A DNA stretch of 64,000 bases. Origin: Gelidibacter japonicus. Its GTDB lineage: Bacteria > Bacteroidota > Bacteroidia > Flavobacteriales > Flavobacteriaceae. The translations under genes and the position numbers were made by a program. The DNA lies in NCBI RefSeq assembly GCF_010725055.1, contig NZ_BJKB01000006.1, positions 1 through 64,000 on the forward strand, written 5' to 3'. The notes beneath the pieces are model-generated. The model had not been told where the DNA came from and ran no database searches. It saw only the letters and a list, made by a program, of their open reading frames with translations. Below are positions 1 through 64,000 of the stretch, piece by piece (position 1 is the stretch's first letter; each line of letters starts with the position of its first letter).

Positions 1-434
1 ATAACATATCCAAGTGTTTGTTAATCAGTAAAAAAGATACGAAAAAAGGAGTGAAAACACTACGGTTTACACTCCTTTTTATCTCTTTTTACCCCAATAT
101 TTTTAAGGGGACTTTTTCAGTGGCCTCCCCATAGACAAGGGGATTGGTAAAATCCATAAAAATGTTTAAGAAAAAGCCTGAAATGAAGACTAATTGTTGA
201 GGCGGGAAGTTAAGTATTAAATGTTGTCTTCAGCAAGATCTATGGATTTAATTAAAAACAAACTGAATAAAGTCTTTTGATAGAAGTATTTGCCGGACGT
301 TCTTTTTTCCATTAGCACCTGTTTAAAGCAACTGATGCGACAACATTCTTATAATCAAGAGTCTAAGTTGTCTTTGTGATTCTTGGCACATTCTTTGTAT
401 TCTACGAGACATGTTGAACAAAAAACAAACACTC
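1..434. other. Intergenic region before the first gene
   Basis: No convincing coding frame is visible on either strand. The stretch begins with a strong terminator hairpin, presumably closing a gene that lies left of the window. A few short C-run/G-run inverted repeats follow between about 90 and 150. The rest is AT-rich and should contain the promoter of the secreted-protein gene at 435, but no clear TTTG/TAnnTTTG pair could be assigned. Confidence 0.6.
42..81 (+). terminator. Rho-independent terminator
   Basis: The arms GGAGTGAAAAC and GTTTACACTCC pair with one A-A mismatch around a 6-nt loop. They are flanked by A-rich and T-rich tracts, so the hairpin could end transcription in either direction. 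It most likely closes a plus-strand gene lying left of the window. Confidence 0.75.
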
Positions 435-1721
435 ATGAAAAAATTAGCTCTACTTTTTACTGCAGTGTTCCTTATTGGGACATCAGTGAACGCAAAAACC
501 ACCAACCTTGCTAAAGATAATTCATACAATAACGGTTATTTAAAGGGATATGGAAATTCTTTTATTTTCACCGAAGGTGGTATTGAGTTTTCTGTATTTC
601 CCGATGGTCAATTTGATTTTTATGCTCCAAACTATGGTCCTAAAGCCAATATTTCCATCAACACTCCTAATATTTCGTTTAGTTTTAATACTGGCTATGA
701 TTATGGTCCATATGTACAGTATGACGATTATGGAGCCATCATACAAATAGAAAACGTTCCAATTTATTATGACTACTACGGACGTATTACTCAGGCAGGG
801 AACGTTAAAATTCGCTACAACCATTATGGTCATGTGAGTCGTGTTGGAGGATTACATGTATACTACGACCACCACCATAGGTTCACACATTATACAGGTT
901 ATATCAATGTATATAACCGAGTGTATGTGCACAGACCGTGGCATCGTTACTATACCGTTCCTGCCGTTGCATATCGTGTGGTTTATACAAGGCCATATAG
1001 ACAATATTACAAACCTGTTAGACATCACTATTACAGACCTTATACCAATAACTACAGAGAACCAGTAAGATACTCGCCACGTCGTGAAAGCTCATATAGC
1101 TCTGGCAGAAGGAATACTGTGGCCACCAATGCGCGAATTAGCGATCGATACCGTCAGGAAGCCTCACCACGTAGGAGTGCTGCTGCAACATCAAGAAGTA
1201 GCTCAAGAACTGTTGATAGCAGAAAACAAAACACAACAGCTACAAGAGGCAGGGAGGTATCAAGAACCACTCGTGATGTTTCAAGTAGTACCAGTAAGAA
1301 TGCTTCAAGAAGAGGAGTGAGACAAAACACCACTGAGCGTACTGTTCAAACTTCAAGAAGTAGTAGACCTACCGCAAACAACAATGCGTCAAGAAGTATG
1401 GATAGAAATGTTAATAGGAACGTTAATGTTAGAAATGTAACAACACGTTCAGAGGCTAATAAACGGGATGCAAATAAAGTAAGCGCATCCACAAGAAACC
1501 AAAACGTTAGGTCATCCTCATCTAGAACAAACAGGTCTAGTGAAGTCAATAAAAGTTCGGTTCAAAGAAAACCAATTGCCTCTCAAAATCGTACATATTC
1601 TAAAGGGCGAAGTACGAGTGAAAACCCTCGTGCCGTACAAAGTAGAAATAGAACAAGAACCGAAGCAAAAAGTCAATCTTCACCATCAAGGTCAAGATCG
1701 ACCCAAAGTAGAGGGAATTAA
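435..1721 (+). CDS. Secreted Tyr/Gly-repeat and Arg/Ser-rich protein of unknown function
   Basis: Unrecognised protein of about 428 residues. An N-terminal signal peptide (MKKLALLFTAVFLIG, cleavage near VNA) fits an exported product; the ATG at 435 was preferred over the upstream ATG at 411 because it places the lysines directly before the hydrophobic core. Residues about 50-160 hold degenerate Tyr/Gly-rich repeats of the type Y-x-x-Y-G-x-I-x-x-x-G-x-V-x-I-x-Y, probably beta-structured. From about residue 190 to the end it is low-complexity, very rich in Arg, Ser, Thr and Asn and strongly basic, which suggests a disordered tail that could bind polyanions such as LPS, nucleic acid or polysaccharide (inference). 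It stands alone, convergent with uvrA. Confidence 0.75.
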   Translation: MKKLALLFTAVFLIGTSVNAKTTNLAKDNSYNNGYLKGYGNSFIFTEGGIEFSVFPDGQFDFYAPNYGPKANISINTPNISFSFNTGYDYGPYVQYDDYGAIIQIENVPIYYDYYGRITQAGNVKIRYNHYGHVSRVGGLHVYYDHHHRFTHYTGYINVYNRVYVHRPWHRYYTVPAVAYRVVYTRPYRQYYKPVRHHYYRPYTNNYREPVRYSPRRESSYSSGRRNTVATNARISDRYRQEASPRRSAAATSRSSSRTVDSRKQNTTATRGREVSRTTRDVSSSTSKNASRRGVRQNTTERTVQTSRSSRPTANNNASRSMDRNVNRNVNVRNVTTRSEANKRDANKVSASTRNQNVRSSSSRTNRSSEVNKSSVQRKPIASQNRTYSKGRSTSENPRAVQSRNRTRTEAKSQSSPSRSRSTQSRGN

Positions 1722-1911
1722 TAAGAATTTTTGGTTGGTTAGTGGAAAGTCCTGCAGGAGTATGCCTCAAAGCACCTTGTGGGATTTTCCCTTTTTATTT
1801 TCATTTGAATGTTCGATTTCCGATTAGTATAAATGAAAAAATGTAATGCCGTAAAGGTCCCTGAGTCTATTCAATTAATTTAATGAAATACTTCCGACTG
1901 CTCACTGCTGA

Positions 1912-4695
1912 CTAAAGCTTCTCCATTAAGTACTTTCCTGTCACAGAGTTTTTATTTTGAACCAATTCCTCGGGTGTTCCTGCAGCGACTAATTTTCCAC
2001 CTCTTTCACCACCTTCTGGACCTAGATCGATAATATAATCTGCGCATTTTATCAGTTCAAGATTATGCTCAATAACAATTATAGAGTGCCCTTGTGCTAT
2101 CAGTGCTTGAAAAGATTTTAAGAGTTTTTTAATATCGTGAAAATGCAGTCCTGTGGTAGGTTCATCAAATATAAATAGAGCATTATCACTTCTTGAGCCT
2201 TTTCCTAAAAAAGTAGCCAATTTAATACGTTGTGCCTCACCACCAGAGAGGGTAGACGAGCTTTGACCTAAAGTGACATAGCCCAAACCAACATCTTGTA
2301 ATGGCTGTAATTTGCTTTGTATTTTTAATTCATTATGTTTTTCAAAAAAAGCAATCGCATCATCAATGGTCATCGTAAGAATGTCGTCAATATTTTTGTC
2401 TTCAAAAGTGACCTCCAGGATTTCCTTTTTGAAGCGTTTTCCGTTGCAGGTTTCGCAGGTTAAATGGACATCAGCCATAAACTGCATTTCGATAGTCACT
2501 TCGCCATCGCCTTTGCAGGTTTCACAACGGCCGCCATCTACATTAAAACTAAAATGTTTGGCTTGGTAATTTCGTATTTTGCTCAGTTTCTGACTCGCAT
2601 ACAGTCCCCTGATATCATCATAGGCCTTCACATAGGTCACGGGATTTGAGCGTGAAGAGCGGCCAATGGGATTTTGATCGACAAACTCAATGTGCTTGAT
2701 GTTTTTAAAATTCCCTTTTAGTTCAGTAAACTGTCCTGCTTTATCTCCAAAACCGGTCAAATGCTTTTGAATGGACGGATATAGGATGTCCTTGACCAAT
2801 GTACTTTTACCACTTCCAGAAACACCAGTAATGACCGTTAGCATTTCTAAAGGAAAGCTAACATCAATATTTTGTAAATTATGTTCTCTGGCACCAATAA
2901 TATCTATATGATATTTTGATGTACGGCGTTTGTTGGGTAGGTCAATTTTGAGTTTTCCGTTTAGATATTGCGCCGTCAAAGAATTGGATTTCAAGATATC
3001 TGAATAGGTTCCGGCAGCTACAACTTCGCCGCCAAGTGTGCCAGCTTCCGGACCGATATCAATGATTTCGTCGGCAGCTTGCATGATATCTTCATCATGT
3101 TCTACTACAATTACAGTATTGCCCAAATCGCGCAACGCTTTCAGTACTACAATTAATTTCTCAGTGTCCTTAGGATGGAGTCCAATGCTTGGCTCATCCA
3201 AAATATACATCGAACCTACTAAACTACTGCCCAACGAGGTTGCCAAATTGATACGTTGACTTTCACCTCCAGATAACGTATTCGATTTTCTGTTGAGTGT
3301 TAAATAATCAAGTCCTACGTTCGACAAAAATGACAACCGGTTAGAAATCTCCTTCAGTAATCGGTTGGCGATGGTGGCGTCATAATCGTTTAATTCCAAA
3401 TTTTTGAAAAAATCTGCCAATTTATCTAGCGGCATGGTCACCAGATCGGTGATGGTCACATTATTAATTTTTACGTAATTGGCTTCTGGTCGTAAACGTT
3501 TTCCGTGGCACTTACTGCACTTGGTTTTACCTCTATAACGAGAAAGCATCACACGATTCTGAATTTTGTATGCTTTTGATTCCAGTTCCGCGAAAAAACT
3601 GTTCAAGCCCTCAAAATAGTTGTTGCCATCCCAGATTAGTTGCTTTTGTGCTTCTGTGAGTTGATAATAAGGCTTGTGTATTGGAAAGTCAAATTTATGT
3701 GAGTTATTGACCAATTGATCCCGGAACCAGCTCATGCTTTCACCTCTCCAAGGGAAAATGGCATTTTCATAAACAGAAAGTGCAGTATTTGGAATGACCA
3801 GTTCTTCGTCAATTCCGATGACATCGCCATAACCCTCACATTTCGGACACGCTCCATATGGATTGTTAAAGCTGAACAAATGCACGTTGGGTTCCATAAA
3901 AGTCATCCCATCCATTTCAAACTTATTGTTAAAAAAAGTTTGTTTATGATCAGACAGCGACTCAATTATCGTACTGCCCTTACCTTCAAAAAAGGCTGTT
4001 TCAATAGCATCGGCAAGTCTATTATAAAAATCCTCTTCGTGTTTGACAACTATTCTGTCCACTACCAGAAACATATCTTTTTTGAGATCCTTTTCGAGGG
4101 CATCTTCAATTCTAAGGACTTCATTTTTGTACTGAACGCGAGCATAACCTTGTTGTTGAAGGACCTTAAGCTTATCGTCCAATGATCGTCCTTCTTCTAA
4201 GATAATAGGAGCTAGGAGAAGAAGCCTTTCACCATCTTGATAAGATTTTATCAAATTTAACACATCTGCAGTCGTATGTTTTTTGACCAAATTCCCAGAA
4301 ATAGGAGAATAGGTTTTTCCAATCCTTGCGAACAACAATTTCAAATAATCATAAATCTCTGTGGTTGTTCCTACGGTAGATCGCGGATTGGTGGAATTCA
4401 CCTTTTGCTCAATAGCGATGGCGGGAGCAATTCCTTTTATATAATCTACTTTTGGCTTGTTTAGTCTTCCTAAGAACTGGCGGGCATAACTTGACAAACT
4501 TTCAACATAGCGTCTTTGGCCTTCTGCATATAAAGTATCAAACGCGAGACTCGACTTGCCCGAACCGGATAATCCGGTAATAACCACCAATTTATTTCGC
4601 GGAATAACCACATCCATGTTTTTGAGATTGTGGAGGTTAGCACCTTTGATAATGATATTTTGTTTCGGATTTACTTCGGAAAGGTTAAGCTTCAT
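1912..4695 (-). CDS. uvrA: Excinuclease ABC subunit A (UvrA)
   Basis: DNA damage-recognition ATPase of nucleotide excision repair, which loads UvrB at lesions in the cytoplasm. It has 927 residues, close to the usual 940. The first Walker A (GLSGSGKS) is at residues 41-48 and the second (GVSGSGKS) near residue 627; two ABC signature motifs (LSGGESQR and LSGGEAQR) are visible. The C-x2-C zinc-module pairs are present (CPKC, CSKC, CETC twice). Walker B regions read [11 protein letters not shown] and [10 protein letters not shown]. It is monocistronic and diverges from the ECF sigma gene. A TATCTTTG -7-like box lies just upstream of its start. Flavobacteria often carry more than one UvrA; this one has the full domain set, so I treat it as the housekeeping copy. 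Confidence 0.97.
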
Positions 4696-4718
4696 GGTCG
4701 TTTTCGCATATAAGAATG

Positions 4719-4726
4719 CAAAGATA
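4719..4726 (-). promoter_or_regulatory. Candidate -7 box for uvrA
   Basis: Read on the minus strand the site is TATCTTTG, an exact match to the Bacteroidetes -7 consensus TAnnTTTG, 23 bases upstream of the uvrA ATG. No clear TTTG -33 element lies 18-22 bases further upstream, so this is a partial promoter match. Confidence 0.4.
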
Positions 4727-4791
4727 CTACATCTAATTCGGTCGCGAAAAAAAGTTGTAGTCCAATAAAATGTTAAAGTTTCAGTAGATTT

Positions 4792-4824
4792 TTTGCATTT
4801 TAGGAATGATTGTTGTTATATTTG
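4792..4824 (+). promoter_or_regulatory. Bacteroidetes-type promoter of the ECF sigma gene
   Basis: TTTG at 4792-4795 and TATATTTG at 4817-4824 are separated by 21 bases, matching the Bacteroidetes primary-sigma consensus TTTG-N19-21-TAnnTTTG. Transcription should begin near 4830, giving a leader of about 90 nt before the sigma gene. Confidence 0.65.
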
Positions 4825-4919
4825 ACCTCAATCTTCTAAAACAGAGTTGCCTATATCATAATATTACTTTATAAAGATTAACCCCAAGCTAGGAATTCAT
4901 TCCAAGCATTAAAGTAATT

Positions 4920-5507
4920 ATGATGAAACACGAACTTATCACAGACGCTGTTTTAGTGAACAATTATCTTAAAGGAGACGAAAATGCTCTTTCTGAATTG
5001 ATCACCAAGCACAAACAAAAAATCTATAGTTTTATATATTCTAAAGTTTATGATAGAGATATAACTGAAGATATTTTTCAAGACACTTTTATTAAAGTCA
5101 TTCGAACCCTCAGATTAGGAAAATATAACGAAGAAGGTAAGTTTTTACCTTGGGTGATGCGCATTGCGCACAATTTGGTTATTGATCATTTTAGAAAAAA
5201 CAATCGCATGCCTAAATTTTCCAATACTGGAGAATTCAGTATTTTTTCAGTTCTGAGCGATTCGTCCCTAGATGCTGAAAAAGGTATGATTAAAGAGCAA
5301 ATTGAATCTGATTTGAGACGTTTGATAGAGGAATTGCCCGAGGAACAAAAAGCTGTTTTGATCATGCGTATGTACAATGATATGAGTTTTAAGGAGATAT
5401 CAGAAAAAACGGGTGTTAGCATCAATACTGCCTTAGGTAGAATGCGTTATGCACTGATCAATTTAAGGAAGGTCATTGAGCATAAAAATATAATCTTGAC
5501 CAATTAA
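4920..5507 (+). CDS. ECF-family RNA polymerase sigma factor
   Basis: Alternative sigma-70 family factor of 195 residues with only regions 2 and 4. Region 2 (about residues 25-95) contains ITEDIFQDTFIKVIR and the -10-binding stretch FLPWVMRIAHNLVIDHFR. Region 4 (about residues 140-185) has LPEEQKAVLIMRMYNDMSFK followed by the recognition helix around GVSINTALGRMRYAL. Two tandem ATGs (4920, 4923) are possible starts. No anti-sigma or zinc-binding anti-sigma gene is adjacent, unlike many ECF genes. The only close neighbour is a 47-residue ORF 63 bases downstream. A consensus housekeeping promoter precedes it, so expression is probably constitutive at a basal level (inference). Confidence 0.93.
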   Translation: MMKHELITDAVLVNNYLKGDENALSELITKHKQKIYSFIYSKVYDRDITEDIFQDTFIKVIRTLRLGKYNEEGKFLPWVMRIAHNLVIDHFRKNNRMPKFSNTGEFSIFSVLSDSSLDAEKGMIKEQIESDLRRLIEELPEEQKAVLIMRMYNDMSFKEISEKTGVSINTALGRMRYALINLRKVIEHKNIILTN

Positions 5508-5570
5508 ACATAATAAAAAAGTTTTTGCTGCGTTAATAGGATTATAATCTAATTAAAACTCCTAAAACTA

Positions 5571-5714
5571 ATGGCAAAACTTTACTCAGAATGTCCCCAA
5601 AAAAATGACAACCTCAATCCAAAAGAAGAAACAGTTAATTTTCTTTTGAATTATTCTAAGGCTTTAAGTGTTATACATTGTAATAAGTGGAAGTTTGAAG
5701 CACTTCTGAACTAA
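5571..5714 (+). CDS. Small conserved-looking protein downstream of the sigma gene (47 aa)
   Basis: A 47-codon ORF starts with ATG 63 bases after the sigma gene and runs directly into a terminator, so the two probably share a transcript. The product begins MAKLYSECPQKND and ends KWKFEALLN. It is soluble, has two cysteines (residues 8 and about 38) and no signal peptide or membrane segment. From memory, similar tiny proteins occur beside sigma genes in other Flavobacteriaceae, but I cannot verify this here. The function is unknown; a regulatory partner of the sigma factor is only an inference. Confidence 0.65.
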   Translation: MAKLYSECPQKNDNLNPKEETVNFLLNYSKALSVIHCNKWKFEALLN

Positions 5715-5720
5715 GATTGG

Positions 5721-5753
5721 AAAGTCCCGAGATATAGCTCATCGGGACTTTTT
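5721..5753 (+). terminator. Terminator of the sigma factor operon
   Basis: A perfect 10-bp stem, AAAGTCCCGA with TCGGGACTTT, surrounds a 10-nt loop and is followed by T residues. It begins 6 bases after the stop codon of the 47-residue ORF. Confidence 0.85.
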
Positions 5754-5843
5754 CATTACTGCAAAAACAAGATTCTTTAAGTTCAGGGAAACAAGTCTCA
5801 TGCCTAATATTCTTATTATTAGAGCATAAATCTTAAGGCTACT

Positions 5844-6500
5844 TCACTTTTTCTTTTTATAATAATCTTTCAAAACACTAGCCCTTCCAATAGTTCTGGT
5901 AATAATATCCTTTTCTAAGTCCCAGCCACGCGCTGGAGAGTACTCACGTCCATACCAGATCATTTGTAGATGTAAATCGTTCCAAGTTTCGATTGGAAAA
6001 AGGCGCTTCGCATCTTTTTCTGTTTGTACGACATTTTTACCGTTTGAAAAATTCCAACGATACATCAATCTGTGGATGTGTGTATCGACTGGAAAGGCGG
6101 GAATACCAAATGCTTGAGACAGCACTACCGCTGCAGTTTTGTGACCAACTGCGGGTAACTCTTCTAGGTCCTCGTAGGTTTGTGGCACTTGACCATCATG
6201 TTTGTCGATTAAGATATGTGATAATCCATGAATACCTTTACTTTTCATAGGGGATAACCCGACGGGCCTGATGATTTCTCGAATCTCTTCAACAGAAAGT
6301 TTAATCATATCATATGGATTATCGGCTTTTGCAAAAAGAAGTGGCGTAATTTGATTGACCCGAACATCTGTAGATTGAGCAGATAATAATACAGCAATTA
6401 AGAGGGTGTATGGGTCTTTATGGTTTAAAGGCACAGAAATTGTTGGGTACAGTTGGTTTAACGTATTTATAACGAATTCTACCTTTTCTTGTTTGGTCAT
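5844..6500 (-). CDS. nth: Endonuclease III-type DNA glycosylase/AP lyase without Fe-S cysteines
   Basis: Base-excision repair enzyme that removes oxidised pyrimidines. With the ATG at 6500 it has 218 residues, close to E. coli Nth (211). A longer frame to 6563 would add 21 unconserved residues overlapping bcp and was rejected. The HhH motif is at about 114-121 (LPAVGHKTA) with catalytic Lys121, and the GPD-loop Asp139 lies in FPVDTHIHR. The C-terminal region, where the [4Fe-4S] cysteines (C-x6-C-x2-C-x5-C) normally sit, reads YGREYSPARGWDLEKDI and contains no cysteine. The cluster is therefore missing while the catalytic pair is intact. It diverges from bcp across 37 bases. Confidence 0.92.
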   Translation of the reverse strand: MTKQEKVEFVINTLNQLYPTISVPLNHKDPYTLLIAVLLSAQSTDVRVNQITPLLFAKADNPYDMIKLSVEEIREIIRPVGLSPMKSKGIHGLSHILIDKHDGQVPQTYEDLEELPAVGHKTAAVVLSQAFGIPAFPVDTHIHRLMYRWNFSNGKNVVQTEKDAKRLFPIETWNDLHLQMIWYGREYSPARGWDLEKDIITRTIGRASVLKDYYKKKK

Positions 6501-6537
6501 AAGTTGTATTTTTACAAATATCAAATTTAAAACAGTT

Positions 6538-6990
6538 ATGACCAAATTAAAAGCAGGAGACAAAGCTCCAGATTTTTCAGCACAGGACGAACAGGGAAAT
6601 ACAATCTCCCTCTCAGATTATAAAGGCAAGAAATTAGTGATATTTTTTTATCCTAAGGCAAGTACACCCACATGTACCACAGAAGCATGCAATCTAAGGG
6701 ATAATTATAAGGTTCTACGAGATAAGGGCTATGAGATTTTGGGGGTCAGCGCCGATAGTGCCAAAAGACAGTCAAATTTTAAAAGCAAATATAATTTTCC
6801 CTATCCTTTGTTGGCAGATGAAGACAAAGAAGTGATTAAGGCCTTTGACGTTTGGGGTGAAAAGAAATTTATGAGGCGTACCTTTGACGGAATTCATCGG
6901 GTGACCTTTGTCATTGATGAAAACGGCATTATTGAAAAAGTGATTGATAAAGTGAAAGCCAAGATACACACCGAGCAGATCTTGGACTGA
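6538..6990 (+). CDS. bcp: Thioredoxin-dependent thiol peroxidase (BCP/PrxQ type)
   Basis: Peroxiredoxin that reduces H2O2 and organic hydroperoxides with electrons from thioredoxin. It has 150 residues, the usual length. The AhpC/TSA fold starts at once (KAGDKAPDFSAQDEQG). The peroxidatic Cys46 is in STPTCTTEAC and the resolving Cys51 five residues later, the classic BCP spacing. The start at 6538 was chosen because the frame upstream, back to 6406, lies inside the divergent nth gene and shows no BCP homology. The divergent pairing with the oxidative-damage glycosylase nth fits a shared oxidative-stress role (inference). Confidence 0.95.
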   Translation: MTKLKAGDKAPDFSAQDEQGNTISLSDYKGKKLVIFFYPKASTPTCTTEACNLRDNYKVLRDKGYEILGVSADSAKRQSNFKSKYNFPYPLLADEDKEVIKAFDVWGEKKFMRRTFDGIHRVTFVIDENGIIEKVIDKVKAKIHTEQILD

Positions 6991-7017
6991 TTGCTTTGAA
7001 ATGTAAAATCAAGAACC

Positions 7018-7047
7018 TCGGGGTCCGACCGTCCGCTACGGATGGGC
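7018..7047. repeat. GC-rich imperfect palindrome
   Basis: A short GC-rich island in an AT-rich spacer contains CCGTCCG and CGGATGG arms (one G-T wobble) around a 3-nt loop. It resembles the GC-rich islands at 9703-9734 and 29992-30011 only in general character. It may be a decayed dispersed palindromic repeat. Confidence 0.3.
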
Positions 7048-7124
7048 AAACTCACGAAGTCAGAAAAAAAATATATTTCGTTCGAGAAGGGCTTACAGGC
7101 ATTAAAACCCACTGGTGGGAAACA

Positions 7125-7159
7125 AAAAAGATCTTAGCGTTTTAAACTAAGATCTTTTT
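7125..7159. terminator. Bidirectional terminator between bcp and the 484-aa gene
   Basis: A perfect 13-bp stem, AAAAAGATCTTAG with CTAAGATCTTTTT, surrounds a 9-nt loop. The A and T tracts at either side allow it to end both bcp (plus) and the 484-residue gene (minus, stop at 7164). Confidence 0.85.
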
Positions 7160-7163
7160 CTTT

Positions 7164-8618
7164 TTATTGATCTCTATAGACTTCTTCAGCTTCATACCCA
7201 AAGAGACTCTTTTCTTTAATTATTTTTGAAACTCCAGGAGGTAACATGGCTTCCCAGCCTTCATCACCGTCAGAAATGGATTTAAGTACTGATCTTGAGA
7301 AAATGGTAAGGATGGATGGGTCATAATCAGTAATATCAACAACCTTTCCATTGTATTTAAAAAACTTATACAATTCTTTCATCCTTGGATGTACTTTTAA
7401 GTTTTCGCTATTGCTCAATTCGCCGTTATCATCCAACATAGGATAGAGGTAAACTCGTAAATCCTTAAAAAACAATTTGCCGAAAGCTTCTAATATCCCA
7501 CCACTCAAATGGCGGTAATATTTCTCGTCAAATATGTCCACTAAATTGCTGACACCCATGGCCAATCCCATTCTATTCTTTGAATATTGAGAGAAGTACT
7601 CTACTAATTTGTAATATTCCTGGAAGTTGGAAATCAAGACCGTATGACCAAGAGAACATAATAATTCCGCTCTGTCCATAAAATCCTGCTCATCAATTTC
7701 TCCTTCTGCTCTTAAATTTGAAAGTGTAATCTCAAAAACAACTTGGGTATTATTAATGTCAACTTTATTTTCTTTAATAAACATATCATATGATTTCTCA
7801 AACATGTCTATGTTTACCTTGGTAACGGGTCTGAAACTACCGCGTAATGCCAAAATATTTTTTTTGTATAAAATTCGAGCAGGAAGCACGTTGTTGCCAT
7901 CTGGAGCAAACATGACCGCATCCGTCATGTTGTTTTTCACCAATTGCAAACTCATTAAACGATTGTCCACATCCTTAAATACAGGACCAGAGAAATTAAT
8001 CGTATCAATTTCAATTTGGTCTTTATCTAAATGATCGTAGAGGTAACGCAATATCTTTTTAGGTTCATTATATTTATAATAGGCACCATAAATAAGGTTG
8101 GTCCCTAAGATACCTAGCGTTTCTTGCTGCAAGCGTGCATCATTTTCCTTAAAACGAAAGTGGAGAATGATTTCGTTGTAAGCCGTATGGTGTGGTTCAA
8201 TTTGATATTTTATGCCTACCCATCCGTGGCCTTTATATTTTTTGGCAAAATCAATCGTAGCCACTGTATTGGCAAAAGAAAAGAACATTTTATTAGGATG
8301 CTTGTCTCTTGAAAGACGTTCTTCAATGAGTTGAATTTCATGATTCAGCATTTTTCTCAATCGCTCCTCAGTGACATAACGGCCATCTTGTTCAGCACCG
8401 TAAATGGCATCACTAAAGTCTTTGTCGTAAGCTGACATGGCCTTAGCAATAGTACCTGATCCGCCGCCAGCTCTAAAAAACTGACGCACAGTTTCTTGAC
8501 CTGCGCCAATCTCAGCAAAGGTCCCGTAAATATTCTCATTAAGATTGATACGAAGCGCTTTGTTCTTAAGCGATGGAATCTCTTCAAATTCCTTGTCGCC
8601 TTTTAAGGTAATCTCCAT
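7164..8618 (-). CDS. Conserved 484-residue protein of unknown function
   Basis: A long soluble protein with no signal peptide or membrane segment. I recognise it as a conserved Bacteroidetes type but cannot assign a reaction. A Gly-rich stretch near the N-terminus (FRAGGGSGTIAKAMSAYDKD, about residues 49-68) and the C-terminal block DGDEGWEAMLPPGVSKI are the most motif-like parts; neither is a complete P-loop or Rossmann motif. There is no HxGH motif, so a nucleotidyltransferase label would be unsupported. A good promoter lies upstream and a strong terminator downstream, so it is a stand-alone, probably constitutive gene. The size and lack of paralogous neighbours suggest a core metabolic or regulatory role (inference). 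Confidence 0.85.
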   Translation of the reverse strand: MEITLKGDKEFEEIPSLKNKALRINLNENIYGTFAEIGAGQETVRQFFRAGGGSGTIAKAMSAYDKDFSDAIYGAEQDGRYVTEERLRKMLNHEIQLIEERLSRDKHPNKMFFSFANTVATIDFAKKYKGHGWVGIKYQIEPHHTAYNEIILHFRFKENDARLQQETLGILGTNLIYGAYYKYNEPKKILRYLYDHLDKDQIEIDTINFSGPVFKDVDNRLMSLQLVKNNMTDAVMFAPDGNNVLPARILYKKNILALRGSFRPVTKVNIDMFEKSYDMFIKENKVDINNTQVVFEITLSNLRAEGEIDEQDFMDRAELLCSLGHTVLISNFQEYYKLVEYFSQYSKNRMGLAMGVSNLVDIFDEKYYRHLSGGILEAFGKLFFKDLRVYLYPMLDDNGELSNSENLKVHPRMKELYKFFKYNGKVVDITDYDPSILTIFSRSVLKSISDGDEGWEAMLPPGVSKIIKEKSLFGYEAEEVYRDQ

Positions 8619-8643
8619 GTCGTAGATTGAGTTTTATAAGCTA

Positions 8644-8673
8644 CAAAGGTATCAAATTGCTATCTTAAACAAA
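8644..8673 (-). promoter_or_regulatory. Bacteroidetes-type promoter of the 484-aa gene
   Basis: On the minus strand TTTG (8673-8670) is followed after 18 bases by TACCTTTG (8651-8644), a full match to the TTTG/TAnnTTTG consensus. It lies 26 bases before the ATG at 8618. Confidence 0.65.
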
Positions 8674-8702
8674 ATAATAAACTTACTTTTGTTGTAAACA
8701 TA

Positions 8703-9470
8703 GTGCATTTGAAAGTAATATTTTTAGGAACAGGTACATCGCAAGGAATTCCGGTAATAGGAAGCACTCATCCTGTATGTTTAAGTGAGAATCCAAAAGA
8801 CAAACGTCTACGTGTTTCCGTGTTGATCGAATGGCGCACATATACCTATGTTATCGATTGTGGACCTGATTTTAGACAACAGATGCTTAATGCCAAATGC
8901 ACAAAGTTGGACGGCGTGGTTTTTACTCATGAACATGCTGATCATACCGCAGGTTTAGATGATATTAGACCGTTTTATTTCAAGCAGGGTGATATTCCTA
9001 TTTATGCCCACAAAAGGGTTTTAAAAGCACTTAAGGAACGGTTCGCGTATATTTTTGAAACAAAAAACAAATATGCTGGAGCCCCGGGAGTAACACCTAT
9101 CAGGATTGAAAATAAGGCGTTCCGATTGGGCGATTTAAATGTGGTTCCAATTAATGGGATGCATTACAAACTCCAAGTCTTTGGATTCAGATTTAAAGAT
9201 TTTGCTTATTTAACCGATATGAAAACGATTGAAGATAAGGAAATCGAGAAGCTAAAAGGGGTGAAGGTGCTTGTGGTCAATGCGTTAAGAGAAGAGGAGC
9301 ATATATCTCATTTTAATCTGAGGGAAGCTTTGGAGATTATAAATAAAGTAAAACCAGAGCGTGCGTATCTGACACATATCAGTCATATGCTCGGATTTCA
9401 TGATGAAGTCGAAAAAACACTTCCTGACAATGTGTTTTTGGCTTATGATAACCTACAAATTAACTTATAA
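8703..9470 (+). CDS. MBL-fold metallo-hydrolase (RNase Z/PhnP-like)
   Basis: Metallo-beta-lactamase-fold hydrolase of 255 residues, cytoplasmic. The opening VIFLGTGTSQGIPVIG is typical of the RNase Z/PhnP branch. The zinc-binding motif THEHADH is at residues 75-81, with further ligands likely at the His in INGMHYK and the His in LTHISH. A GTG at 8703 gives MHLKVIF; a TTG two codons later is the alternative, and there is no ATG near the conserved start. The TACTTTTG at 8684-8691 could be its -7 box, which would make the leader very short. The substrate is unknown; a phosphodiesterase acting on cyclic nucleotides or nucleic acid is the usual guess. A 66-residue gene follows after 5 bases. Confidence 0.9.
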   Translation: MHLKVIFLGTGTSQGIPVIGSTHPVCLSENPKDKRLRVSVLIEWRTYTYVIDCGPDFRQQMLNAKCTKLDGVVFTHEHADHTAGLDDIRPFYFKQGDIPIYAHKRVLKALKERFAYIFETKNKYAGAPGVTPIRIENKAFRLGDLNVVPINGMHYKLQVFGFRFKDFAYLTDMKTIEDKEIEKLKGVKVLVVNALREEEHISHFNLREALEIINKVKPERAYLTHISHMLGFHDEVEKTLPDNVFLAYDNLQINL

Positions 9471-9475
9471 AACTT

Positions 9476-9676
9476 ATGAAAGGAAAACTCTTTATGTACA
9501 TGTTCGTTTTTGCATTGTTGTTGATAGTATTTCAATATGTGAACTCCAAGAACATATTTGAGACATATCAAGAAAAAATGACGAAACTGATTGAAAAAGA
9601 GCAAGTGCTTAAAGATTCTATCAATCACTTGAATAAGGAGTTGAAAGCACTCAAAAGTAGAACTCCCATGGAGTAG
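9476..9676 (+). CDS. Small membrane-anchored coiled-coil protein (66 aa)
   Basis: Unrecognised 66-residue protein with one N-terminal membrane segment (about residues 6-22, LFMYMFVFALLLIVFQYV). A charged heptad-like helix follows (about residues 30-62: EKMTKLIEKEQVLKDSINHL and onward), so it is probably a bitopic protein with a coiled coil outside the membrane or in the cytosol. It starts 5 bases after the MBL-fold hydrolase stop, which implies translational coupling. Function unknown. Confidence 0.8.
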   Translation: MKGKLFMYMFVFALLLIVFQYVNSKNIFETYQEKMTKLIEKEQVLKDSINHLNKELKALKSRTPME

Positions 9677-10077
9677 AGGGTTCTATTGTGAAAATTGAAA
9701 TTGCCTGCCCGTCCGGAGCATTTGCGAAGGCGGGAAATTGAAATTAAAGTCGAAATTCCTTACCCGTTTCGTAACAAAACGAAGTTAGATAGCTATTGCA
9801 AAGGTATGAAGTTGCCGTCCGTGAATGAGGATTTATATTCCCAATCTGAGAATGAAAACTGCGACTGAATATTAAAATTATTCTCTCGCAGATGGTGTAG
9901 ATCGTCGCAGAACTAACTGAATTAAGTTTAATACTCCGATACCGCAACTGAAAACAGCGACTGCGACTGAAGATCCAAACATTTTTTCCACTGTTGTCGC
10001 ATAGATTTTTACAGAATCAATGTTTAATATATGTTTCTGAACCTTGATTCCTAAACATAGAACTTTGAATCAACCCA
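9677..10077. other. Gene-free spacer with short repeats
   Basis: About 400 bases between the coiled-coil gene and the esterase operon, with no supported ORF. It holds a 32-bp GC-rich island flanked by 11-bp direct repeats (9692-9745). It also holds two copies of ctgcgactgaa (9859-9869 and 9961-9971) with nearby degenerate variants. It looks like decayed repeat DNA. Confidence 0.6.
9692..9745. repeat. GC-rich 32-bp island between 11-bp direct repeats
   Basis: The sequence aaattgaaatt occurs at 9692-9702 and again at 9735-9745. Between them lie 32 bases (9703-9734) with CCTGCCCG-type and GGCGGG-type arms. The layout resembles a small palindromic element with a target-site duplication, but no coding part or mobility function can be inferred. 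Confidence 0.4.
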
Positions 10078-10734
10078 CTAATTCCCCAAGCGTTTATTGA
10101 GCCAGCTTCTAAATTCATAAAAGTTTTCAGGTGCAACGCCATGTCCAACTGGGAATTCCTTATAGGTGTTTTTTATCGACAAAGCATTTAAAAACTGAGG
10201 CACTTTTCTTGCCCATTCAACGGGTATGACTTGGTCCACGCTTCCATGGGAACAATAAAAAGCTAAATGTGAATAGTCTTTTGTTTCTATGTCATCCGGA
10301 AGCATTTCAGGACTGATATAGCCACTTAAAGCAATAATGTTTCGTATCTTCTCCGGATAGGTCAAGGCTACAGCATAACTGAGAATTGTACCCTGACTAA
10401 AGCCTAAAAGTGTTAGGTTGTCTTTATTGATGGGATACGCCTCTTTCACTTCGTCAATGAAATTGGCAATCAAATCTCTCGATTTGAGAGCTTGTTCATT
10501 GTCGTTCCATTTGTTCATTTCAGCATCAAAGTTAATGGCATACCATGCATTGCCGTAGGGCTGCATGGGATAGGGTGCTCTTGCTGAAATAATATACAAT
10601 TCCTCTGGCAATTCAGAAGCGAAGCCAAAAAGATCGTTTTCATCGCTGCCATAACCATGGAACATGATGATTGCAGGCGCATTTTCTTTTAAAATTGAAG
10701 GTCTTGTGATATGATGTAAAGAGAGTTCGGACAT
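10078..10734 (-). CDS. Alpha/beta hydrolase, carboxylesterase/phospholipase family
   Basis: Cytoplasmic serine hydrolase of 218 residues in the Abhydrolase_2 (carboxylesterase YpfH/EstB-like) group. The oxyanion region reads MFHGYGSDENDL (about residues 24-35). The nucleophile Ser113 is in GFSQG, the likely acid is the Asp in GSVDQVIP, and the His is in VGHGVAPENF. No signal peptide. It is the last gene of a minus-strand operon, with 2 bases between its start and the preceding gene's stop. The natural ester substrate is unknown. Confidence 0.9.
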   Translation of the reverse strand: MSELSLHHITRPSILKENAPAIIMFHGYGSDENDLFGFASELPEELYIISARAPYPMQPYGNAWYAINFDAEMNKWNDNEQALKSRDLIANFIDEVKEAYPINKDNLTLLGFSQGTILSYAVALTYPEKIRNIIALSGYISPEMLPDDIETKDYSHLAFYCSHGSVDQVIPVEWARKVPQFLNALSIKNTYKEFPVGHGVAPENFYEFRSWLNKRLGN

Positions 10735-10736
10735 TA

Positions 10737-11063
10737 TTAATTGATATTTTTAAACCATTCTTGGAATTTTTCACCAAGAACAGGAATGGGTTTATATTCT
10801 TCTTTTATGGCATAAAAGATTGCAAACAGCCAACATGCAAAGGTGATAATCCAAAAAGCAGTTCCCAAAAGACTATTGACATATTGTTCTACCAAATTGG
10901 AAAAAATCAACATAATCATTAAGCCAAACATCTGCCTGATATGAAATAGAGCAAACGGATTTCGTTTTTCCAAATTCATGATAATGGCGATAATAAGGCC
11001 TATGAACGTTAAATAACTAATGATGGCCAGTGTTTTACCATCCTTGATAACAGCATCTTTCAT
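10737..11063 (-). CDS. Small membrane protein (DUF4870-like)
   Basis: 108-residue integral membrane protein with three to four hydrophobic helices. It starts with a short charged N-terminus and TLAIISYLTFIGLIIAIIM; the FALFHIRQMFGL motif is typical of DUF4870-type proteins (sometimes called import component protein in flavobacteria, without experimental basis that I know of). It is packed between the dihydroorotase-like gene and the esterase with 2-base gaps, so it is co-expressed with them. The role is unknown. Confidence 0.8.
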   Translation of the reverse strand: MKDAVIKDGKTLAIISYLTFIGLIIAIIMNLEKRNPFALFHIRQMFGLMIMLIFSNLVEQYVNSLLGTAFWIITFACWLFAIFYAIKEEYKPIPVLGEKFQEWFKNIN

Positions 11064-11065
11064 AA

Positions 11066-12319
11066 TTAATTTAAAACCAATTGATTGTTTGAGAAAACGC
11101 CATAGACCTTGCCTTTTAGATTGTAATTTTCAAAGATGGCATTTTTTGATGTAGAAAGAATCATTTCTTTGTCGAATTGATAATTTTCAATCGGATTGAA
11201 GAAGGTCAGTTTGGCTTCAGATCCAATGCCGATCGGGGCGGACTTTATTCCAAAACGTTCTCTTCCTTTGGTCAATAGGTCGATGGTTTTCTTCATCGTG
11301 AAAGCCGTATGTAAGGCACCGAAGGCTGATTCCAGACCGATCGTGCCGTACTTGGCATAATCAAATTCTATTTTTTTATGCTCAATATCGATCGGATTGT
11401 GATCGCTGGTTACCATATCGATAGTGCCATTTTTTAATCCTTCTATAAGTGCGTCGCTATCAGATTGAGTTCTTAAAGGAGGCGCGACTTTAAATCGCGT
11501 ATCAAAGGTTTTCAAAACGTCATCTGTCAAAATCAAATTATGAATGGCTACGCTGCAGCTCACATCCAATTTTTTAGCTTTTGCGTTTCTGATCAATTCT
11601 ACAGACTTGGCAGAAGAAATCGTCGGAATATGTAATTTTCCACCCGTATATTCCAATAAAAATAGATCGCGTACAATCTGAAGTTCTTCAGCTATTGTCG
11701 GATTCCCTTTTAGGCCCAATGAAGTGCTCATGACATTTTCATTCATGACCCCAAGCCCGGAGATTTTAGATTCCTGAGGAAAGGAATAAATCAAACCCCC
11801 AAAATTACTGGCATATTGTAAGGCCAGTTTCATAAGATTTGGATTTCTAACAGGCTTTTGGTAATCATAGAAAGCGATCGCACCGGCATTTTTCATATCG
11901 AAAAGTTCCGCTAAATCTTCACCATCGCTGTTTTTTGTCAAGGCACCAATTGGATATAAGTTTACAGCATTCCCCTTGGCTTTTCCTCTCAAAAATGAAA
12001 TATCTGCATAACTGTCAATGACAGGATTCGTGTTGGGATTGACTGCAACATCTGTAAAACCAGAACGTGCTGCGGTTTCAAGTCCATTGGCAATGGTTTC
12101 GCGCTCTTCATAACCAGGTTCGCCAAAGCTTACGCTGCTATCAAACCAACCTTGGGAGACATGGAGGTTGTCAAGTGAAATCTCCTTCACCTTATCTGGG
12201 TTTTTAATTTGTTCTGAGATCTGGGAGATGATGCCTTTTTCTATGAGGATATCACAGGTTTGATTATGGAAATCGCTTTTTGGGTCTACAATAGTGGCAG
12301 ATTTTATCAGTACGTTCAT
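11066..12319 (-). CDS. Dihydroorotase-like protein lacking metal ligands
   Basis: Amidohydrolase-fold protein of 417 residues closely resembling the PyrC family (TIGR00857 type). The canonical metal motif D-x-H-x-H-F-R-E-P-G reads DSSVSFGEPG here, so both histidines are serine (62 and 64) and the Arg is Gly. The later His region (normally around HISSA) reads HIPTISSAKS. The motif VTSDHNP near the C-terminus is kept. It therefore cannot use the standard binuclear-zinc mechanism. It may be a structural or regulatory pseudo-dihydroorotase, as the non-catalytic homologues that partner aspartate transcarbamoylase in some bacteria are; the partner is not in this window. It overlaps the upstream BatA-like gene by 4 bases (ATGA). 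Confidence 0.88.
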   Translation of the reverse strand: MNVLIKSATIVDPKSDFHNQTCDILIEKGIISQISEQIKNPDKVKEISLDNLHVSQGWFDSSVSFGEPGYEERETIANGLETAARSGFTDVAVNPNTNPVIDSYADISFLRGKAKGNAVNLYPIGALTKNSDGEDLAELFDMKNAGAIAFYDYQKPVRNPNLMKLALQYASNFGGLIYSFPQESKISGLGVMNENVMSTSLGLKGNPTIAEELQIVRDLFLLEYTGGKLHIPTISSAKSVELIRNAKAKKLDVSCSVAIHNLILTDDVLKTFDTRFKVAPPLRTQSDSDALIEGLKNGTIDMVTSDHNPIDIEHKKIEFDYAKYGTIGLESAFGALHTAFTMKKTIDLLTKGRERFGIKSAPIGIGSEAKLTFFNPIENYQFDKEMILSTSKNAIFENYNLKGKVYGVFSNNQLVLN

Positions 12320-14241
12320 TTAAGGAATTTTAAGATGAGCATTTCAATAATTAAAAAAGCTATTGCAAAAATAACAAACCATTTCCATAGCTCATTCACA
12401 TTTGTGGTACTTTTTATATCGTCAATTGCCGAAGCCACAGAGTTGTTTTTTACGCTGTTTGTCACCTGTGAAAGGTTTATATAATTGAGATTGCTCTCAT
12501 TTCTATTGTAGTTATAACTTAAGTGTCGTACTACATTATCTTGGCTTTTTATCTCGAAAATACCTGCTGTATTGGGGTATTCGTCCGTAATTAATTGAAC
12601 TTTATGGCTGTAGGTCTGTTGCAAGGGAACAATAGAGGCTTCGGCATTATCCAATTTTAAAATTTCATCCTGACCCAAGCGGATATTGATATCAATGGTG
12701 TTCTTAGTGCCAATTGTATAATAAAGTTGAGGTAGTTTTAAACTTTGTTTGCCAATATTGTAAAGCACTGGCACAATTAATGGCGAGTTTTTAAAGTTGG
12801 AATTGTCCTCCTCCAGACTAGCAGAAAAAGCATACACATTATGGGATTGGGTCAAGAATGCTGTGTCATCTTCAAAACTTAAAATGCGTGTAAAGGATGG
12901 ATTGGATAAACTATAATACGAATTGACCTTTGGATACTGAAAATTGTCCACCTTTTTATCGAAGACATTGGTTAGAAGTGGATGTGAAAAATTGATTTTT
13001 GTAATGCGTTTTTCTGTTGAAATTAGAGAAGAGAAGTTTGGTAATAAAAAAGTGTTAAGTAATTGATTGTAAGAGCTTAAATCAGATTCATTTGAAGGTA
13101 TAATTAAAATGCTCCCGCCATCATCGGAAAACGAATTTAAAGAGGTGGTCATTGCGTTGGGAATGTTTTTTAACTCATTGAGAACAATCAAATTCTGATC
13201 AATTATGTCGTTGTAATTTAATTCATTATAGTTGACAATCGTCAGATCAAATTCATCATCAGTATAAAGCCTTCTTAAAAAATCGGCATTAGCTTCACTG
13301 ATCACCAATATTTTTATACGTTCTTTTTCATCTAGGTTAAAGTATAAGGTGTTGTCGTAGTTTAAACTTGCATCGTCAATCGTAACTTTTCCTTTAAAGG
13401 CTTCGTCGTTGGGAATTGTAAAAATTGATTCGGTTTTATTATCAATAGTGACTGCACTTTTGGCAATTAGTTGATTGTCTTCAAATAAAGATATAGGTAG
13501 GGTTTCAATGGGGGTCCCTTGATTGCTCAAAACAACCGTTAACTCTAAAGTTTCCACATTGTTTTTGGAAATATATAGAGAATCAATACTGATATTACCT
13601 TTGTCTTTAGGATGTAGCTGAACCAGTCTAAAGTTGACAAGGCTGTCGTTCTGTAACGTCAGACCATCTTTTTTTTGTTGAAAATCAGAGATCAAGATCA
13701 AGTTTTTGATACTGCCTTTATCTTTGGAAAATGCATTTATTCCTTTTAACACTACGACATCATAATCCAGCTGATTGGGAGAGTAGGAGAGTTGTATCAA
13801 ATCGTTTTTAATGGCTTTGATGCTTGTGTTGTAAAAGCTGAGATCATTTGTAAAAAGGCTGAGTGTTTCATTCTCATCCACATGTTCAATTAAATCCTGT
13901 ACAGCGGTATTTAACAGTGTGCCATTGTCACCTTTAGCCTGCATGCTAAACGAATTGTCCAGATAGATGACGGTCTCATTTTTGGTGGTGAAACTATTTA
14001 TATTGGCTTGGTAAGGTTGAGCAAAAGCGATGATTATGCATGCTAAAAGCAACAGCCGCGTCAATAAAGTCAGCCACTTTTTGATTTGCGAACTTTTACG
14101 CGTTTGTAAAGTGATGTTCTTTAGGAATTGAACATTGGTAAAAGCGACCTTTTCAAAGCGTCTGAATTGAAATAAATGGACGATAATAGGAATGATGAGC
14201 AGCAGTAAGGCATATAAAATTTCGGGGTTTTTAAACTGCAT
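12316..14241 (-). CDS. BatA-like VWA-domain membrane protein
   Basis: 641-residue membrane protein. It has an N-terminal BatA-type module with two helices (about residues 8-25 and 57-76) and a short basic loop. A von Willebrand A domain follows, with a MIDAS-like DNSFS motif at Asp95/Ser97/Ser99. A long extracytoplasmic beta-rich region comes next, and a C-terminal membrane helix (about 622-638) ends in basic residues. It resembles Bacteroidetes BatA-domain proteins encoded away from the Bat aerotolerance operon. The exact role is unknown; envelope or signalling functions have been suggested for relatives. It heads the operon with the dihydroorotase-like gene. A TATATTTG -7-like box lies at 14285-14278 on the minus strand. 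Confidence 0.9.
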   Translation of the reverse strand: MQFKNPEILYALLLLIIPIIVHLFQFRRFEKVAFTNVQFLKNITLQTRKSSQIKKWLTLLTRLLLLACIIIAFAQPYQANINSFTTKNETVIYLDNSFSMQAKGDNGTLLNTAVQDLIEHVDENETLSLFTNDLSFYNTSIKAIKNDLIQLSYSPNQLDYDVVVLKGINAFSKDKGSIKNLILISDFQQKKDGLTLQNDSLVNFRLVQLHPKDKGNISIDSLYISKNNVETLELTVVLSNQGTPIETLPISLFEDNQLIAKSAVTIDNKTESIFTIPNDEAFKGKVTIDDASLNYDNTLYFNLDEKERIKILVISEANADFLRRLYTDDEFDLTIVNYNELNYNDIIDQNLIVLNELKNIPNAMTTSLNSFSDDGGSILIIPSNESDLSSYNQLLNTFLLPNFSSLISTEKRITKINFSHPLLTNVFDKKVDNFQYPKVNSYYSLSNPSFTRILSFEDDTAFLTQSHNVYAFSASLEEDNSNFKNSPLIVPVLYNIGKQSLKLPQLYYTIGTKNTIDINIRLGQDEILKLDNAEASIVPLQQTYSHKVQLITDEYPNTAGIFEIKSQDNVVRHLSYNYNRNESNLNYINLSQVTNSVKNNSVASAIDDIKSTTNVNELWKWFVIFAIAFLIIEMLILKFLK

Positions 14242-14348
14242 TCCTTTTTTCTGGTTTTAGAGGTCAAATAAGCGTGTCAAATATAAAAAATACAAGAAGA
14301 TTAGTGCCTTTTGATTTTGAGAAATTTAACGTTAATTACTTGAGATTG

Positions 14349-15356
14349 CTAACAAAAGAAGAAATAATCTTTGGCTTTTGTCAATTGATGGTTTTCTAAA
14401 ATGGAAGTGATCCGTTTTTGTGACTTTTTATTGGACACAGCAATGATCACTTGAGGCTGTTGCAAATGACTTAGCGCTGAAATAGCATGAAGTTTTAATT
14501 TGTAAATGTGTTTGCCAATTTTTTTTGGGTTATTGCAGATCCATATAAACGGCACTTTATTTTTTTTCAATAGTTTAGCACAAAATTTTCCCTTGAAACC
14601 TGCACCCCAAAGTACCAACGGTCGGTCGGCATCGCGATCCAGTTCCAAAAAATAATGAATTTTCAATTTTAGAAAATGATTAGTGGCATAATGGTCATCT
14701 GTTCGTGAGGTTCTATGGCTGTAATCTCTCCAATAATGGAGGATGTGGTTTGATGGAATACATTTTAAGCCCTGTTTATAAAACCGAAATGCCAAGTCAT
14801 AATCTTCAGGATAGATGTCATTATTGAAACCGCCACAGGCCAACAGATCATCTCGCGACACCATCCAACACGGTGAAGGGATGACACACTCCTTATAGAT
14901 TTCAGTGTAGTTGCTTCCTGATTTGGTAAGCCTGTTGAGCCATTCCTCATAATTTTGATAGCCTTCTCCAAGTTCCTCTTCACAGAAATAATTCACCAAT
15001 CCTAAAGCGACATGTCCTTTTCCATGGGTTTTTAAATCGTGGATCATGAGTTCCAGTTTTTTGGGAGCCATGAGGTCGTCGCTGTCCATTCGGGTGATGT
15101 ATTGTCCTGAACTGTTATTTAAAGCCAGCTTTAAAGCATCAATAATTCCTTTTCCCTGATTTTTCAACAACTTGATTCTATCTTCTCCCTGTGCATATGA
15201 AGCTACAATATTATGACTGCCATCAGTAGAATGGTCGTCCACGATAATCAATTCCCAATTGGGATAGGTTTGTTTAATTATAGATTCGAGATAGGGAGTT
15301 ATGAAGTATGAGCTATTTCTAAAAGGTGTAAGAATACTGATTAATGGCTGATGCAT
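14349..15356 (-). CDS. Family 2 glycosyltransferase with C-terminal Rossmann-like domain
   Basis: 335 residues from the ATG at 15356, which directly precedes the GT2 opening PLISILTPFRNSSYF; the frame extends upstream to 15413 but that part is unconserved. The GT-A domain (about residues 1-225) shows VDDHSTDGS, the DxD motif (MDSDD) and an EDYDLAFR acceptor-site motif. Residues about 245-335 start with VLWGAGFKGK and look like a small nucleotide-binding Rossmann unit. Such fusions occur in other bacterial GT2 proteins, but I cannot assign the substrate. No membrane segment. It lies upstream of the BatA-like gene, 107 bases away, and is far from the polysaccharide locus, so it may serve a different glycan. 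Confidence 0.88.
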   Translation of the reverse strand: MHQPLISILTPFRNSSYFITPYLESIIKQTYPNWELIIVDDHSTDGSHNIVASYAQGEDRIKLLKNQGKGIIDALKLALNNSSGQYITRMDSDDLMAPKKLELMIHDLKTHGKGHVALGLVNYFCEEELGEGYQNYEEWLNRLTKSGSNYTEIYKECVIPSPCWMVSRDDLLACGGFNNDIYPEDYDLAFRFYKQGLKCIPSNHILHYWRDYSHRTSRTDDHYATNHFLKLKIHYFLELDRDADRPLVLWGAGFKGKFCAKLLKKNKVPFIWICNNPKKIGKHIYKLKLHAISALSHLQQPQVIIAVSNKKSQKRITSILENHQLTKAKDYFFFC

Positions 15357-15550
15357 ACTGCTAAAATACAATTTCCAGTGAACATTATGTAGACTAAAAC
15401 AATGGATTGACAATAACAGAATGACCGCCTATGAGCTGATTATTGATATTTTTTTCTTTATGATATATAAACTATGGTATGGATCTAAAATTATGCCTTG
15501 CAACTTTGTATAGCTTAGCCAAAATGTTAGTGCCTTAAGATTTGGGTATA

Positions 15551-15584
15551 AAAAAACCTGATAAAATCAATTATCAGGTTTTTT
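15551..15584. terminator. Terminator of the S10 peptidase gene
   Basis: A perfect stem of AAAAAACCTGATAA with TTATCAGGTTTTTT surrounds a 6-nt loop, 4 bases beyond the peptidase stop codon. It would work in both directions. Confidence 0.88.
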
Positions 15585-15588
15585 ATGG

Positions 15589-17070
15589 TTAATATTTTGC
15601 AGCTTCTCCCTTGGGGGTAGAGTTTATAATAAATTGTCTAATATCCTCAGTAGCGGTCTTTAAATCTTCTTTTCTTAAATACATCATGTGCCCACTTCTA
15701 TATCCTTTGAAAGAGAAACGATCTTTCATTCTACCGCTCGGATCCATTTGACCTACGGTATATTTCGCAGCGAAATAAGTGGTTGCGCCATCATAATAGC
15801 CAGACTGAACCAAAACTTTTAAATATGGGTTTTGAGCCATGGCCTGGCGTAAATCATCTCTTGTACTATCATATTGTCGGTCCCAAGGATGCACGTTCCC
15901 GAACATATTGTATTTGATATCAGTCTTAAACTTAAGTTCTTCACGGATATAATAATTAATAGCTGGAGTGAAGGAGTGGAGCCATGACGTTAATTCCGCA
16001 TTATAGTCTGGTGAGTTTCCTGCGTTCATTTTGTCAATTCCCAAATACCTCGAATCCAATCTTCCTATGGTATAGCCTTTGTCGCGAATTAATTCTTTCC
16101 AGAAAAAACTTGTTGGAATATTCAAATTGTGATCTATAATTGAGGATTTGCTCAATCCTGAGTAAAGGCTCATTTTTTCGGCCACCTGATTTCTTTCTGC
16201 ATCAGAGATAAAGCCACCTTTTGCAATGGCAGGCATCACATTGTCAATGGTATAAGCTTCTACTTCAGGCAATATTTCCAATAGATCCTTTTGTTGTAAT
16301 GCAGGAGAAAGTGCTTTCTGATACCAAGCTGCTGCCGTAAAGTACGGTAGATTTAAAGCGGAATAAATGGGCTGATCAGTAGAATAAATTTTATAATCGG
16401 CTGGTGACACTAAAATAACACCGTTCAAATACATCCATTGGCTGTTTTGCAACTCTTTAGATAATCCCATAACTCTTGGGCCACCATAACTCTCCCCAAT
16501 TAAATATTTAGGAGATTCCCAACGATTTTTTCTGGAAACGAAGGTGTTCATCCATTCGGCCAAATATTTAATATCAGCATTGATCCCGAAAAATGTTTTT
16601 CTATCCGGAAGTTTTCCTTCCTTGTCTTCTACCATTCTTGAATAACCTGTATTTACGGGATCGATAAAAACAATGTCGGCCACATCTAAAATAGAATGTG
16701 GATTGGGCTTTACGCCATATGGTTGTACAGGATAACCCTCGTCATCAATATTCAAAATGACAGGTCCGGTGTAAGCAATATGCATCCAAGCAGATGCAGA
16801 GCCTGGACCACCGTTAAAAGAAAATACTATTGGACGTTTTTCTTTTTCACTATTACTTTTTTTGTAGTAGGTATAAAATAAGGTAGCGATAGGTTCGCCT
16901 TTGGCATTCCATACAGGCTGCGTTCCCGCCGTTGCCTGGTATGATAGATTTTGACCATTAATGACTATGGAATGATTGGTGACGACCATTGTGTCCAAAG
17001 GGACTTTTTTGACTTGCGAAAAGAGCAAGCTTACCGAAAATGTGGCAATTAATAAGAAGTAGTTTTTCAT
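15589..17070 (-). CDS. Secreted S10 family serine carboxypeptidase
   Basis: 493-residue exported peptidase with a signal peptide (MKNYFLLIATFSVSLLFSQ). The oxyanion/Gly motif FNGGPGSASAW is at about 85-95 and the nucleophile Ser194 is in GESYGG (192-197). The acid is probably Asp in QSGYYDGAT and the His in YRSGHMMY near the C-terminus, so the triad is complete. It would cleave C-terminal residues of peptides in the periplasm or outside the cell, fitting the proteolytic lifestyle of flavobacteria. It is monocistronic. Confidence 0.93.
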   Translation of the reverse strand: MKNYFLLIATFSVSLLFSQVKKVPLDTMVVTNHSIVINGQNLSYQATAGTQPVWNAKGEPIATLFYTYYKKSNSEKEKRPIVFSFNGGPGSASAWMHIAYTGPVILNIDDEGYPVQPYGVKPNPHSILDVADIVFIDPVNTGYSRMVEDKEGKLPDRKTFFGINADIKYLAEWMNTFVSRKNRWESPKYLIGESYGGPRVMGLSKELQNSQWMYLNGVILVSPADYKIYSTDQPIYSALNLPYFTAAAWYQKALSPALQQKDLLEILPEVEAYTIDNVMPAIAKGGFISDAERNQVAEKMSLYSGLSKSSIIDHNLNIPTSFFWKELIRDKGYTIGRLDSRYLGIDKMNAGNSPDYNAELTSWLHSFTPAINYYIREELKFKTDIKYNMFGNVHPWDRQYDSTRDDLRQAMAQNPYLKVLVQSGYYDGATTYFAAKYTVGQMDPSGRMKDRFSFKGYRSGHMMYLRKEDLKTATEDIRQFIINSTPKGEAAKY

Positions 17071-17281
17071 ATAGCTAGAATTTTAAAACTTTAAAGATAA
17101 AAGGATTTATCGAAAGCTATTTTGAAAATATGTTAAAAAGGGATAAATGCAGCGGAGCGCAAGTGTTTAAAGAGAGTGCCTTTTTTCCATTTTAAATTAA
17201 TTCTTCAAACTATTAGAGTCTTTAAGAACAGAGAAACACACTGACAAGTGTTTTAAAATATCATTTTGTTGGGTTTTGGAT

Positions 17282-18472
17282 TTATTTGGCTATCGTAAAA
17301 GTGAAGACACTCCCAATGCCAACTTCTGATTTGACACTAATATCACCGCCCAATTTATTGACAAGGTTTTTTATAGTGCTTAAGCCGATACCGGTACTAG
17401 GTTTGATGTTTTCGTGAGGAATAATGGCAAATAAATTAAAAATTAAATCTTGTTTGTTCATTTCTATTCCAACTCCATTATCTGAGACTGAGAACTTGTG
17501 GAATTTAGGTTCTTCCACATAGGTAATCTTTATTTTTGGTGTTTCTGAGGTATTATATTTGAGTGCATTATCCACCAAATTCATGAGAATTTGTGTCAAA
17601 GCAGGTTTATTGATATTTTTTATTGCATGAACCCCGGAATATGACAGAGTATTATCACTTGTCATCAATATGTGTTGTATGTCTTCTATTAGTGCATTTG
17701 GTTGGATGTCTTCCTTTTTAGCTTCAAGCAGTTCGTCAGCTTTATAGTGCAATAGTATGCCATCGATATAATCTTTAAGAATTAAAGCCGATTCTTCAAT
17801 ATAATCAAGGTATTCCGATGATGCTTCCGAAGGTTTTTCCTTAAGTTCATCTTTTAATAGATGGGTTAAGGAAATGATGTTGGACAACGGTGATTTCAAA
17901 TCGTGCGACACATGGCTGGCAAACTTCTTTAATTCGATATTGTGTTTGGTCAATTCTATCTTGGCGGCTTTCAATTTTAAATTTTGACGTCTTAATTCCA
18001 ACGAATTGACCACTTGTTTTCCTAAGGTGATAAGTGCGTGTTGTTGCGACTCGGTTAAAACCCTGGGTTTATGGTCAAATACACATAATGTACCTAGAGC
18101 AAAACCTTCAGGATTTATAAGGGGGACGCCAGCATAAAAAATAGCATTTGCAGTGTCGATGAGAGGGTTATCTATAAAACGCTCATCCAATCGGGCATCA
18201 TTGATAATGAATATGGGATCATTTCCCAAAATAGCATGACCACAGAAGGATATATCTCTAGGAGATTCTCGAAACGGAATGCCGTGGTGCGACTTGAAGA
18301 AATTACGATCCTTGTCAAGCAATGTAATCAAGGAAACAGGAGCGTCACAAATAGTTGCTACAAGGCTTGTTATATTGTCGAATTCTTCTTCAGGCAGGGT
18401 GTCGAGTAATTTGTACTCAGACAACTTGTCTAGTCGAAGTCGTTCGTTGGAAGGTAACTTAGGGCTTTGCAT
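17282..18472 (-). CDS. GAF-domain sensor histidine kinase
   Basis: 396-residue soluble kinase without membrane segments. A GAF domain (about residues 22-160) is followed by a short coiled coil, a HisKA domain with His190 in HVSHDLKSP, and an HATPase_c domain with N-box LVDNALKYN, G1 DNGVGI and G2 GIGLSTIKNL. The GAF segment contains the motif DISFCGHAI found in phytochrome-like/GAF kinases, including a Cys-His pair (about 77-79). No response regulator is adjacent, so the partner is elsewhere. The ligand is unknown; cytoplasmic sensing of a small molecule, redox or light is possible (inference). Confidence 0.93.
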   Translation of the reverse strand: MQSPKLPSNERLRLDKLSEYKLLDTLPEEEFDNITSLVATICDAPVSLITLLDKDRNFFKSHHGIPFRESPRDISFCGHAILGNDPIFIINDARLDERFIDNPLIDTANAIFYAGVPLINPEGFALGTLCVFDHKPRVLTESQQHALITLGKQVVNSLELRRQNLKLKAAKIELTKHNIELKKFASHVSHDLKSPLSNIISLTHLLKDELKEKPSEASSEYLDYIEESALILKDYIDGILLHYKADELLEAKKEDIQPNALIEDIQHILMTSDNTLSYSGVHAIKNINKPALTQILMNLVDNALKYNTSETPKIKITYVEEPKFHKFSVSDNGVGIEMNKQDLIFNLFAIIPHENIKPSTGIGLSTIKNLVNKLGGDISVKSEVGIGSVFTFTIAK

Positions 18473-18525
18473 GATATGTATATTAGTTTTGTTAGTAAAT
18501 AAATGTAGTCAAGTATTTATATTTT

Positions 18526-19290
18526 TTAAAACCCTTCAAATACACCGAGGCCAAAAAGGGCAAAATCGTATTTTACAGGGTCGTTTATATCCAATTTTCT
18601 TAAAGCTAAATCTAATTCTTTCAAAGCTTTCGCATCGTTTTGTTTTCTTTTTAAAAGTCCTAAAGCTCGAGCTACATTTCCCGAATGTACATCTAACGGA
18701 CATGAAAGTTGAGCAGGTGTGAGGCTTTTCCAGATTCCAAAGTCAACACCATTATTGTCGTCTCTGACCATCCATCTTAAAAACATATTGATGCGTTTTG
18801 CTGCCGAGTTTTTTGATGGGTCACTGACATGTTTTTGGGTTCGTGTTAAATGTTCAATTTCAAAGAAATGCTTTTTAAATTGGTGAATGGCGTTTTGGGT
18901 AGAAAATTCTTCTGAATATTTATAAAAAACGGCTTCCAATCCGCCATGATTTTTATAAATATGGTTTAAACTTTTTATAAACTGAATAAGATCGTCTTCG
19001 TTGAAGGTTCTGTGTACAAAAGGCCTTAATTTCTCCAGGTCTGATGCTTCGTGATTCATCACATAATCGAAAGGAGATTGGTTTAAAAGCGTCATCATTT
19101 TGTTTGCATTGGTGATGATGCTTTTACGATTTCCCCATGAAATGGTCGCTGTTAAAAAACCAGCAATTTCAATATCTTCTTTTTTTGAGAATTGATGAGG
19201 AATTTGGATAGGATCAGTTTCTATAAATCGTGGATGGTTGTACTCTTCGACTTTGGCTTCCAAAAACTCTTTAAGTTCTATTTTATTCAA
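18526..19290 (-). CDS. TIGR02757 family protein
   Basis: 254-residue soluble protein matching my memory of the Bacteroidetes-centred TIGR02757 (DUF2400) family. Its C-terminal half has CPLDVHSGNVARALGLL (about 194-210). The placing of the Asp resembles the HhH-GPD glycosylase loop (compare FPVDTHIHR in the nth gene of this window), which suggests a distant DNA-glycosylase-like fold (inference). No signal peptide. Function is not established to my knowledge. It is transcribed in the same direction as, and 53 bases upstream of, the histidine kinase. Confidence 0.85.
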   Translation of the reverse strand: MNKIELKEFLEAKVEEYNHPRFIETDPIQIPHQFSKKEDIEIAGFLTATISWGNRKSIITNANKMMTLLNQSPFDYVMNHEASDLEKLRPFVHRTFNEDDLIQFIKSLNHIYKNHGGLEAVFYKYSEEFSTQNAIHQFKKHFFEIEHLTRTQKHVSDPSKNSAAKRINMFLRWMVRDDNNGVDFGIWKSLTPAQLSCPLDVHSGNVARALGLLKRKQNDAKALKELDLALRKLDINDPVKYDFALFGLGVFEGF

Positions 19291-19492
19291 TGGTATGAGA
19301 TATTAATAACTATCTGTAAACCTTATTAAACAGCAATTTCCTTGCCACACTCCGTAATAATGAAGAATCGATTTTTATAGGCCCAATTTTCCAATTAACG
19401 CAATTGATATAATTTTAGACGCAAATCAGATTTCGTTTTTAGAAATCGTTTAATTTAGTTAAATTAGGCATCCTCATTAAAAAGGTATACTA

Positions 19493-19633
19493 ATGAAATC
19501 TATTATAAAATTTGGTTTAAAATCCGCCATTGCGCTTTTCGTCATTGGCGTAGGGACCAAACTAGGCAAGGACGCCATAAATGATTTAAAACAATTTCAA
19601 GACGACCGTAAACACTTAAGCAATGGAAAATGA
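19493..19633 (+). CDS. Micro-protein A of an overlapping pair (46 aa)
   Basis: A 46-codon ORF starting ATG AAA TCT. A possible hydrophobic helix (FGLKSAIALFVIGVGTKLG, about residues 7-25) is followed by a charged amphipathic tail (DLKQFQDDRK). Its last 11 bases overlap the start of the next ORF in another frame, which argues for translational coupling and real coding. Unrecognised; possibly a membrane-associated micro-protein. Confidence 0.55.
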   Translation: MKSIIKFGLKSAIALFVIGVGTKLGKDAINDLKQFQDDRKHLSNGK

Positions 19634-19799
19634 TATTAATGACATTATAGATTCAACATTAAACGTTGTAAGCAGCTCTATTTCTAATTTTGATAATGTT
19701 TTGGGGCATGTTCCACTTTATAAAAGTGGTCATAATATGGGCGGTGCCATTAGCAAATTGATTGATAATATCGTGGATATTATTCCAAATAGAAAGTAA
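19623..19799 (+). CDS. Micro-protein B of an overlapping pair (58 aa)
   Basis: A 58-codon ORF starting MENDINDIIDSTLN, overlapping micro-protein A by 11 bases. It ends 5 bases before the convergent lolD stop. It is acidic at the N-terminus, with hydrophobic Ile/Val-rich stretches at both ends but no clear membrane helix. Not recognised. The tight overlap and clean stop next to lolD support a real two-gene unit. Confidence 0.5.
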   Translation: MENDINDIIDSTLNVVSSSISNFDNVLGHVPLYKSGHNMGGAISKLIDNIVDIIPNRK

Positions 19800-19804
19800 A
19801 TATA

Positions 19805-20464
19805 TTATACAATTTTGCCATCCACCATGACCAACTTACGATCTGCCATATTCGCCAACTCCTCGTTATGGGTTACTATGACGAATGTTTGACCAAATTC
19901 ATCACGTAGCTTAAAGAAGAGATTGTGCAGATTCTCTGCGCTCTCACTGTCTAAATTTCCTGAAGGTTCATCGGCAAAAATCAATTCAGGATTGTTGATC
20001 AATGCTCTGGCAACCGCTACACGTTGCTGTTCACCGCCCGATAATTCTCCAGGTTTATGGTGGTATCTGTGGCTCAACCCTAAAAAGTCCAATAATTCTT
20101 TGGCACGTTTTTCAGCATCTGGTTTAGATGTATTTTTTATAAATGCAGGCAGGCATACGTTTTCCAATGCCGTGAATTCTGGCAGTAATTGATGAAATTG
20201 GAAGATGAATCCAATATGCTCATTTCTAAACTTTGCTAAAGTTTTATCCGATAAGCTAATAATATCAACATTATTGATGTGTAGTGAGCTCTGTTCTTTG
20301 GAGGAGGCTCTATCCAAAGTTCCCAAAATATGTAACAAGGTGGTTTTTCCAGCACCTGAAGCGCCTACAATAGAAACAATTTCCCCTTTTTGAATATTGA
20401 GATCCACACCTTTAAGTACGTGTAGATCACTGTAGTATTTATGTATATTGGTTGCTTTTATCAT
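19805..20464 (-). CDS. lolD: Lipoprotein-releasing ABC transporter ATPase (LolD)
   Basis: ATP-binding subunit of the complex that extracts lipoproteins from the inner membrane (MacB/LolD branch), 219 residues. Walker A GASGAGKT at about 33-40, Q-loop in [17 protein letters not shown], signature [15 protein letters not shown], Walker [14 protein letters not shown], and H-loop VIVTHNEEL. The membrane partner LolCE is not adjacent. The motif set favours LolD over FtsE, but the substrate assignment remains by similarity. Confidence 0.92.
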
Positions 20465-20687
20465 AGACTCCTAATTGCGGGCAAGTTAATGTATTGTTTG
20501 CATTTGCACAATTATGAATAGGTATTATTCTGAAAGGGAATTCGGAATTTAAAACATAAAACAGGACCTTGCCGTGGGATTCTTAGTTATTATATATCAT
20601 CACAAGCAAGAAGCATTAGCTGAAAGTTTTAAAGGTTTTAATTTTCACATAAATCCTGTACTTTTAACATAACTTAAATTAGAAACA

Positions 20688-21284
20688 ATGGCGTACCAAC
20701 ATTTTGAAGAATATAACATCCAGGTAACGGAAGATGTTAAAGAACGATATAAGCGTATTATTGAGGATCTAGGAGAAGATGCTTCGAGAGAGGGACTTTT
20801 AAAAACTCCTGAACGTGCATCAAAGGCTATGCAATTTTTGACTCAAGGTTATAACCAAGATGCCGCGGAAATTTTGAAAAGCGCCATGTTTAAGGAATCT
20901 TATAATGAAATGGTCATTGTTAAGGACATTGAAGTGTATTCACTCTGTGAACATCATATTCTTCCTTTTTTTGGAAAAGCGCACATTGCGTATATTCCGA
21001 ATGGCCAAATCGTTGGGCTGAGCAAATTGCCCCGGATTGTGGATGTGTTTGCAAGGCGCTTGCAAGTTCAGGAACGTTTAACAGAGCAAATTTTGGATTG
21101 TATCAATGATACGCTTCAACCTCAGGGTGTTGCCGTTGTTATAGAGGCAGCACATATGTGCATGATGATGCGAGGTGTACAAAAACAGAATTCAGTGACC
21201 ACTACATCAGGATTTAGAGGGCAATTTGAAAAGATTGAAACTCGTAATGAATTTTTAAAACTGATAAGCAATAAGTTTTCCTGA
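20688..21284 (+). CDS. folE: GTP cyclohydrolase I
   Basis: Converts GTP to 7,8-dihydroneopterin triphosphate, the first step of tetrahydrofolate synthesis. 198 residues. Zinc ligands are visible in [12 protein letters not shown] (Cys and His, about residues 85-90) and Cys in HMCMMMRGV near residue 156. The [20 protein letters not shown] motif is also typical. It diverges from lolD over a 223-base spacer; an 18-codon-distant small membrane gene follows. Confidence 0.97.
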
Positions 21285-21335
21285 ATGGTTTTGGTATATT
21301 TCTTGTAATAAATAATTTGAATTAATAATTATACA

Positions 21336-21608
21336 ATGACATTGGACAATCTAAGCAAAAACAAAAAACTCGTTCTGGGCATCATTTTGGATCTCATTGG
21401 AATGATTACTTTTATCGATATCATTTGGGCGCCTATATCAGGGCTAATTATGACAAAAATGTATGCAGGAAGAAAAGGTAAAGTTGCAGGTGTATTTTCA
21501 TTTATTGAAGAAATACTGCCAGGATTTGACATCATTCCTTCCTTTACAATTATGTGGTTTTATACCTATGTATTCAGCAAAAAACCTAAAGTTATTGAAG
21601 TAAGATGA
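21336..21608 (+). CDS. Small membrane protein of unknown function (90 aa)
   Basis: 90-residue protein with two or three hydrophobic helices: LVLGIILDLIGMITFIDIIW (about 12-31) and IIPSFTIMWFYTYVF near the C-terminus. The loop GKVAGVFSFIEEILPGFDI is conserved-looking. It follows folE by 51 bases and ends just before a strong bidirectional terminator, so it is likely co-transcribed with folE. Function unknown. Confidence 0.78.
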   Translation: MTLDNLSKNKKLVLGIILDLIGMITFIDIIWAPISGLIMTKMYAGRKGKVAGVFSFIEEILPGFDIIPSFTIMWFYTYVFSKKPKVIEVR

Positions 21609-21610
21609 AA

Positions 21611-21642
21611 AAAATCCCTTTCAAATGCTGAAAGGGATTTTT
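21611..21642. terminator. Bidirectional terminator between folE unit and TonB receptor
   Basis: A perfect stem of AAAATCCCTTTCA with TGAAAGGGATTTT surrounds a 5-nt loop. It sits between two convergent stop codons (21608 and 21647). Confidence 0.88.
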
Positions 21643-21646
21643 AATT

Positions 21647-23863
21647 TTATAAGGTGTAGGTCAGTCCTACGCTGATATTGCGTCCAATATTATAGATCCC
21701 ATCCGATTTTAATCGCGATAAGTGATTGATATAGGATTTGTCTGTCAGGTTGCTCCCAGAAATTCTAATGTCCAGATTGTTTTCAAAAAGATTGACAGAC
21801 CCCCCAAAACCTGCGCCTAAAAGATTGTAACCGTCAGTAGATGTCTCAAACCCACTGACATTATTTTGTTTGAAATACGTATTCAATCTAATGAATCCAT
21901 ACAGGTTTTTAACAGACTTTGTGTCGAACTCCACTCTGAGCGTATTGGATAGGGAGTTGGCAGGGATGAGTGGTAAATAGCGGTCATTCTTTTGTTTTCC
22001 AGTGACTATTTCAAAACTACTTTCAAGGTGTAGCCAATCTAATGGATGTGGATGCAGATGTAATCCAATTTCGCCACCGTACAAATTGGCATCATCCTGT
22101 AAATAGTTGTATACAGGAGTATTTTCAATAAATTCCCCGTTTGGTGAGATAAAAATATAATTGTTTACCTTGTTGTAAAAAGCATTGGCAAAAACCTCAA
22201 TATGTTCGCTTTTGTATTCCAAAGCTAAATCCGCTTGGAAATTTTGTTCGTTTTCAAGATTTTCGTTTCCAATTTCATAGCGGTTCGTTCCTTCATGAGT
22301 ACCATCAGAGGTGAGTTCGGCCAAATTTGGAGCGCGATAACCTGAGGCGAAATTAATTCTTGAAGTAATTTTTTCAAAAATTCTTGTTTTGTATCCAAGA
22401 GCACCATTAAAGCTCGAAAATTCTTTATTTAATCCCGAAATCACATCAATGGTCCGGTGGTCAAAACGGGCTCCGATTTGAATATCAGAATTTTCAAAAT
22501 GGATATGTGAGGTGGCAAGAATGCCAAAGTCGTTGGTTATGGCATCCGGAATTAATTGTTCTTCGCCGTAGTTGTTATTACTTTGGCTCATGCCCTGAAC
22601 GCCCACAATAGTTTCAAACTTGCCAAGAGTTGGCAAATTATATTTCACATCATAATTGAAAGTCTTCAATTTCATATGGAGTGCAGCTTCCAAATGCTCA
22701 TGATCTTGATGATCTTCATGATTATTGCCGCCATTATTATGATGGTGGTCTTCAAATTCTTTTCTATCATTATAAAGTAAGCCTAAGCTGATGTCGAAAC
22801 TAGAATTTTTGAGAAACACAGTCGATTTTGAGCTCAACACATGATTGGTCACTTCTTGAAAAGGCAATAATGGTGTTTTGTTTGTGGTTTGTTCTCCGAG
22901 TTCCCCAGGAATTCCGAGCTTTGAGTTGTTGATATTATAGCGAAGTTCGGTTTTGAAACCAGATTTTTGATATCCCAATCCGGTTTTAAAATCCTGTTCT
23001 CTGAACCGACTGTTGGTCACTCTGTAGTCTGCAGTATTGTAATCGGAATGTTCGGCAAGACTACCCCTGAATAAGAATTTGAAATTATCGCCAGATGTTT
23101 TAAAACCTGCGTCCGTATTAAAACCTTTGGTGTTGCTGAAATAGTTATAACTAGCATCTGCTTTGTTGGTATTGGCTTGTGCGAACCGTTCGGGATTCAA
23201 ATAAAGGACTCCACCAAGCGCATCACTTCCATAAAGTAAGGAAGCTGGGCCCTTTATGACTTCCACACTTTCAATTCCAGCATCACTTAATCCGAGTCCA
23301 TGTTCGTCGCCAAATTGTTGGTTTTCCAATCTTACGCCTTGTGTGTACACCAATACACGGTTAGAGCTTAAGCCTCTAATGACAGGTTTACCAATGCTGA
23401 CGCCTGTTGTGATGCTTTCTACACCGGCAATTGTCGTGATGCCATCAGCTAACGTGACCGCGCCTTTTGATTTTAAATTGGCAATCGTTTTGCGTTCTAC
23501 CTTCATTACATTTTCACTTTGCAATTTATGAAAAGGTGTCGAGATGATGATTTCCTCCATTTCAATTGCAGATGGTATCAGCGCTAAATTTAACTGCTCG
23601 GCGGACGGAAAGGTTATGTTTTGTGAAAGTGTTTCATAACCCATTATGGACACTACAATTGGGAAGGTGCCATTAGGTATATTGGTGAGTTTAAAATGAC
23701 CTTCAAAATCGGTGGTGGTCCCTTTTTCGAGATGTGGTATGTAGATATTTGCAAAAATTAGTGGTTCATTGGTGCTCTTGTCAACTACGCTGCCTTTTAA
23801 ACTGTTTTGTGCGTAAATAGATGGTATTGCTAATAAGAGCAATACATTGAATAAATGTTTCAT
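21647..23863 (-). CDS. TonB-dependent receptor, probably for zinc or another metal
   Basis: 738-residue outer-membrane receptor. Signal peptide (MKHLFNVLLLLAIPSIYAQ), then a carboxypeptidase-D-like regulatory domain (about 22-95). The plug domain (about 105-225) shows PVIRGLSSNRVLVY and VEVIKGPASLLYGSDALGG, and a 22-strand-type beta barrel ends in a C-terminal aromatic/hydrophobic strand (GLTYTL). Between residues 372 and 396 one predicted extracellular loop holds eight histidines plus many Asp/Glu, the kind of loop seen in the zinc receptor ZnuD. It is preceded in the operon by a His/Cys-rich small protein. Zinc is the best guess; copper is the main alternative. Confidence 0.92.
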   Translation of the reverse strand: MKHLFNVLLLLAIPSIYAQNSLKGSVVDKSTNEPLIFANIYIPHLEKGTTTDFEGHFKLTNIPNGTFPIVVSIMGYETLSQNITFPSAEQLNLALIPSAIEMEEIIISTPFHKLQSENVMKVERKTIANLKSKGAVTLADGITTIAGVESITTGVSIGKPVIRGLSSNRVLVYTQGVRLENQQFGDEHGLGLSDAGIESVEVIKGPASLLYGSDALGGVLYLNPERFAQANTNKADASYNYFSNTKGFNTDAGFKTSGDNFKFLFRGSLAEHSDYNTADYRVTNSRFREQDFKTGLGYQKSGFKTELRYNINNSKLGIPGELGEQTTNKTPLLPFQEVTNHVLSSKSTVFLKNSSFDISLGLLYNDRKEFEDHHHNNGGNNHEDHQDHEHLEAALHMKLKTFNYDVKYNLPTLGKFETIVGVQGMSQSNNNYGEEQLIPDAITNDFGILATSHIHFENSDIQIGARFDHRTIDVISGLNKEFSSFNGALGYKTRIFEKITSRINFASGYRAPNLAELTSDGTHEGTNRYEIGNENLENEQNFQADLALEYKSEHIEVFANAFYNKVNNYIFISPNGEFIENTPVYNYLQDDANLYGGEIGLHLHPHPLDWLHLESSFEIVTGKQKNDRYLPLIPANSLSNTLRVEFDTKSVKNLYGFIRLNTYFKQNNVSGFETSTDGYNLLGAGFGGSVNLFENNLDIRISGSNLTDKSYINHLSRLKSDGIYNIGRNISVGLTYTL

Positions 23864-23919
23864 ATGAATGTATAAGATTAATTTAATAAAAATACTGTCT
23901 GAATTAATTTCAGATGAGA

Positions 23920-24258
23920 TTAGATTAAATTAATCATAGGAGGGCCTCGACGAGTAAAATGAAGTCTTTGGAATTCACTGAGAAAGTCATATTCTTTGGT
24001 GTTGAAAATAGGGACTTCGGGATAGACAATTAAAGTAGCAAGATTTTCGGGAATGGTAAATGGAATGTTGAGTTTAAACTTATAAAACTCGCAATCAACA
24101 TCCAAGGTATGGAAATGTGCATCAGATTCGCCATAACACACTTCGTGTTTATGCGTTTCAAAAATGTGCATGAATTTTACGGCAGAAGGCAACAGAAAAG
24201 TCAAGACCAAAATGAGTGTCAAACTTTTAAATAGGATATGCTCTCTTAAAAAACTCAT
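23920..24258 (-). CDS. Membrane-anchored His/Cys-rich small protein, partner of the TonB receptor
   Basis: 112 residues with one N-terminal membrane segment or uncleaved signal (about 9-25, LFKSLTLILVLTFLLPS). A compact cluster of possible metal ligands follows: His31, His36, His38, Cys41, His48, His50 and Cys56. The C-terminus (TRRGPPMI) is short. Its stop is 56 bases from the TonB receptor start and its ATG overlaps the previous stop by one base. I do not know a named family; a periplasmic metal-handling partner of the receptor is inferred from composition and position. Confidence 0.78.
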   Translation of the reverse strand: MSFLREHILFKSLTLILVLTFLLPSAVKFMHIFETHKHEVCYGESDAHFHTLDVDCEFYKFKLNIPFTIPENLATLIVYPEVPIFNTKEYDFLSEFQRLHFTRRGPPMINLI

Positions 24259-24755
24259 TAGTTTAAGAATTTTTTGAATCCAAATCTGCTAAACATTTTC
24301 TTTTCAAACTCCCAGAAAAATTTAAACTGACCAAACAGCCATCCAAAAAAGATCAACATGATTTGATAAAAAATGAGTCCTACAATAATATATAAAACCC
24401 AGTAAACGGTTGTGTTTAAGTTATCTTTTGTAATTCCGATAAGTGCCATAATGGGCTTTCCAATAAAAACCGATGATGACCCAGTAATTGAAAAAACTAT
24501 GAATACCCGAATCATCTCCCATCGATATTTTAAGATCCATTTTTTTTCAAGTTTTTTAAATAAGAATAAGGTCAGTCTTAAAAGCAGAGAAAATAGAACA
24601 ACCGAAGCTATTATTACTAAAAACAAGTTAATATTTCCAACAATAACATCTGCCAATCTGTACGAACAATACCCTAAAATAAAAATACCCAAAACAGGAA
24701 AAAGCAACTGCCAGTTATGCTGTATTTGCCAATTTTTCTTGAAATTATCCATCAT
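24258..24755 (-). CDS. Integral membrane protein (DUF6787-like)
   Basis: 165-residue protein with four hydrophobic helices: around 18-36 (LLFPVLGIFILGYCSYRLA), 43-66, 85-105 and 117-142. It resembles, from memory, the flavobacterial DUF6787 group. Some copies carry misleading names; no lipoprotein diacylglyceryl transferase signature is present here. It lies between a lipoprotein gene (34-base gap) and the His/Cys-rich gene (1-base overlap). Function unknown. Confidence 0.78.
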   Translation of the reverse strand: MMDNFKKNWQIQHNWQLLFPVLGIFILGYCSYRLADVIVGNINLFLVIIASVVLFSLLLRLTLFLFKKLEKKWILKYRWEMIRVFIVFSITGSSSVFIGKPIMALIGITKDNLNTTVYWVLYIIVGLIFYQIMLIFFGWLFGQFKFFWEFEKKMFSRFGFKKFLN

Positions 24756-24789
24756 ATTTTTTTGCGATGCGAAGATACTTCAAATTCTT

Positions 24790-25221
24790 TTAAATCCGAG
24801 GAGTAAAAGGCCCTAATCTTTGCTTATAGGTTAACTGAAAGTAAATGAAGTAATTATATAACTTATAATTGACCTCATAACCATAATCAATATGCGGCTG
24901 ATAGTCAATTGGAGCCTCGTACAGCTTGCTATTGTAACGTAAAGGTTGCATTACGCGTTGGTTCCATTCCAAAACATATTGTCTATTTCGGGCTTCCATA
25001 TATTCTTGTGAATAGTAACCTTCAGGTTTTGCGGTGGAAGCAAGCCAAGAGTTGAATCCTGGTTCGATAATAAGTATTTCATATTCCAAGGAATCATTGA
25101 CAATTCTGACGGTATCTTGTTCTTTGTTGTTTACGTTTGAAGCCATCATGGTGGATGGTTTAGAACTATTGCACGAGACCATGAAAAGTCCTAAAAATAG
25201 AAGTGTGACAATTGTTTTCAT
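24790..25221 (-). CDS. Lipoprotein (DUF6146-like)
   Basis: 143-residue lipoprotein. The N-terminal signal ends in a lipobox-like VSCNSS with the lipidated Cys at about residue 17. The mature part has the conserved-looking EILIIEPGFNSWLAS, PEGYYSQEYMEARNRQYV and VNYKLYNYFIYFQLTY segments, which match my recollection of DUF6146. It heads the four-gene operon that ends with the TonB receptor. Function unknown; an envelope role is inferred from the lipobox. Confidence 0.82.
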   Translation of the reverse strand: MKTIVTLLFLGLFMVSCNSSKPSTMMASNVNNKEQDTVRIVNDSLEYEILIIEPGFNSWLASTAKPEGYYSQEYMEARNRQYVLEWNQRVMQPLRYNSKLYEAPIDYQPHIDYGYEVNYKLYNYFIYFQLTYKQRLGPFTPRI

Positions 25222-25290
25222 AACATTTTATTTTCTTTAAAAGTTACAAAATTCATGCCCAATAAATGTAATTTTATTGATTTTAACAAA

Positions 25291-25319
25291 AAAAGCCGCG
25301 TTCTTAGGAACACGACTTT
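25291..25319 (-). terminator. Terminator of the DUF937 gene
   Basis: The arms around AAAGCCGCGTTC and GAACACGACTTT have two C-A contacts on the plus strand that become G-U wobbles in minus-strand RNA. The hairpin is therefore best formed by the transcript of the DUF937 gene that ends at 25349. Confidence 0.75.
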
Positions 25320-25348
25320 CTTAAATGATTTTATAATTTATCTCTGGT

Positions 25349-25990
25349 TTAATTTTTTCCTCCAAACAAACCTCCAATGAGACCTCCAAGGCCACCTTTC
25401 TTCTTATTGCCTCCCAAAACCATACCTGCAACATCATCTATGATACTTCCATCATTGTTGGCGTCGAGTATAGATTCAAGAAAGCTTTGTTCGTTTTGTG
25501 GTGAATTACCCTTTAAAAGTCCACTCAAAAGTCCTTCAAGTCCACTTGGATTATTGACGTTTTGTTGTTTGGCTTGATTGCCCAACATGCCCATTAAAAT
25601 TGGAGCAGCTACTTTTAAAATTTGTGCGACGGATCCTGCGTCCATTCCAGACTTAGCGCCAATTGCTTTTTCTACATTACTTTGTTTATTGCCGAGCACA
25701 TGTCCTAAAATTTTACTTCCATCTGCCATGACCTTATCATCCACGCCACCTTCAAACAAACTGCTAAGATTGCTTAAGATACTGCCATCATGTTTACTGT
25801 TTAATGCGCTAAGCAAGCCTTCTGCACCTTTTGGTGATGCAGCATTACGTTGCATAGCAGCCATTAGAACGGGCATTGCCATGGTTAAGACTTCGTGTGT
25901 TTTGTTTTGTGGCTGATTCGTTTGACCAGCAACCCCACTGACAATTGATTTTCCAAGATCACTGTTTAAAAGATCCAAAATTCCAGACAT
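25349..25990 (-). CDS. DUF937 domain protein
   Basis: 213-residue soluble protein rich in Gly, Ala, Ser and Asn. The repeats (LDLLNSDLGKSIVSGVAG near the start, ILGHVLGNKQSNVEKAIGAK, LKVAAPILMGMLGNQAKQQN) are typical of DUF937, related to the YidB fold. It ends in a Gly-rich tail (KKKGGLGGLIGGLFGGKN). No signal peptide. It follows serA in the same direction but has a terminator before it, so it probably has its own promoter. Function unknown. Confidence 0.88.
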   Translation of the reverse strand: MSGILDLLNSDLGKSIVSGVAGQTNQPQNKTHEVLTMAMPVLMAAMQRNAASPKGAEGLLSALNSKHDGSILSNLSSLFEGGVDDKVMADGSKILGHVLGNKQSNVEKAIGAKSGMDAGSVAQILKVAAPILMGMLGNQAKQQNVNNPSGLEGLLSGLLKGNSPQNEQSFLESILDANNDGSIIDDVAGMVLGGNKKKGGLGGLIGGLFGGKN

Positions 25991-26025
25991 AGTTGTTTTG
26001 ATTTAAATTTGAGCTGTTAAAATAC

Positions 26026-26063
26026 AAAAAATGCTTGCAATACACTGTATGGCAAGCATTTTT
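26026..26063 (-). terminator. Terminator of the serC-serA unit
   Basis: AAAAATGCTTGC and GCAAGCATTTTT pair perfectly around a 12-nt loop, 18 bases beyond the serA stop codon. Confidence 0.87.
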
Positions 26064-26081
26064 ATCTAAAGATCTTAAAAT

Positions 26082-27044
26082 TTATACATTTTCAGTTTTT
26101 AAAATACTGACAATTTGGGATGCCAATTCTGTTCCAATTCTATCTTGGGCTTCATTGGTAGCTGCACCAATATGAGGTGTCAATGACATTTTGCCATTCA
26201 TGAGCACTTTAATTGCTGGCGTTGGTTCGCTTTCAAAAGTATCTAAGCCTGCAAAGGCCACTTTTCCGCTATCAATAGCCTTTACTAGTGCAACTTCATC
26301 AATGACACCTCCTCGGGCGGCATTGACTATTCCTACGCCATCTTTCATTTGTGAAAATTGCTTTTCTCCAATCACGTAATTGTCTTGGGCAGGAACGTGT
26401 AACGTAATGAAATCCGAATGTTTAAGGATGTCCTTCATTGGTTGGGTCTCAATTTCAACATTGATAAATTGACCATTATAAAATTCAACTTTGATGGTTG
26501 CTTTCCCAACAAATTTATCACTTGCTATCACTTTCATTCCTACACCTAACGCAATCTTGGCAACTTCACGTCCAATACGTCCAAAACCAACAATACCTAA
26601 GGTTTTGCCACGCAATTCCTTGCCTTGGGCGTAATTCTTTTTAAGAGTATTGAATTTCGAATCACCATCTAAAGGCATGTTTCTATTGGCATCATATAAA
26701 AATCTTACACCGCCAAATAAATGTGCAAACACCAATTCTGCAACAGACTGCGATGAGGCTGCAGGAGTATTGATAACATGCAGGTTTTTGCTGCGTGCGT
26801 ATTCCACATCAATATTATCCATTCCTACGCCACCACGTCCTATAATCTTAAGATTTGGACAGGCGTCTATAAGATCTTTTCTAACTTTGGTAGCACTTCT
26901 AACCAACAGGACATCAATATTCTTTTCATTGATATAATTGATTAATTGTTCTTGGGCTACGGTAGTCGTAATCACTTCAAATCCTTCTGCATTTAATGCT
27001 TCAATTCCACTTTGAGAAATTCCATCGTTTGCTAATACTTTCAT
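26082..27044 (-). CDS. serA: D-3-phosphoglycerate dehydrogenase-type 2-hydroxyacid dehydrogenase
   Basis: NAD-dependent oxidation of 3-phosphoglycerate in serine synthesis, 320 residues. NAD-binding GIVGFGRIGREVA is at about residue 150, and the catalytic Arg (NAARGGVIDE), Glu (FESEPTP) and His (LTPHIGAAT) are all present. It lacks the C-terminal ACT domain of E. coli SerA, so serine feedback through ACT is not expected. It lies 90 bases downstream of serC, which makes the phosphoglycerate dehydrogenase role very likely. Confidence 0.93.
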   Translation of the reverse strand: MKVLANDGISQSGIEALNAEGFEVITTTVAQEQLINYINEKNIDVLLVRSATKVRKDLIDACPNLKIIGRGGVGMDNIDVEYARSKNLHVINTPAASSQSVAELVFAHLFGGVRFLYDANRNMPLDGDSKFNTLKKNYAQGKELRGKTLGIVGFGRIGREVAKIALGVGMKVIASDKFVGKATIKVEFYNGQFINVEIETQPMKDILKHSDFITLHVPAQDNYVIGEKQFSQMKDGVGIVNAARGGVIDEVALVKAIDSGKVAFAGLDTFESEPTPAIKVLMNGKMSLTPHIGAATNEAQDRIGTELASQIVSILKTENV

Positions 27045-27134
27045 GAAAAATTATTTTTTATTCCCACCAAAGTAGGAAATTCTTTTGTTAATATTTAATT
27101 CTTAATCTAAGCAGGCTGTCAACCGAAGGTTGTC

Positions 27135-28199
27135 TTATGCTTTTGTTTCCAATTCGCTCATCACTTCCACAAGAGCCTTAACGCTATCTAAAGGCAAGGC
27201 GTTGTACATGGAAGCTCTATAGCCTCCAACACTTCTGTGTCCGTTCAATCCACTAATTCCAGCTTCTTTTAACATGGTCTCAAAGGTATCCTTCAAATCG
27301 TCGTTGACCAAATTAAAGGTGGCATTCATATTTGAACGATCCTCTTTAACCGCATAACCTTTGAATAAAGGATTGAGGTCTATCTCTGAATAGATCACTC
27401 GCGCTTTCATTTCATTTACTTTTTCAATGGCTTTTATCCCACCTAAGTTTTTAAGCCATTCTAAGGTCAGCATAGAGGTATATACTGCAAAAACAGGAGG
27501 TGTGTTGAACATGCTGCTTTTGGCAATTTGAACTTTATAATCCATGATGGAAGGGATTTTGCGAGATACTTTGCCCAAAATATCCTCTTTGACCACTACT
27601 AAAGTAGTTCCTGCTGGACCCATGTTTTTTTGGGCACCGGCATAAATGAGGTCAAATTGAGAGAAATCCAATTGACGAGAAAATATATCACTGCTCATAT
27701 CACATACCATCGGAATTGGCGAATTGGGAAACTGTTTTATTTGTGTTCCAAAAATTGTATTGTTGGAAGTACAATGGAAATAATCATAATCCTCAGGAAT
27801 CGAATATCCTTTAGGAATATAATTATATCCGGCATCCTTGGAAGAAGCAACTTCATAAATATCATCATAAATTTTGGCCTCTTTAATTGCATTTTCACTC
27901 CAAGTTCCTGTATTTAAATAGCCAGCACGCTTTTCTAGTAAGTTCAGGGCGACCATGATAAATTGTGTGCTCGCACCACCTTGCAAGAACAGAGCTTTAT
28001 AACCTTTCCCTTCAAGACCCAACAATTCCAAAGCTAAAGCTCTGGCGTTTTCCATAACATCTACAAAGTGTTTGCTTCTATGAGAAATTTCCAATAAGGA
28101 AAGTCCTATCCCATTATATTCAACAACAGCCTCGGATGCTTTTTTAAGAACCTCTTGAGGTAAAATTGAAGGTCCAGCGCTAAAATTGTGTGTTTTCAT
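27135..28199 (-). CDS. serC: Phosphoserine aminotransferase
   Basis: PLP enzyme converting 3-phosphohydroxypyruvate and glutamate to phosphoserine (also used in pyridoxal phosphate synthesis in some bacteria). 354 residues. The N-terminal HNFSAGPSILP motif is diagnostic and the PLP lysine is in YAGAQKNMGPAG (near residue 190). The C-terminal GLNGHRSVGGYRASMYNA is also typical. It is transcribed with serA and lies 75 bases after the acyl-CoA reductase gene. Phosphoserine phosphatase is not in the window. Confidence 0.97.
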   Translation of the reverse strand: MKTHNFSAGPSILPQEVLKKASEAVVEYNGIGLSLLEISHRSKHFVDVMENARALALELLGLEGKGYKALFLQGGASTQFIMVALNLLEKRAGYLNTGTWSENAIKEAKIYDDIYEVASSKDAGYNYIPKGYSIPEDYDYFHCTSNNTIFGTQIKQFPNSPIPMVCDMSSDIFSRQLDFSQFDLIYAGAQKNMGPAGTTLVVVKEDILGKVSRKIPSIMDYKVQIAKSSMFNTPPVFAVYTSMLTLEWLKNLGGIKAIEKVNEMKARVIYSEIDLNPLFKGYAVKEDRSNMNATFNLVNDDLKDTFETMLKEAGISGLNGHRSVGGYRASMYNALPLDSVKALVEVMSELETKA

Positions 28200-28274
28200 C
28201 GTTTTTGGTTTTTGAAAGATACAAAGGTGCTAAATTCAAAGGGAATTGATGGTAAGAAATTGATAATTTATCAA

Positions 28275-29333
28275 CTATATTTTTAACAAAAATGCAATTG
28301 TGTCAACATTGTCAGCATAGTCCCACAGATGTGGGTGTTGGGTCTGTCCAAAAGCGACTGAATCTTCCGTAATCCCTTTAGATACCACACATTGGATATT
28401 GTTTTTGTTTTCGTTTAACAAGGATTTTAGGTCATCTATATCGTTATAGTACTCGTAAAACAAGGTTGCAATTGGGGAGCCATAACTAGCGTCCTGCTTG
28501 AGCATTAAAAATCCGTTTTCCAACAAATCAAATTCGCTCATCAAATAAACAGCTTTATTGTAATCATAATTATTGGCATATTTATTTTGATGGATGATAG
28601 GATGCCAATCATAAACGCCATTAAAGAAGGCATCAAATTCGTAATCTTTGGGTACAAATAACTTAGAGACGTTTCTACAGCCTAAACCGTAATACCTGAA
28701 AATATCTTCTGAAAGTGCTTTGAGTTCTTTTTCGGTCTCCTTTCCTGTCAATATGGCTACAGAGTTTCTGTTCTTTCTGATAATCGACGCTTTGTTCTTA
28801 AAATAGTGTTCAAAATAACGAGCGGTATTGTCACTTCCGGTAGCGATGACAGCATCAAAATCAGATAGCTTTTCTTCTGTAAAAGTAATTTTGTCCCTAA
28901 ACCCAGGTTCAAGATGCTCTAAATACTTTGCCAAGTAGGGAAGTAGATGTTTGTCGTTTGAAGACTGTTTTACAATAACCTCATGGCCACAAATAAGGAC
29001 AGATAAGAAATCGTGGAAACCAACCAAAGGAATGTTTCCTGCCATAACAATAGCCACTTTTTTAGGAGAAATATGATTAAGATTATACTTTTCCAGCCAA
29101 TTTTCAATGGTGTTCTTTTTCAATAATTTGGACCATCCACTTAAGGAAAATGCAATGTTCTCTTGGGTGAACCAGCCGTTGTGCTCATGCGCCAATTTGA
29201 TTTGATGTTTAAACCCATCAAAAAATAAGGCATTGGCATTGACCTTCTCATTTTTTTTGAAGCCTTCCGTTGAAAATTGTTCTATAAATTCTCCCAGTTT
29301 TGCGAATGCGTTAATTCTTTGCTGTAAATCCAT
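28275..29333 (-). CDS. LuxC-type acyl-CoA reductase
   Basis: 352-residue NADPH-dependent fatty acyl-CoA reductase family (LuxC). The nucleotide-binding/active-site elements are visible: VAIVMAGNIPLVGFHD (about 93-108), IATGSDNTARYF (about 163-174), RKNRNSVAIL, and a candidate catalytic Cys219 in GLGCRNVSK. There is no LuxD or LuxE neighbour and no luciferase gene, so a bioluminescence role is not supported. The consistent company of serC/serA suggests a housekeeping aldehyde- or alcohol-forming reaction (inference). A TAACTTTG -7-like box lies at 29384-29377 on the minus strand, divergent from the ferredoxin. Confidence 0.9.
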   Translation of the reverse strand: MDLQQRINAFAKLGEFIEQFSTEGFKKNEKVNANALFFDGFKHQIKLAHEHNGWFTQENIAFSLSGWSKLLKKNTIENWLEKYNLNHISPKKVAIVMAGNIPLVGFHDFLSVLICGHEVIVKQSSNDKHLLPYLAKYLEHLEPGFRDKITFTEEKLSDFDAVIATGSDNTARYFEHYFKNKASIIRKNRNSVAILTGKETEKELKALSEDIFRYYGLGCRNVSKLFVPKDYEFDAFFNGVYDWHPIIHQNKYANNYDYNKAVYLMSEFDLLENGFLMLKQDASYGSPIATLFYEYYNDIDDLKSLLNENKNNIQCVVSKGITEDSVAFGQTQHPHLWDYADNVDTIAFLLKI

Positions 29334-29516
29334 TCTGTATTTGGTTATGAATAGTTTTGGCGTTATTTTTGCATCGCAAAGTTAGAAAAATGAAATGAAC
29401 GAGATTTGTTTAAGTCACACTTTTTCTAAAAGGTTCTAAAAATCAATGAAATCACTTTAAAACCTATAAAATCTCATCACTTTTTCTACGGTTAAAATTT
29501 TTAATGAAAAGACGCT

Positions 29517-29870
29517 ATGGCAATTATAATAACAGATGAATGTATTAATTGCGGTGCTTGCGAGCCAGAGTGCCCAAATACCGCTATATATGAAGGTGCC
29601 GATGATTGGAGATATAAAGACGGGACCAGTTTAAGAGGCAAAGTGGTGCTTCCTAGTGGAGAGGAGGTTGATGCTGATGAGTCTCAAGAACCTATTAGTG
29701 ATGAAATTTATTATATAGTTCCGAGTAAATGTACGGAGTGTAAAGGTTTTCATGAGGAGCCTCAATGTGCTGCGGTATGCCCTGTGGATTGTTGTGTTCC
29801 AGACGACGAACACATGGAAACTGAAGAGCAACTTTTGGCTAAACAACGTTTTATGCATCCGGAAGGCTAA
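29517..29870 (+). CDS. 4Fe-4S dicluster ferredoxin
   Basis: 117-residue electron carrier. The first cluster motif is [12 protein letters not shown] (about residues 9-20) and the second is [20 protein letters not shown] (about 78-97) with a longer spacing, as in Azotobacter FdI/Alvin-type ferredoxins. A C-terminal extension ([15 protein letters not shown]) is typical of this type. It is divergent from the acyl-CoA reductase, which could be an electron-transfer partner only indirectly. It ends in its own terminator. Confidence 0.94.
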
Positions 29871-29893
29871 TTAAAACGGAAATAGTATAGATT

Positions 29894-29925
29894 TAAAAAT
29901 CTCAAGTATTGCTTGGGATTTTTTT
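29894..29925 (+). terminator. Terminator of the ferredoxin gene
   Basis: AAATCTCAAG pairs with CTTGGGATTT (one T-G wobble) around a 5-nt loop, followed by T residues. It lies 24 bases beyond the ferredoxin stop. Confidence 0.8.
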
Positions 29926-29957
29926 GTGCAAATAATCCAGATAATTAACTAAATTTG
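29923..29957 (+). promoter_or_regulatory. Possible promoter of ychF
   Basis: TTTG at 29923-29926 and TAAATTTG at 29950-29957 are spaced by 23 bases, slightly longer than the Bacteroidetes optimum. The -7 box is a perfect consensus match, 71 bases before the ychF ATG. Confidence 0.45.
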
Positions 29958-29991
29958 CAGTCGCAAAAAAATTGCCATTTTATTTAATGAG

Positions 29992-30011
29992 ATTCCCGCC
30001 GTTGCGGGAAT
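29992..30011. repeat. Perfect GC-rich hairpin in the ychF leader
   Basis: The arms ATTCCCGC and GCGGGAAT are perfect 8-bp complements around a 4-nt CGTT loop, in an AT-rich spacer 17 bases before the ychF ATG. It resembles dispersed palindromic units seen in many bacterial intergenic regions. In the ychF transcript it would sit over the ribosome entry zone. Confidence 0.6.
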
Positions 30012-30027
30012 GAAAATAAGTTTTTCA

Positions 30028-31122
30028 ATGAAAGCCGGAATTGTAGGATTGCCAAACGTAGGGAAATCGACCCTTTTTAACTGTTTATCTAATGCTAAAG
30101 CGCAAAGTGCCAACTTTCCGTTTTGTACGATTGAGCCAAATATTGGCATTGTAAATGTTCCAGATCCTCGCTTGGAGCGGCTAGAAGCTTTGGTAAAACC
30201 TGTACGGGTACAACCAGCTACCGTAGAGATAGTGGATATTGCTGGCTTGGTAAAAGGTGCTAGTAAAGGTGAAGGTCTCGGAAATCAGTTTTTGGCAAAC
30301 ATAAGAGAAACCGATGCAATTCTACATGTGTTACGTTGTTTTGACAATGATAATATTGTGCATGTGGATGGCAGTGTCAATCCGATTAGAGACAAGGAAA
30401 CCATTGATATGGAGCTTCAGTTGAAGGATTTGGAAACTGCTGATAAAAAATTAGAAAAAGTAAAACGTGCCGCAAAAACAGGCAATAAAGAAGCTCAGAA
30501 AGAAGAAGCGGTTTTGATAAAAATAAAAACAGCTTTAGAGGCAGGGATTTCAGTGAGAGCTTTAGAATTTGATAAGGATGATTACGAGGAATTTGTTAAA
30601 CCCTCACAGTTTATCACAGATAAACCGGTCATGTATGTGTGCAACGTGGACGAAGATTCTGCAGTAACAGGTAATGCTTACGTTGAAAAGGTCAGAGAAG
30701 CTGTTAAAGATGAAAATGCTGAAATATTAGTCTTAGCTGTTGGAACTGAAGCCGATATTACGGAATTGGACAGTTATGAAGAGCGTCAGATGTTCTTGCA
30801 GGACATTGGTCTGGATGAACCAGGATCTTCAAAGTTGATCCGATCGGCATATAAACTTTTAAAGCAACAAACATATTTCACCGCTGGAGTTAAAGAGGTA
30901 CGAGCCTGGACGATTGATGTTGGTGCAACAGCACCACAAGCGGCAGGCGTTATTCACACAGACTTCGAAAAAGGCTTTATCAGAGCGGAGGTTATTGCCT
31001 TTGAGGATTTTTCAAACTTAGGTAGTGAAGCCAAGGCCAAGGAAGCAGGGAAAATGAGGGTAGAAGGAAAGAATTATGTCGTTAAGGATGGCGATGTGAT
31101 GCATTTCTTGTTTAATGTGTAA
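30028..31122 (+). CDS. ychF: Redox-regulated OBG-family ATPase YchF
   Basis: P-loop protein of the Obg/TRAFAC group that hydrolyses ATP rather than GTP and associates with ribosomes. 364 residues from the ATG at 30028 ([15 protein letters not shown]), matching the usual 363; an upstream ATG at 30010 adds six unconserved residues. G1 is GLPNVGKST (7-15), the switch-region FCTIEPNIG and the [18 protein letters not shown]3 are intact, and the C-terminal TGS domain ends with [13 protein letters not shown] perfect hairpin lies directly upstream. Confidence 0.97.
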
Positions 31123-31357
31123 GAAGACGTACTCATATGGTTTAAAAGATTATGATTACTGTCCTTTGTCCTTGTGGAGCTTTATGGTTATTGAAATGGT
31201 TCGAAAACAAAATTTTTAATGTTGTTTTCATTAAACTTTTAGCGGACCTTCATCAAATTAAATTGTGAAAGCAAGCAGTCATTGCCACGGCATTTGTATT
31301 AATTTCATTAATCACCAATTTTATCCTTATCTTTAAATCGATAAAAATTGAAATTTT

Positions 31358-31507
31358 ATGAAAATTGTATTATGGCTTGCGGCAGCAATCATCTTTTTTG
31401 TGTTGCTTTACTATGTTTTTAAATTCGTGTTTATAACCTCATTAATTATTGCCTTGGCAATTCTTATAGTACCTATTTTATACTTTACATTTAAGAGTAA
31501 AAGCTAA
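31358..31507 (+). CDS. Small two-helix membrane protein (49 aa)
   Basis: A 49-codon ORF encodes an almost entirely hydrophobic protein. Two membrane helices are plausible (about residues 4-20, LWLAAAIIFFVLLYYV, and 26-44, TSLIIALAILIVPILYF), with a basic end (KSKS). It stands alone between ychF and parE. Hydrophobic AT-rich frames can arise by chance, but the clean ATG and charge bias at the end support coding. Confidence 0.5.
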   Translation: MKIVLWLAAAIIFFVLLYYVFKFVFITSLIIALAILIVPILYFTFKSKS

Positions 31508-31657
31508 AATATTGCGTTGAATTGGATTCTTCATGCATTCTGGTTCAATCTTCCATTTCAATTTTTAAAAACTTTGTTAATTACTTTAGTACCTTGTGTT
31601 CTTAAGTTTTATGACGAAATGTTATATTAGCAACCTATCTAAATTTTTCACACTTTT

Positions 31658-33523
31658 ATGTCTCAAGAAACTGCCTATACCGAAGATAATATACGTTCGC
31701 TCGATTGGAAAGAGCATATACGTATGCGTCCTGGTATGTATATTGGTAAACTTGGTGACGGCTCGTCACCTGATGATGGTATCTATATCCTTCTAAAAGA
31801 AGTTTTGGATAACTCCATTGATGAGTATGTCATGGGGGCGGGTAAGACCATTGAAATTTCTATTCAAGGGAATAAGGTGATTGTGCGTGATTACGGCCGT
31901 GGTATTCCTTTAGGAAAAGTGGTAGATGTCGTTTCCAAAATGAATACTGGAGGGAAATATGATTCCAAAGCATTTAAAAAATCAGTCGGACTTAACGGAG
32001 TTGGTACGAAGGCTGTAAATGCCCTGTCCAATTTTTTCCGTGTAGAATCCACACGGGAAAACAAATCTGCGTCTGCAGAATTTTCACAAGGGAATCTCAT
32101 CAATCAGGAATTGTTGGACGATACATCAAGAAGAAAAGGTACAAAAGTCTCTTTCGTTCCAGATGAAGCTATCTTTAAAAAATATAAGTATCGAAATGAA
32201 TATGTTGAAAAAATGCTCAAAAATTATGTGTATCTGAACACAGGTTTGACCATTGTTTTTAACGGTGAAAAATATTATAGTGAAAATGGCTTAAAGGATT
32301 TGTTGGAGGAAAATATCAATGAGTCTGATATGGCCTACCCAATTATCCATCTTAAGGGAGATGATATAGAAATTGCTTTAACTCATTCTAAAACCCAATA
32401 TAGTGAAGAATACCATTCTTTTGTGAATGGACAGAACACAACACAAGGCGGAACGCATTTAGCGGCGTATCGTGAAGCTTTGGTCAGAACCATAAGAGAG
32501 TTTTACGGTAAAAATTTTGACCCTTCTGATATTCGAAAATCCGTGGTTACAGCAGTAGCCATAAAAGTTATGGAACCAGTGTTTGAAAGTCAGACCAAAA
32601 CCAAATTGGGTTCCACAGATATGGGAGGCGATTTGCCAACGGTAAGGACCTACGTCAACGACTTTGTTAAAACGCATCTGGATAACTTTTTACACAAGAA
32701 TCCGGAAACTGCTGATAAAATTCTACGCAAAATCCTTCAAGCTGAACGTGAACGGAAAGAGCTGTCAGGAATTAGGAAACTCGCAAAAGATAGGGCTAAA
32801 AAAGCCAATTTGCACAATAAAAAATTGCGTGATTGCCGGGTACATTTTGGGGATACTAAAAATGATCGGTATTTAGAATCCACCTTATTTATTACAGAAG
32901 GCGACTCTGCTTCCGGAAGTATAACAAAGTCAAGAGATGTCAACACTCAAGCTGTTTTCAGTTTAAGGGGTAAGCCTTTGAATTCCTATGGCATGAGCAA
33001 GAAAATTGTTTATGAAAATGAAGAATTCAATCTCTTACAAGCAGCATTAAACATTGAGGAATCTATTGAGGACTTACGTTATAACAACATAGTCATTGCA
33101 ACAGATGCTGATGTGGATGGCATGCATATTCGTTTGTTGCTGATTACCTTCTTTTTACAATTCTTTCCAGAGCTGATCAAGGAAGGTCATTTATATATTC
33201 TGCAAACCCCTTTATTCAGGGTAAGAAACAAAAAGGAGACTATTTACTGTTATTCTGAACAAGAGCGTCGTGATGCTATCGAAAAATTGAAACCAAAACC
33301 TGAAATTACCCGATTTAAAGGTCTTGGTGAAATCTCGCCGGACGAATTCGTCAATTTTATCGGAGAGGGTATTCGTTTGGATCCCGTTATGCTCGATAAA
33401 GATATGTCCATTGATGCTTTACTTGAGTTTTATATGGGCAAAAACACACCAGACAGGCAAGAGTTTATTATTGATAATCTTAAGGTAGAATTAGATATAG
33501 TGGAGGAGGTTCATGAGAACTAA
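31658..33523 (+). CDS. parE: DNA topoisomerase IV subunit B
   Basis: ATPase subunit of the type IIA topoisomerase that decatenates daughter chromosomes. 621 residues. GHKL ATPase motifs: [10 protein letters not shown] (about 47-56), RDYGRGIP and [17 protein letters not shown] motifs: EGDSASGS near residue 415 and [10 protein letters not shown] near residue 486. The short length, without the GyrB insertion, and the neighbouring parC support ParE rather than GyrB. The stop overlaps the next gene by 11 bases. Confidence 0.94.
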
Positions 33524-33995
33524 TAATTCTAAGGTTAAAAATATAATTATATCAGTTTATTTTATACTGATCGTGTTTGCCATCTTTCTGGCCACAGTGT
33601 TCAGTGCATTCAGTCACTTGACATCGAATCCAATATTAACATTTCTTCTGATTCTTGTGGGGTTCTTGATCCTGTTCTTTTCTGTGCATGCCGTTTCAAA
33701 ATATTTTGAATACGATAGTGACGGAATTAAGGTGATTGTGATCAATAAAGGACTTTTATTATCAGACTATTTTAATTACAGAGAGCATTTATTGGAATTT
33801 GATAAATCGCGACTGGTAGCCTTTAAATTCAAAAATTATTTCATCTATAAAAGTTTGACGCTTTATATAAAAAATTCAAAAGGCCATACCAAAAAAGAGA
33901 CCTTTAATGTAACCTTGGTCACTAAAAGAAAAAGGCGATATATTAGACAATCGCTAAGCAAAATGATTAAAGAAAATTTAAAACCTACTAATTAA
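33513..33995 (+). CDS. Membrane protein of unknown function inside the parE-parC operon
   Basis: 160 residues with two membrane helices near the N-terminus (about 11-32, [18 protein letters not shown], and 42-60, [17 protein letters not shown]). A cytoplasmic, basic beta-rich domain follows (about 65-155), ending [19 protein letters not shown]. The domain resembles a PH-like or small beta-barrel domain, but that is a guess. It overlaps parE by 11 bases and precedes parC by 10, so the three genes are translated from one message. Confidence 0.82.
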
Positions 33996-34005
33996 ACACC
34001 TTAAA

Positions 34006-36669
34006 TTGGAAGAAGATCACATACATAATGAAGAGGAAAACCTTCAGGGAAACGGCAGTAATGAAACCATTACAAGAGTTACCGGAATGTTTAAAGATTG
34101 GTTTTTGGACTACGCTTCCTACGTTATTCTTGAACGAGCGGTTCCTGCAATTGAAGACGGATTCAAGCCTGTTCAGCGCCGAATTATGCAATCAATGAAA
34201 GACTTGGATGATGGACGTTATAATAAAGTAGCCAATATTGTAGGCCATACCATGCAGTACCATCCACATGGCGATGCCAGTATTGCAGATGCCATGGTGC
34301 AGATTGGTCAAAAAGATTTACTTATTGATACCCAAGGTAACTGGGGCAATATTTTGACAGGAGACAGTGCTGCAGCTCCCCGTTATATTGAAGCTCGGTT
34401 GTCGAAATTTGCCTTGGATGTAGTTTTTAATCCGAAAATTACAGAATGGCAGGCTTCTTATGATGGTAGACGAAAAGAGCCTATCAATCTTCCTGTCATG
34501 TTTCCATTATTATTGGCGCAAGGAGGTGAGGGAATTGCCGTCGGACTTTCTACAAAAATATTGCCCCATAATTTTGTAGAACTGATTGATGCGTCCATTA
34601 AACATCTCAACGGAAAAAAATTCACTATTTATCCTGACTTTCCTACAGCAGGAATCATTGATGTCACGGACTATAAAGATGGAATGCGTGGCGGAAAAAT
34701 TCGCGTTAGGGCGAAAATCTCACAAATGGATAAAAATACTTTGGTCATTAATGAGATTCCGTTTAGCACCAACACCTCGTCGTTGATTGATTCTATATTG
34801 AAGGCGAATGATAAGGGCAAGATCAAAATCCGTAAGATCGAAGATAATACAGCTGCGGAGGTGGAGATTTTGGTACATCTGCCTTCTGGGATTTCACCTG
34901 ACAAAACCATCGACGCTCTATATGCATTTACCAATTGTGAAGTTTCAATCTCTCCGTTGGGCTGTGTAATAGAGGACAATAAGCCCCTATTTGTAGGTGT
35001 TTCTGAAATGTTGCGTCATTCCACTGATAAGACCGTTCAGCTTTTAAAGCTTAACCTTGAGATAAAACTCGATGAACTTGAAGAGCAGTGGCATTTTGCG
35101 TCTTTAGAACGGATTTTTATAGAAAACAGGATTTATCGTGATATTGAAGAGGAAGAGACTTGGGAGGGTGTAATAACAGCAATCGACAAAGGGCTTCAAC
35201 CACACATCAAGCATTTAAGACGCACCATTACCACTGAAGATATTGAGCGCTTAACGGAAATTCGTATCAAGCGTATTTCAAAATTTGATATTGACAAAGC
35301 ACAACAAAAAATTGATGCTCTCGAAGAACAAATTGCTCAAGTCAAACATGATTTGACACATTTAGTGGACTATGCCATTGCCTATTTTACACGACTTAAA
35401 AAAGAATATGGCAAAGGAAGAGAACGTTTGACCGAAATTCGTTTGTTTGACGATGTCGATGCCACAAAAGTGGTCATCAGAAACACAAAACTTTACGTAA
35501 ATAGGGCAGAAGGCTTTATTGGTACATCTCTTAAAAGAGATGAGTATGTGTGTGATTGCAGTGATATTGATGATATTATTGTATTTACAAGGGATGGTAA
35601 AATGATGGTTACCAAAGTGGATGCCAAAACCTTTGTTGGAAAAGATATTATCAATGTTGAAGTTTTTAACAGGAAAGACAAGCGTACCATTTATAATATG
35701 ATTTATCGAGATGGGGCGAAAGGTCCATCATATGTAAAACGCTTTTCTGTTTTGGGTGTCACCCGTGATCGTGAATATGACTTAACCAATGGTAGCAAAG
35801 GCTCTACAGTGTGGTATTTTTCATCTAATCCAAATGGTGAAGCAGAAGTGATTACGGTCTATCTCAGACAGGCCGGGAGTGTCAAAAAATTGAAATGGGA
35901 TCTTGGTTTTGCGGATATTCTCATCAAAGGACGAAACTCTAAAGGAAACCGCGTGACCAAATATCCCATCAAAAAGATTGAGCTTAAAGAAAAAGGAATT
36001 TCCACCTTAAAACCTAGAAAAATCTGGTTTGATGATGCTGTACAGCGATTAAATGTGGATGGGAGAGGCGAGCTGATTGGAGAGTTTAGAGGTGAAGATC
36101 GCCTCTTGATTATCAGCCAGTCGGGGGTTTTAAAAACTATTTTGCCAGAATTGACAACGAGATTTGATAATGACATGATTGTTTTGGAGAAATGGATTCC
36201 TAAAAAACCCATTTCTGCCATTTATTTTGATGGTGAAAAAGAGCGCTATTATGTGAAACGTTTTCTTGTTGAACATGAAGGTAAAGAGGAAATGTTTATC
36301 TCTGAACATCCAAAATCGCATTTGGAAATCGTCTCAACCGATTGGAAACCTATGGTCGAAGTGGAGTTTACAAAGGAGCGTGGTAAGGATAGAAAGGACA
36401 ATTTGGAAGTCAACCTTGAAGAATTTATAAGTATCAAAGGTATTACGGCTTTGGGCAATCAATTGACTAGGGAAAAGGTCAACCAAATTAGCTTGTTGGA
36501 GCCTTTGCCTTACGAAGCTCCTGAAGAAGTACCAGCTGAAGAGATTGAAGTTGTTGATGAAGATGATATTTCAGGAAACAAAACTACTAATGCTCCTAAG
36601 TCTAGTTCAGACAACAATTCTGATGACGACAACCAGGCTGAAGAAAATGGGCAGGGGAAGTTGTTTTAA
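34006..36669 (+). CDS. parC: DNA topoisomerase IV subunit A
   Basis: DNA-cleaving subunit, 887 residues. The start is a TTG at 34006 (no in-frame ATG until residue 28), 10 bases after the preceding stop. The winged-helix domain carries FKPVQRRIMQSMKDLDDGRY, and the catalytic Tyr127 lies in SAAAPRYIEA. A coiled-coil tower occupies about residues 380-480. The C-terminal beta-pinwheel region (about 500-800) is followed by an acidic, Asp/Glu/Ser/Asn-rich tail (from about 840). No GyrA-box motif was found by eye, which fits ParC. Confidence 0.94.
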   Translation: MEEDHIHNEEENLQGNGSNETITRVTGMFKDWFLDYASYVILERAVPAIEDGFKPVQRRIMQSMKDLDDGRYNKVANIVGHTMQYHPHGDASIADAMVQIGQKDLLIDTQGNWGNILTGDSAAAPRYIEARLSKFALDVVFNPKITEWQASYDGRRKEPINLPVMFPLLLAQGGEGIAVGLSTKILPHNFVELIDASIKHLNGKKFTIYPDFPTAGIIDVTDYKDGMRGGKIRVRAKISQMDKNTLVINEIPFSTNTSSLIDSILKANDKGKIKIRKIEDNTAAEVEILVHLPSGISPDKTIDALYAFTNCEVSISPLGCVIEDNKPLFVGVSEMLRHSTDKTVQLLKLNLEIKLDELEEQWHFASLERIFIENRIYRDIEEEETWEGVITAIDKGLQPHIKHLRRTITTEDIERLTEIRIKRISKFDIDKAQQKIDALEEQIAQVKHDLTHLVDYAIAYFTRLKKEYGKGRERLTEIRLFDDVDATKVVIRNTKLYVNRAEGFIGTSLKRDEYVCDCSDIDDIIVFTRDGKMMVTKVDAKTFVGKDIINVEVFNRKDKRTIYNMIYRDGAKGPSYVKRFSVLGVTRDREYDLTNGSKGSTVWYFSSNPNGEAEVITVYLRQAGSVKKLKWDLGFADILIKGRNSKGNRVTKYPIKKIELKEKGISTLKPRKIWFDDAVQRLNVDGRGELIGEFRGEDRLLIISQSGVLKTILPELTTRFDNDMIVLEKWIPKKPISAIYFDGEKERYYVKRFLVEHEGKEEMFISEHPKSHLEIVSTDWKPMVEVEFTKERGKDRKDNLEVNLEEFISIKGITALGNQLTREKVNQISLLEPLPYEAPEEVPAEEIEVVDEDDISGNKTTNAPKSSSDNNSDDDNQAEENGQGKLF

Positions 36670-36687
36670 TTTATGTTTATATAACAT

Positions 36688-37023
36688 GTGACAGGTAAGA
36701 AAATTTACAGGTTGACAAATATAGAATTGTACGATGCCATTACTAACGGCTCTGACCAGTTTTCAGTTGAGGAGTTGAATCTGGAGCTTGATTCCAGAAG
36801 GCTGACCTTGCAACAACTTGTGAAGATTGAAGCCGATTATCGCACGTATAAGGCTATTCAGCAAAAACGTATTGATCAACCTTTATCCCCTCAGGAATAT
36901 CTGATATGTTTTGTTTTTCCATTTTTCACTCCAAGACCGAGATGGCGTGATGACCACTTGTCACTATCTGAATCTGAACGTTATAAAAAGTATGGTTTAG
37001 CAAAAAACTGGAACAATCAGTAA
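36688..37023 (+). CDS. Conserved-looking small protein (111 aa), last gene of the topo IV operon
   Basis: 111 residues from a GTG at 36688, 18 bases after parC. Soluble and charged at the N-terminus (KIYRLTNIELYDAITNGSDQ). One short hydrophobic patch (YLICFVFPFFTPRPRWRDD, about 79-97) could be a membrane-touching loop. The C-terminus is SESERYKKYGLAKNW. Not recognised. Its position suggests co-transcription with parE and parC; there is a terminator right after it. Confidence 0.75.
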   Translation: MTGKKIYRLTNIELYDAITNGSDQFSVEELNLELDSRRLTLQQLVKIEADYRTYKAIQQKRIDQPLSPQEYLICFVFPFFTPRPRWRDDHLSLSESERYKKYGLAKNWNNQ

Positions 37024-37024
37024 A

Positions 37025-37057
37025 AGCCAAACGGCTGGGAATGCTGTTTTGGTTTTT
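37025..37057 (+). terminator. Terminator of the topoisomerase IV operon
   Basis: CCAAACGGC pairs, with wobble and one bulge, with GCTGTTTTGG around a 7-nt loop, followed by a T run. It begins just after the stop of the 111-residue gene. Confidence 0.7.
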
Positions 37058-37182
37058 ATTGATAACTGTATTTTCCCTAATGTATTCTTTCTTCAACAAT
37101 TAATTTTTATACCCCGATCCATCTGCTTAGAAAAGGTTTATAGAATGATATCAATCCGTTTCTATCTCTTAAATGTTTGTAA

Positions 37183-37299
37183 TTATTTCTTTTGATTTGA
37201 CAACTCGATCACGTCATCTTCTGTTACTTTTTGTAAACTTGACTCTCCTACCGAGAACGGGTATTGTTTTTCTTTATTTTGCCAACGGTTTTTTTTCAT
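37183..37299 (-). CDS. Possible micro-protein (38 aa)
   Basis: A 38-codon ORF on the minus strand encodes a basic start (MKKNRWQNKEKQYPF), a middle (SVGESSLQKV) and an acidic then basic end (TEDDVIELSNQKK). The amino-acid composition is protein-like (Trp, Pro, Gly, mixed charge), unlike the surrounding low-complexity AT-rich DNA. No homologue is known to me and no strong ribosome binding site is visible. Confidence 0.4.
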   Translation of the reverse strand: MKKNRWQNKEKQYPFSVGESSLQKVTEDDVIELSNQKK

Positions 37300-37988
37300 C
37301 TGCACAGTTAAAAACGGTCGAAGATATTTAAAAATCATAAATCATTAGCGTGCTGGTCGTGATTCGGAATTACATATTTATTGTATGTAGAAAAACAGTC
37401 TTTCATCAATCAATATTGAGTTCTATTTTTTGGTTACGAATCCTAACTACCTCCTAAAAGATACTTTGAAAAGGATTAGGTGGATTATTTTTGAATTAAA
37501 ACAAATTCCTTATATTTGAACTCTCCTAAGTTTTAGCAAAGTTAAATTACAACCAGTGGTTAATAATGCTGCAACGTAATTAATAGTATTTCAAGAGTAA
37601 AAGCATTTACCTTAGTGAATGTATGTAAGATACGTTGTGATTATTTTTCACTTCGCATTAAAATTATTTGTTGAATATCAATGTGTTCACTAATGACTTT
37701 ACAGCTTCATTGCTTAAGTCAATGAGGTTGTGCCATAAAGTATTTGTTTGTGTGTATAGAGATGTCTTGGATAGTAAAGAAGCAGTCCAAGGAGCAGTCT
37801 TTTTTAAATATTTATCAATAAATCACGAACTAAATTTTGTAGCTTTGATACTTTGAACATTATAATTTTGACATTTTTACAGAATTGCTTTTTTCAAATT
37901 CTTTTACGATTGTTTTAGACTAGGTGATAGCAATTTTGTTACAGTTTTTTTTTGGTTTATTTAATTTAAAAGACCAACAATTGTAAAG

Positions 37989-38043
37989 ATCTGATTAAGG
38001 AGTGTAATCAGATTAATTTAACCTTCTGGAAGTACAAGGGTTA
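37989..38043 (+). promoter_or_regulatory. Two-hairpin leader upstream of the carrier-protein cluster
   Basis: The first hairpin is a perfect 9-bp stem, ATCTGATTA with TAATCAGAT (37989-38013), loop 7 nt. A second follows after 5 bases: TAACCTT with AAGGGTTA, one G bulge, 10-nt loop (38019-38043). Neither has a T-run terminator tail. They lie about 70-125 bases before the first gene, so they may act as a leader or protein-binding site. Confidence 0.4.
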
Positions 38044-38114
38044 GACCATCATCAAATCAAAATGTATAATTAATTTAAAGTTATAAACCCGCTAATCCTA
38101 ACAAACTAGAAAAA

Positions 38115-38711
38115 ATGAATCCATTCGAAATTGGCTATTATCACGATGAAGAATTGAAGACCTTTGGTTTTAGATCTCTTGGAAAGAATGTTAAAATTTC
38201 TAAAAACTGTAACATCGTAGGACTTTCAAATATTAGTATTGGTAACAATGTCATTATAGATTCGTTTTGCTGTATCATTGCTAGTGGTAAGGATGCATGG
38301 CTAAAATTGGGTTCTCATGTCCATATTGGTGGGTATTGTCATATTTTAGCTAATGGAGGTGTTGAAATCAAAGATTTTAGCGGCTTATCGCAAGGGGTGA
38401 AACTTTATAGCAAGAGTGACGATTATTCAGGAAAATCCTTGACCAATTCAACAATTCCAGAAAAATATAAAAACATACAAAAAGGAAAGATCACTTTAAA
38501 TGAACATGTGATAATTGGAGCTAACAGTATCATCCTTCCCAATGTTACCATAGATACTGGGGTTTCCGTAGGAGCACTCTCCCTCGTGGCTACCAATCTG
38601 GAATCTTGGAATATATATTTCGGAAATCCATTGAAGAGGCTTGGGAAAAAATCCGAAGGTCTATTGCAAAAGAAAATGGAATTTCTTAAAGAATGGGAAG
38701 ACAAAAAATAA
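38115..38711 (+). CDS. Hexapeptide-repeat acyltransferase
   Basis: Left-handed beta-helix transferase of 198 residues, similar to sugar O-/N-acetyltransferases (galactoside, WbbJ or FdtC-like). Hexapeptide repeats run from about residue 20 (LGKNVKISKNCNIVG) to about 165 (VIIGANSIILPNVTID), with a loop around the likely catalytic region HIGGYCHILANGG. The C-terminus (GKKSEGLLQKKMEFLKEWED) is helical. It would move an acyl group from CoA or from the ACP encoded next to a sugar or amine. It is first in a plus-strand cluster; 195 bases separate it from the ACP gene. Confidence 0.88.
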   Translation: MNPFEIGYYHDEELKTFGFRSLGKNVKISKNCNIVGLSNISIGNNVIIDSFCCIIASGKDAWLKLGSHVHIGGYCHILANGGVEIKDFSGLSQGVKLYSKSDDYSGKSLTNSTIPEKYKNIQKGKITLNEHVIIGANSIILPNVTIDTGVSVGALSLVATNLESWNIYFGNPLKRLGKKSEGLLQKKMEFLKEWEDKK

Positions 38712-38906
38712 CTATGCAAAAAATCTCGTTTATTCCATCTAAATTCTGGCCATCAGCATAATACAAAAGTCAGTTAAACTATTATATCTGTCCGTTGACT
38801 AATTTAAGGTGACAGTTTAATACGACTATACTATTTTGCCTTAGTATTTAATTTCCATATAACTATACTGTCTTATTAACCATATTAACCACTGTAATTT
38901 ATTATT

Positions 38907-39161
38907 ATGAAAACACAAGTTGAAACTGAAAATAAAAATAAAATAAAGAATTATATTATCAGCGCAACGCTGTCTGATACCAAGGCTATTAATGATGACA
39001 CTTTAATTTTTGAAACAGGACTTTTGGATTCAATGGGATTATTATTCCTTGTTGAATATTTAAATGAAGAATTTAATATTGAAGTGAAAGATGATGAGCT
39101 ATTACCAGAGAATTTCCAATCGGTTAATAGTATTTTAAAATTCATTGAAGGCAAACAGTAA
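38907..39161 (+). CDS. Acyl/peptidyl carrier protein
   Basis: 84-residue carrier protein. The phosphopantetheine attachment Ser42 is in the motif LLDSMGLLFLVEYL, preceded by an acidic helix I and followed by FNIEVKDDELLPENF. It resembles stand-alone ACPs of D-alanyl-carrier and O-antigen/exopolysaccharide clusters more than fatty acid synthase ACP, because the DSL motif is DSM. It is 26 bases before the AsnB-type gene. The AMP-ligase three genes on is the natural loading enzyme. Confidence 0.9.
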   Translation: MKTQVETENKNKIKNYIISATLSDTKAINDDTLIFETGLLDSMGLLFLVEYLNEEFNIEVKDDELLPENFQSVNSILKFIEGKQ

Positions 39162-39187
39162 TTTTTAATTAAGAACCATTAAATTAT

Positions 39188-41173
39188 ATGTGTGGTATCG
39201 CGGGGTTTTATAATTACCAAACTACTAAGCAAGATCAGTCAACAACTACTATTCTTCGTCGTATGCTTACTCGTATCAAGCATAGAGGCCCGGATCAGAG
39301 TGGTATTTACTTGAACAATTCCGTTGGACTTGGAAGTGCCAGATTAAGTATTGTCGATTTAAATAATGGCACCATGCCAATGTCTAACTCTGATGACTCT
39401 TTATGGATTGTATTTAACGGCGAAATATTTAATCACATTGAACTAAGAAAAGAACTTGAAGCCAAGCAACATAGTTTTAAAACCCATAGTGACACCGAAG
39501 TAATAGTCCATTTATATGAAGAATACGGTCCAAAATTTGTAGACAAGCTAAATGGTCAATTTGCTATTGCCATTTGGGACAATGTCAAGGAGGAATTGTT
39601 TTTGGCTCGTGATCGCGTAGGGATAAGGCCTCTATATTACACAGAAGTCGGAGAGACAATTGTGTTTGCCTCAGAGATCAAAAGCATGTTGGAATTTCCT
39701 GGTTTTAAACCTAAACTTTCAGCAAAGGCAATCTCTGAATATTTTACTTTTTGGACCTCTTTATCTCCTGCAACTGTATTTGAGGATGTTTTTGAGGTTC
39801 CTCCTGGAAATTATATGATCATCAACAAATATTCAAAAGACATTACCACTTATTGGGAATTGCCCTTATACAAGCCCAATGAGTATAAGTACACTAAAGT
39901 AGAAGAAGCGATAAAGGAATTTGAAACCATTTTTTCAGATGCCGTTGAACTTAGAATGAAAGCAGATGTACAAGTGGCAGCGTACCTAAGTGGAGGATTG
40001 GATTCTAGTGTGACCACTTCTTTTATTAAAAAGATTTCTCCTGATAGGTTACGAACATTTTCCATTGGTTTTACCGAAAAAGATTATGATGAATCGCACT
40101 ATCAAAATATAGCTGCCGATTATTTTAAAACTGAACATACAAGTATATCCTGTGGTCCAAATGATATTGCCGATAACTTCGGAAATATGGTTTGGCATTC
40201 AGAAGCTCCTTTACTGCGTACAGCTCCTATTCCTATGGGATTGTTGGCCAAAAGCGTACGGGACGAGAATATTAAGGTGGTAATTACGGGTGAGGGTGCA
40301 GACGAATTGTTAGGTGGTTATAATATTTTTAAGGAAACAAAAATTAGACGGTTTTGGGCGAAGGACCCAACTTCCAAATACCGCCCACTTTTGTTGAAGA
40401 AGTTATACCCTTATTTACCGCAAATGAAAAATGCCAACAGCAATGTTCTTAAAATGTTTTTTGGATATAAGCTGTTAGAAACCGGCTCACCTATCTATTC
40501 CCACTTGTTAAGATGGCACAATACTTCTAGAATTAATAATTATCTCACGAAAGAATACCGAAACGCCATTGGAGATTACGATCCTATAGTTGCTATTGAG
40601 CAAAAGTTTAACAATAAGCTTGAAGGCATAGATTCTTTGGCCAAAGCACAATGGATCGAAATAAACATATTTATGTCTGGTTACCTTTTATCGTCTCAGG
40701 GCGACCGAATGGGTATGGCAAACTCCATAGAGGGACGGTATCCGTTTTTGGACCATAGGGTTATAGAGTTTTGTATGAGTCTACATCCTGATTTAAAGCT
40801 CAAAGGTTTAAACGAAAAGTATCTTCTAAAAATTTTAATGAAAGACCGGCTGCCTGATGCCATCTTAAATAGATCCAAACAGGCATATAGAGCGCCAATA
40901 CGCAGTGCATTTGTTCCGGATGAATTGCCTCCATATCTTGAGAAGATGCTCTCAGAAGAAGCAATTACTCAAGCGGGGATATTTAATCCTAACCATGTGA
41001 AACAGTTGCTCCAAAAGATGAGGAGCAAAAACCAAGTATCTGAAATTGACAATATGGCCATTACTGCCATTTTATCTGTGCAGATATTGAACGACCTGTT
41101 TATAAACAGATCAATTCAGGAGCTAAATGACAATGAACTCGTTAATCTTGATAAAACCGTTATAGATTATTAA
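39188..41173 (+). CDS. AsnB-type glutamine-dependent amidotransferase
   Basis: Class II glutamine amidotransferase with an asparagine-synthetase domain, 661 residues. The N-terminal nucleophile is intact (MCGIAGF, Cys2), and the PP-loop SGGLDSS is at residues 268-274. In true asparagine synthetase B it amidates aspartate. Here it lies between an ACP and an NadE-like gene, so it more likely amidates or aminates a carrier-bound acid (inference). Such AsnB paralogues occur in exosortase/EPS and antibiotic clusters. C-terminal residues (about 560-661) are a helical tail. Gaps to neighbours are 26 and 19 bases. Confidence 0.9.
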   Translation: MCGIAGFYNYQTTKQDQSTTTILRRMLTRIKHRGPDQSGIYLNNSVGLGSARLSIVDLNNGTMPMSNSDDSLWIVFNGEIFNHIELRKELEAKQHSFKTHSDTEVIVHLYEEYGPKFVDKLNGQFAIAIWDNVKEELFLARDRVGIRPLYYTEVGETIVFASEIKSMLEFPGFKPKLSAKAISEYFTFWTSLSPATVFEDVFEVPPGNYMIINKYSKDITTYWELPLYKPNEYKYTKVEEAIKEFETIFSDAVELRMKADVQVAAYLSGGLDSSVTTSFIKKISPDRLRTFSIGFTEKDYDESHYQNIAADYFKTEHTSISCGPNDIADNFGNMVWHSEAPLLRTAPIPMGLLAKSVRDENIKVVITGEGADELLGGYNIFKETKIRRFWAKDPTSKYRPLLLKKLYPYLPQMKNANSNVLKMFFGYKLLETGSPIYSHLLRWHNTSRINNYLTKEYRNAIGDYDPIVAIEQKFNNKLEGIDSLAKAQWIEINIFMSGYLLSSQGDRMGMANSIEGRYPFLDHRVIEFCMSLHPDLKLKGLNEKYLLKILMKDRLPDAILNRSKQAYRAPIRSAFVPDELPPYLEKMLSEEAITQAGIFNPNHVKQLLQKMRSKNQVSEIDNMAITAILSVQILNDLFINRSIQELNDNELVNLDKTVIDY

Positions 41174-41192
41174 TCCTAAATAAAACAATTTT

Positions 41193-42158
41193 ATGAAACC
41201 ATTTTCAAAAGAGATATTGCACATAGAAAACATTGAGGAAGTTTGCGATACGATTGTTAACAAACTAAAAACAGATGTTGCTCAAAAGCTACAAAGAAGG
41301 GGAGCTGTAGTAGGAATCAGTGGAGGTATAGATTCATCTGTCTGCATGGCGTTATCTACCAAAGCATTTGGTCCTGAAAAAGTAACCGCAATTATGTTAC
41401 CAGAGCAAGATTCAAGTGATGACAGTAAAAACCTCGCCTTGAAATTAGCAAATAAGTTCAGTGTCAAGACTATAGAAGAAAACATTACAAAAGCTTTGGA
41501 TGGATTTGGTTGTTATAGAAGAAGAGATGAAGCCATTGCCAGGGTAATTCATAATTTTGATCCGAAAGTCGACAAGGCCAAAATTGAAATTAAGCAAGAT
41601 ATAAGCCAAAATATTCCGGGAATATTTTCGGTTACTGTTATAAAGCCTAATGGAGAGGTGATTAGCAAATTATTGCCCGTTAAGGAATATCTTCAAATTG
41701 TAGCATCAACCAACTTTAAACAACGCAGTAGAATGTCAATGTTGTACTACCATGCTGAAAGATTGCACTATGCAGTTATTGGAACGCCTAACAAACACGA
41801 AGTTGAGCAGGGCTTTTTCGTGAAACACGGTGATGGTGGTGCTGATGTCATGCCTATTGGACATCTCTACAAAACACAGGTCTATCAATTAGCAAGATAT
41901 TTGGGGGTTCCACAAGAAATAATCGACCGAACTCCGACAACGGACACCTATACAGCGGAACAAACGCAGGAGGATTTTTTCTTTCAGATGCCACATAAGG
42001 AAATGGACTTAATTTGGTATGGTTGGGAAAATAATTATAAGACTGATGAAGTTGGAAAGGTAATGGGTAAAACAGCTCAAGAAATAGAAAATATTTATAA
42101 GAGCTTCGAAAGAAAAAGAAATACTACTGAATATTTGAGAATGAGACCCATATTCTAA
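41193..42158 (+). CDS. NadE-like ammonia-dependent ATP pyrophosphatase
   Basis: 321-residue member of the NAD synthetase family. The PP-loop is GISGGIDSS (about 41-49) and the later NadE-type block FFVKHGDGGADVMPIGHLYK is present. The usual GTD-HAAE stretch reads GTPNKHE. An insert of about 50-60 residues (about 115-170) makes it longer than E. coli NadE (275). It may be a real NAD synthase, but its place inside the cluster next to AsnB suggests a changed acyl substrate (inference). Distances of 19 bases on both sides indicate one operon. Confidence 0.87.
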   Translation: MKPFSKEILHIENIEEVCDTIVNKLKTDVAQKLQRRGAVVGISGGIDSSVCMALSTKAFGPEKVTAIMLPEQDSSDDSKNLALKLANKFSVKTIEENITKALDGFGCYRRRDEAIARVIHNFDPKVDKAKIEIKQDISQNIPGIFSVTVIKPNGEVISKLLPVKEYLQIVASTNFKQRSRMSMLYYHAERLHYAVIGTPNKHEVEQGFFVKHGDGGADVMPIGHLYKTQVYQLARYLGVPQEIIDRTPTTDTYTAEQTQEDFFFQMPHKEMDLIWYGWENNYKTDEVGKVMGKTAQEIENIYKSFERKRNTTEYLRMRPIF

Positions 42159-42177
42159 AATAATAATTATATCGTTT

Positions 42178-43638
42178 ATGAATGTTTTTGATTATTTATT
42201 CGCCACGACTCAACATCTTGAAAAGGATTTTGTGTTGGGCCCAAAAGAAACAATTTCATTTAAAAAACTACATGAAGACAGTTTAAAAATTGCTTCTTAT
42301 TTAAAAGTAAATGTCGGCCAAAATCAAAATGTTGTTTTGATTAGTCCCAATTCGGTTTTTTTTATCACCGTTTATCTTGGAATACTTAAATCTGGAAATG
42401 TTTGTGTTCCTTTAAATTTCTCTATTGAACAGGATAACCTTAATTTTATCATAGAAGCAACAAACTGTAGAAATGTTTTTATGGCAGACACCCTACAATC
42501 AAAACAGCAGTTGAGCAATAAAGTAAACCTTATTGATGAAGATCATTTCAACGAAATCATCAATAAGCAGGAATTAGTTCGATTTGACCCGGATATAGAT
42601 AAAAGCAGTTTAGCAGAGATCGTGTACACCTCTGGTTCAACAGGCCTTCCAAAAGGGGTCATGATCAGTCATCAAAATATAATTGCCAATACGCAATCCA
42701 TAATAGAATATTTGAGTTTAACCTCCAAGGATATTATGCAGGTCGTTTTGCCCTTTTTTTATTGCTACGGCCTTTCCTTATTGCACACCCATTTAAGAGT
42801 TGGAGGCTCAATTGTGCTAAATAACAGTTTTATATTTATAGGATCTGTAATTAATGATTTAAAAAGGTATAGATGTACTGGGTTTGCAGGTGTCCCTAGC
42901 CATTATCAAATTTTGCTTAAAAAATCCCAAAGTTTCAAAACAACAGATTTTCCGGATTTAAGATATGTCACCCAGGCCGGGGGTAAATTACATGATGTAT
43001 TTATCGATGAATTTATCGATACCTTTCCTAAGATAGCCTTTTTTGTGATGTACGGACAAACAGAGGCCACGGCTCGTTTGTCATATTTACCACCACATAT
43101 GGTCAGTGTAAAGAAAGGTTCAATTGGTAAAGGTATTCCCGGCGTGTCTCTAAGAGTAGTCAATGAAAAAGGAGAAGAGGTGAGTATTGGAGAAGAAGGT
43201 GAATTAATGGCAAAAGGGGATAATATTATGATAGGCTACTATAATGAGCCAGAAGAGACTAGTAAAACCATTATAAACGGATGGTTGCATACTGGAGATA
43301 TTGCCGAATTTGATCAAGATGGCTATTTATACCTCAAGGCCAGAAAAAAGGAAATTATAAAAGTAGGTGGAAAACGAGTAAGTCCTAAAGAGATCGAGGA
43401 AGTGATCCTTTCCGTTCCTCAAGTTGTTGATTGTACTGTCACAGGAATCGATGATGACGTATTAGGGGAATCAATTTTAGCGACTATCGTCTTGGACAAT
43501 CCAAAAGATGAAGCCCAAATGAGGGAGGTGATATTGTCTAAATGTGCCGAAAAACTATCACTTTATAAGATACCGCAAAAAATTGTTTTTGAAAACAGCA
43601 TTTCCATGAGCCCCACGGGGAAAAAGATTAAGAAATAA
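42178..43638 (+). CDS. AMP-dependent acyl/aryl ligase
   Basis: ANL-superfamily adenylation enzyme of 486 residues. The AMP-binding core motif YTSGSTGLPKGVM is at about 150-162. A second motif is in VMYGQTEATARLSYLPP, the hinge Asp in GWLHTGDIAEFDQDGYLYL, and the catalytic Lys in SPTGKKIKK at the C-terminus. It would adenylate an acid and thioesterify it to CoA or to the nearby ACP. The length and lack of a fused carrier suggest a stand-alone ligase. It is last in the cluster, followed by a weak terminator. Confidence 0.92.
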   Translation: MNVFDYLFATTQHLEKDFVLGPKETISFKKLHEDSLKIASYLKVNVGQNQNVVLISPNSVFFITVYLGILKSGNVCVPLNFSIEQDNLNFIIEATNCRNVFMADTLQSKQQLSNKVNLIDEDHFNEIINKQELVRFDPDIDKSSLAEIVYTSGSTGLPKGVMISHQNIIANTQSIIEYLSLTSKDIMQVVLPFFYCYGLSLLHTHLRVGGSIVLNNSFIFIGSVINDLKRYRCTGFAGVPSHYQILLKKSQSFKTTDFPDLRYVTQAGGKLHDVFIDEFIDTFPKIAFFVMYGQTEATARLSYLPPHMVSVKKGSIGKGIPGVSLRVVNEKGEEVSIGEEGELMAKGDNIMIGYYNEPEETSKTIINGWLHTGDIAEFDQDGYLYLKARKKEIIKVGGKRVSPKEIEEVILSVPQVVDCTVTGIDDDVLGESILATIVLDNPKDEAQMREVILSKCAEKLSLYKIPQKIVFENSISMSPTGKKIKK

Positions 43639-43957
43639 AGAAAAAGAATGTCTTTTTCGTTTTCCATAAACCTGAATTCTTAAAATATGTGGATTATACT
43701 ATTTTGAATGAAACTTAAAATATCGGCACGTAGGCAACAAAAAAGTAGTTATTCTTCTGATAAATAAATTTACAATGGACCAATATTCAGGATTTCTTTG
43801 AAGAGTGGAGATTCTGTTTTGAACATTCCTTTTTTAAGAAGGAAGAATTTATTGTCCCCAATTATGTAAAAGATATCATTTAATTCCTAATCTGATTTGT
43901 GAAAAACACTTAGTGCAAATCAGAATTGGATTACTGCACAATAAACCATATAGTTTC
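43639..43957. other. Gene-free region after the ligase
   Basis: 319 bases without a supported ORF. The only structures seen are the weak terminator at 43640-43663 and an 8-bp inverted repeat at 43892-43923 (CTGATTTG with CAAATCAG, 16-nt loop). Confidence 0.55.
43640..43663 (+). terminator. Weak terminator after the carrier-protein cluster
   Basis: GAAAAAG and CTTTTTC form a 7-bp stem with a 5-nt loop, followed by GTTTT. It is AT-rich and weak, but sits directly beyond the ligase stop codon. Confidence 0.45.
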
Positions 43958-44344
43958 TTATTTAATTTTTGTAGCGGTACCTTGTTCGACATGCTTTTTT
44001 TGATTGCCAGGTTGTATGGCCAAACTATACTCAAAGGTGTAGGAGTCCTCAGAAGTTGTAAGAATTTTCATGTGAATCGCTTTCTCTTCACTCATATTTT
44101 TTGGATTGATATGCTTCATGATAAATTCGCAATCATTGATCCATCTTATAGAAGCGGTATCGATCTTGTTCTCATAGTAATCGATGTTGAGATCTTCAGT
44201 TCTCACAAATCGGCCTATCTTTTCGACACCATCCGTTGTGTACTTAAATTCAAATGTACCTGTCCTAAAATCTTTGCATTCACGAGCTTTATTGTAGCAG
44301 CTTGATAATAAGAGTAAGAAAATAAAAACTAATGGAAATTTCAT
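43958..44344 (-). CDS. Lipoprotein of unknown function
   Basis: 128-residue protein with a lipoprotein signal peptide, lipobox LLSSCYNK at about residues 12-19. The mature part contains the conserved-looking CKDFRTGTFEF, ASIRWINDCEFIMKH and IHMKILTTSEDSYTFEYS. Orthologues I recall are sometimes wrongly named DNA topoisomerase IV; nothing here supports that. It is probably a small outer-membrane or periplasm-facing protein. Confidence 0.83.
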   Translation of the reverse strand: MKFPLVFIFLLLLSSCYNKARECKDFRTGTFEFKYTTDGVEKIGRFVRTEDLNIDYYENKIDTASIRWINDCEFIMKHINPKNMSEEKAIHMKILTTSEDSYTFEYSLAIQPGNQKKHVEQGTATKIK

Positions 44345-44438
44345 GTTTTACAAATTTGGAGACAAAATTACTTAAAAGAAAGCTAATTTATATCTAAATA
44401 TTGTAAAATGACTCATCATATAAAGAAACGCAAAAGAA

Positions 44439-44813
44439 TCAATTTTTTATAAATTCCTTAAAAGTTCCATCTGTATAAAAAATAACAATTTTTTCAATGC
44501 TTTTGTCATTTGTTTCTGTAGGGGGAATCAAAGGTCGCTGCGGAATTTTAGGAACGTTGTTTTTTTCTGTAGTGAGTGTTATGGCCTTAGCTGGAAATTC
44601 ACCTTTGCCGTTTAAAAGCCAATACAGTTCAACTTCGGGATAGGAGGATAAAACTTTAAGGACAAAATCTAAACTAGGCTTGTTTCGACCCGATAGAATA
44701 TGTGAGATGCTTGAGCGCTGAACACCTATTGTATCGGCGAAAGAAGATGCCGAGTCCGTGTAGTAATCTATCACTTGTTGTAGCCGCATTGCGAAATCAT
44801 CACTGTTTATCAT
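44439..44813 (-). CDS. XRE-family helix-turn-helix regulator
   Basis: 124-residue transcription regulator. The helix-turn-helix is at about residues 18-60 (SSFADTIGVQRSSISHILSG, then the stabilising helix of KPSLDFVLKVLSSYPEVELY). A C-terminal low-complexity Pro/Thr-rich linker is followed by a short IEKIVIFYTDGTFKEF tail. It is divergent from the M14 peptidase gene across 303 bases that carry TTTACA-type palindromes near both starts, which fits autoregulation (inference). Confidence 0.88.
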   Translation of the reverse strand: MINSDDFAMRLQQVIDYYTDSASSFADTIGVQRSSISHILSGRNKPSLDFVLKVLSSYPEVELYWLLNGKGEFPAKAITLTTEKNNVPKIPQRPLIPPTETNDKSIEKIVIFYTDGTFKEFIKN

Positions 44814-44841
44814 TGTAAACTCATTTTAAAACCCTGCCCGA

Positions 44842-44853
44842 TTACAAATGTAA
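44842..44853. promoter_or_regulatory. Palindromic site near the XRE gene
   Basis: TTACA-AA-TGTAA, a 5-bp inverted repeat with a 2-base centre, lies 29 bases upstream of the XRE start. On the minus strand it reads as TACATTTG with flanking bases, so it also contains a perfect TAnnTTTG -7 box for the regulator gene. Repressor binding would then block its own promoter. Confidence 0.5.
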
Positions 44854-45063
44854 CAAAAAGCATTTATTAAAGCTAATATTTTCATTTTAGCTTGTAAATA
44901 TACATAAATCAACAGTTCACATATAGCAATTCAAAAAGCTGATATTGTGATAATTATAGCCAATATATATGATGCTTTGACTTATCAAGGTATTTTGACA
45001 ATGATTTGCTTTAAACACCATGAATACTTGTTTATCGATGTAAACAATTCTTTGTATTTTTAA

Positions 45064-45101
45064 TGTTTACATTTGTAAATAATCATTTGTTTACATTTGT
45101 A
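45064..45101 (+). promoter_or_regulatory. Tandem operator-like repeats before the M14 peptidase gene
   Basis: TGTTTACATTTGTA occurs twice, at 45064-45077 and 45088-45101, 24 bases apart. The first copy is embedded in the palindrome TTTACA-TT-TGTAAA (45066-45079). Each copy includes TACATTTG, a perfect -7 consensus. A looser half-site pair (GTTTA/TGTAAAC) lies at 45030-45045. The same motif lies near the divergent XRE gene. Confidence 0.5.
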
Positions 45102-45116
45102 GCATAACTTTTTGAC

Positions 45117-46274
45117 ATGACAATCGACTACTTAAAGAACGTATATAAGCAAAATCAAGAGGTGTTACTCTTTGGGCGATATATCAACTTTGATCATATT
45201 AAAAGCCTGCTTGAAAAGCATAATGCTCATTATGATGTCTCAGTTCTTGGTAGGTCGGTTTTGAATGAAAATATCCATTTTCTAAAAGTCGGATCAGGTG
45301 CTAAGAAGGTTTTGATGTGGTCTCAAATGCATGGTAATGAAAGTACAACTACAAAAGCTGTATTTGATCTTTTGAATATCCTGTCCAAATCAAATGACGA
45401 CAACGTGAGGCGGCTTTTGAGCGAATGTACTATTGGCATCATTCCTATGTTAAACCCTGATGGTTCAAGAGTTTATAGCCGTTTAAATGCAAATCAGGTG
45501 GACTTAAACAGAGATGCGCAAAGTTTATCCCAGCCAGAAAGCAGGATTCTCAGGAAGTGTTTTGAGGATTTTAAGCCCGATTTTTGCTTTAATCTTCATG
45601 GACAGCGCACTATTTTTAGCGCTGGAGCAACCGACAAGCCAGCGACTATCTCCTTTTTGTCTCCAGCCCAGGATGAGGCTCGCTCAGTGTCTAAAACGCG
45701 CCAAAAAGCCATGGGTTTAATCGTGAAAATGAATCAGAATCTCCAAAGCCAAATCCCTGGTCAAGTGGGTATTTATGACGATTCATTTAATATTAATTGT
45801 GTTGGGGACACTTTTCAAGCTCTGAACGTACCAACAGTATTGTTTGAAGCTGGCCATTATTATGATGATTACAATAGGGAGATGGTTAGGGAGCTAATAT
45901 TCCAATCGCTATGGGTTGGGGTTACTGAAATTGCATTTGGGGACGTTGATAAGGTTGATAAAAGTGGCTATTTTGAGATTCCACAAAACGATAAGTTGTT
46001 TTATGATATTATCATCCGAAATGCGAAACTGAAAAGAAAGGATTCTCATCAAATTTTAGATGTTGCTGTGCAGTATGAAGAAGTATTTAAACAGGATCGA
46101 GTTGTTTTTATTCCCAAAATTGTAAAAATTTCTGATCTGAGCGGTTTTTTTGGCCACAGAGAAATTGATGCTCGTGAACAATTGGTTTTTGTCAAAGACG
46201 TTTTGGAATTGAGTGAGGGCATCGCAATCGATTTCGTATTAATAAACAACAAGAAATACCCACTATTTGTGTAA
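45117..46274 (+). CDS. M14-family zinc carboxypeptidase-like enzyme
   Basis: 385-residue metallopeptidase, no signal peptide, so cytoplasmic. The zinc motif HGNE has His72 and Glu75, and the third ligand is probably His161 in CFNLHGQRT. The motif LNPDGSRVYSRLNANQVDLN is typical of M14, and a catalytic Glu is likely in VLFEAGHYYDD. It would remove a C-terminal residue, or cleave gamma-glutamyl/peptidoglycan-like bonds; the substrate is unknown. It is divergent from the XRE gene with palindromic sites in between. Confidence 0.9.
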   Translation: MTIDYLKNVYKQNQEVLLFGRYINFDHIKSLLEKHNAHYDVSVLGRSVLNENIHFLKVGSGAKKVLMWSQMHGNESTTTKAVFDLLNILSKSNDDNVRRLLSECTIGIIPMLNPDGSRVYSRLNANQVDLNRDAQSLSQPESRILRKCFEDFKPDFCFNLHGQRTIFSAGATDKPATISFLSPAQDEARSVSKTRQKAMGLIVKMNQNLQSQIPGQVGIYDDSFNINCVGDTFQALNVPTVLFEAGHYYDDYNREMVRELIFQSLWVGVTEIAFGDVDKVDKSGYFEIPQNDKLFYDIIIRNAKLKRKDSHQILDVAVQYEEVFKQDRVVFIPKIVKISDLSGFFGHREIDAREQLVFVKDVLELSEGIAIDFVLINNKKYPLFV

Positions 46275-46347
46275 AAAAGTAGCTTTTGGTGTATTATCTT
46301 CAATATATTTCTGTTATTTTTGTAAAAAATTTAATAATTTACAACAA

Positions 46348-46827
46348 ATGGGGAAGTTCAAATTAGATGAGATTGATCATCAAATTTTAGATATGTTAAT
46401 AGATAATACGCGAATTCCATTTACGGATATTGCTAAAAAATTGGTGATTTCGGCTGGAACAGTTCATGTGCGTGTCAAGAAAATGGAGGAAGCTGGTATT
46501 ATTCAAGGGTCATCCTTGACCTTAGATTATAAAAAGCTAGGCTATTCTTTTATTGCTTATGTTGGAGTTTTCTTAAACAACACCTCTCAAACAAAATTTG
46601 TTTTAGAGCGCATTAGTGAAATTCCATTTGTTACGGTGGCTCATATTACAACAGGTAAGTTCAATATTTTTTGTAAGGTAAGAGCTAGAAACACATCGCA
46701 TGCAAAAGATATTATCTTTATGTTAGATGATATCGAAGGCATTTACAGGACTGAAACTATGATTTCATTAGAGGAAAGTATAAATGATAAGAAGCGCTTA
46801 ATGCATTCTATTTTTAACGAACTCTAA
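46348..46827 (+). CDS. Lrp/AsnC-family transcription regulator
   Basis: 159 residues from the ATG at 46348, which directly precedes MGKFKLDEIDHQILDMLIDN; the frame extends upstream to 46267 but overlaps the M14 gene with no conserved sequence. The winged helix-turn-helix (about 5-60) includes FTDIAKKLVISAGTVHVRVK, and the RAM ligand-binding domain (about 70-155) includes VAHITTGKFNIFCKV. A TATTTTTG -7-like box lies at 46315-46322. It could respond to amino acids; the target genes are not visible here. Confidence 0.93.
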   Translation: MGKFKLDEIDHQILDMLIDNTRIPFTDIAKKLVISAGTVHVRVKKMEEAGIIQGSSLTLDYKKLGYSFIAYVGVFLNNTSQTKFVLERISEIPFVTVAHITTGKFNIFCKVRARNTSHAKDIIFMLDDIEGIYRTETMISLEESINDKKRLMHSIFNEL

Positions 46828-46854
46828 TTGTGTAACGATTTTTTGAAAATTCAT

Positions 46855-46887
46855 ACCCTTTGTTGAGCACTCAATGAAGGGTGTTTT
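46855..46887 (+). terminator. Terminator of the Lrp-type gene
   Basis: ACCCTT and AAGGGT form the outer stem and TTGAG and CTCAA the inner one, separated by a TG/TG mismatch, with a T run after it. It lies 28 bases past the regulator stop codon. Confidence 0.75.
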
Positions 46888-46914
46888 TTGTTGAGATCAA
46901 TTAAGGTTGAGTAT

Positions 46915-47430
46915 ATGAACAAAAGCGAAATAAGTTTAGAGGAGTATAATAGTTACTATCAACCATATATTGATAAAGCTGGTACTGGCAATGTGTTTGA
47001 TGATTTAAGGAGCAATCATGAGACAATAATTTTATTTTTAAAAAGTATACCGGTAGAAAAACTCCATTATCGTTACGCTAAAGGCAAATGGACCATAAAG
47101 GAAATTCTTCTTCATTTGATTGATACGGAACGCGTTTTTGCCTATCGGGCAATGTGTATTGCAAGAAGTGACAAAACCGAATTGCCCGGTTTTGATCAAG
47201 ATGATTTTGTTGCCCACAGTAACGCTGATAAAAGAAGCATGGAAAGCCTCCTGTCTGAATACCAAAGTGTTAGAAAGGCTACAATATCCTTGTTTGAAAG
47301 CTTTAATCAAAAAAGTTTGGCACGAATAGGCACCGTCAGTCATAGTCGTCTTTCTGTTAGGGCCATTGCGTTAATAATTTTAGGTCATGAGAGCCATCAC
47401 CTCCAAATGATCAAGGAGCATTATCTATGA
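46915..47430 (+). CDS. DinB-family protein
   Basis: 171 residues from the ATG at 46915 (MNKSEISLEE); the TTG at 46888 would place nine extra residues inside the terminator and was rejected. A four-helix DinB/YfiT-like bundle with the metal-binding His in LLHLIDTERVFAYRAM (about 60) and HESHHLQMI near the C-terminus. DinB-family members are often thiol-dependent metalloenzymes of unclear substrate. The last 6 bases overlap the convergent aroB gene. Confidence 0.9.
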   Translation: MNKSEISLEEYNSYYQPYIDKAGTGNVFDDLRSNHETIILFLKSIPVEKLHYRYAKGKWTIKEILLHLIDTERVFAYRAMCIARSDKTELPGFDQDDFVAHSNADKRSMESLLSEYQSVRKATISLFESFNQKSLARIGTVSHSRLSVRAIALIILGHESHHLQMIKEHYL

Positions 47431-48492
47431 TCTGTAATAATCAAAGGCTTTTATAATCAATTCGTTTTCTACCAAACAATCAATTTTTGGCATCCCTATC
47501 CTTTGCAAAAGCACAAAGTTGATATTACCATGCTCATTCTTTTTGTCATATTTTAAAAGATCGATGATGGCGTTATGATCTGAAGCTTCAATAGTCACTC
47601 TTTTGAAGATTTTAAGAAAGGTTTCCTTTATGGTTTTTAAGTCGTCTTTTGGGAAGCCAAGCAAGTGAGATGAAATATAGGCCTCCATAATCATTCCAAT
47701 GGCAATGGCCTCTCCATGGAGGAGTTCTTCCTTATCTGTCTGACTTAAAAAATAAGATTCAATGGCATGGCCCAAAGTGTGTCCGAAATTGAGTGTTTTC
47801 CGCAGGCCATGTTCATTTGGGTCTTCAGTTACAATGTGGTTTTTTATCTCAACAGATTGATGAATTAAGGCGTCTAAATCATCTAAGGTTAACGTGTTTA
47901 GGTTTAAAAATTTGTTCCAATATTCTCTATCATAAATAAGTCCATGCTTAAGCATTTCAGCCAATCCACTCTTTAGGTGATTTTGCGGAAGTGTATCCAG
48001 AAAACCGGTATCAACAATGACCATATCACCTGAAGAAATCACCCCCACCTGATTTTTAAGTGGTCCGAGATCAATTCCTGTTTTCCCACCTACAGAGGCA
48101 TCAACCATAGATAGAAGCGATGTAGGGACGTTGATGTATTTCAAGCCACGCTTGAAAGTGCAGGCGACAAATCCTCCCAAATCAGTTACAACGCCTCCAC
48201 CGACATTGATGATCAGGCTTTTTCTGTCTGCACCCAATTCTGATAATGCATTCCATACACCTACGCAAGTCTCAATGTTTTTATGAGCTTCACCAGCATC
48301 AATTTCAATGATTTCACATGTCAGGTCCGTTTCTAATTTGGATATAAAACGTGGTAAGCAATGCACATGTGTATTGGTATCGACAATAATAAATAATTTT
48401 GAGAAATGATTGTTTTTCAGATAGTTGTTTAATTCTTTGTATCCCTTTGCATTAAAGTGAACGGCATAAGAATTGGTCGTAATTGATGTCAT
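47425..48492 (-). CDS. aroB: 3-dehydroquinate synthase
   Basis: Second step of the shikimate pathway, converting DAHP to 3-dehydroquinate with NAD and a divalent metal. 355 residues. The NAD-binding motif GGGVVTDLGGFVACTFKRG (about 98-116) and metal-ligand region LNFGHTLGHAIES are present. Its stop overlaps the DinB gene by 6 bases on the other strand, and it is divergent from proline dehydrogenase, a pair that I recall as common in Flavobacteriaceae. Confidence 0.96.
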   Translation of the reverse strand: MTSITTNSYAVHFNAKGYKELNNYLKNNHFSKLFIIVDTNTHVHCLPRFISKLETDLTCEIIEIDAGEAHKNIETCVGVWNALSELGADRKSLIINVGGGVVTDLGGFVACTFKRGLKYINVPTSLLSMVDASVGGKTGIDLGPLKNQVGVISSGDMVIVDTGFLDTLPQNHLKSGLAEMLKHGLIYDREYWNKFLNLNTLTLDDLDALIHQSVEIKNHIVTEDPNEHGLRKTLNFGHTLGHAIESYFLSQTDKEELLHGEAIAIGMIMEAYISSHLLGFPKDDLKTIKETFLKIFKRVTIEASDHNAIIDLLKYDKKNEHGNINFVLLQRIGMPKIDCLVENELIIKAFDYYRS

Positions 48493-48584
48493 TATTTTAA
48501 TAGCTTTAATAAAGGCTGAAAATAAGCAGTTTTTAATTAATTAATCAGAAATGAATAATTAAATTTGTCTTTATTTTTCTCATA

Positions 48585-49757
48585 ATGGCAATATCTAAAA
48601 TTTTTGAAAATACAGAAGTCGCTTTTCGTCTTAAAAGTGACTCAGAGCTTGAGCGTGCTTATTTTTTGTTCAAGATGATCTCTCATGAGCCTTTGGTCAG
48701 AATAGGTACGGCGGCAACAAATTTCGCTTTGAAAGCCCGTTTGCCGGTAGAAGGTTTGATCAGGTCGACGGTTTTTGACCACTTTTGTGGGGGAGTGAAT
48801 GAAGAGGATTGCTTACCGGTTATTGACAGGATGTATGCTAAAGGTGTAAGTTCTGTATTGGACTATTCTGTTGAAGGCAAGGAAATCGAGTCCCATTTTG
48901 ATGCTGCTATGGAGAAAACCTTGAAAATTATCAATTTTGCCGACGAGAAAAAGTCTATGCCCATTGCTGTATTTAAGCCTACTGGATTTGGAAGATTCCA
49001 CCTATATCAAAAGAAAGGTGAAGGAAAGCCATTTACTCCTAAAGAACAAGAAGAGTGGGAGCGTGTAGTGGCGCGTTTTGATAAGGTATGCAAATTAGCA
49101 AAAGAAAAGGATGTGGAAATTCTGATTGATAGCGAACAAAGCTGGATGCAGGATGCTGCTGACGATTTATGCGAAGCCATGATGCGTAAGTATAATACAG
49201 GAGTTCCAGTAGTTTACAACACCTTACAGTTGTATCGATGGGACCGATTGGATTATCTTAAATCGCTTCATAAACGTGCTAAGAAAGATGGCTTCACCGT
49301 AGGGGCTAAAATTGTGCGAGGAGCTTACATGGAGAAGGAGAGGGAAAGAGCCGAAGAAGAGGGGTATGAATCACCTATTTGTGCCACAAAAGAAGCTACA
49401 GATTTAAATTTTGATGAAACATTGGAATATATTCTAAGAAATCTAGATACCATTTCATTGTTTATAGGCACCCATAATGAACAAAGCTGTTATTTGGCGA
49501 TGCAGTTGATGGCGGATTTGGGAATTGATAAAAGCGACAATAGGGTGTGGTTTGGGCAGCTTTATGGTATGAGTGACCATATCAGCTTCAATCTGGCTGA
49601 ACATGGCTATAATGTAGCTAAATATGTGCCCTTTGGTCCAGTAAAGGATGTGATGCCCTATTTAATCAGAAGGGCAGAGGAGAATACCTCGGTTGCAGGT
49701 CAGACGAGTAGGGAGTTGTCATTAATAAAAACAGAAAGAAAGCGAAGAAAGTTATAG
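48585..49757 (+). CDS. Proline dehydrogenase
   Basis: FAD enzyme oxidising proline to pyrroline-5-carboxylate, 390 residues, a stand-alone PRODH domain and not a PutA fusion. The TIM-barrel segments LIDSEQSWMQDAADD (about 181-195), VGAKIVRGAYMEKERERAEE and FIGTHNEQSC are typical. FGQLYGMSDHISFNL near residue 325 is also diagnostic. A TAAATTTG -7 box at 48560-48567 precedes the ATG by 18 bases. It abuts the convergent deacetylase gene. Confidence 0.95.
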   Translation: MAISKIFENTEVAFRLKSDSELERAYFLFKMISHEPLVRIGTAATNFALKARLPVEGLIRSTVFDHFCGGVNEEDCLPVIDRMYAKGVSSVLDYSVEGKEIESHFDAAMEKTLKIINFADEKKSMPIAVFKPTGFGRFHLYQKKGEGKPFTPKEQEEWERVVARFDKVCKLAKEKDVEILIDSEQSWMQDAADDLCEAMMRKYNTGVPVVYNTLQLYRWDRLDYLKSLHKRAKKDGFTVGAKIVRGAYMEKERERAEEEGYESPICATKEATDLNFDETLEYILRNLDTISLFIGTHNEQSCYLAMQLMADLGIDKSDNRVWFGQLYGMSDHISFNLAEHGYNVAKYVPFGPVKDVMPYLIRRAEENTSVAGQTSRELSLIKTERKRRKL

Positions 49758-50909
49758 TTATAAACCTATTTTGTCTAAAATGATGAACCCTAATTTGTTT
49801 ATGCGATAAAGATTTTTGTGAAGAACACTTCCGTTATGGTATTTAAATAGATTGATGAGATAATTAGAGTCCTTTACATAATGATACTTTGTGTTCGTGG
49901 AAATAAACGAACCCATTGCAGAACGTTTGATTCTTTTGTAATCATCCGCATTATTTTCAACGAGCTTTTTATCCTTAAACGACACAGTAGATGCTTTATA
50001 GCCAGCTTCGATAGATAAATTAACACTTAAATCATTATATCCTCCTCCGGGCCAACATAAGAAGTCAATCTTCTTGTTGAGCTTTTCTTCTAAGAGTGAC
50101 TTGCTTTCAAAGAGCTCATAGCGATATCTCTTTTCCATCTCCTCGTCCGTCTCGTAAGTTCCTGGAAAAGTAATAAGTTTCTTATTTAACTTTTCAATTA
50201 ACAAAGACTTGTCTCTCAGTTTCTCATTATTAGAATACAATTCAATAGCGTATTTAACTAAATTTTCATCCGGAAAATAGCGTCTTAATCCTAGTGCTCT
50301 TCCAAAATCAAATATGGGATTTCCAAAAGGGACAAATTGTTTTTGATTTTCTGTAGTATAGTAGGGTTTTCTATGAGGTTTATTAATCCAAGCCATCCAG
50401 TCGTAGTGTGGCTGACCGGTATAGATGTCTCTAATATTATTGGAATGGAAATAGAAATTATGGCTCATACTGTGTGATTGTATGTCGATGGTATTAGATG
50501 AATCCATTTTCTTCAATTCTGACCAATTAAGGAAACCTATCGGCGATAATTCTCCGACATTAATTTTATTATCCCATACATCTTCTAAGTTAAAACGAAT
50601 ATTTTCTGAATTATCAATAAATTCCGGATTCACAAAAATTGTCCCTTTCAATCTATACTTTTTTAGAATTGGGTATGCATAAACCCAATTATCTAAGTAG
50701 CCATCATCAAAAGTTAAAACAACTTTTCGAGTAGATTCTTTTGAGGGACTTCCTTGTTCGTTGTACCACTCATCAAGAAAAACTGTTTCATAATTCTCAT
50801 CTACTAAAAACTTGCAAAAACTTTCAAAATGATCTAAAGACACCGACAACCAATTTCTATACCATTCATTTTTCTCACATCCAACGCTATGAAACATTAA
50901 TACTGTCAT
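49758..50909 (-). CDS. Polysaccharide deacetylase family protein
   Basis: 383-residue NodB-homology protein (carbohydrate esterase 4 type). The catalytic Asp motif is in VLTFDDGYLDN (about residues 64-74), and the zinc motif H-x3-H reads SHSMSHN, so the metal site is present. A second conserved Trp-Pro-Gly region is CWPGGGYND near residue 290. No signal peptide is visible. It may deacetylate a cell-surface glycan made by the locus that follows. Its start faces the Wzc-like gene with a 66-base gap in the same direction. Confidence 0.9.
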   Translation of the reverse strand: MTVLMFHSVGCEKNEWYRNWLSVSLDHFESFCKFLVDENYETVFLDEWYNEQGSPSKESTRKVVLTFDDGYLDNWVYAYPILKKYRLKGTIFVNPEFIDNSENIRFNLEDVWDNKINVGELSPIGFLNWSELKKMDSSNTIDIQSHSMSHNFYFHSNNIRDIYTGQPHYDWMAWINKPHRKPYYTTENQKQFVPFGNPIFDFGRALGLRRYFPDENLVKYAIELYSNNEKLRDKSLLIEKLNKKLITFPGTYETDEEMEKRYRYELFESKSLLEEKLNKKIDFLCWPGGGYNDLSVNLSIEAGYKASTVSFKDKKLVENNADDYKRIKRSAMGSFISTNTKYHYVKDSNYLINLFKYHNGSVLHKNLYRINKLGFIILDKIGL

Positions 50910-50975
50910 TTAGATTTATTTAAAATTTTGAAAATGGTTTATTTAGGATAAATTTATATTGGAATTTCAGCTGAT

Positions 50976-53330
50976 TTACTTTCTAAATAGGCCTTTCTTC
51001 TGTTTTTGTGGGTTATTTCCATACCCATAGCCATATCCTTCACTTCCGGTTTTTACACCGTTTAGTAACAGGGTCATATTGGGTAACCTTTTTTTCTCAT
51101 ATAATGGTCTTGCAACATGTACTAATTGCCTTTTATCAATATTGTTTGCACTTACAACATAAATAAACATATCGGCATATTTGGAAATAAGCAATGTATC
51201 GCTAACAAGCCCTACAGCAGATGTATCCACGATTATATAATCATATATTTTATCAAAATATTCAAAAAGTTCACCCACTCTGTCACTCATTAATAGTTCT
51301 GATGGATTTGGTGGTAGTGTGCCAGAAGGAATGATGTCAATGAAAGGGTTTTCCTTATTGTGCACAACTATGTCTTGGGGTTTTATGGATTTATCTATAA
51401 TAAAATCTGATAAGCCTTTTTCAATTTTTTCGGATTTATTCAAATAAGCCATTATTTTTGGTATTCTCACGTCAGCTTCAATTAAAAGAACTGATTTCTC
51501 CGAGTATGAGATGGACATGGCAAGATTAGTGCTAGTGTGCGATTTTCCTTCCTGTGCAGTAGTAGAGGTTATAAATAATTTTTTAGAATACCCAGAATTA
51601 CCGGATAACATAAAATCTATATTAGAACGCAAAATTCTAAAAGCCTCAGCCTTGGGTGAATAGTCAATTTGTTTGACTATTTTATTTTTTTTGCTTGTTT
51701 TTGGGATATCACCAATGTACGGAATATCAAGGATTTTAATCAAATCTTCTTTATTGTGGATTTTATTATCCAATAAATTTAATAGATAAATAGAGCCTAT
51801 CGGCACTGCCAATCCAAATAATATAGCGCCAAGATAAGTTAACATTTTGTTTGGTGATACAGGAAGAAACGATGAATAGCCATGGTCAATAATTTTTGCT
51901 TTAGGAGAAAACATACCTAAACTAATTGCGGACTCCTCCCGCTGTTGCAAAAGATAGAGAAATAATGACTCTTTAATACCTTGTTGTCGCTCAATATCCC
52001 TAAATTGTCTTTCTCTTGTGGGAGCAGAGTATAATTGTCCACGAATTCTAGCTCCTTCCCTAGATAAACTGTTAAGTGTTAATTCATTCGTTTTTTTTAA
52101 GCTCTCAAGCGTATTTTCTAGATTATCTTTTAGAGCATTTATTTGATTATCTAAGTTTATGACCGTAGGGTTTATTTCGCTAGAGTTCTTTAAAATACTC
52201 TCTCGTTGTGCGACTAATTCATTATGGGTTCTTGTGACCTGTAAAATAGCTGGATCTTCAATAATATTTGCTGGAAGTAAATCTGAGCTTTTATGTTTTT
52301 CCTTAATTTCCTCCTTTAAATAATCAATTAACTGAATCGTATTTGTGGTTGAGTTAATCCTGTCTTCAGTTATTCTTTCGCTTTCTAAATATAAATTTGC
52401 TTGAGAACCCAGAGCGGTAAGCTTATTCTTTTTTTGAAGCTGTTCGGCTGTAAAATCTACTTCATTCAACTCCTTTGAAACTACTTGGAGACGATTATTG
52501 ATAAAATCAGAGGTAATTTCAATAACTGATTCTTTATCTGCAATAACATCATTGTTGTATTCGTTAATTAAATTGTTGAGAATATCAATAGCTCGTTCAG
52601 GAATATTGTCTTTCAATTCTAATTTTACAACACTCGAACCAGTTTCTGTTGAAACGGCAATTCTTTTTTGGTAATCATCAACTACTTTTCTTACAGGTAC
52701 TATAGATACCCTTAGATTGCTACCTATAATAGGTGCATATTTTCCAATATTTGGAACGATTATAACATCTCCAAATCCAGTTTTAATCTTATCACCAAAA
52801 TTATACGGGTCACCATGAGATTCATCTCTGTCAATTAACGATTTTCCATCATCTTTAAACATTAAGTATTTCGACGGAGAAATAATTTTAATAAAAAGGG
52901 TGGTATCTACGTTGTGTATAATAGAATCGTGTGCGAAAAAATTGAGTTTTAAAGGAGGATTGTTATAAATTTCAAGTTCTTTTATCTGACCTTGTGTATA
53001 ATATTTAATATTCAAATTTAAGTCTTTGACTACATTTTCGATCAACGTTCTTGATTGAATTACTTCAATTTCGTCAAGGATTTTATTTGACCCATTAGCG
53101 AACAATCCTTTACCCGTGATGTCTTCTAAACTTGGTAGTTTTTGAGACTGAGTATCATCCTGAATTTTAATTGTTGCGCTAGCGTTGTATTGATAAGTTT
53201 CGTATCTCAAATAAGAATAAGCCAAGGAAACCGCAATTACAAGACTTAATGATATTATCAACCAATGGGAGGTAATTAGTTCCAATTGTTGCTTTAATTC
53301 GTTATTAGCTGAACTATTTGTCTTTTTCAT
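50976..53330 (-). CDS. Wzc-like polysaccharide co-polymerase and tyrosine kinase
   Basis: 784-residue inner-membrane protein. N-terminal Wzz domain with helices at about 24-42 and near 510, separated by a large periplasmic coiled-coil region. The C-terminal BY-kinase domain has a Walker A TAQEGKSHTS near residue 590, a Walker A' motif LLIEADVRIPK and a Walker B motif YIIVDTSAVG. The C-terminus has a tyrosine-rich run (GYGYGYG) that would be autophosphorylated. It controls chain length and export with the Wza-like protein 13 bases upstream. Confidence 0.95.
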   Translation of the reverse strand: MKKTNSSANNELKQQLELITSHWLIISLSLVIAVSLAYSYLRYETYQYNASATIKIQDDTQSQKLPSLEDITGKGLFANGSNKILDEIEVIQSRTLIENVVKDLNLNIKYYTQGQIKELEIYNNPPLKLNFFAHDSIIHNVDTTLFIKIISPSKYLMFKDDGKSLIDRDESHGDPYNFGDKIKTGFGDVIIVPNIGKYAPIIGSNLRVSIVPVRKVVDDYQKRIAVSTETGSSVVKLELKDNIPERAIDILNNLINEYNNDVIADKESVIEITSDFINNRLQVVSKELNEVDFTAEQLQKKNKLTALGSQANLYLESERITEDRINSTTNTIQLIDYLKEEIKEKHKSSDLLPANIIEDPAILQVTRTHNELVAQRESILKNSSEINPTVINLDNQINALKDNLENTLESLKKTNELTLNSLSREGARIRGQLYSAPTRERQFRDIERQQGIKESLFLYLLQQREESAISLGMFSPKAKIIDHGYSSFLPVSPNKMLTYLGAILFGLAVPIGSIYLLNLLDNKIHNKEDLIKILDIPYIGDIPKTSKKNKIVKQIDYSPKAEAFRILRSNIDFMLSGNSGYSKKLFITSTTAQEGKSHTSTNLAMSISYSEKSVLLIEADVRIPKIMAYLNKSEKIEKGLSDFIIDKSIKPQDIVVHNKENPFIDIIPSGTLPPNPSELLMSDRVGELFEYFDKIYDYIIVDTSAVGLVSDTLLISKYADMFIYVVSANNIDKRQLVHVARPLYEKKRLPNMTLLLNGVKTGSEGYGYGYGNNPQKQKKGLFRK

Positions 53331-53343
53331 TTTTTTAACTAAA

Positions 53344-54117
53344 TTATCTTATCAAGAATACGGCTACAATCGTAGTTAAGGTTCCTATCGCAGAAATTAG
53401 TACAGCATTATTTTGGTTATAATTTGAGGAGCGTATTCTTGCCTTATTTGGTTCAACTACAATTACATCATTCTGCTGTAAATAATAAAGAGGTGAACTA
53501 ACTGAATTTACAGATGTCAAATCAATTTTGGCGAATTTTTTCCTACCATCAACTTCACGGATCAATAGTACATTTTTTCGTTCACCAAAAATGGTCAAAT
53601 CATGAGCCAATCCTAAAGCTTCTGGTAAGGAAATTCGTTCTTTTTGGATTGTAAAAGTGCCCGGGCTTGAAACTTCACCAATTATGGTTACGGTAAAATT
53701 AATAAGTCTAATGTTTACAATAGGATCTTTTGCATAGACACTGATTTTTTCTTTTAGAAAAGCGGTAAGTTCGATTCTAGTCATTCCAGCGATATGCAAA
53801 GTACCCAAAACAGGAAACTCAATATTCCCATTAAAGTCAACCAAATAAGTCTGCATTCTGGTCGCACCTGTGGCACTAACAAGATCTTCACTTTCAGTTA
53901 CGAGTGACAAGTTAAAGGGTTTTGCTGCCAAAGGGTCTGCAGCAGTGACATTAATCGTAAGAATGTCATCCGGTTTATAAACTAGTTGTTCGGGTGTTGA
54001 ATCTATATAACCACCGCTTAAAGGTTCATCTTGAAAATATAAGAGATCTTTACTTGAAGTGCAAGAGGTAACCAATGCTATTGCTATAATTGAAATCGTG
54101 ACAAGACGTGTTTTCAT
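53344..54117 (-). CDS. Wza-like polysaccharide export lipoprotein
   Basis: 257-residue outer-membrane export protein. Signal peptide and lipobox (IALVTSCTSS, Cys at about 19), then the Poly_export domain (about 48-140, KPDDILTINVTAADP) and an SLBB domain (about 140-225, VTIIGEVSSPGTFTIQKERI). A hydrophobic C-terminal helix (about 238-255) would insert into the membrane. Together with the Wzc-like protein it forms the envelope-spanning export channel. Confidence 0.94.
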   Translation of the reverse strand: MKTRLVTISIIAIALVTSCTSSKDLLYFQDEPLSGGYIDSTPEQLVYKPDDILTINVTAADPLAAKPFNLSLVTESEDLVSATGATRMQTYLVDFNGNIEFPVLGTLHIAGMTRIELTAFLKEKISVYAKDPIVNIRLINFTVTIIGEVSSPGTFTIQKERISLPEALGLAHDLTIFGERKNVLLIREVDGRKKFAKIDLTSVNSVSSPLYYLQQNDVIVVEPNKARIRSSNYNQNNAVLISAIGTLTTIVAVFLIR

Positions 54118-54152
54118 GTAAATAGTTTTAAAGATTTAGCTTAAAAATAGGA

Positions 54153-56039
54153 CTATTTTTTAATATCTAAAACTTCATACGTCGAGTTATTAGATATATA
54201 TTCAGGAATTAAAAGTTTTATCGAAGATACTATTTCCAAGGGTTGTGTTAGAGAACTCACAGCAGTTAATTTGTTTATTTGTTTTTCAACACTTTCGATA
54301 TCCACATATCGCGATTTTGCAATCATTATTTTTTCATGATAGGTTTTTGTGGTGTTTTCTCCATCTGCCAAAAGTTCTTCGTAAATCTTTTCCCCTGGCC
54401 TCAAACCAGTGATTTTAATGTCCACATCCTCTGGGTATCTTAAACCAGATAATATGATCATGTTTTTTGCTAGGTTGAAAATTTTAATCGGTTCTCCCAT
54501 ATCGAAAACAAAAATTTCACCTCCATTACCCATGGCTGCAGCCTCTAAAACAAGTTGACAGGCTTCAGGTATAGTCATAAAGTAGCGAGTGATATCCTTA
54601 TGGGTCACTGTTAGAGGCCCACCTTTTTCAATTTGTTTTTTAAATAATGGAATCACAGATCCATTTGATCCTAAGACATTACCAAATCTAGTGGTAATAA
54701 ATTTGGTATGTCCTTTTCCTTTAAGACAGGTCACATAAAGCTCGGCGATGCGTTTAGTCGCTCCCATAACATTTGTTGGGTTGACCGCTTTGTCGGTAGA
54801 GATCAATACAAATTTATCGACACCATGCTTAACAGCCATATCCGCTACGTTTTTAGTGCCTCCAATATTAACACTAACAGCTTCAAAAGGATTGTTTTCC
54901 ATTAATGGTACATGTTTATAAGCAGCAGCGTGGAAAATTACTTTTGGCTTATATTCATTAAGTATTTGATCTACTCTGGTTCTATTGCGAATATCGGCAA
55001 CTATAACCTCTATGTTTTCAAGCCCTTGTTGTCTAAACTCTTGCTGAAGATCATATAATGCCGACTCTGAATTGTCCAAAAGAATTAATTTTTTGTAATT
55101 GTATAAACTGACTTTTCGAGAGATTTCACTGCCTATGGATCCAGCAGCGCCTGTTATAAGAATAATCCTATTCTCATACTCTTCTGTTGGATTGATTATA
55201 GATATGGGATCTCGTCCAAGTAAGTCTTCAATGTTGACATGTTTAATTTGCCCAATACTCAAATCGCCATCGATCCAACTCTGTACAGGAGGGACGATTT
55301 TTACATGAAGTCCCAAATCAAATAAATAACCTGTGATTTGAAGTAACCGTGTTGGATCAATATTCTGAATCGAAACAATGACTTCTTCAACTTTATTTTT
55401 TAAAACAAATTCTGGAGTTACTTTGTCTAAACTATAGACAGTTAAAAGATTTATTTTCTTTCCAACTTTACTCTCATTGTCATCAATAAAGCCTATGACA
55501 ATATAACTGTTTTGAGGATCGTTACTGATGGCTTCGTAAGTTATCATTCCTGAATTACCGGCGCCATATATTAAGACTTTCTTAGTAACGCTAAAATCAT
55601 TGCTTAAAGCATTATAGAGTGACTTTATAAATAACTTAAAGCCAATAAGCAGCAATATGTTCAGCAATAAATGTATATAAATTATGGAGCCAGGAATATC
55701 ATATACATCACTATAACCGAATTTTCGACTGAAAAAGGTCGAAATAATCAAAATTGTGGCTAAAATATTGACGCCAATGATTATATTGATAATGTCTTTA
55801 TACCCTGTAAATCTTACGACCCCCTTATGTGATCTAACAGACAAAAAACTAATCAATGCGGCTATTAGCACAAAGGGAACTTGACGCATCATCAAGTTAA
55901 GATCGAATTCAATCTTAAAATTAAACCTAATAAAATATGCGAAAAATAAACTAACAATTACAATAAATAAATCCAATAGCAATACCAACCATTTGGAGGC
56001 ATACCTATGGGATATTTTATGTAAAAATTTATAAATCAT
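54153..56039 (-). CDS. Membrane-bound UDP-sugar 4,6-dehydratase (WbpM/PglF/FlaA1 type)
   Basis: 628-residue protein with four N-terminal membrane helices (about 15-125), a CoA-binding-like Rossmann domain, and a C-terminal short-chain dehydrogenase domain with TGAAGSIGSE at about 295-304. The catalytic block STDKAVNPTNVMGATKR has Met where soluble enzymes have Tyr, as in PglF and WbpM. It makes a UDP-4-keto-6-deoxy-sugar. The DegT aminotransferase that overlaps its start by 4 bases would then transaminate C4. Confidence 0.95.
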   Translation of the reverse strand: MIYKFLHKISHRYASKWLVLLLDLFIVIVSLFFAYFIRFNFKIEFDLNLMMRQVPFVLIAALISFLSVRSHKGVVRFTGYKDIINIIIGVNILATILIISTFFSRKFGYSDVYDIPGSIIYIHLLLNILLLIGFKLFIKSLYNALSNDFSVTKKVLIYGAGNSGMITYEAISNDPQNSYIVIGFIDDNESKVGKKINLLTVYSLDKVTPEFVLKNKVEEVIVSIQNIDPTRLLQITGYLFDLGLHVKIVPPVQSWIDGDLSIGQIKHVNIEDLLGRDPISIINPTEEYENRIILITGAAGSIGSEISRKVSLYNYKKLILLDNSESALYDLQQEFRQQGLENIEVIVADIRNRTRVDQILNEYKPKVIFHAAAYKHVPLMENNPFEAVSVNIGGTKNVADMAVKHGVDKFVLISTDKAVNPTNVMGATKRIAELYVTCLKGKGHTKFITTRFGNVLGSNGSVIPLFKKQIEKGGPLTVTHKDITRYFMTIPEACQLVLEAAAMGNGGEIFVFDMGEPIKIFNLAKNMIILSGLRYPEDVDIKITGLRPGEKIYEELLADGENTTKTYHEKIMIAKSRYVDIESVEKQINKLTAVSSLTQPLEIVSSIKLLIPEYISNNSTYEVLDIKK

Positions 56040-57160
56040 TTATTAAAATATGTGTTAATGGTTGTGACTACTCTATCGAGTTCAGCATCAGTTAAATTTG
56101 AACCACTTGGCAGACACAGACCTTTTTCAAATAACTCGTCCGAAACACCATTGAGATATCGTGGCGCGTTTTTAAAGACTGGCTGTTGGTGCATTGGTTT
56201 CCATAAGGGCCGGGATTCTATGTTCTCATTTTCTAAAGATAATCTTAAACCTTCTCTAATTGATTTAGATTTCAATAAAATGCAAGACAACCAGCGGTTT
56301 GAAAAACAACCTTCAGGCTCTTGTAAAAATACGATATTATCGTTGTTTTTAAAAACACTTACATAAAACTCATGGTTTGAACGCCGCTTTGCCACGTGGC
56401 TATCTAATACAGTCATTTGCCCACGACCGATTCCTGCAACAATATTGGACATTCTATAATTGTATCCAATTTGTGAATGCAAATAATGTGGCGCATTGTC
56501 TCGTGCCTGTGTAGCCAAGAAAACGGCCTTTTTTTTATTTTTTAAGGTTTTTGAGACTAATGCCCCTCCTCCTGAAGTGGTAATGATTTTATTTCCATTA
56601 AAAGATAAAATGGAAAAATCTCCAAACGTTCCACATTTTCGACCGTTATATTCGCTGCCTAAGGATTCTGCGCTATCTTCAATTACTGGAATTTCATATT
56701 TTAATGCCACTTGATTTATTTCATCAACTTTATAAGGCATACCGTATAAATGTACGGCAATGATAGCTTTGGGCTTAATACCTTTTGAAACTCTATCCTT
56801 GATTGCTATTTCAAGTTGCACAGGGCACATATTCCAAGTCTCTCTTTCACTATCCACAAAGATAGGAGTTGCCCCTTGGTAGACTATAGGATTAGCAGAA
56901 GCGGAAAAAGTTTTACTTTGACAAATAACTTCATCACCCTTTTCGACCCCTAACAATATAAGACTTAGATGTAAGGCGGAGGTTCCAGATGCCAACGCGG
57001 CTACATGACAATCTTCTTTGAGATAAGTTTGTAAATCAAATTCGAAGCCATTTACGTTTGGTCCAAGTGGCGCTACCCAATTAGAGTCAAATGCTTCTTG
57101 TATGTAAGGTAGCTCATTACCACTCATATGTGGTGATGACAGCCAAATTTTCGGTTTCAT
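56036..57160 (-). CDS. DegT/DnrJ/EryC1/StrS aminotransferase (PglE-like)
   Basis: PLP-dependent sugar aminotransferase, 374 residues. The PLP lysine is about residue 190 in FNGNKIITTSGGG. The N-terminus KIWLSSPHMSGNELPYIQEA and GYNYRMSNIVAGIGRGQM are typical of the PglE/LegC group. With the dehydratase it forms a 2-acetamido-4-amino-2,4,6-trideoxy-hexose. Its stop overlaps the dehydratase ATG by 4 bases. Upstream, a short minus-strand frame ends in its ATG. Confidence 0.95.
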   Translation of the reverse strand: MKPKIWLSSPHMSGNELPYIQEAFDSNWVAPLGPNVNGFEFDLQTYLKEDCHVAALASGTSALHLSLILLGVEKGDEVICQSKTFSASANPIVYQGATPIFVDSERETWNMCPVQLEIAIKDRVSKGIKPKAIIAVHLYGMPYKVDEINQVALKYEIPVIEDSAESLGSEYNGRKCGTFGDFSILSFNGNKIITTSGGGALVSKTLKNKKKAVFLATQARDNAPHYLHSQIGYNYRMSNIVAGIGRGQMTVLDSHVAKRRSNHEFYVSVFKNNDNIVFLQEPEGCFSNRWLSCILLKSKSIREGLRLSLENENIESRPLWKPMHQQPVFKNAPRYLNGVSDELFEKGLCLPSGSNLTDAELDRVVTTINTYFNK

Positions 57161-57333
57161 AAGTAAGAATTGTGAAGTAATATATAATTACCATTCAATG
57201 TCATGTCAATATAGGGATCGGGGATACATTCTAAATTATAGTCTAAATATCCGTTAATATCTTCATCACTCCCAATTAAAACGACCAAAAGTAAATATTT
57301 ACGTTTACCTATAGTCAATTTCTGAAAGGTTCT
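57157..57333 (-). pseudogene. Possible gene remnant or small ORF overlapping the aminotransferase start
   Basis: A 58-codon open frame (after a TAG at 57336-57334) ends in TGA overlapping the DegT ATG by 4 bases, the arrangement of a coupled gene. There is no ATG start; TTG at 57318 is the best alternative. The predicted peptide (LTIGKRKYLLLVVLIGSDED near its N-terminus, then INGYLDYNLECIPDPYIDM) is not recognised. It may be the tail of a gene lost where the locus changes direction. Confidence 0.3.
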
Positions 57334-57547
57334 CTACTAATATCTTTTTTAACTACCAATAACTCATGATATAATAGAATTGACTTTAAGGTAAATAAAA
57401 TTAATGCATGGTTTTGGATTTGATCTTCAATATTTTTTAATCTGAATTGTGATTTTATGGTGATTTTGTGAAATATTTTATTTTAACTACATTATATTTA
57501 TCGTCTCTAATTTGTTTTGCAATAAATTAATTCCCTAAATTACAATA
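57334..57547. other. AT-rich divergent spacer of the polysaccharide locus
   Basis: With the adjacent remnant frame this makes a 387-base gap between the minus-strand and plus-strand arms. It should hold the promoters for both, but no full TTTG/TAnnTTTG pair was found. Nothing else was recognised. Confidence 0.5.
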
Positions 57548-58519
57548 ATGAATATCTTAATAACTTCAGCAGGACGCAGAGTTTCTCTTGTGAAATCATT
57601 TCAAAAAGAATTAAAAAACATTGACAGTAAAGGTAAAGTTTATACGACAGATTCGTGCCCATTATTATCAGCTGCTTGCCAAATTTCGGATATGTTTTTT
57701 AAAGCTCCAAGAATTGATGCCTCTGACTATATAGAAAGCCTAATAGAACTTTGTAGAACTCATAATATTAGCTTAATCGTTCCAACCATAGATACCGAAT
57801 TGCTCGATCTTGCAAAAAATAAACTAAGATTTGAGGAACAAGGCGTTAAGGTTGTTATTTCTTCAGTTGAATTTGTCTCTAAATGTAGGGATAAAAGACT
57901 GATCCATAAATTTTTTGTAGATCATAATGTGAATGTAGCCGAAGAATATTCCAAACATAATTTCAGCTTACCACTATTTATAAAACCAAGGGATGGAAGT
58001 AGGAGTGTAGATACTTTTCTGATTCGTTCTAAAGATGATTTAACTGAATATCATTTTAACAATAAAAAGCTAATGTTCTTAGAATACTTGGATCATGAAG
58101 AATATGATGAATTTACATGTGATTTGTATTATTGTAAAAATCATAAGTTAAAATGTGCGGTACCTCGCAAAAGGATTGAGGTTAGAGACGGAGAAGTTTA
58201 TAAAGCATTGACTATGAATAATGCATTGGTTCCTTATATAAAAAACAATTTAGATTATATTGAGGGTGCTATAGGGTGTCTCACGGCCCAGTTTTTCTTG
58301 CACAAAAAAGATGACACAAAGATTTACGGGATTGAAATTAATCCTCGATTTGGTGGAGGATATCCCTTGTCTTATTTGTCAGGAGCCAATTTCACGAAAT
58401 GGATTATTGAGGAATATTTATTAGAAAAGGAGATTGGAGAAAAATTCGAAGTTTGGGAAAATAATTTGTTAATGATTCGTTATGATGATGAAATCTTAGT
58501 TCATGGATATAAAGATTGA
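57548..58519 (+). CDS. ATP-grasp ligase of the polysaccharide locus
   Basis: 323-residue ATP-grasp enzyme of the CarB/PylC-like type. The N-terminal Rossmann-like unit begins MNILITSAGRRVSLVKSF, and the ATP-grasp domain (about 105-300) has FIKPRDGSRSVDTF and EINPRFGGGYPLSY. It would join a carboxylate to an amine or similar, using ATP; a plausible role is attaching an amino acid to a sugar amine (inference). The stop overlaps the HAD gene by 17 bases. Confidence 0.9.
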   Translation: MNILITSAGRRVSLVKSFQKELKNIDSKGKVYTTDSCPLLSAACQISDMFFKAPRIDASDYIESLIELCRTHNISLIVPTIDTELLDLAKNKLRFEEQGVKVVISSVEFVSKCRDKRLIHKFFVDHNVNVAEEYSKHNFSLPLFIKPRDGSRSVDTFLIRSKDDLTEYHFNNKKLMFLEYLDHEEYDEFTCDLYYCKNHKLKCAVPRKRIEVRDGEVYKALTMNNALVPYIKNNLDYIEGAIGCLTAQFFLHKKDDTKIYGIEINPRFGGGYPLSYLSGANFTKWIIEEYLLEKEIGEKFEVWENNLLMIRYDDEILVHGYKD

Positions 58520-59159
58520 TTTTAATACCGTTGTTGTTTTTGACTTAGACGACACATTATATAACGAATTAGATTATTTGAAATCAGCATATCAATCAAT
58601 TGCTTTGTCTTTGGAACCGAATAATTGGAAAGTGTTATATTCAAAGATGTTTTCTTTATACAGATGCAGATTCAATGTTTTTGAATTTGTTGCGAATTCT
58701 TATAATAAAGAAGTTGAAGATTTAGTTGATATGTACCGAAACCACGATCCAGACATTCGGTTGTTTGAGGGTGTATTGGATGTCTTTGATGCTATAAAAT
58801 CAAAGAATGGTAAGATTGGAATAATTACCGATGGTAGATCAAAGACCCAAAGAGCAAAAATTGATAGTTTAGGAATATTGGAATATATAGATAGTATTAT
58901 TATTTCTGAAGAAATTGGATCAGACAAGCCGTGTATAACCAATTATAAAGCTATCGAAAACTCGATATCTGGCAAAATTTACTATTATGTAGCTGATAAT
59001 TTAAAAAAAGACTTTATCGCTCCAAATAGTTTAGGCTGGTACAGTGTAGCCTTAATTGATAATGGTAAGAACATACATTATGATTCTCATAAATACTTGG
59101 ATGATCGTTGCTTACCCAACGAATTAATCATTGATTTCAGAGATATAAAAATTATTTGA
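58503..59159 (+). CDS. HAD-family phosphatase
   Basis: 218-residue haloacid dehalogenase-like hydrolase. Motif I is VVVFDLDDTLYN (about 9-20), motif II is IITDGRSKTQ (about 108-117), and motifs III/IV are in EEIGSDKPCIT and YYVADNLKKDFI. The 17-base overlap with the ATP-grasp gene suggests tight coupling, as if the two act on the same intermediate. The phosphorylated substrate is unknown. Confidence 0.9.
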   Translation: MDIKIDFNTVVVFDLDDTLYNELDYLKSAYQSIALSLEPNNWKVLYSKMFSLYRCRFNVFEFVANSYNKEVEDLVDMYRNHDPDIRLFEGVLDVFDAIKSKNGKIGIITDGRSKTQRAKIDSLGILEYIDSIIISEEIGSDKPCITNYKAIENSISGKIYYYVADNLKKDFIAPNSLGWYSVALIDNGKNIHYDSHKYLDDRCLPNELIIDFRDIKII

Positions 59160-59544
59160 TTTTTAAAGAAGTCTTAAATTTTTGAAATATCTCTCTATTT
59201 CCGGTAAATTAAATACAAGAATTATCTTAGTTGTAAAGCATAAAATAAATTAGAATAAATATTCATAGGGTATAGTGTAATTCAACTACTAATACGCCTT
59301 CTAGACCTATTAATAATTATTTTCCAGTTTATTTTTTAATATTTGTTCTAATTAACTCCTTAAAATTTATTAATGGCAACAATTTAAAGCCGCTGATACC
59401 TATTTGTTAATTTGTAAAATTAAAACATGCCACATTCCTCAATTCCATGAAACATTATTTTGAATAGATTTCAAATAATGTTTTTTACTCCTGCAATTTA
59501 TTCTGAGATTTACACACTTCGCTAAAAATCTACTATATTAAAAA
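59160..59544. other. AT-rich spacer before the flippase gene
   Basis: 385 bases with no supported ORF. The only structure is a hairpin terminator near its right end. Confidence 0.55.
59450..59486 (+). terminator. Likely terminator before the flippase gene
   Basis: AAACATTATTT(T)GAA pairs with TTCAAATAATGTTT around a 6-nt loop with one bulge, followed by a T run. It would end transcripts from the ATP-grasp/HAD pair about 290 bases upstream. Confidence 0.6.
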
Positions 59545-60888
59545 ATGGGAATTTTTTATTTAAATAATTTAAAAAATAGGATTCGATTGCTTCTTCGCAA
59601 CCCTTTAATGAAAAGTATGGTTACAGTCGCAGTAATCACGTTTATTATTAAAGCAATTGCGTTTTATAAAGAAACAATTATTGCAGGGAGTTTTGGATTA
59701 TCTGAAATATTGGATACATTTCTTGTGGCGGTCCTTGTCCCTACATTTATTCAGAGCGTTTTCTTAAACTCTCTTAAGCACTTGTTTATTCCAAATTATA
59801 TCGCTGAAATTAAAAGTGGCCATGACAGATCTGGTTTTCAGGCAATTGTTTTCTTAATGACATTAGGGATTTCTCTATTATCTATTCTGTTAGCTTTTTT
59901 AACTACAGACTTATTTTTACAATTTATCTTTCCTAATCATACGGAAATCTATTATCAATTAGTAAAAGATCAGCTCTATATAATTTTACCTTGTTTGGTT
60001 TTTTGGGGTTTTTCAACGGTCTTAACTGGTTTATTGGAAGTAGAGAATAAATTTTTGATTTCGACCATATCCGAAATATTCCCTTTAATTACAATGATTG
60101 TTTTTCTTCTTTATTTAAAGGATGATATAGGTAATCTTGTTCTAGCATACGGAACATTAGCTGGAAGTGTTTTGGGCTTTATTTTTCTTCTTTTTTTTAC
60201 CATTAAAGGTAATAATCTATTAATTAGTCGACCTGTTTTGAACAACAACTCAAAACTAATGTTAAGACAGTTACCTCCTAAAATCACCTCTAGTTTTCTC
60301 TCTGCAATGAATAAATTTATTGATCAATTTTTTGCTGGACAGCTAGTTGTGGGTTCAATCGCCGCTTTGAATTACGGGAATAGAGTTCCAGCGTTTGGAG
60401 TAACTATAGTAATCATGGCCCTCGGTAGTGTTCTGCTTCCTCATTTTTCTCGACTCGTAAATGAGGATTTAAAATCTGCATACAAACAGTTATTTTATAT
60501 TTTAAAATTAGTTCTTGGCATTGGAATTGTTTTTGTTGTCATAGCCATTTTTATGTCAGATTTTATAATTGAATTGTGGCTTGAAAGAGATGAGTTTACC
60601 CACGCGGATACATTAAAGGTTTCTGCGATACAGCAAATAATGCTGGCAAATGTGCCATTTTATCTATGCACACTTATAATTGTCAAGTTTTTAACTAGTA
60701 TTAATGAAAATAAATTTATGGCGTGGATATCGTTAATTAACCTTACCGTAAATATCATTTTAAATTTTATATTGATAGAATATTACGGAGTTTATGGCCT
60801 TGCTTTAAGCACAACATTGGTTTTAACCATAAGTAGCTGTTTTTATTTCGGATATACTTATAAATTATATAGAAAGTTAAACTTATAA
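59545..60888 (+). CDS. MurJ/MviN-family lipid-linked glycan flippase
   Basis: 447-residue MATE/MOP-superfamily protein with about 12 membrane helices. FIDQFFAGQLVVGSIAALNY (about 261-280) is the MurJ/MviN family hallmark. It probably flips the lipid-linked repeat unit in place of Wzx, since it lies in an EPS locus and not near peptidoglycan genes. I cannot exclude that it is a second MurJ. A start at the ATG of MGIFYLNNL is assumed. Confidence 0.9.
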   Translation: MGIFYLNNLKNRIRLLLRNPLMKSMVTVAVITFIIKAIAFYKETIIAGSFGLSEILDTFLVAVLVPTFIQSVFLNSLKHLFIPNYIAEIKSGHDRSGFQAIVFLMTLGISLLSILLAFLTTDLFLQFIFPNHTEIYYQLVKDQLYIILPCLVFWGFSTVLTGLLEVENKFLISTISEIFPLITMIVFLLYLKDDIGNLVLAYGTLAGSVLGFIFLLFFTIKGNNLLISRPVLNNNSKLMLRQLPPKITSSFLSAMNKFIDQFFAGQLVVGSIAALNYGNRVPAFGVTIVIMALGSVLLPHFSRLVNEDLKSAYKQLFYILKLVLGIGIVFVVIAIFMSDFIIELWLERDEFTHADTLKVSAIQQIMLANVPFYLCTLIIVKFLTSINENKFMAWISLINLTVNIILNFILIEYYGVYGLALSTTLVLTISSCFYFGYTYKLYRKLNL

Positions 60889-61075
60889 AATAATTTTTCA
60901 ATTAGAGTAGTTCGTTTAATTTCAGGTGTAAAATCAGCTTATAGGTCAATATATACAATGTTTAACTTTTTATAGCGCTAATTCTTAGAAGGTAGGACCC
61001 TTATAGTTGCATTATAAACTATAAGTTAGCATACATATTATAAGGAAATTAGTTGTAGTAAACAATATTTAAAAA

Positions 61076-62161
61076 ATGAAAATAGATTTTATAATATCAA
61101 ATTTGGGTGGCGGTGGCGCCGAGCGTGTACTTGCTCTAATGGTCAATAGTTTGGCGAAAAACAAGTCGAATAAAATATCAGTAATAACGCTTTTTCAAGA
61201 TAAAGAAGAGTATATACTTGACCCATCCATAAATAGGGTAAAATTAAAACAAACCAGTTTCATTCCCAGTCATACACTCAGAAGTATTGTTAATTTAAGT
61301 AGATACTACAAAACCAAATCCAATAGACCAGATGTTATTGTTTCTTTTGTAACATTAACAAATCTAATCACAATAATTGTAGCCAAGTTATTTTCGATTA
61401 AAATTATTGCACAAGAACATAATTCTCATTTAAGATATATGAAAGGTCGTAAGAGAATTACAGATTTCACAAAGAAGTATCTATATAAAAGAGCAGATGT
61501 TATTACAGTATTAACGTCTTTTGACGTTGAATTTTATAGTAATCATGGTGCAAATGTATACGTCATGCCTAATCCCTGTAGCTTTAAATCGATTCGTGAA
61601 AACACTCATATAAGAGAAAAGACCATTCTGGCGGTCGGTCATTTAAATCGCTATCACCACAAAGGATTTGATAATTTAATTAAGTTAATAGCTCCCTTAT
61701 TAAAAAAACACACTCAATGGCATCTAAAGATTGCCGGTGCAGGAGATGAAGGCTTAAAATATCTTAAGCAATTAGCTACAGAGCATAAAATAGTCGATAA
61801 AATTATATTCACAGGTTTTATCGATGATATATCTAAAATAATGTACGAATCATCTATATTTATATTACCCTCTAGATTTGAAGGTTTGCCAATGGTATTG
61901 CTCGAGGCTATGTCGCAGGGCATGGCCTGTATTTCTTATGACTGTAAGACAGGTCCTTCAGATATTATTGAAAATGAAAAAAACGGGTTACTAATTGAAG
62001 ATCAAAATTTAGCTAAAATGCAAAAAGGCTTAAGTGATTTAATCATAAATGAAGAGCTAAGGATTAGGCTCTCCAACGAAGGTATTAAATCTCTTGATAA
62101 ATATGATATTTCTGCTATTACTAAACGTTATGAGGATTTATTTGATGAAGTAATTAAATGA
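61076..62161 (+). CDS. GT4-family glycosyltransferase
   Basis: 361-residue GT-B glycosyltransferase. The N-terminal Gly-rich motif is SNLGGGGAERVLALM (about 8-22), and the C-terminal domain carries EGLPMVLLEAMSQGM (about 272-286, the E-x7-E motif). The C-terminal core also has ILAVGHLNRYHHKGFDNLI. It would add one sugar to the lipid-linked repeat unit in the cytoplasm. The stop overlaps the next ATG by 2 bases. Confidence 0.93.
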   Translation: MKIDFIISNLGGGGAERVLALMVNSLAKNKSNKISVITLFQDKEEYILDPSINRVKLKQTSFIPSHTLRSIVNLSRYYKTKSNRPDVIVSFVTLTNLITIIVAKLFSIKIIAQEHNSHLRYMKGRKRITDFTKKYLYKRADVITVLTSFDVEFYSNHGANVYVMPNPCSFKSIRENTHIREKTILAVGHLNRYHHKGFDNLIKLIAPLLKKHTQWHLKIAGAGDEGLKYLKQLATEHKIVDKIIFTGFIDDISKIMYESSIFILPSRFEGLPMVLLEAMSQGMACISYDCKTGPSDIIENEKNGLLIEDQNLAKMQKGLSDLIINEELRIRLSNEGIKSLDKYDISAITKRYEDLFDEVIK

Positions 62162-63366
62162 TAATGAACAAGCTTATAATTTACATATGTTTTTATTGGC
62201 CATTGATTAATAGTTGTCTAAATATTCAGAATTTTATAGCCAAATTTATTTCACAAAATATTGCTCAACTGATAGCATATTCAAATGTACTGCTTATAAT
62301 TTTAGGAATATTTTTGATTAAAAGGAATGCAGGAGTTTTGTCACGAATGAATCGGCTATGGCTTATCTTTTATATTATATACTATTGCTTTGGTTTATTA
62401 GCGGCTGGTGTTAGTGGTTTTAAATCTCCAATTTTAGCAACTTTGATACCAGTAATATATTTTATAGGATTTAATTTCCTATTGAGTGATAGGACGCAAT
62501 GTAGGATGTTTTTTAAGGTTCTAACAATTTCATTTGTACTTTCTGCACTATTGACACTCATCTTATTCAGGCTCAACTTTACTTTTAATGTAGGTGGAAT
62601 TTACGAATATGACCTTGATCGCGCGAGTGGAGTATATGGCGATGCCAATAATGCAGCCCTAGCTAGTATTATTGCTTATGTGTTATTCGATAAATTTTAC
62701 AACCCGTCGAAATTGCTCTTTAAAGGATTCAAAGCAATGATGTTGCTTCTGATCTTCTACAGTCTGTTTGTTACATTTTCTACAACAGGCTTGTTTGTAT
62801 TTACAATCGTCTTTTTCTTAACTAATTACAAATTTTTTACTGGACTTCGACTTGCACTTTTTGGAGTAAGTATAGTGCTTTTATATGTTGGAATATTTTC
62901 TCTCAAGTCTCAAACGAAAGATTTAGATTTAACAAAAACTCAAATCGCAAAGGTTGACAATATCATTAATGTTTTAACTTTTAATTTACAGGATGTTGAT
63001 AACTCTGGCAGAGATAGTTTATTTGAGCACATTCTATATTATCTTTATAAAAATCCGATATTAGGAAATGGTGTGGATTTTTCGGCTGCTAAGAGAGGCC
63101 ATAATACCTACATTGGAGTTTGGGTTGATGCAGGAATTTTGGCATTTGTGTTTTTTCTTGGCATTTTGTTCTATTATTACTTAAAATCGTTTAGTTTAGA
63201 TAAACCTATTCGTTTTTTTTCGTTGTCAATTTTAATAGTTCTTTCTATTTTTATGATTAGTCTCCAAACTGTATTAAACCAACCTTACTTGATTGTTTTA
63301 TTTCCATTTATCGGCTATATTATTGATTATAATGATTCAGGGCAGAACGATTTTAATTTTTTTTAA
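62158..63366 (+). CDS. O-antigen ligase/polymerase (Wzy/WaaL-like)
   Basis: 402-residue integral membrane protein with about 10-12 hydrophobic helices. The large periplasmic loop contains the typical NPILGNGVDFSAAKRGHNTY (about 300-320), which resembles the Wzy_C/O-antigen-ligase motif. It either polymerises repeat units or ligates the chain. The overlap with the GT4 gene (ATGA type) indicates one transcript. Confidence 0.88.
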   Translation: MIMNKLIIYICFYWPLINSCLNIQNFIAKFISQNIAQLIAYSNVLLIILGIFLIKRNAGVLSRMNRLWLIFYIIYYCFGLLAAGVSGFKSPILATLIPVIYFIGFNFLLSDRTQCRMFFKVLTISFVLSALLTLILFRLNFTFNVGGIYEYDLDRASGVYGDANNAALASIIAYVLFDKFYNPSKLLFKGFKAMMLLLIFYSLFVTFSTTGLFVFTIVFFLTNYKFFTGLRLALFGVSIVLLYVGIFSLKSQTKDLDLTKTQIAKVDNIINVLTFNLQDVDNSGRDSLFEHILYYLYKNPILGNGVDFSAAKRGHNTYIGVWVDAGILAFVFFLGILFYYYLKSFSLDKPIRFFSLSILIVLSIFMISLQTVLNQPYLIVLFPFIGYIIDYNDSGQNDFNFF

Positions 63367-63632
63367 TAAGCGTAAATTAAGTTTAATAGCATTACTTAAA
63401 TTATGAATAAGATACTAATTACAAAACCAAATATAACTTAGTCCTTCGGTTTTAATTGTTTTAAGAAAATAAAGCTTAGGTTGCATTTCTCTTAAAACCA
63501 AGAGGAAAATAAAATGGCTTACTAAAAAAAGAACTAGAGATATTAATATAATTTTGTATGGTAAGTTTCCATATAAAACAGCTAATCGACCGTTAGAACC
63601 ATTAATTAGAAATTAATCTCAGCTAAAAAAGT
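63367..63632. other. Spacer before the truncated acetyltransferase
   Basis: 266 bases, AT-rich, with no ORF or clear hairpin seen. Confidence 0.5.
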
Positions 63633-64000
63633 ATGATACTTAATAAAAACGATTACTTGAAATATTTAGAACAAGACGCGATAGCTTTAAAAATTGACAA
63701 TAAGGGACTATTTAATAATTTTAAAAATCTATTCTTTCCAGATCTGATTTGGAAATTTCAAAAGCTCCTAAGAAAAGTAGAATATTATCAAAACTGCAAG
63801 AACAAGGGCCTTTACAAAATTTATTACTTCTATTTAAAATATAAATTTAGAAACCGTTCTTTAAAAATGGGTTTTTCTATACCTCCAAATGTTTTTGGAC
63901 CAGGATTAGCCATTGCTCATTATGGCACTATTGTCATAAATAGCAATACTAAAGTTGGTGCAAATTGTAGAATACACGTTTGCGTTAATATAGGAGCAAC
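63633..64000 (+). CDS. Serine acetyltransferase-like protein, truncated by the window end
   Basis: A partial gene runs off the right edge (122 codons visible). After a helical N-terminal part (MILNKNDYLKYLEQDAIAL) comes the left-handed beta-helix (PGLAIAHYGTIVINSNTKVG, then ANCRIHVCVNIGA), matching the serine acetyltransferase (CysE-like) type common in EPS loci. There it acetylates sugars or serine-like residues. The start ATG at 63633 is the only nearby one. Confidence 0.85.
   Translation, partial: MILNKNDYLKYLEQDAIALKIDNKGLFNNFKNLFFPDLIWKFQKLLRKVEYYQNCKNKGLYKIYYFYLKYKFRNRSLKMGFSIPPNVFGPGLAIAHYGTIVINSNTKVGANCRIHVCVNIGA

What the first reader, a model, noticed from the sequence alone, without database searches (positions are those of the whole stretch)
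38115..43638. Five-gene carrier-protein pathway: acyltransferase, ACP, AsnB, NadE-like, AMP-ligase
Seen: five collinear genes; the last four are separated by gaps of only 19-26 bases. They encode an ACP with an intact pantetheine Ser42, an AMP-ligase with intact core motifs, two ATP-PPase-type enzymes with intact PP-loops (AsnB also keeps Cys2), and a hexapeptide acyltransferase. Known: exosortase/EPS loci can carry an AsnB plus ligase plus ACP set. Inference: the ligase loads an acid onto the ACP, AsnB or the NadE-like enzyme converts a carboxylate to an amide, and the acyltransferase delivers the product to a sugar or amine. No exosortase, NRPS or PKS gene is nearby, and I recognise no characterised product. 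This is the best candidate for an undescribed pathway.
Basis: partly seen in the sequence, partly recalled or inferred. Interest (0 to 1): 0.72.

Follow-up and report, generated by a model that had tools for sequence, protein, structure and literature searches.

The report
Conserved carrier-protein cassette with repurposed NAD synthase
Five neighbouring genes, four of them kept together in many Bacteroidota, look like a pathway that loads a small acid on a carrier protein, turns an acid group into an amide with two separate enzymes, and hands the product to an amino sugar; the product is unknown.

Summary
The five genes are real, at the stated coordinates. Four (ACP, AsnB-like, NadE-like, AMP-ligase) form a conserved cassette: of 63 relatives of the NadE-like gene with enough flank, 61 have all three partners. 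In 100 genomes of the family, the same 4 carry NadE-like, ligase and AsnB at strict cut-offs. Around 20 housekeeping NadE genes none of the three partners occurs. All 25 cassette genomes checked also have a housekeeping NadE, so the NadE-like enzyme is a specialised paralog. The acyltransferase is a replaceable part: its closest solved relative by far is AntD, an N-acyltransferase; ten other loci have a weakly GNAT-like gene and no AntD-type one. Sixteen of 80 loci have an amino-acid-type ligase, and 14 of these carry a PrmC-family methyltransferase (0 of the other 64), a class that methylates carboxamide nitrogen. Best reading: an ACP-dependent pathway making an amidated acyl group that decorates an amino sugar, often for surface polysaccharide. 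The acid, the site of amidation and the acceptor are inferred. The open-access papers I searched gave no description of this gene set.

The parts
38115..38711 (+). Hexapeptide N-acyltransferase, AntD-like (198 aa); accessory, replaceable part
   Evidence: Pfam Hexapep; best PDB match 3vbi, E 6.9e-46, residues 7-193, next non-AntD chain E 4.2e-8; PDB titles name 3vbj, 3vbk, 3vbl, 3vbm, 3vbn and 3vbp as AntD, an N-acyltransferase (3vbi shares its sequence entry with 3vbj)
38907..39161 (+). Acyl/peptidyl carrier protein (84 aa), phosphopantetheine Ser42
   Evidence: Pfam PP-binding; closest solved sequences are peptidyl carrier proteins and the D-alanyl carrier protein; in 62 of 63 full-context loci
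39188..41173 (+). AsnB-family glutamine-dependent amidotransferase (661 aa), not the only AsnB of the genome
   Evidence: TIGR01536 508 bits; TIGR03108 429 bits, below its cut-off 817; 63 of 68 cassette AsnBs of 600 aa or more begin MCG after trimming, PP-loop kept; in 61 of 63 full-context loci; another AsnB on contig C15
41193..42158 (+). NadE-family ATP-PPase (321 aa), specialised paralog of NAD synthase without a glutaminase domain
   Evidence: NF002048 424 bits over cut-off 313; model pLDDT 91.2, best structural match NadE 1xng Z 28.8, rmsd 2.5, 246 aligned; segment with invariant C107 Y108 R110 R111 D112; separate housekeeping NadE in this genome (L103:2006-2794)
42178..43638 (+). AMP-forming acyl ligase (LIG1, 486 aa)
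   Evidence: Pfam AMP-binding and AMP-binding_C; top solved relatives oxalate-CoA ligase and 4-coumarate-CoA ligase; motif LPFFYCYGL with Cys where the second ligase type has Asp
54153..56039 (-). Candidate supplier of the acceptor: NDP-HexNAc 4,6-dehydratase-like protein of the polysaccharide locus
   Evidence: TIGR03589 PseB 213 bits, below its cut-off 408; link to the cassette is inference
56036..57160 (-). Candidate supplier of the acceptor: DegT/LegC-type sugar 4-aminotransferase
   Evidence: TIGR04181 LegC family 378 bits (cut-off 420), PseC 214 bits (cut-off 424); link to the cassette is inference

Best explanation
A dedicated pathway that makes an amidated acyl group on a carrier protein and transfers it to an amino sugar, in many lineages for surface polysaccharide. 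Step 1 (family-level support): the ligase adenylates a carboxylic acid that lacks a recognised alpha-amino group, probably a small di- or hydroxy-carboxylic acid, and loads it on the ACP at Ser42. Step 2 (chemistry supported by family, substrate inferred): the AsnB-like enzyme, with glutamine, and the NadE-like enzyme, with ammonia, each adenylate a carboxylate or amide oxygen and replace it with nitrogen; because both are kept together, they probably act one after the other on the same intermediate. Step 3 (supported for this locus by similarity to AntD): the hexapeptide enzyme moves the acyl group to the 4-amino group of an NDP-4-amino-4,6-dideoxy sugar. In 16 of 80 loci, most labelled Bacteroidales or relatives, an amino-acid-type ligase is present, in 14 of them with a PrmC-family enzyme that would N-methylate the new carboxamide; 6 of 80 loci have an MBOAT, of which the one scanned resembles DltB.
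For: Cassette conservation: 61 of 63 full-context loci; same 4 of 100 family genomes for NadE-like, ligase and AsnB; control neighbourhoods 0 of 20. Specialised paralog: 25 of 25 cassette genomes checked (24 isolates, one uncultured assembly; 25 of the 80 loci) keep a housekeeping NadE. HEX is a full-length AntD relative, E 6.9e-46; it keeps the Ser and Asp-Asp segment in which the AntD mutants named in the PDB titles probably lie (numbering offset is mine). Acyltransferase slot: AntD-type HEX in 13 and weakly GNAT-like c13 in 10 of 29 Flavobacteriia-type loci, never both, Fisher p = 4e-4. Amide chemistry: PrmC-family gene in 14 of 16 loci with the second ligase and in 0 of 64 others, p = 8e-14; 13 of 15 near-full-length copies keep NPPY and 9 of 9 such genomes checked have another, higher-scoring PrmC. 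Polysaccharide context: at least one marker in 28 of 54 cassette loci of 17 kb or more against 0 of 20 controls. Precedents: F. psychrophilum WfpG predicted to transfer an acyl group from the dedicated ACP WfpD to UDP-Qui2NAc4NH2 (PMC6519341, passages); malyl- and 2-hydroxyglutaryl-acylated amino sugars in marine bacteria including Flexibacter maritimus (PMC3210612, passages).
Against: In 19 of 25 Flavobacteriia-type loci of 17 kb or more no polysaccharide marker lies within reach, and in this window the polysaccharide genes start about 6 kb away behind unrelated genes; a non-sugar acceptor remains possible. One AntD entry is solved with an acyl-CoA, so use of an ACP donor is inferred. No substrate of any enzyme was determined. 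The HEX model is poor (pLDDT 69) and its best Foldseek match, to AntD, is weak (E 0.02); the case rests on sequence. Two of 15 near-full-length PrmC-family copies have APPY, and in L064 it is the only copy, so not every copy need be an active amide methylase. Mutual exclusion and ligase-PrmC pairing were noticed first and tested afterwards, and are not corrected for shared ancestry.
Confidence: 0.5

Rival explanations
1. The cassette makes a soluble or lipid-linked amidated metabolite (for example an osmolyte or a signal) and the acyltransferase acts on an amine that is not a sugar.
For: Stand-alone operons without sugar genes in nine Winogradskyella-type loci, between an aminopeptidase-like gene and recG (these two names read by eye from the sequences); 19 of 25 Flavobacteriia-type loci of 17 kb or more lack polysaccharide markers; the acyltransferase family differs between loci; AsnB also matches the N-acetylglutaminylglutamine amidotransferase model, 356 bits under its cut-off 570.
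Against: HEX is closest to AntD; 22 of 29 loci outside the Flavobacteriia-type group carry polysaccharide markers.
Confidence: 0.25
2. AsnB and the NadE-like enzyme act on the sugar, not on the ACP-bound acid: one or both turn an NDP-uronic acid into a uronamide (as WbpS does) or an N-acetyl into an acetamidino group, while ligase, ACP and acyltransferase add an ordinary acyl group.
For: WbpS (PGN_1234), an AsnB-family protein, is needed for glucuronamide in the P. gingivalis linking sugar (PMC7468200, passages); uronamides and acetamidino sugars occur with N-acylated amino sugars in marine polysaccharides (PMC3210612, passages); NadE substrates are dinucleotides with a carboxylate (recalled).
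Against: The cassette AsnB is not of the WbpS type: TIGR01536 508 over TIGR03108 429 bits, while the other AsnB of this genome's polysaccharide locus has the reverse order (434 and 504), and the segment motifs differ. A UDP-sugar dehydrogenase (one representative as query) is in only 7 of 54 loci.
Confidence: 0.2
3. The NadE-like gene is a second NAD synthase carried along for supply of NAD, and only the other genes form the pathway.
For: NCBI model NF002048 is named NAD(+) synthase and the protein passes it; the P-loop and 34 invariant positions are shared with the housekeeping enzyme; NadE fold by structure.
Against: 25 of 25 cassette genomes checked already have a housekeeping NadE; 0 of 20 housekeeping NadE genes have these neighbours; the paralog has a segment with invariant C107, Y108, R110, R111, D112 and in all 43 invariant positions that differ from, or are gaps in, the one housekeeping enzyme aligned.
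Confidence: 0.05

Closest known systems
Flavobacterium psychrophilum O-antigen wfpD (ACP) / wfpG (acyltransferase) pathway to UDP-Qui2NAc4NR
   Same: Dedicated ACP plus a PglD-homologous acyltransferase predicted to acylate a 4-amino sugar nucleotide, in a flavobacterium (PMC6519341, passages)
   Different: There the acyl group is thought to be built by ketoacyl-ACP synthases and a reductase; here an AMP-ligase is present, with two amide synthetases
AntD, N-acyltransferase from Bacillus cereus (3vbi-3vbp; anthrose pathway, recalled)
   Same: Near full-length sequence match of HEX, E 6.9e-46
   Different: An AntD entry is solved with a CoA thioester; no ACP, AsnB or NadE known to me in the anthrose operon (recalled)
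Wbp/Vim pathway with WbpS amidotransferase and VimA, P. gingivalis T9SS linking sugar
   Same: AsnB-family amidotransferase in surface-glycan synthesis; acetyltransferase/FemAB-like VimA proposed for aminoacyl transfer (PMC7468200, passages)
   Different: WbpS belongs to the eps_aminotran_1 type; 'acyl carrier' occurs 0 times in that paper's main text, and no ligase or NadE-like gene appears in the passages seen
XrtA/PEP-CTERM polysaccharide-associated amidotransferase and ligase (TIGR03108, TIGR03098)
   Same: AsnB and ligase match these models (429 and 301 bits; one second-type ligase 441 bits)
   Different: All below the models' cut-offs; no exosortase in the genome; a NadE-like gene is not part of that system as far as I know (recalled)
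Dlt system (DltA, DltC, DltB)
   Same: Stand-alone ligase plus carrier protein; one MBOAT of a related locus matches the DltB model (162 bits, cut-off 375)
   Different: No MBOAT in the window's cassette; AsnB and NadE-like are not part of Dlt (recalled)

Membership tests
AntD-type amino-sugar N-acyltransferase (HEX) | Near full-length similarity to AntD well above other hexapeptide enzymes | tested here: met
   E 6.9e-46 over residues 7-193; next non-AntD chain E 4.2e-8
AntD-type amino-sugar N-acyltransferase (HEX) | Residues Ser84 and Asp94 (named as mutants in the PDB titles) | tested here: inconclusive
   The segment aligns and S92, Q93, D103 are invariant in 15 HEX proteins, but the chain-to-title numbering offset is my inference
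AntD-type amino-sugar N-acyltransferase (HEX) | Acts on an NDP-4-amino-4,6-dideoxy sugar | not testable with these tools
   needs an assay
NAD synthase (NadE) | NadE fold with PP-loop SGGxDS | tested here: met
   model pLDDT 91.2; 1xng Z 28.8, rmsd 2.5 over 246 residues; SGGIDSS
NAD synthase (NadE) | Is the genome's only NAD synthase | tested here: not met
   A separate housekeeping NadE in this genome and in 25 of 25 cassette genomes checked
NAD synthase (NadE) | Same substrate-site residues as housekeeping NadE | tested here: inconclusive
   34 invariant positions shared and 43 different or gapped in an alignment with one housekeeping NadE; the deamido-NAD contacts were not mapped
Asparagine synthetase B | Glutaminase Cys2 and synthetase PP-loop | tested here: met
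   MCGIAG and SGGLDSS in the window protein; MCG start in 63 of 68 cassette AsnBs
Asparagine synthetase B | Segment TTIR of E. coli-type AsnB | tested here: not met
   Cassette has EAPLLRT--AP; the C15 AsnB of this genome keeps TTIRASTPM (role of TTIR in aspartate binding recalled)
XrtA/PEP-CTERM amidotransferase TIGR03108 | Score over curated cut-off | tested here: not met
   428.9 against 816.9 bits
XrtA/PEP-CTERM system | Exosortase in the genome | tested here: not met
   0 matches to PF09721 at E <= 0.001
Dlt system | Amino-acid-binding Asp in the ligase | tested here: not met
   LIG1 has Cys where the second ligase type, and by alignment the LgrA adenylation domains, have Asp; role of the Asp recalled
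Dlt system | MBOAT (DltB) next to ligase and carrier | tested here: not met
   none among the ORFs at 36688-44813; MBOAT cluster in 6 of 80 loci

The most novel reading that the evidence does not exclude
A NadE-family enzyme has left NAD metabolism and works with an AsnB-family enzyme as a pair of successive amide- or amidine-forming synthetases on one carrier-protein-bound acid, giving a surface-sugar decoration not yet described; in a mostly Bacteroidales variant a PrmC-family enzyme then N-methylates the new carboxamide, a small-molecule use of a translation-factor methyltransferase.
Probability: 0.35. Interest if true: 0.75.

Novelty: new variant of a known kind. Interest (0 to 1): 0.55.

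Why it matters
By family models the cassette would be labelled piecewise as asparagine synthase, NAD synthase, acyl-CoA ligase and ACP, and so can go unnoticed; the NadE-like gene's model is named NAD(+) synthase although all 25 cassette genomes checked have another. If the reading holds, it adds a repurposed NadE to the chemistry of bacterial surface glycans, predicts an amidated (in some lineages N-methylamidated) acyl amino sugar that polysaccharide chemists can look for, and gives a four-gene set that can be expressed and assayed directly.

Tried and rejected
Tried: Rfam on 36900-44500 at gathering thresholds (no match) and tRNA/tmRNA search of the window (none). Exosortase system membership was rejected. 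Housekeeping NAD synthesis was rejected as the role of the NadE-like gene. Canonical asparagine synthesis was considered unlikely. A Dlt-type reading for this window was rejected (no MBOAT; Cys at the Asp position), although parts of it fit a few related loci. The HEX model was too weak for structural argument. Substrate prediction for the ligase led nowhere beyond the missing Asp. The first PrmC comparison used wrong coordinates for the housekeeping proteins and was redone. One search was a useless alignment, (hexapeptide family in the own genome) gave 13 matches and was not used further, and loci L101 and L102 were fetched but not used. A promoter-like look at 37024-38114 gave motif matches without a background count, so nothing is claimed. 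Literature: 10 searches. Searches looked for the gene set as such and returned 0 papers; some searches were near variants, returning 9, 44 (15 listed), 0 and 2 papers. Four papers were opened, by 'find' passages only: PMC7468200, PMC4052302, PMC3210612, PMC6519341. The library holds open-licence papers only, so 'not in print' cannot be claimed beyond it.

Biases: the 80 loci are the best of 88 found with six peptide patterns from the window's own NadE-like protein, so distant relatives are under-sampled; NF002048 also rings in Methanosarcina acetivorans, which I did not examine. Two loci (L034, L043) come from one assembly, so 80 loci are not 80 genomes. Two of the 100 family genomes that carry the cassette (G038, G082) have contig lengths equal to those of L032 and L037, so those tests overlap. 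Seventeen of 80 loci had too little flank for the 63-locus count; loci under 17 kb (26 of 80) were dropped for the 54-locus count. E-value cut-offs were my choice. Grouping as 'Flavobacteriia-type' (29 loci) was by locus number and includes records labelled only 'bacterium', Bacteroidetes or Chlorobiota, while one record labelled Flavobacterium (L089) is outside it. Of ten c13 copies, L028 has it in the HEX position, eight lie just downstream of the ligase on the opposite strand, and the one in L045 lies about 5 kb beyond the ligase. FemAB-like c58 occurs in three loci: alone in L020, with HEX in L030, with c13 in L040, so it is not a clean replacement.


Full report
Observation. The window carries five intact collinear genes at 38115-43638 with gaps of 195, 26, 19 and 19 bases. 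The ACP Ser42, AsnB Cys2 and both PP-loops are intact.

Is the set more than chance? A scan of genome contigs with the NadE-like protein kept the best 80 of 88 loci, in records labelled as Bacteroidota groups, two labelled Chlorobiota and one 'bacterium'. By BLAST at E < 1e-4 the ligase is in 79 of 80, AsnB in 74 of 80 and the ACP in 69 of 80; many contigs are short. In the 63 with enough flank these are 63, 61 and 62, and 61 have all three (the exceptions are L072 and L098). All four genes lie on one strand in 68 of 68 loci that have them, in the compact order ACP-AsnB-NadE-ligase in 59 of 68. In 100 genomes of the window's family, the window's genome among them, NadE-like (E <= 1e-60), ligase (1e-100) and AsnB (1e-150) each hit exactly the same 4 genomes. 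As control I took 20 housekeeping NadE genes with about 10 kb on each side, from 20 genomes that carry the cassette: ACP, AsnB and ligase 0 of 20 each, against 54, 53 and 54 of 54 cassette loci of 17 kb or more.

The NadE-like enzyme is a specialised paralog. It passes the subfamily model NF002048 (424 bits, cut-off 313), which is rare in the family (4 of 100). This genome has a separate housekeeping NadE of 262 aa on contig C13, and so do 25 of 25 cassette genomes searched (24 isolates and one uncultured assembly), in open frames of 264-323 or 550-575 aa. The predicted structure is confident (pLDDT 91) and is a NadE fold (1xng Z 28.8, rmsd 2.5, 246 aligned). In 50 aligned members the P-loop and 34 invariant positions agree with the housekeeping enzyme, while a segment with invariant C107, Y108, R110, R111 and D112 falls in a gap of that enzyme. 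ATP use is thus likely kept and the acceptor site changed (inference). 3fiu, an NMN synthetase by its title, suggests that this fold can change acceptor.

AsnB. It keeps glutaminase and synthetase motifs but not the segment TTIR that this genome's other AsnB (contig C15) keeps (its role in aspartate binding is recalled). It is also not of the WbpS/eps_aminotran_1 type: it scores 508 bits to TIGR01536 and 429 to TIGR03108 (cut-off 817), whereas the AsnB of this genome's polysaccharide locus, about 4 kb past the window, scores 434 and 504. Its closest solved sequence is a hydroxyamidotransferase (7ylz).

Ligase. The window's type (LIG1) has LPF[FY]YC[YF]GL in 64 of 65 copies counted, the window's included; a second type (LIG2), in 16 of 80 loci, has LP[LM][AG]FDYGL. 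The Asp of LIG2 aligns with the FD of gramicidin-synthase adenylation domains, the residue that holds the alpha-amino group (recalled). LIG1 has Cys there and its closest solved relatives are oxalate-CoA and 4-coumarate-CoA ligases. So LIG1 probably does not load an ordinary alpha-amino acid, while LIG2 probably does. Two loci (L034, L054) have both.

A clue to the product. A PrmC-family methyltransferase occurs in 14 of the 16 LIG2 loci and in none of the other 64. One example scores 206 bits to the release-factor glutamine-N5 methyltransferase model, cut-off 199. Nine of nine genomes checked hold another, higher-scoring PrmC elsewhere; the cassette copies are on average 23% identical to those and 53% among themselves (15 and 9 sequences). 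NPPY is kept in 13 of 15 near-full-length copies; L064 and the second copy of L081 have APPY, and a 16th copy is a fragment. PrmC methylates a carboxamide nitrogen (established for the family). A carboxamide made by AsnB and NadE-like is what such an enzyme would need; this is inference, but it ties the two observations together. Six of 80 loci have an MBOAT, of which the one scanned resembles DltB (162 bits, cut-off 375).

The acyltransferase. HEX matches AntD along residues 7-193 (E 6.9e-46; next other protein 4.2e-8). The PDB titles name these entries AntD, an N-acyltransferase from Bacillus cereus; one is in complex with dTDP and 3-hydroxybutyryl-CoA, others, with titles cut, with 'dTDP-4-amino-4...'. 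Its own model is poor and adds little. HEX of this family is in 15 of 80 loci. Among 29 Flavobacteriia-type loci, 13 have HEX, 10 have the c13 protein, none both, 6 neither (p = 4e-4); in L028 c13 sits exactly in the HEX place. The GNAT assignment of c13 is weak (8 of 10 members touch Acetyltransf_1, best E 1.8e-4; three weak PDB hits). FemAB-type proteins occur in L020, L030 and L040, in the last two beside HEX or c13. So an acyl-transfer slot probably exists and is filled by more than one family.

Context. At least one polysaccharide marker is found in 28 of 54 cassette loci and 0 of 20 controls, but unevenly: 22 of 29 outside the Flavobacteriia-type group and 6 of 25 inside it. In the window the polysaccharide locus starts about 6 kb downstream and includes a PseB-like dehydratase next to a LegC/PseC-like aminotransferase, which would give an NDP-4-amino-4,6-dideoxy sugar, the sort of acceptor AntD uses. 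This link is inference.

Mechanism proposed. Ligase loads an acid on ACP; AsnB and NadE-like install one or two nitrogens (amide, or amide then amidine); the acyltransferase places the acyl group on an amino sugar. The nearest described logic I saw is WfpD/WfpG in F. psychrophilum, itself a prediction (PMC6519341, passages), and dicarboxylic hydroxy acids on amino sugars are known from marine bacteria, including 2-hydroxyglutarate in Flexibacter maritimus (PMC4052302 and PMC3210612, passages). Uronamide formation by the AsnB-family WbpS is the main rival use of an amidotransferase (PMC7468200, passages). What is shown: the genes, their conservation, their paralog status, their folds or families. 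What is inferred: every substrate, the order of steps, and the acceptor.

Novelty. Each part belongs to a known family; the set with two different amide synthetases, one a NadE paralog, did not turn up in the papers searched (listings only, apart from the four papers named). I rate it a new variant of a known kind.

Noticed in passing
window 49758-64000, continuing into G000:C6 to about 71.6 kb (L100:1-7597): A polysaccharide locus: deacetylase-like protein, Wzc, Wza, dehydratase, aminotransferase, ATP-grasp plus HAD pair, flippase, glycosyltransferases, a sugar transferase and a second AsnB of the eps_aminotran_1 type at L100:3915-5816 (several names read by eye).
   Followed up: partly
window 37024-38114: About 1.1 kb without an ORF of 70 aa or more upstream of the operon; no Rfam match; promoter-like motifs present but not tested against background.
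   Followed up: partly
L081:13035-15313: Two PrmC-family genes flank a SnoaL-like gene beside the second ligase; the second copy has APPY instead of NPPY.
   Followed up: partly
L078:14867-15832, L064:16656-18254 and 13 other loci: A recurrent protein, mostly about 280 aa (cluster c9, with FLHHSTG), near the cassette; the two examples scanned have no NCBIfam match and the L078 one no Pfam match; sometimes a 532-aa form.
   Followed up: partly
L030:12594-14409: A second ligase (26% identical) and a second ACP lie directly downstream of the cassette in Robiginitalea marina.
   Followed up: no
NCBIfam NF002048: The model is named NAD(+) synthase, but all 25 cassette genomes checked have another NadE; annotations of this subfamily may mislead. 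It also rings in Methanosarcina acetivorans.
   Followed up: partly
L034 and L043: One Flavobacteriia assembly (DAOUPQ) carries two copies of the cassette on different contigs, one of them with the second ligase and PrmC-family genes.
   Followed up: no
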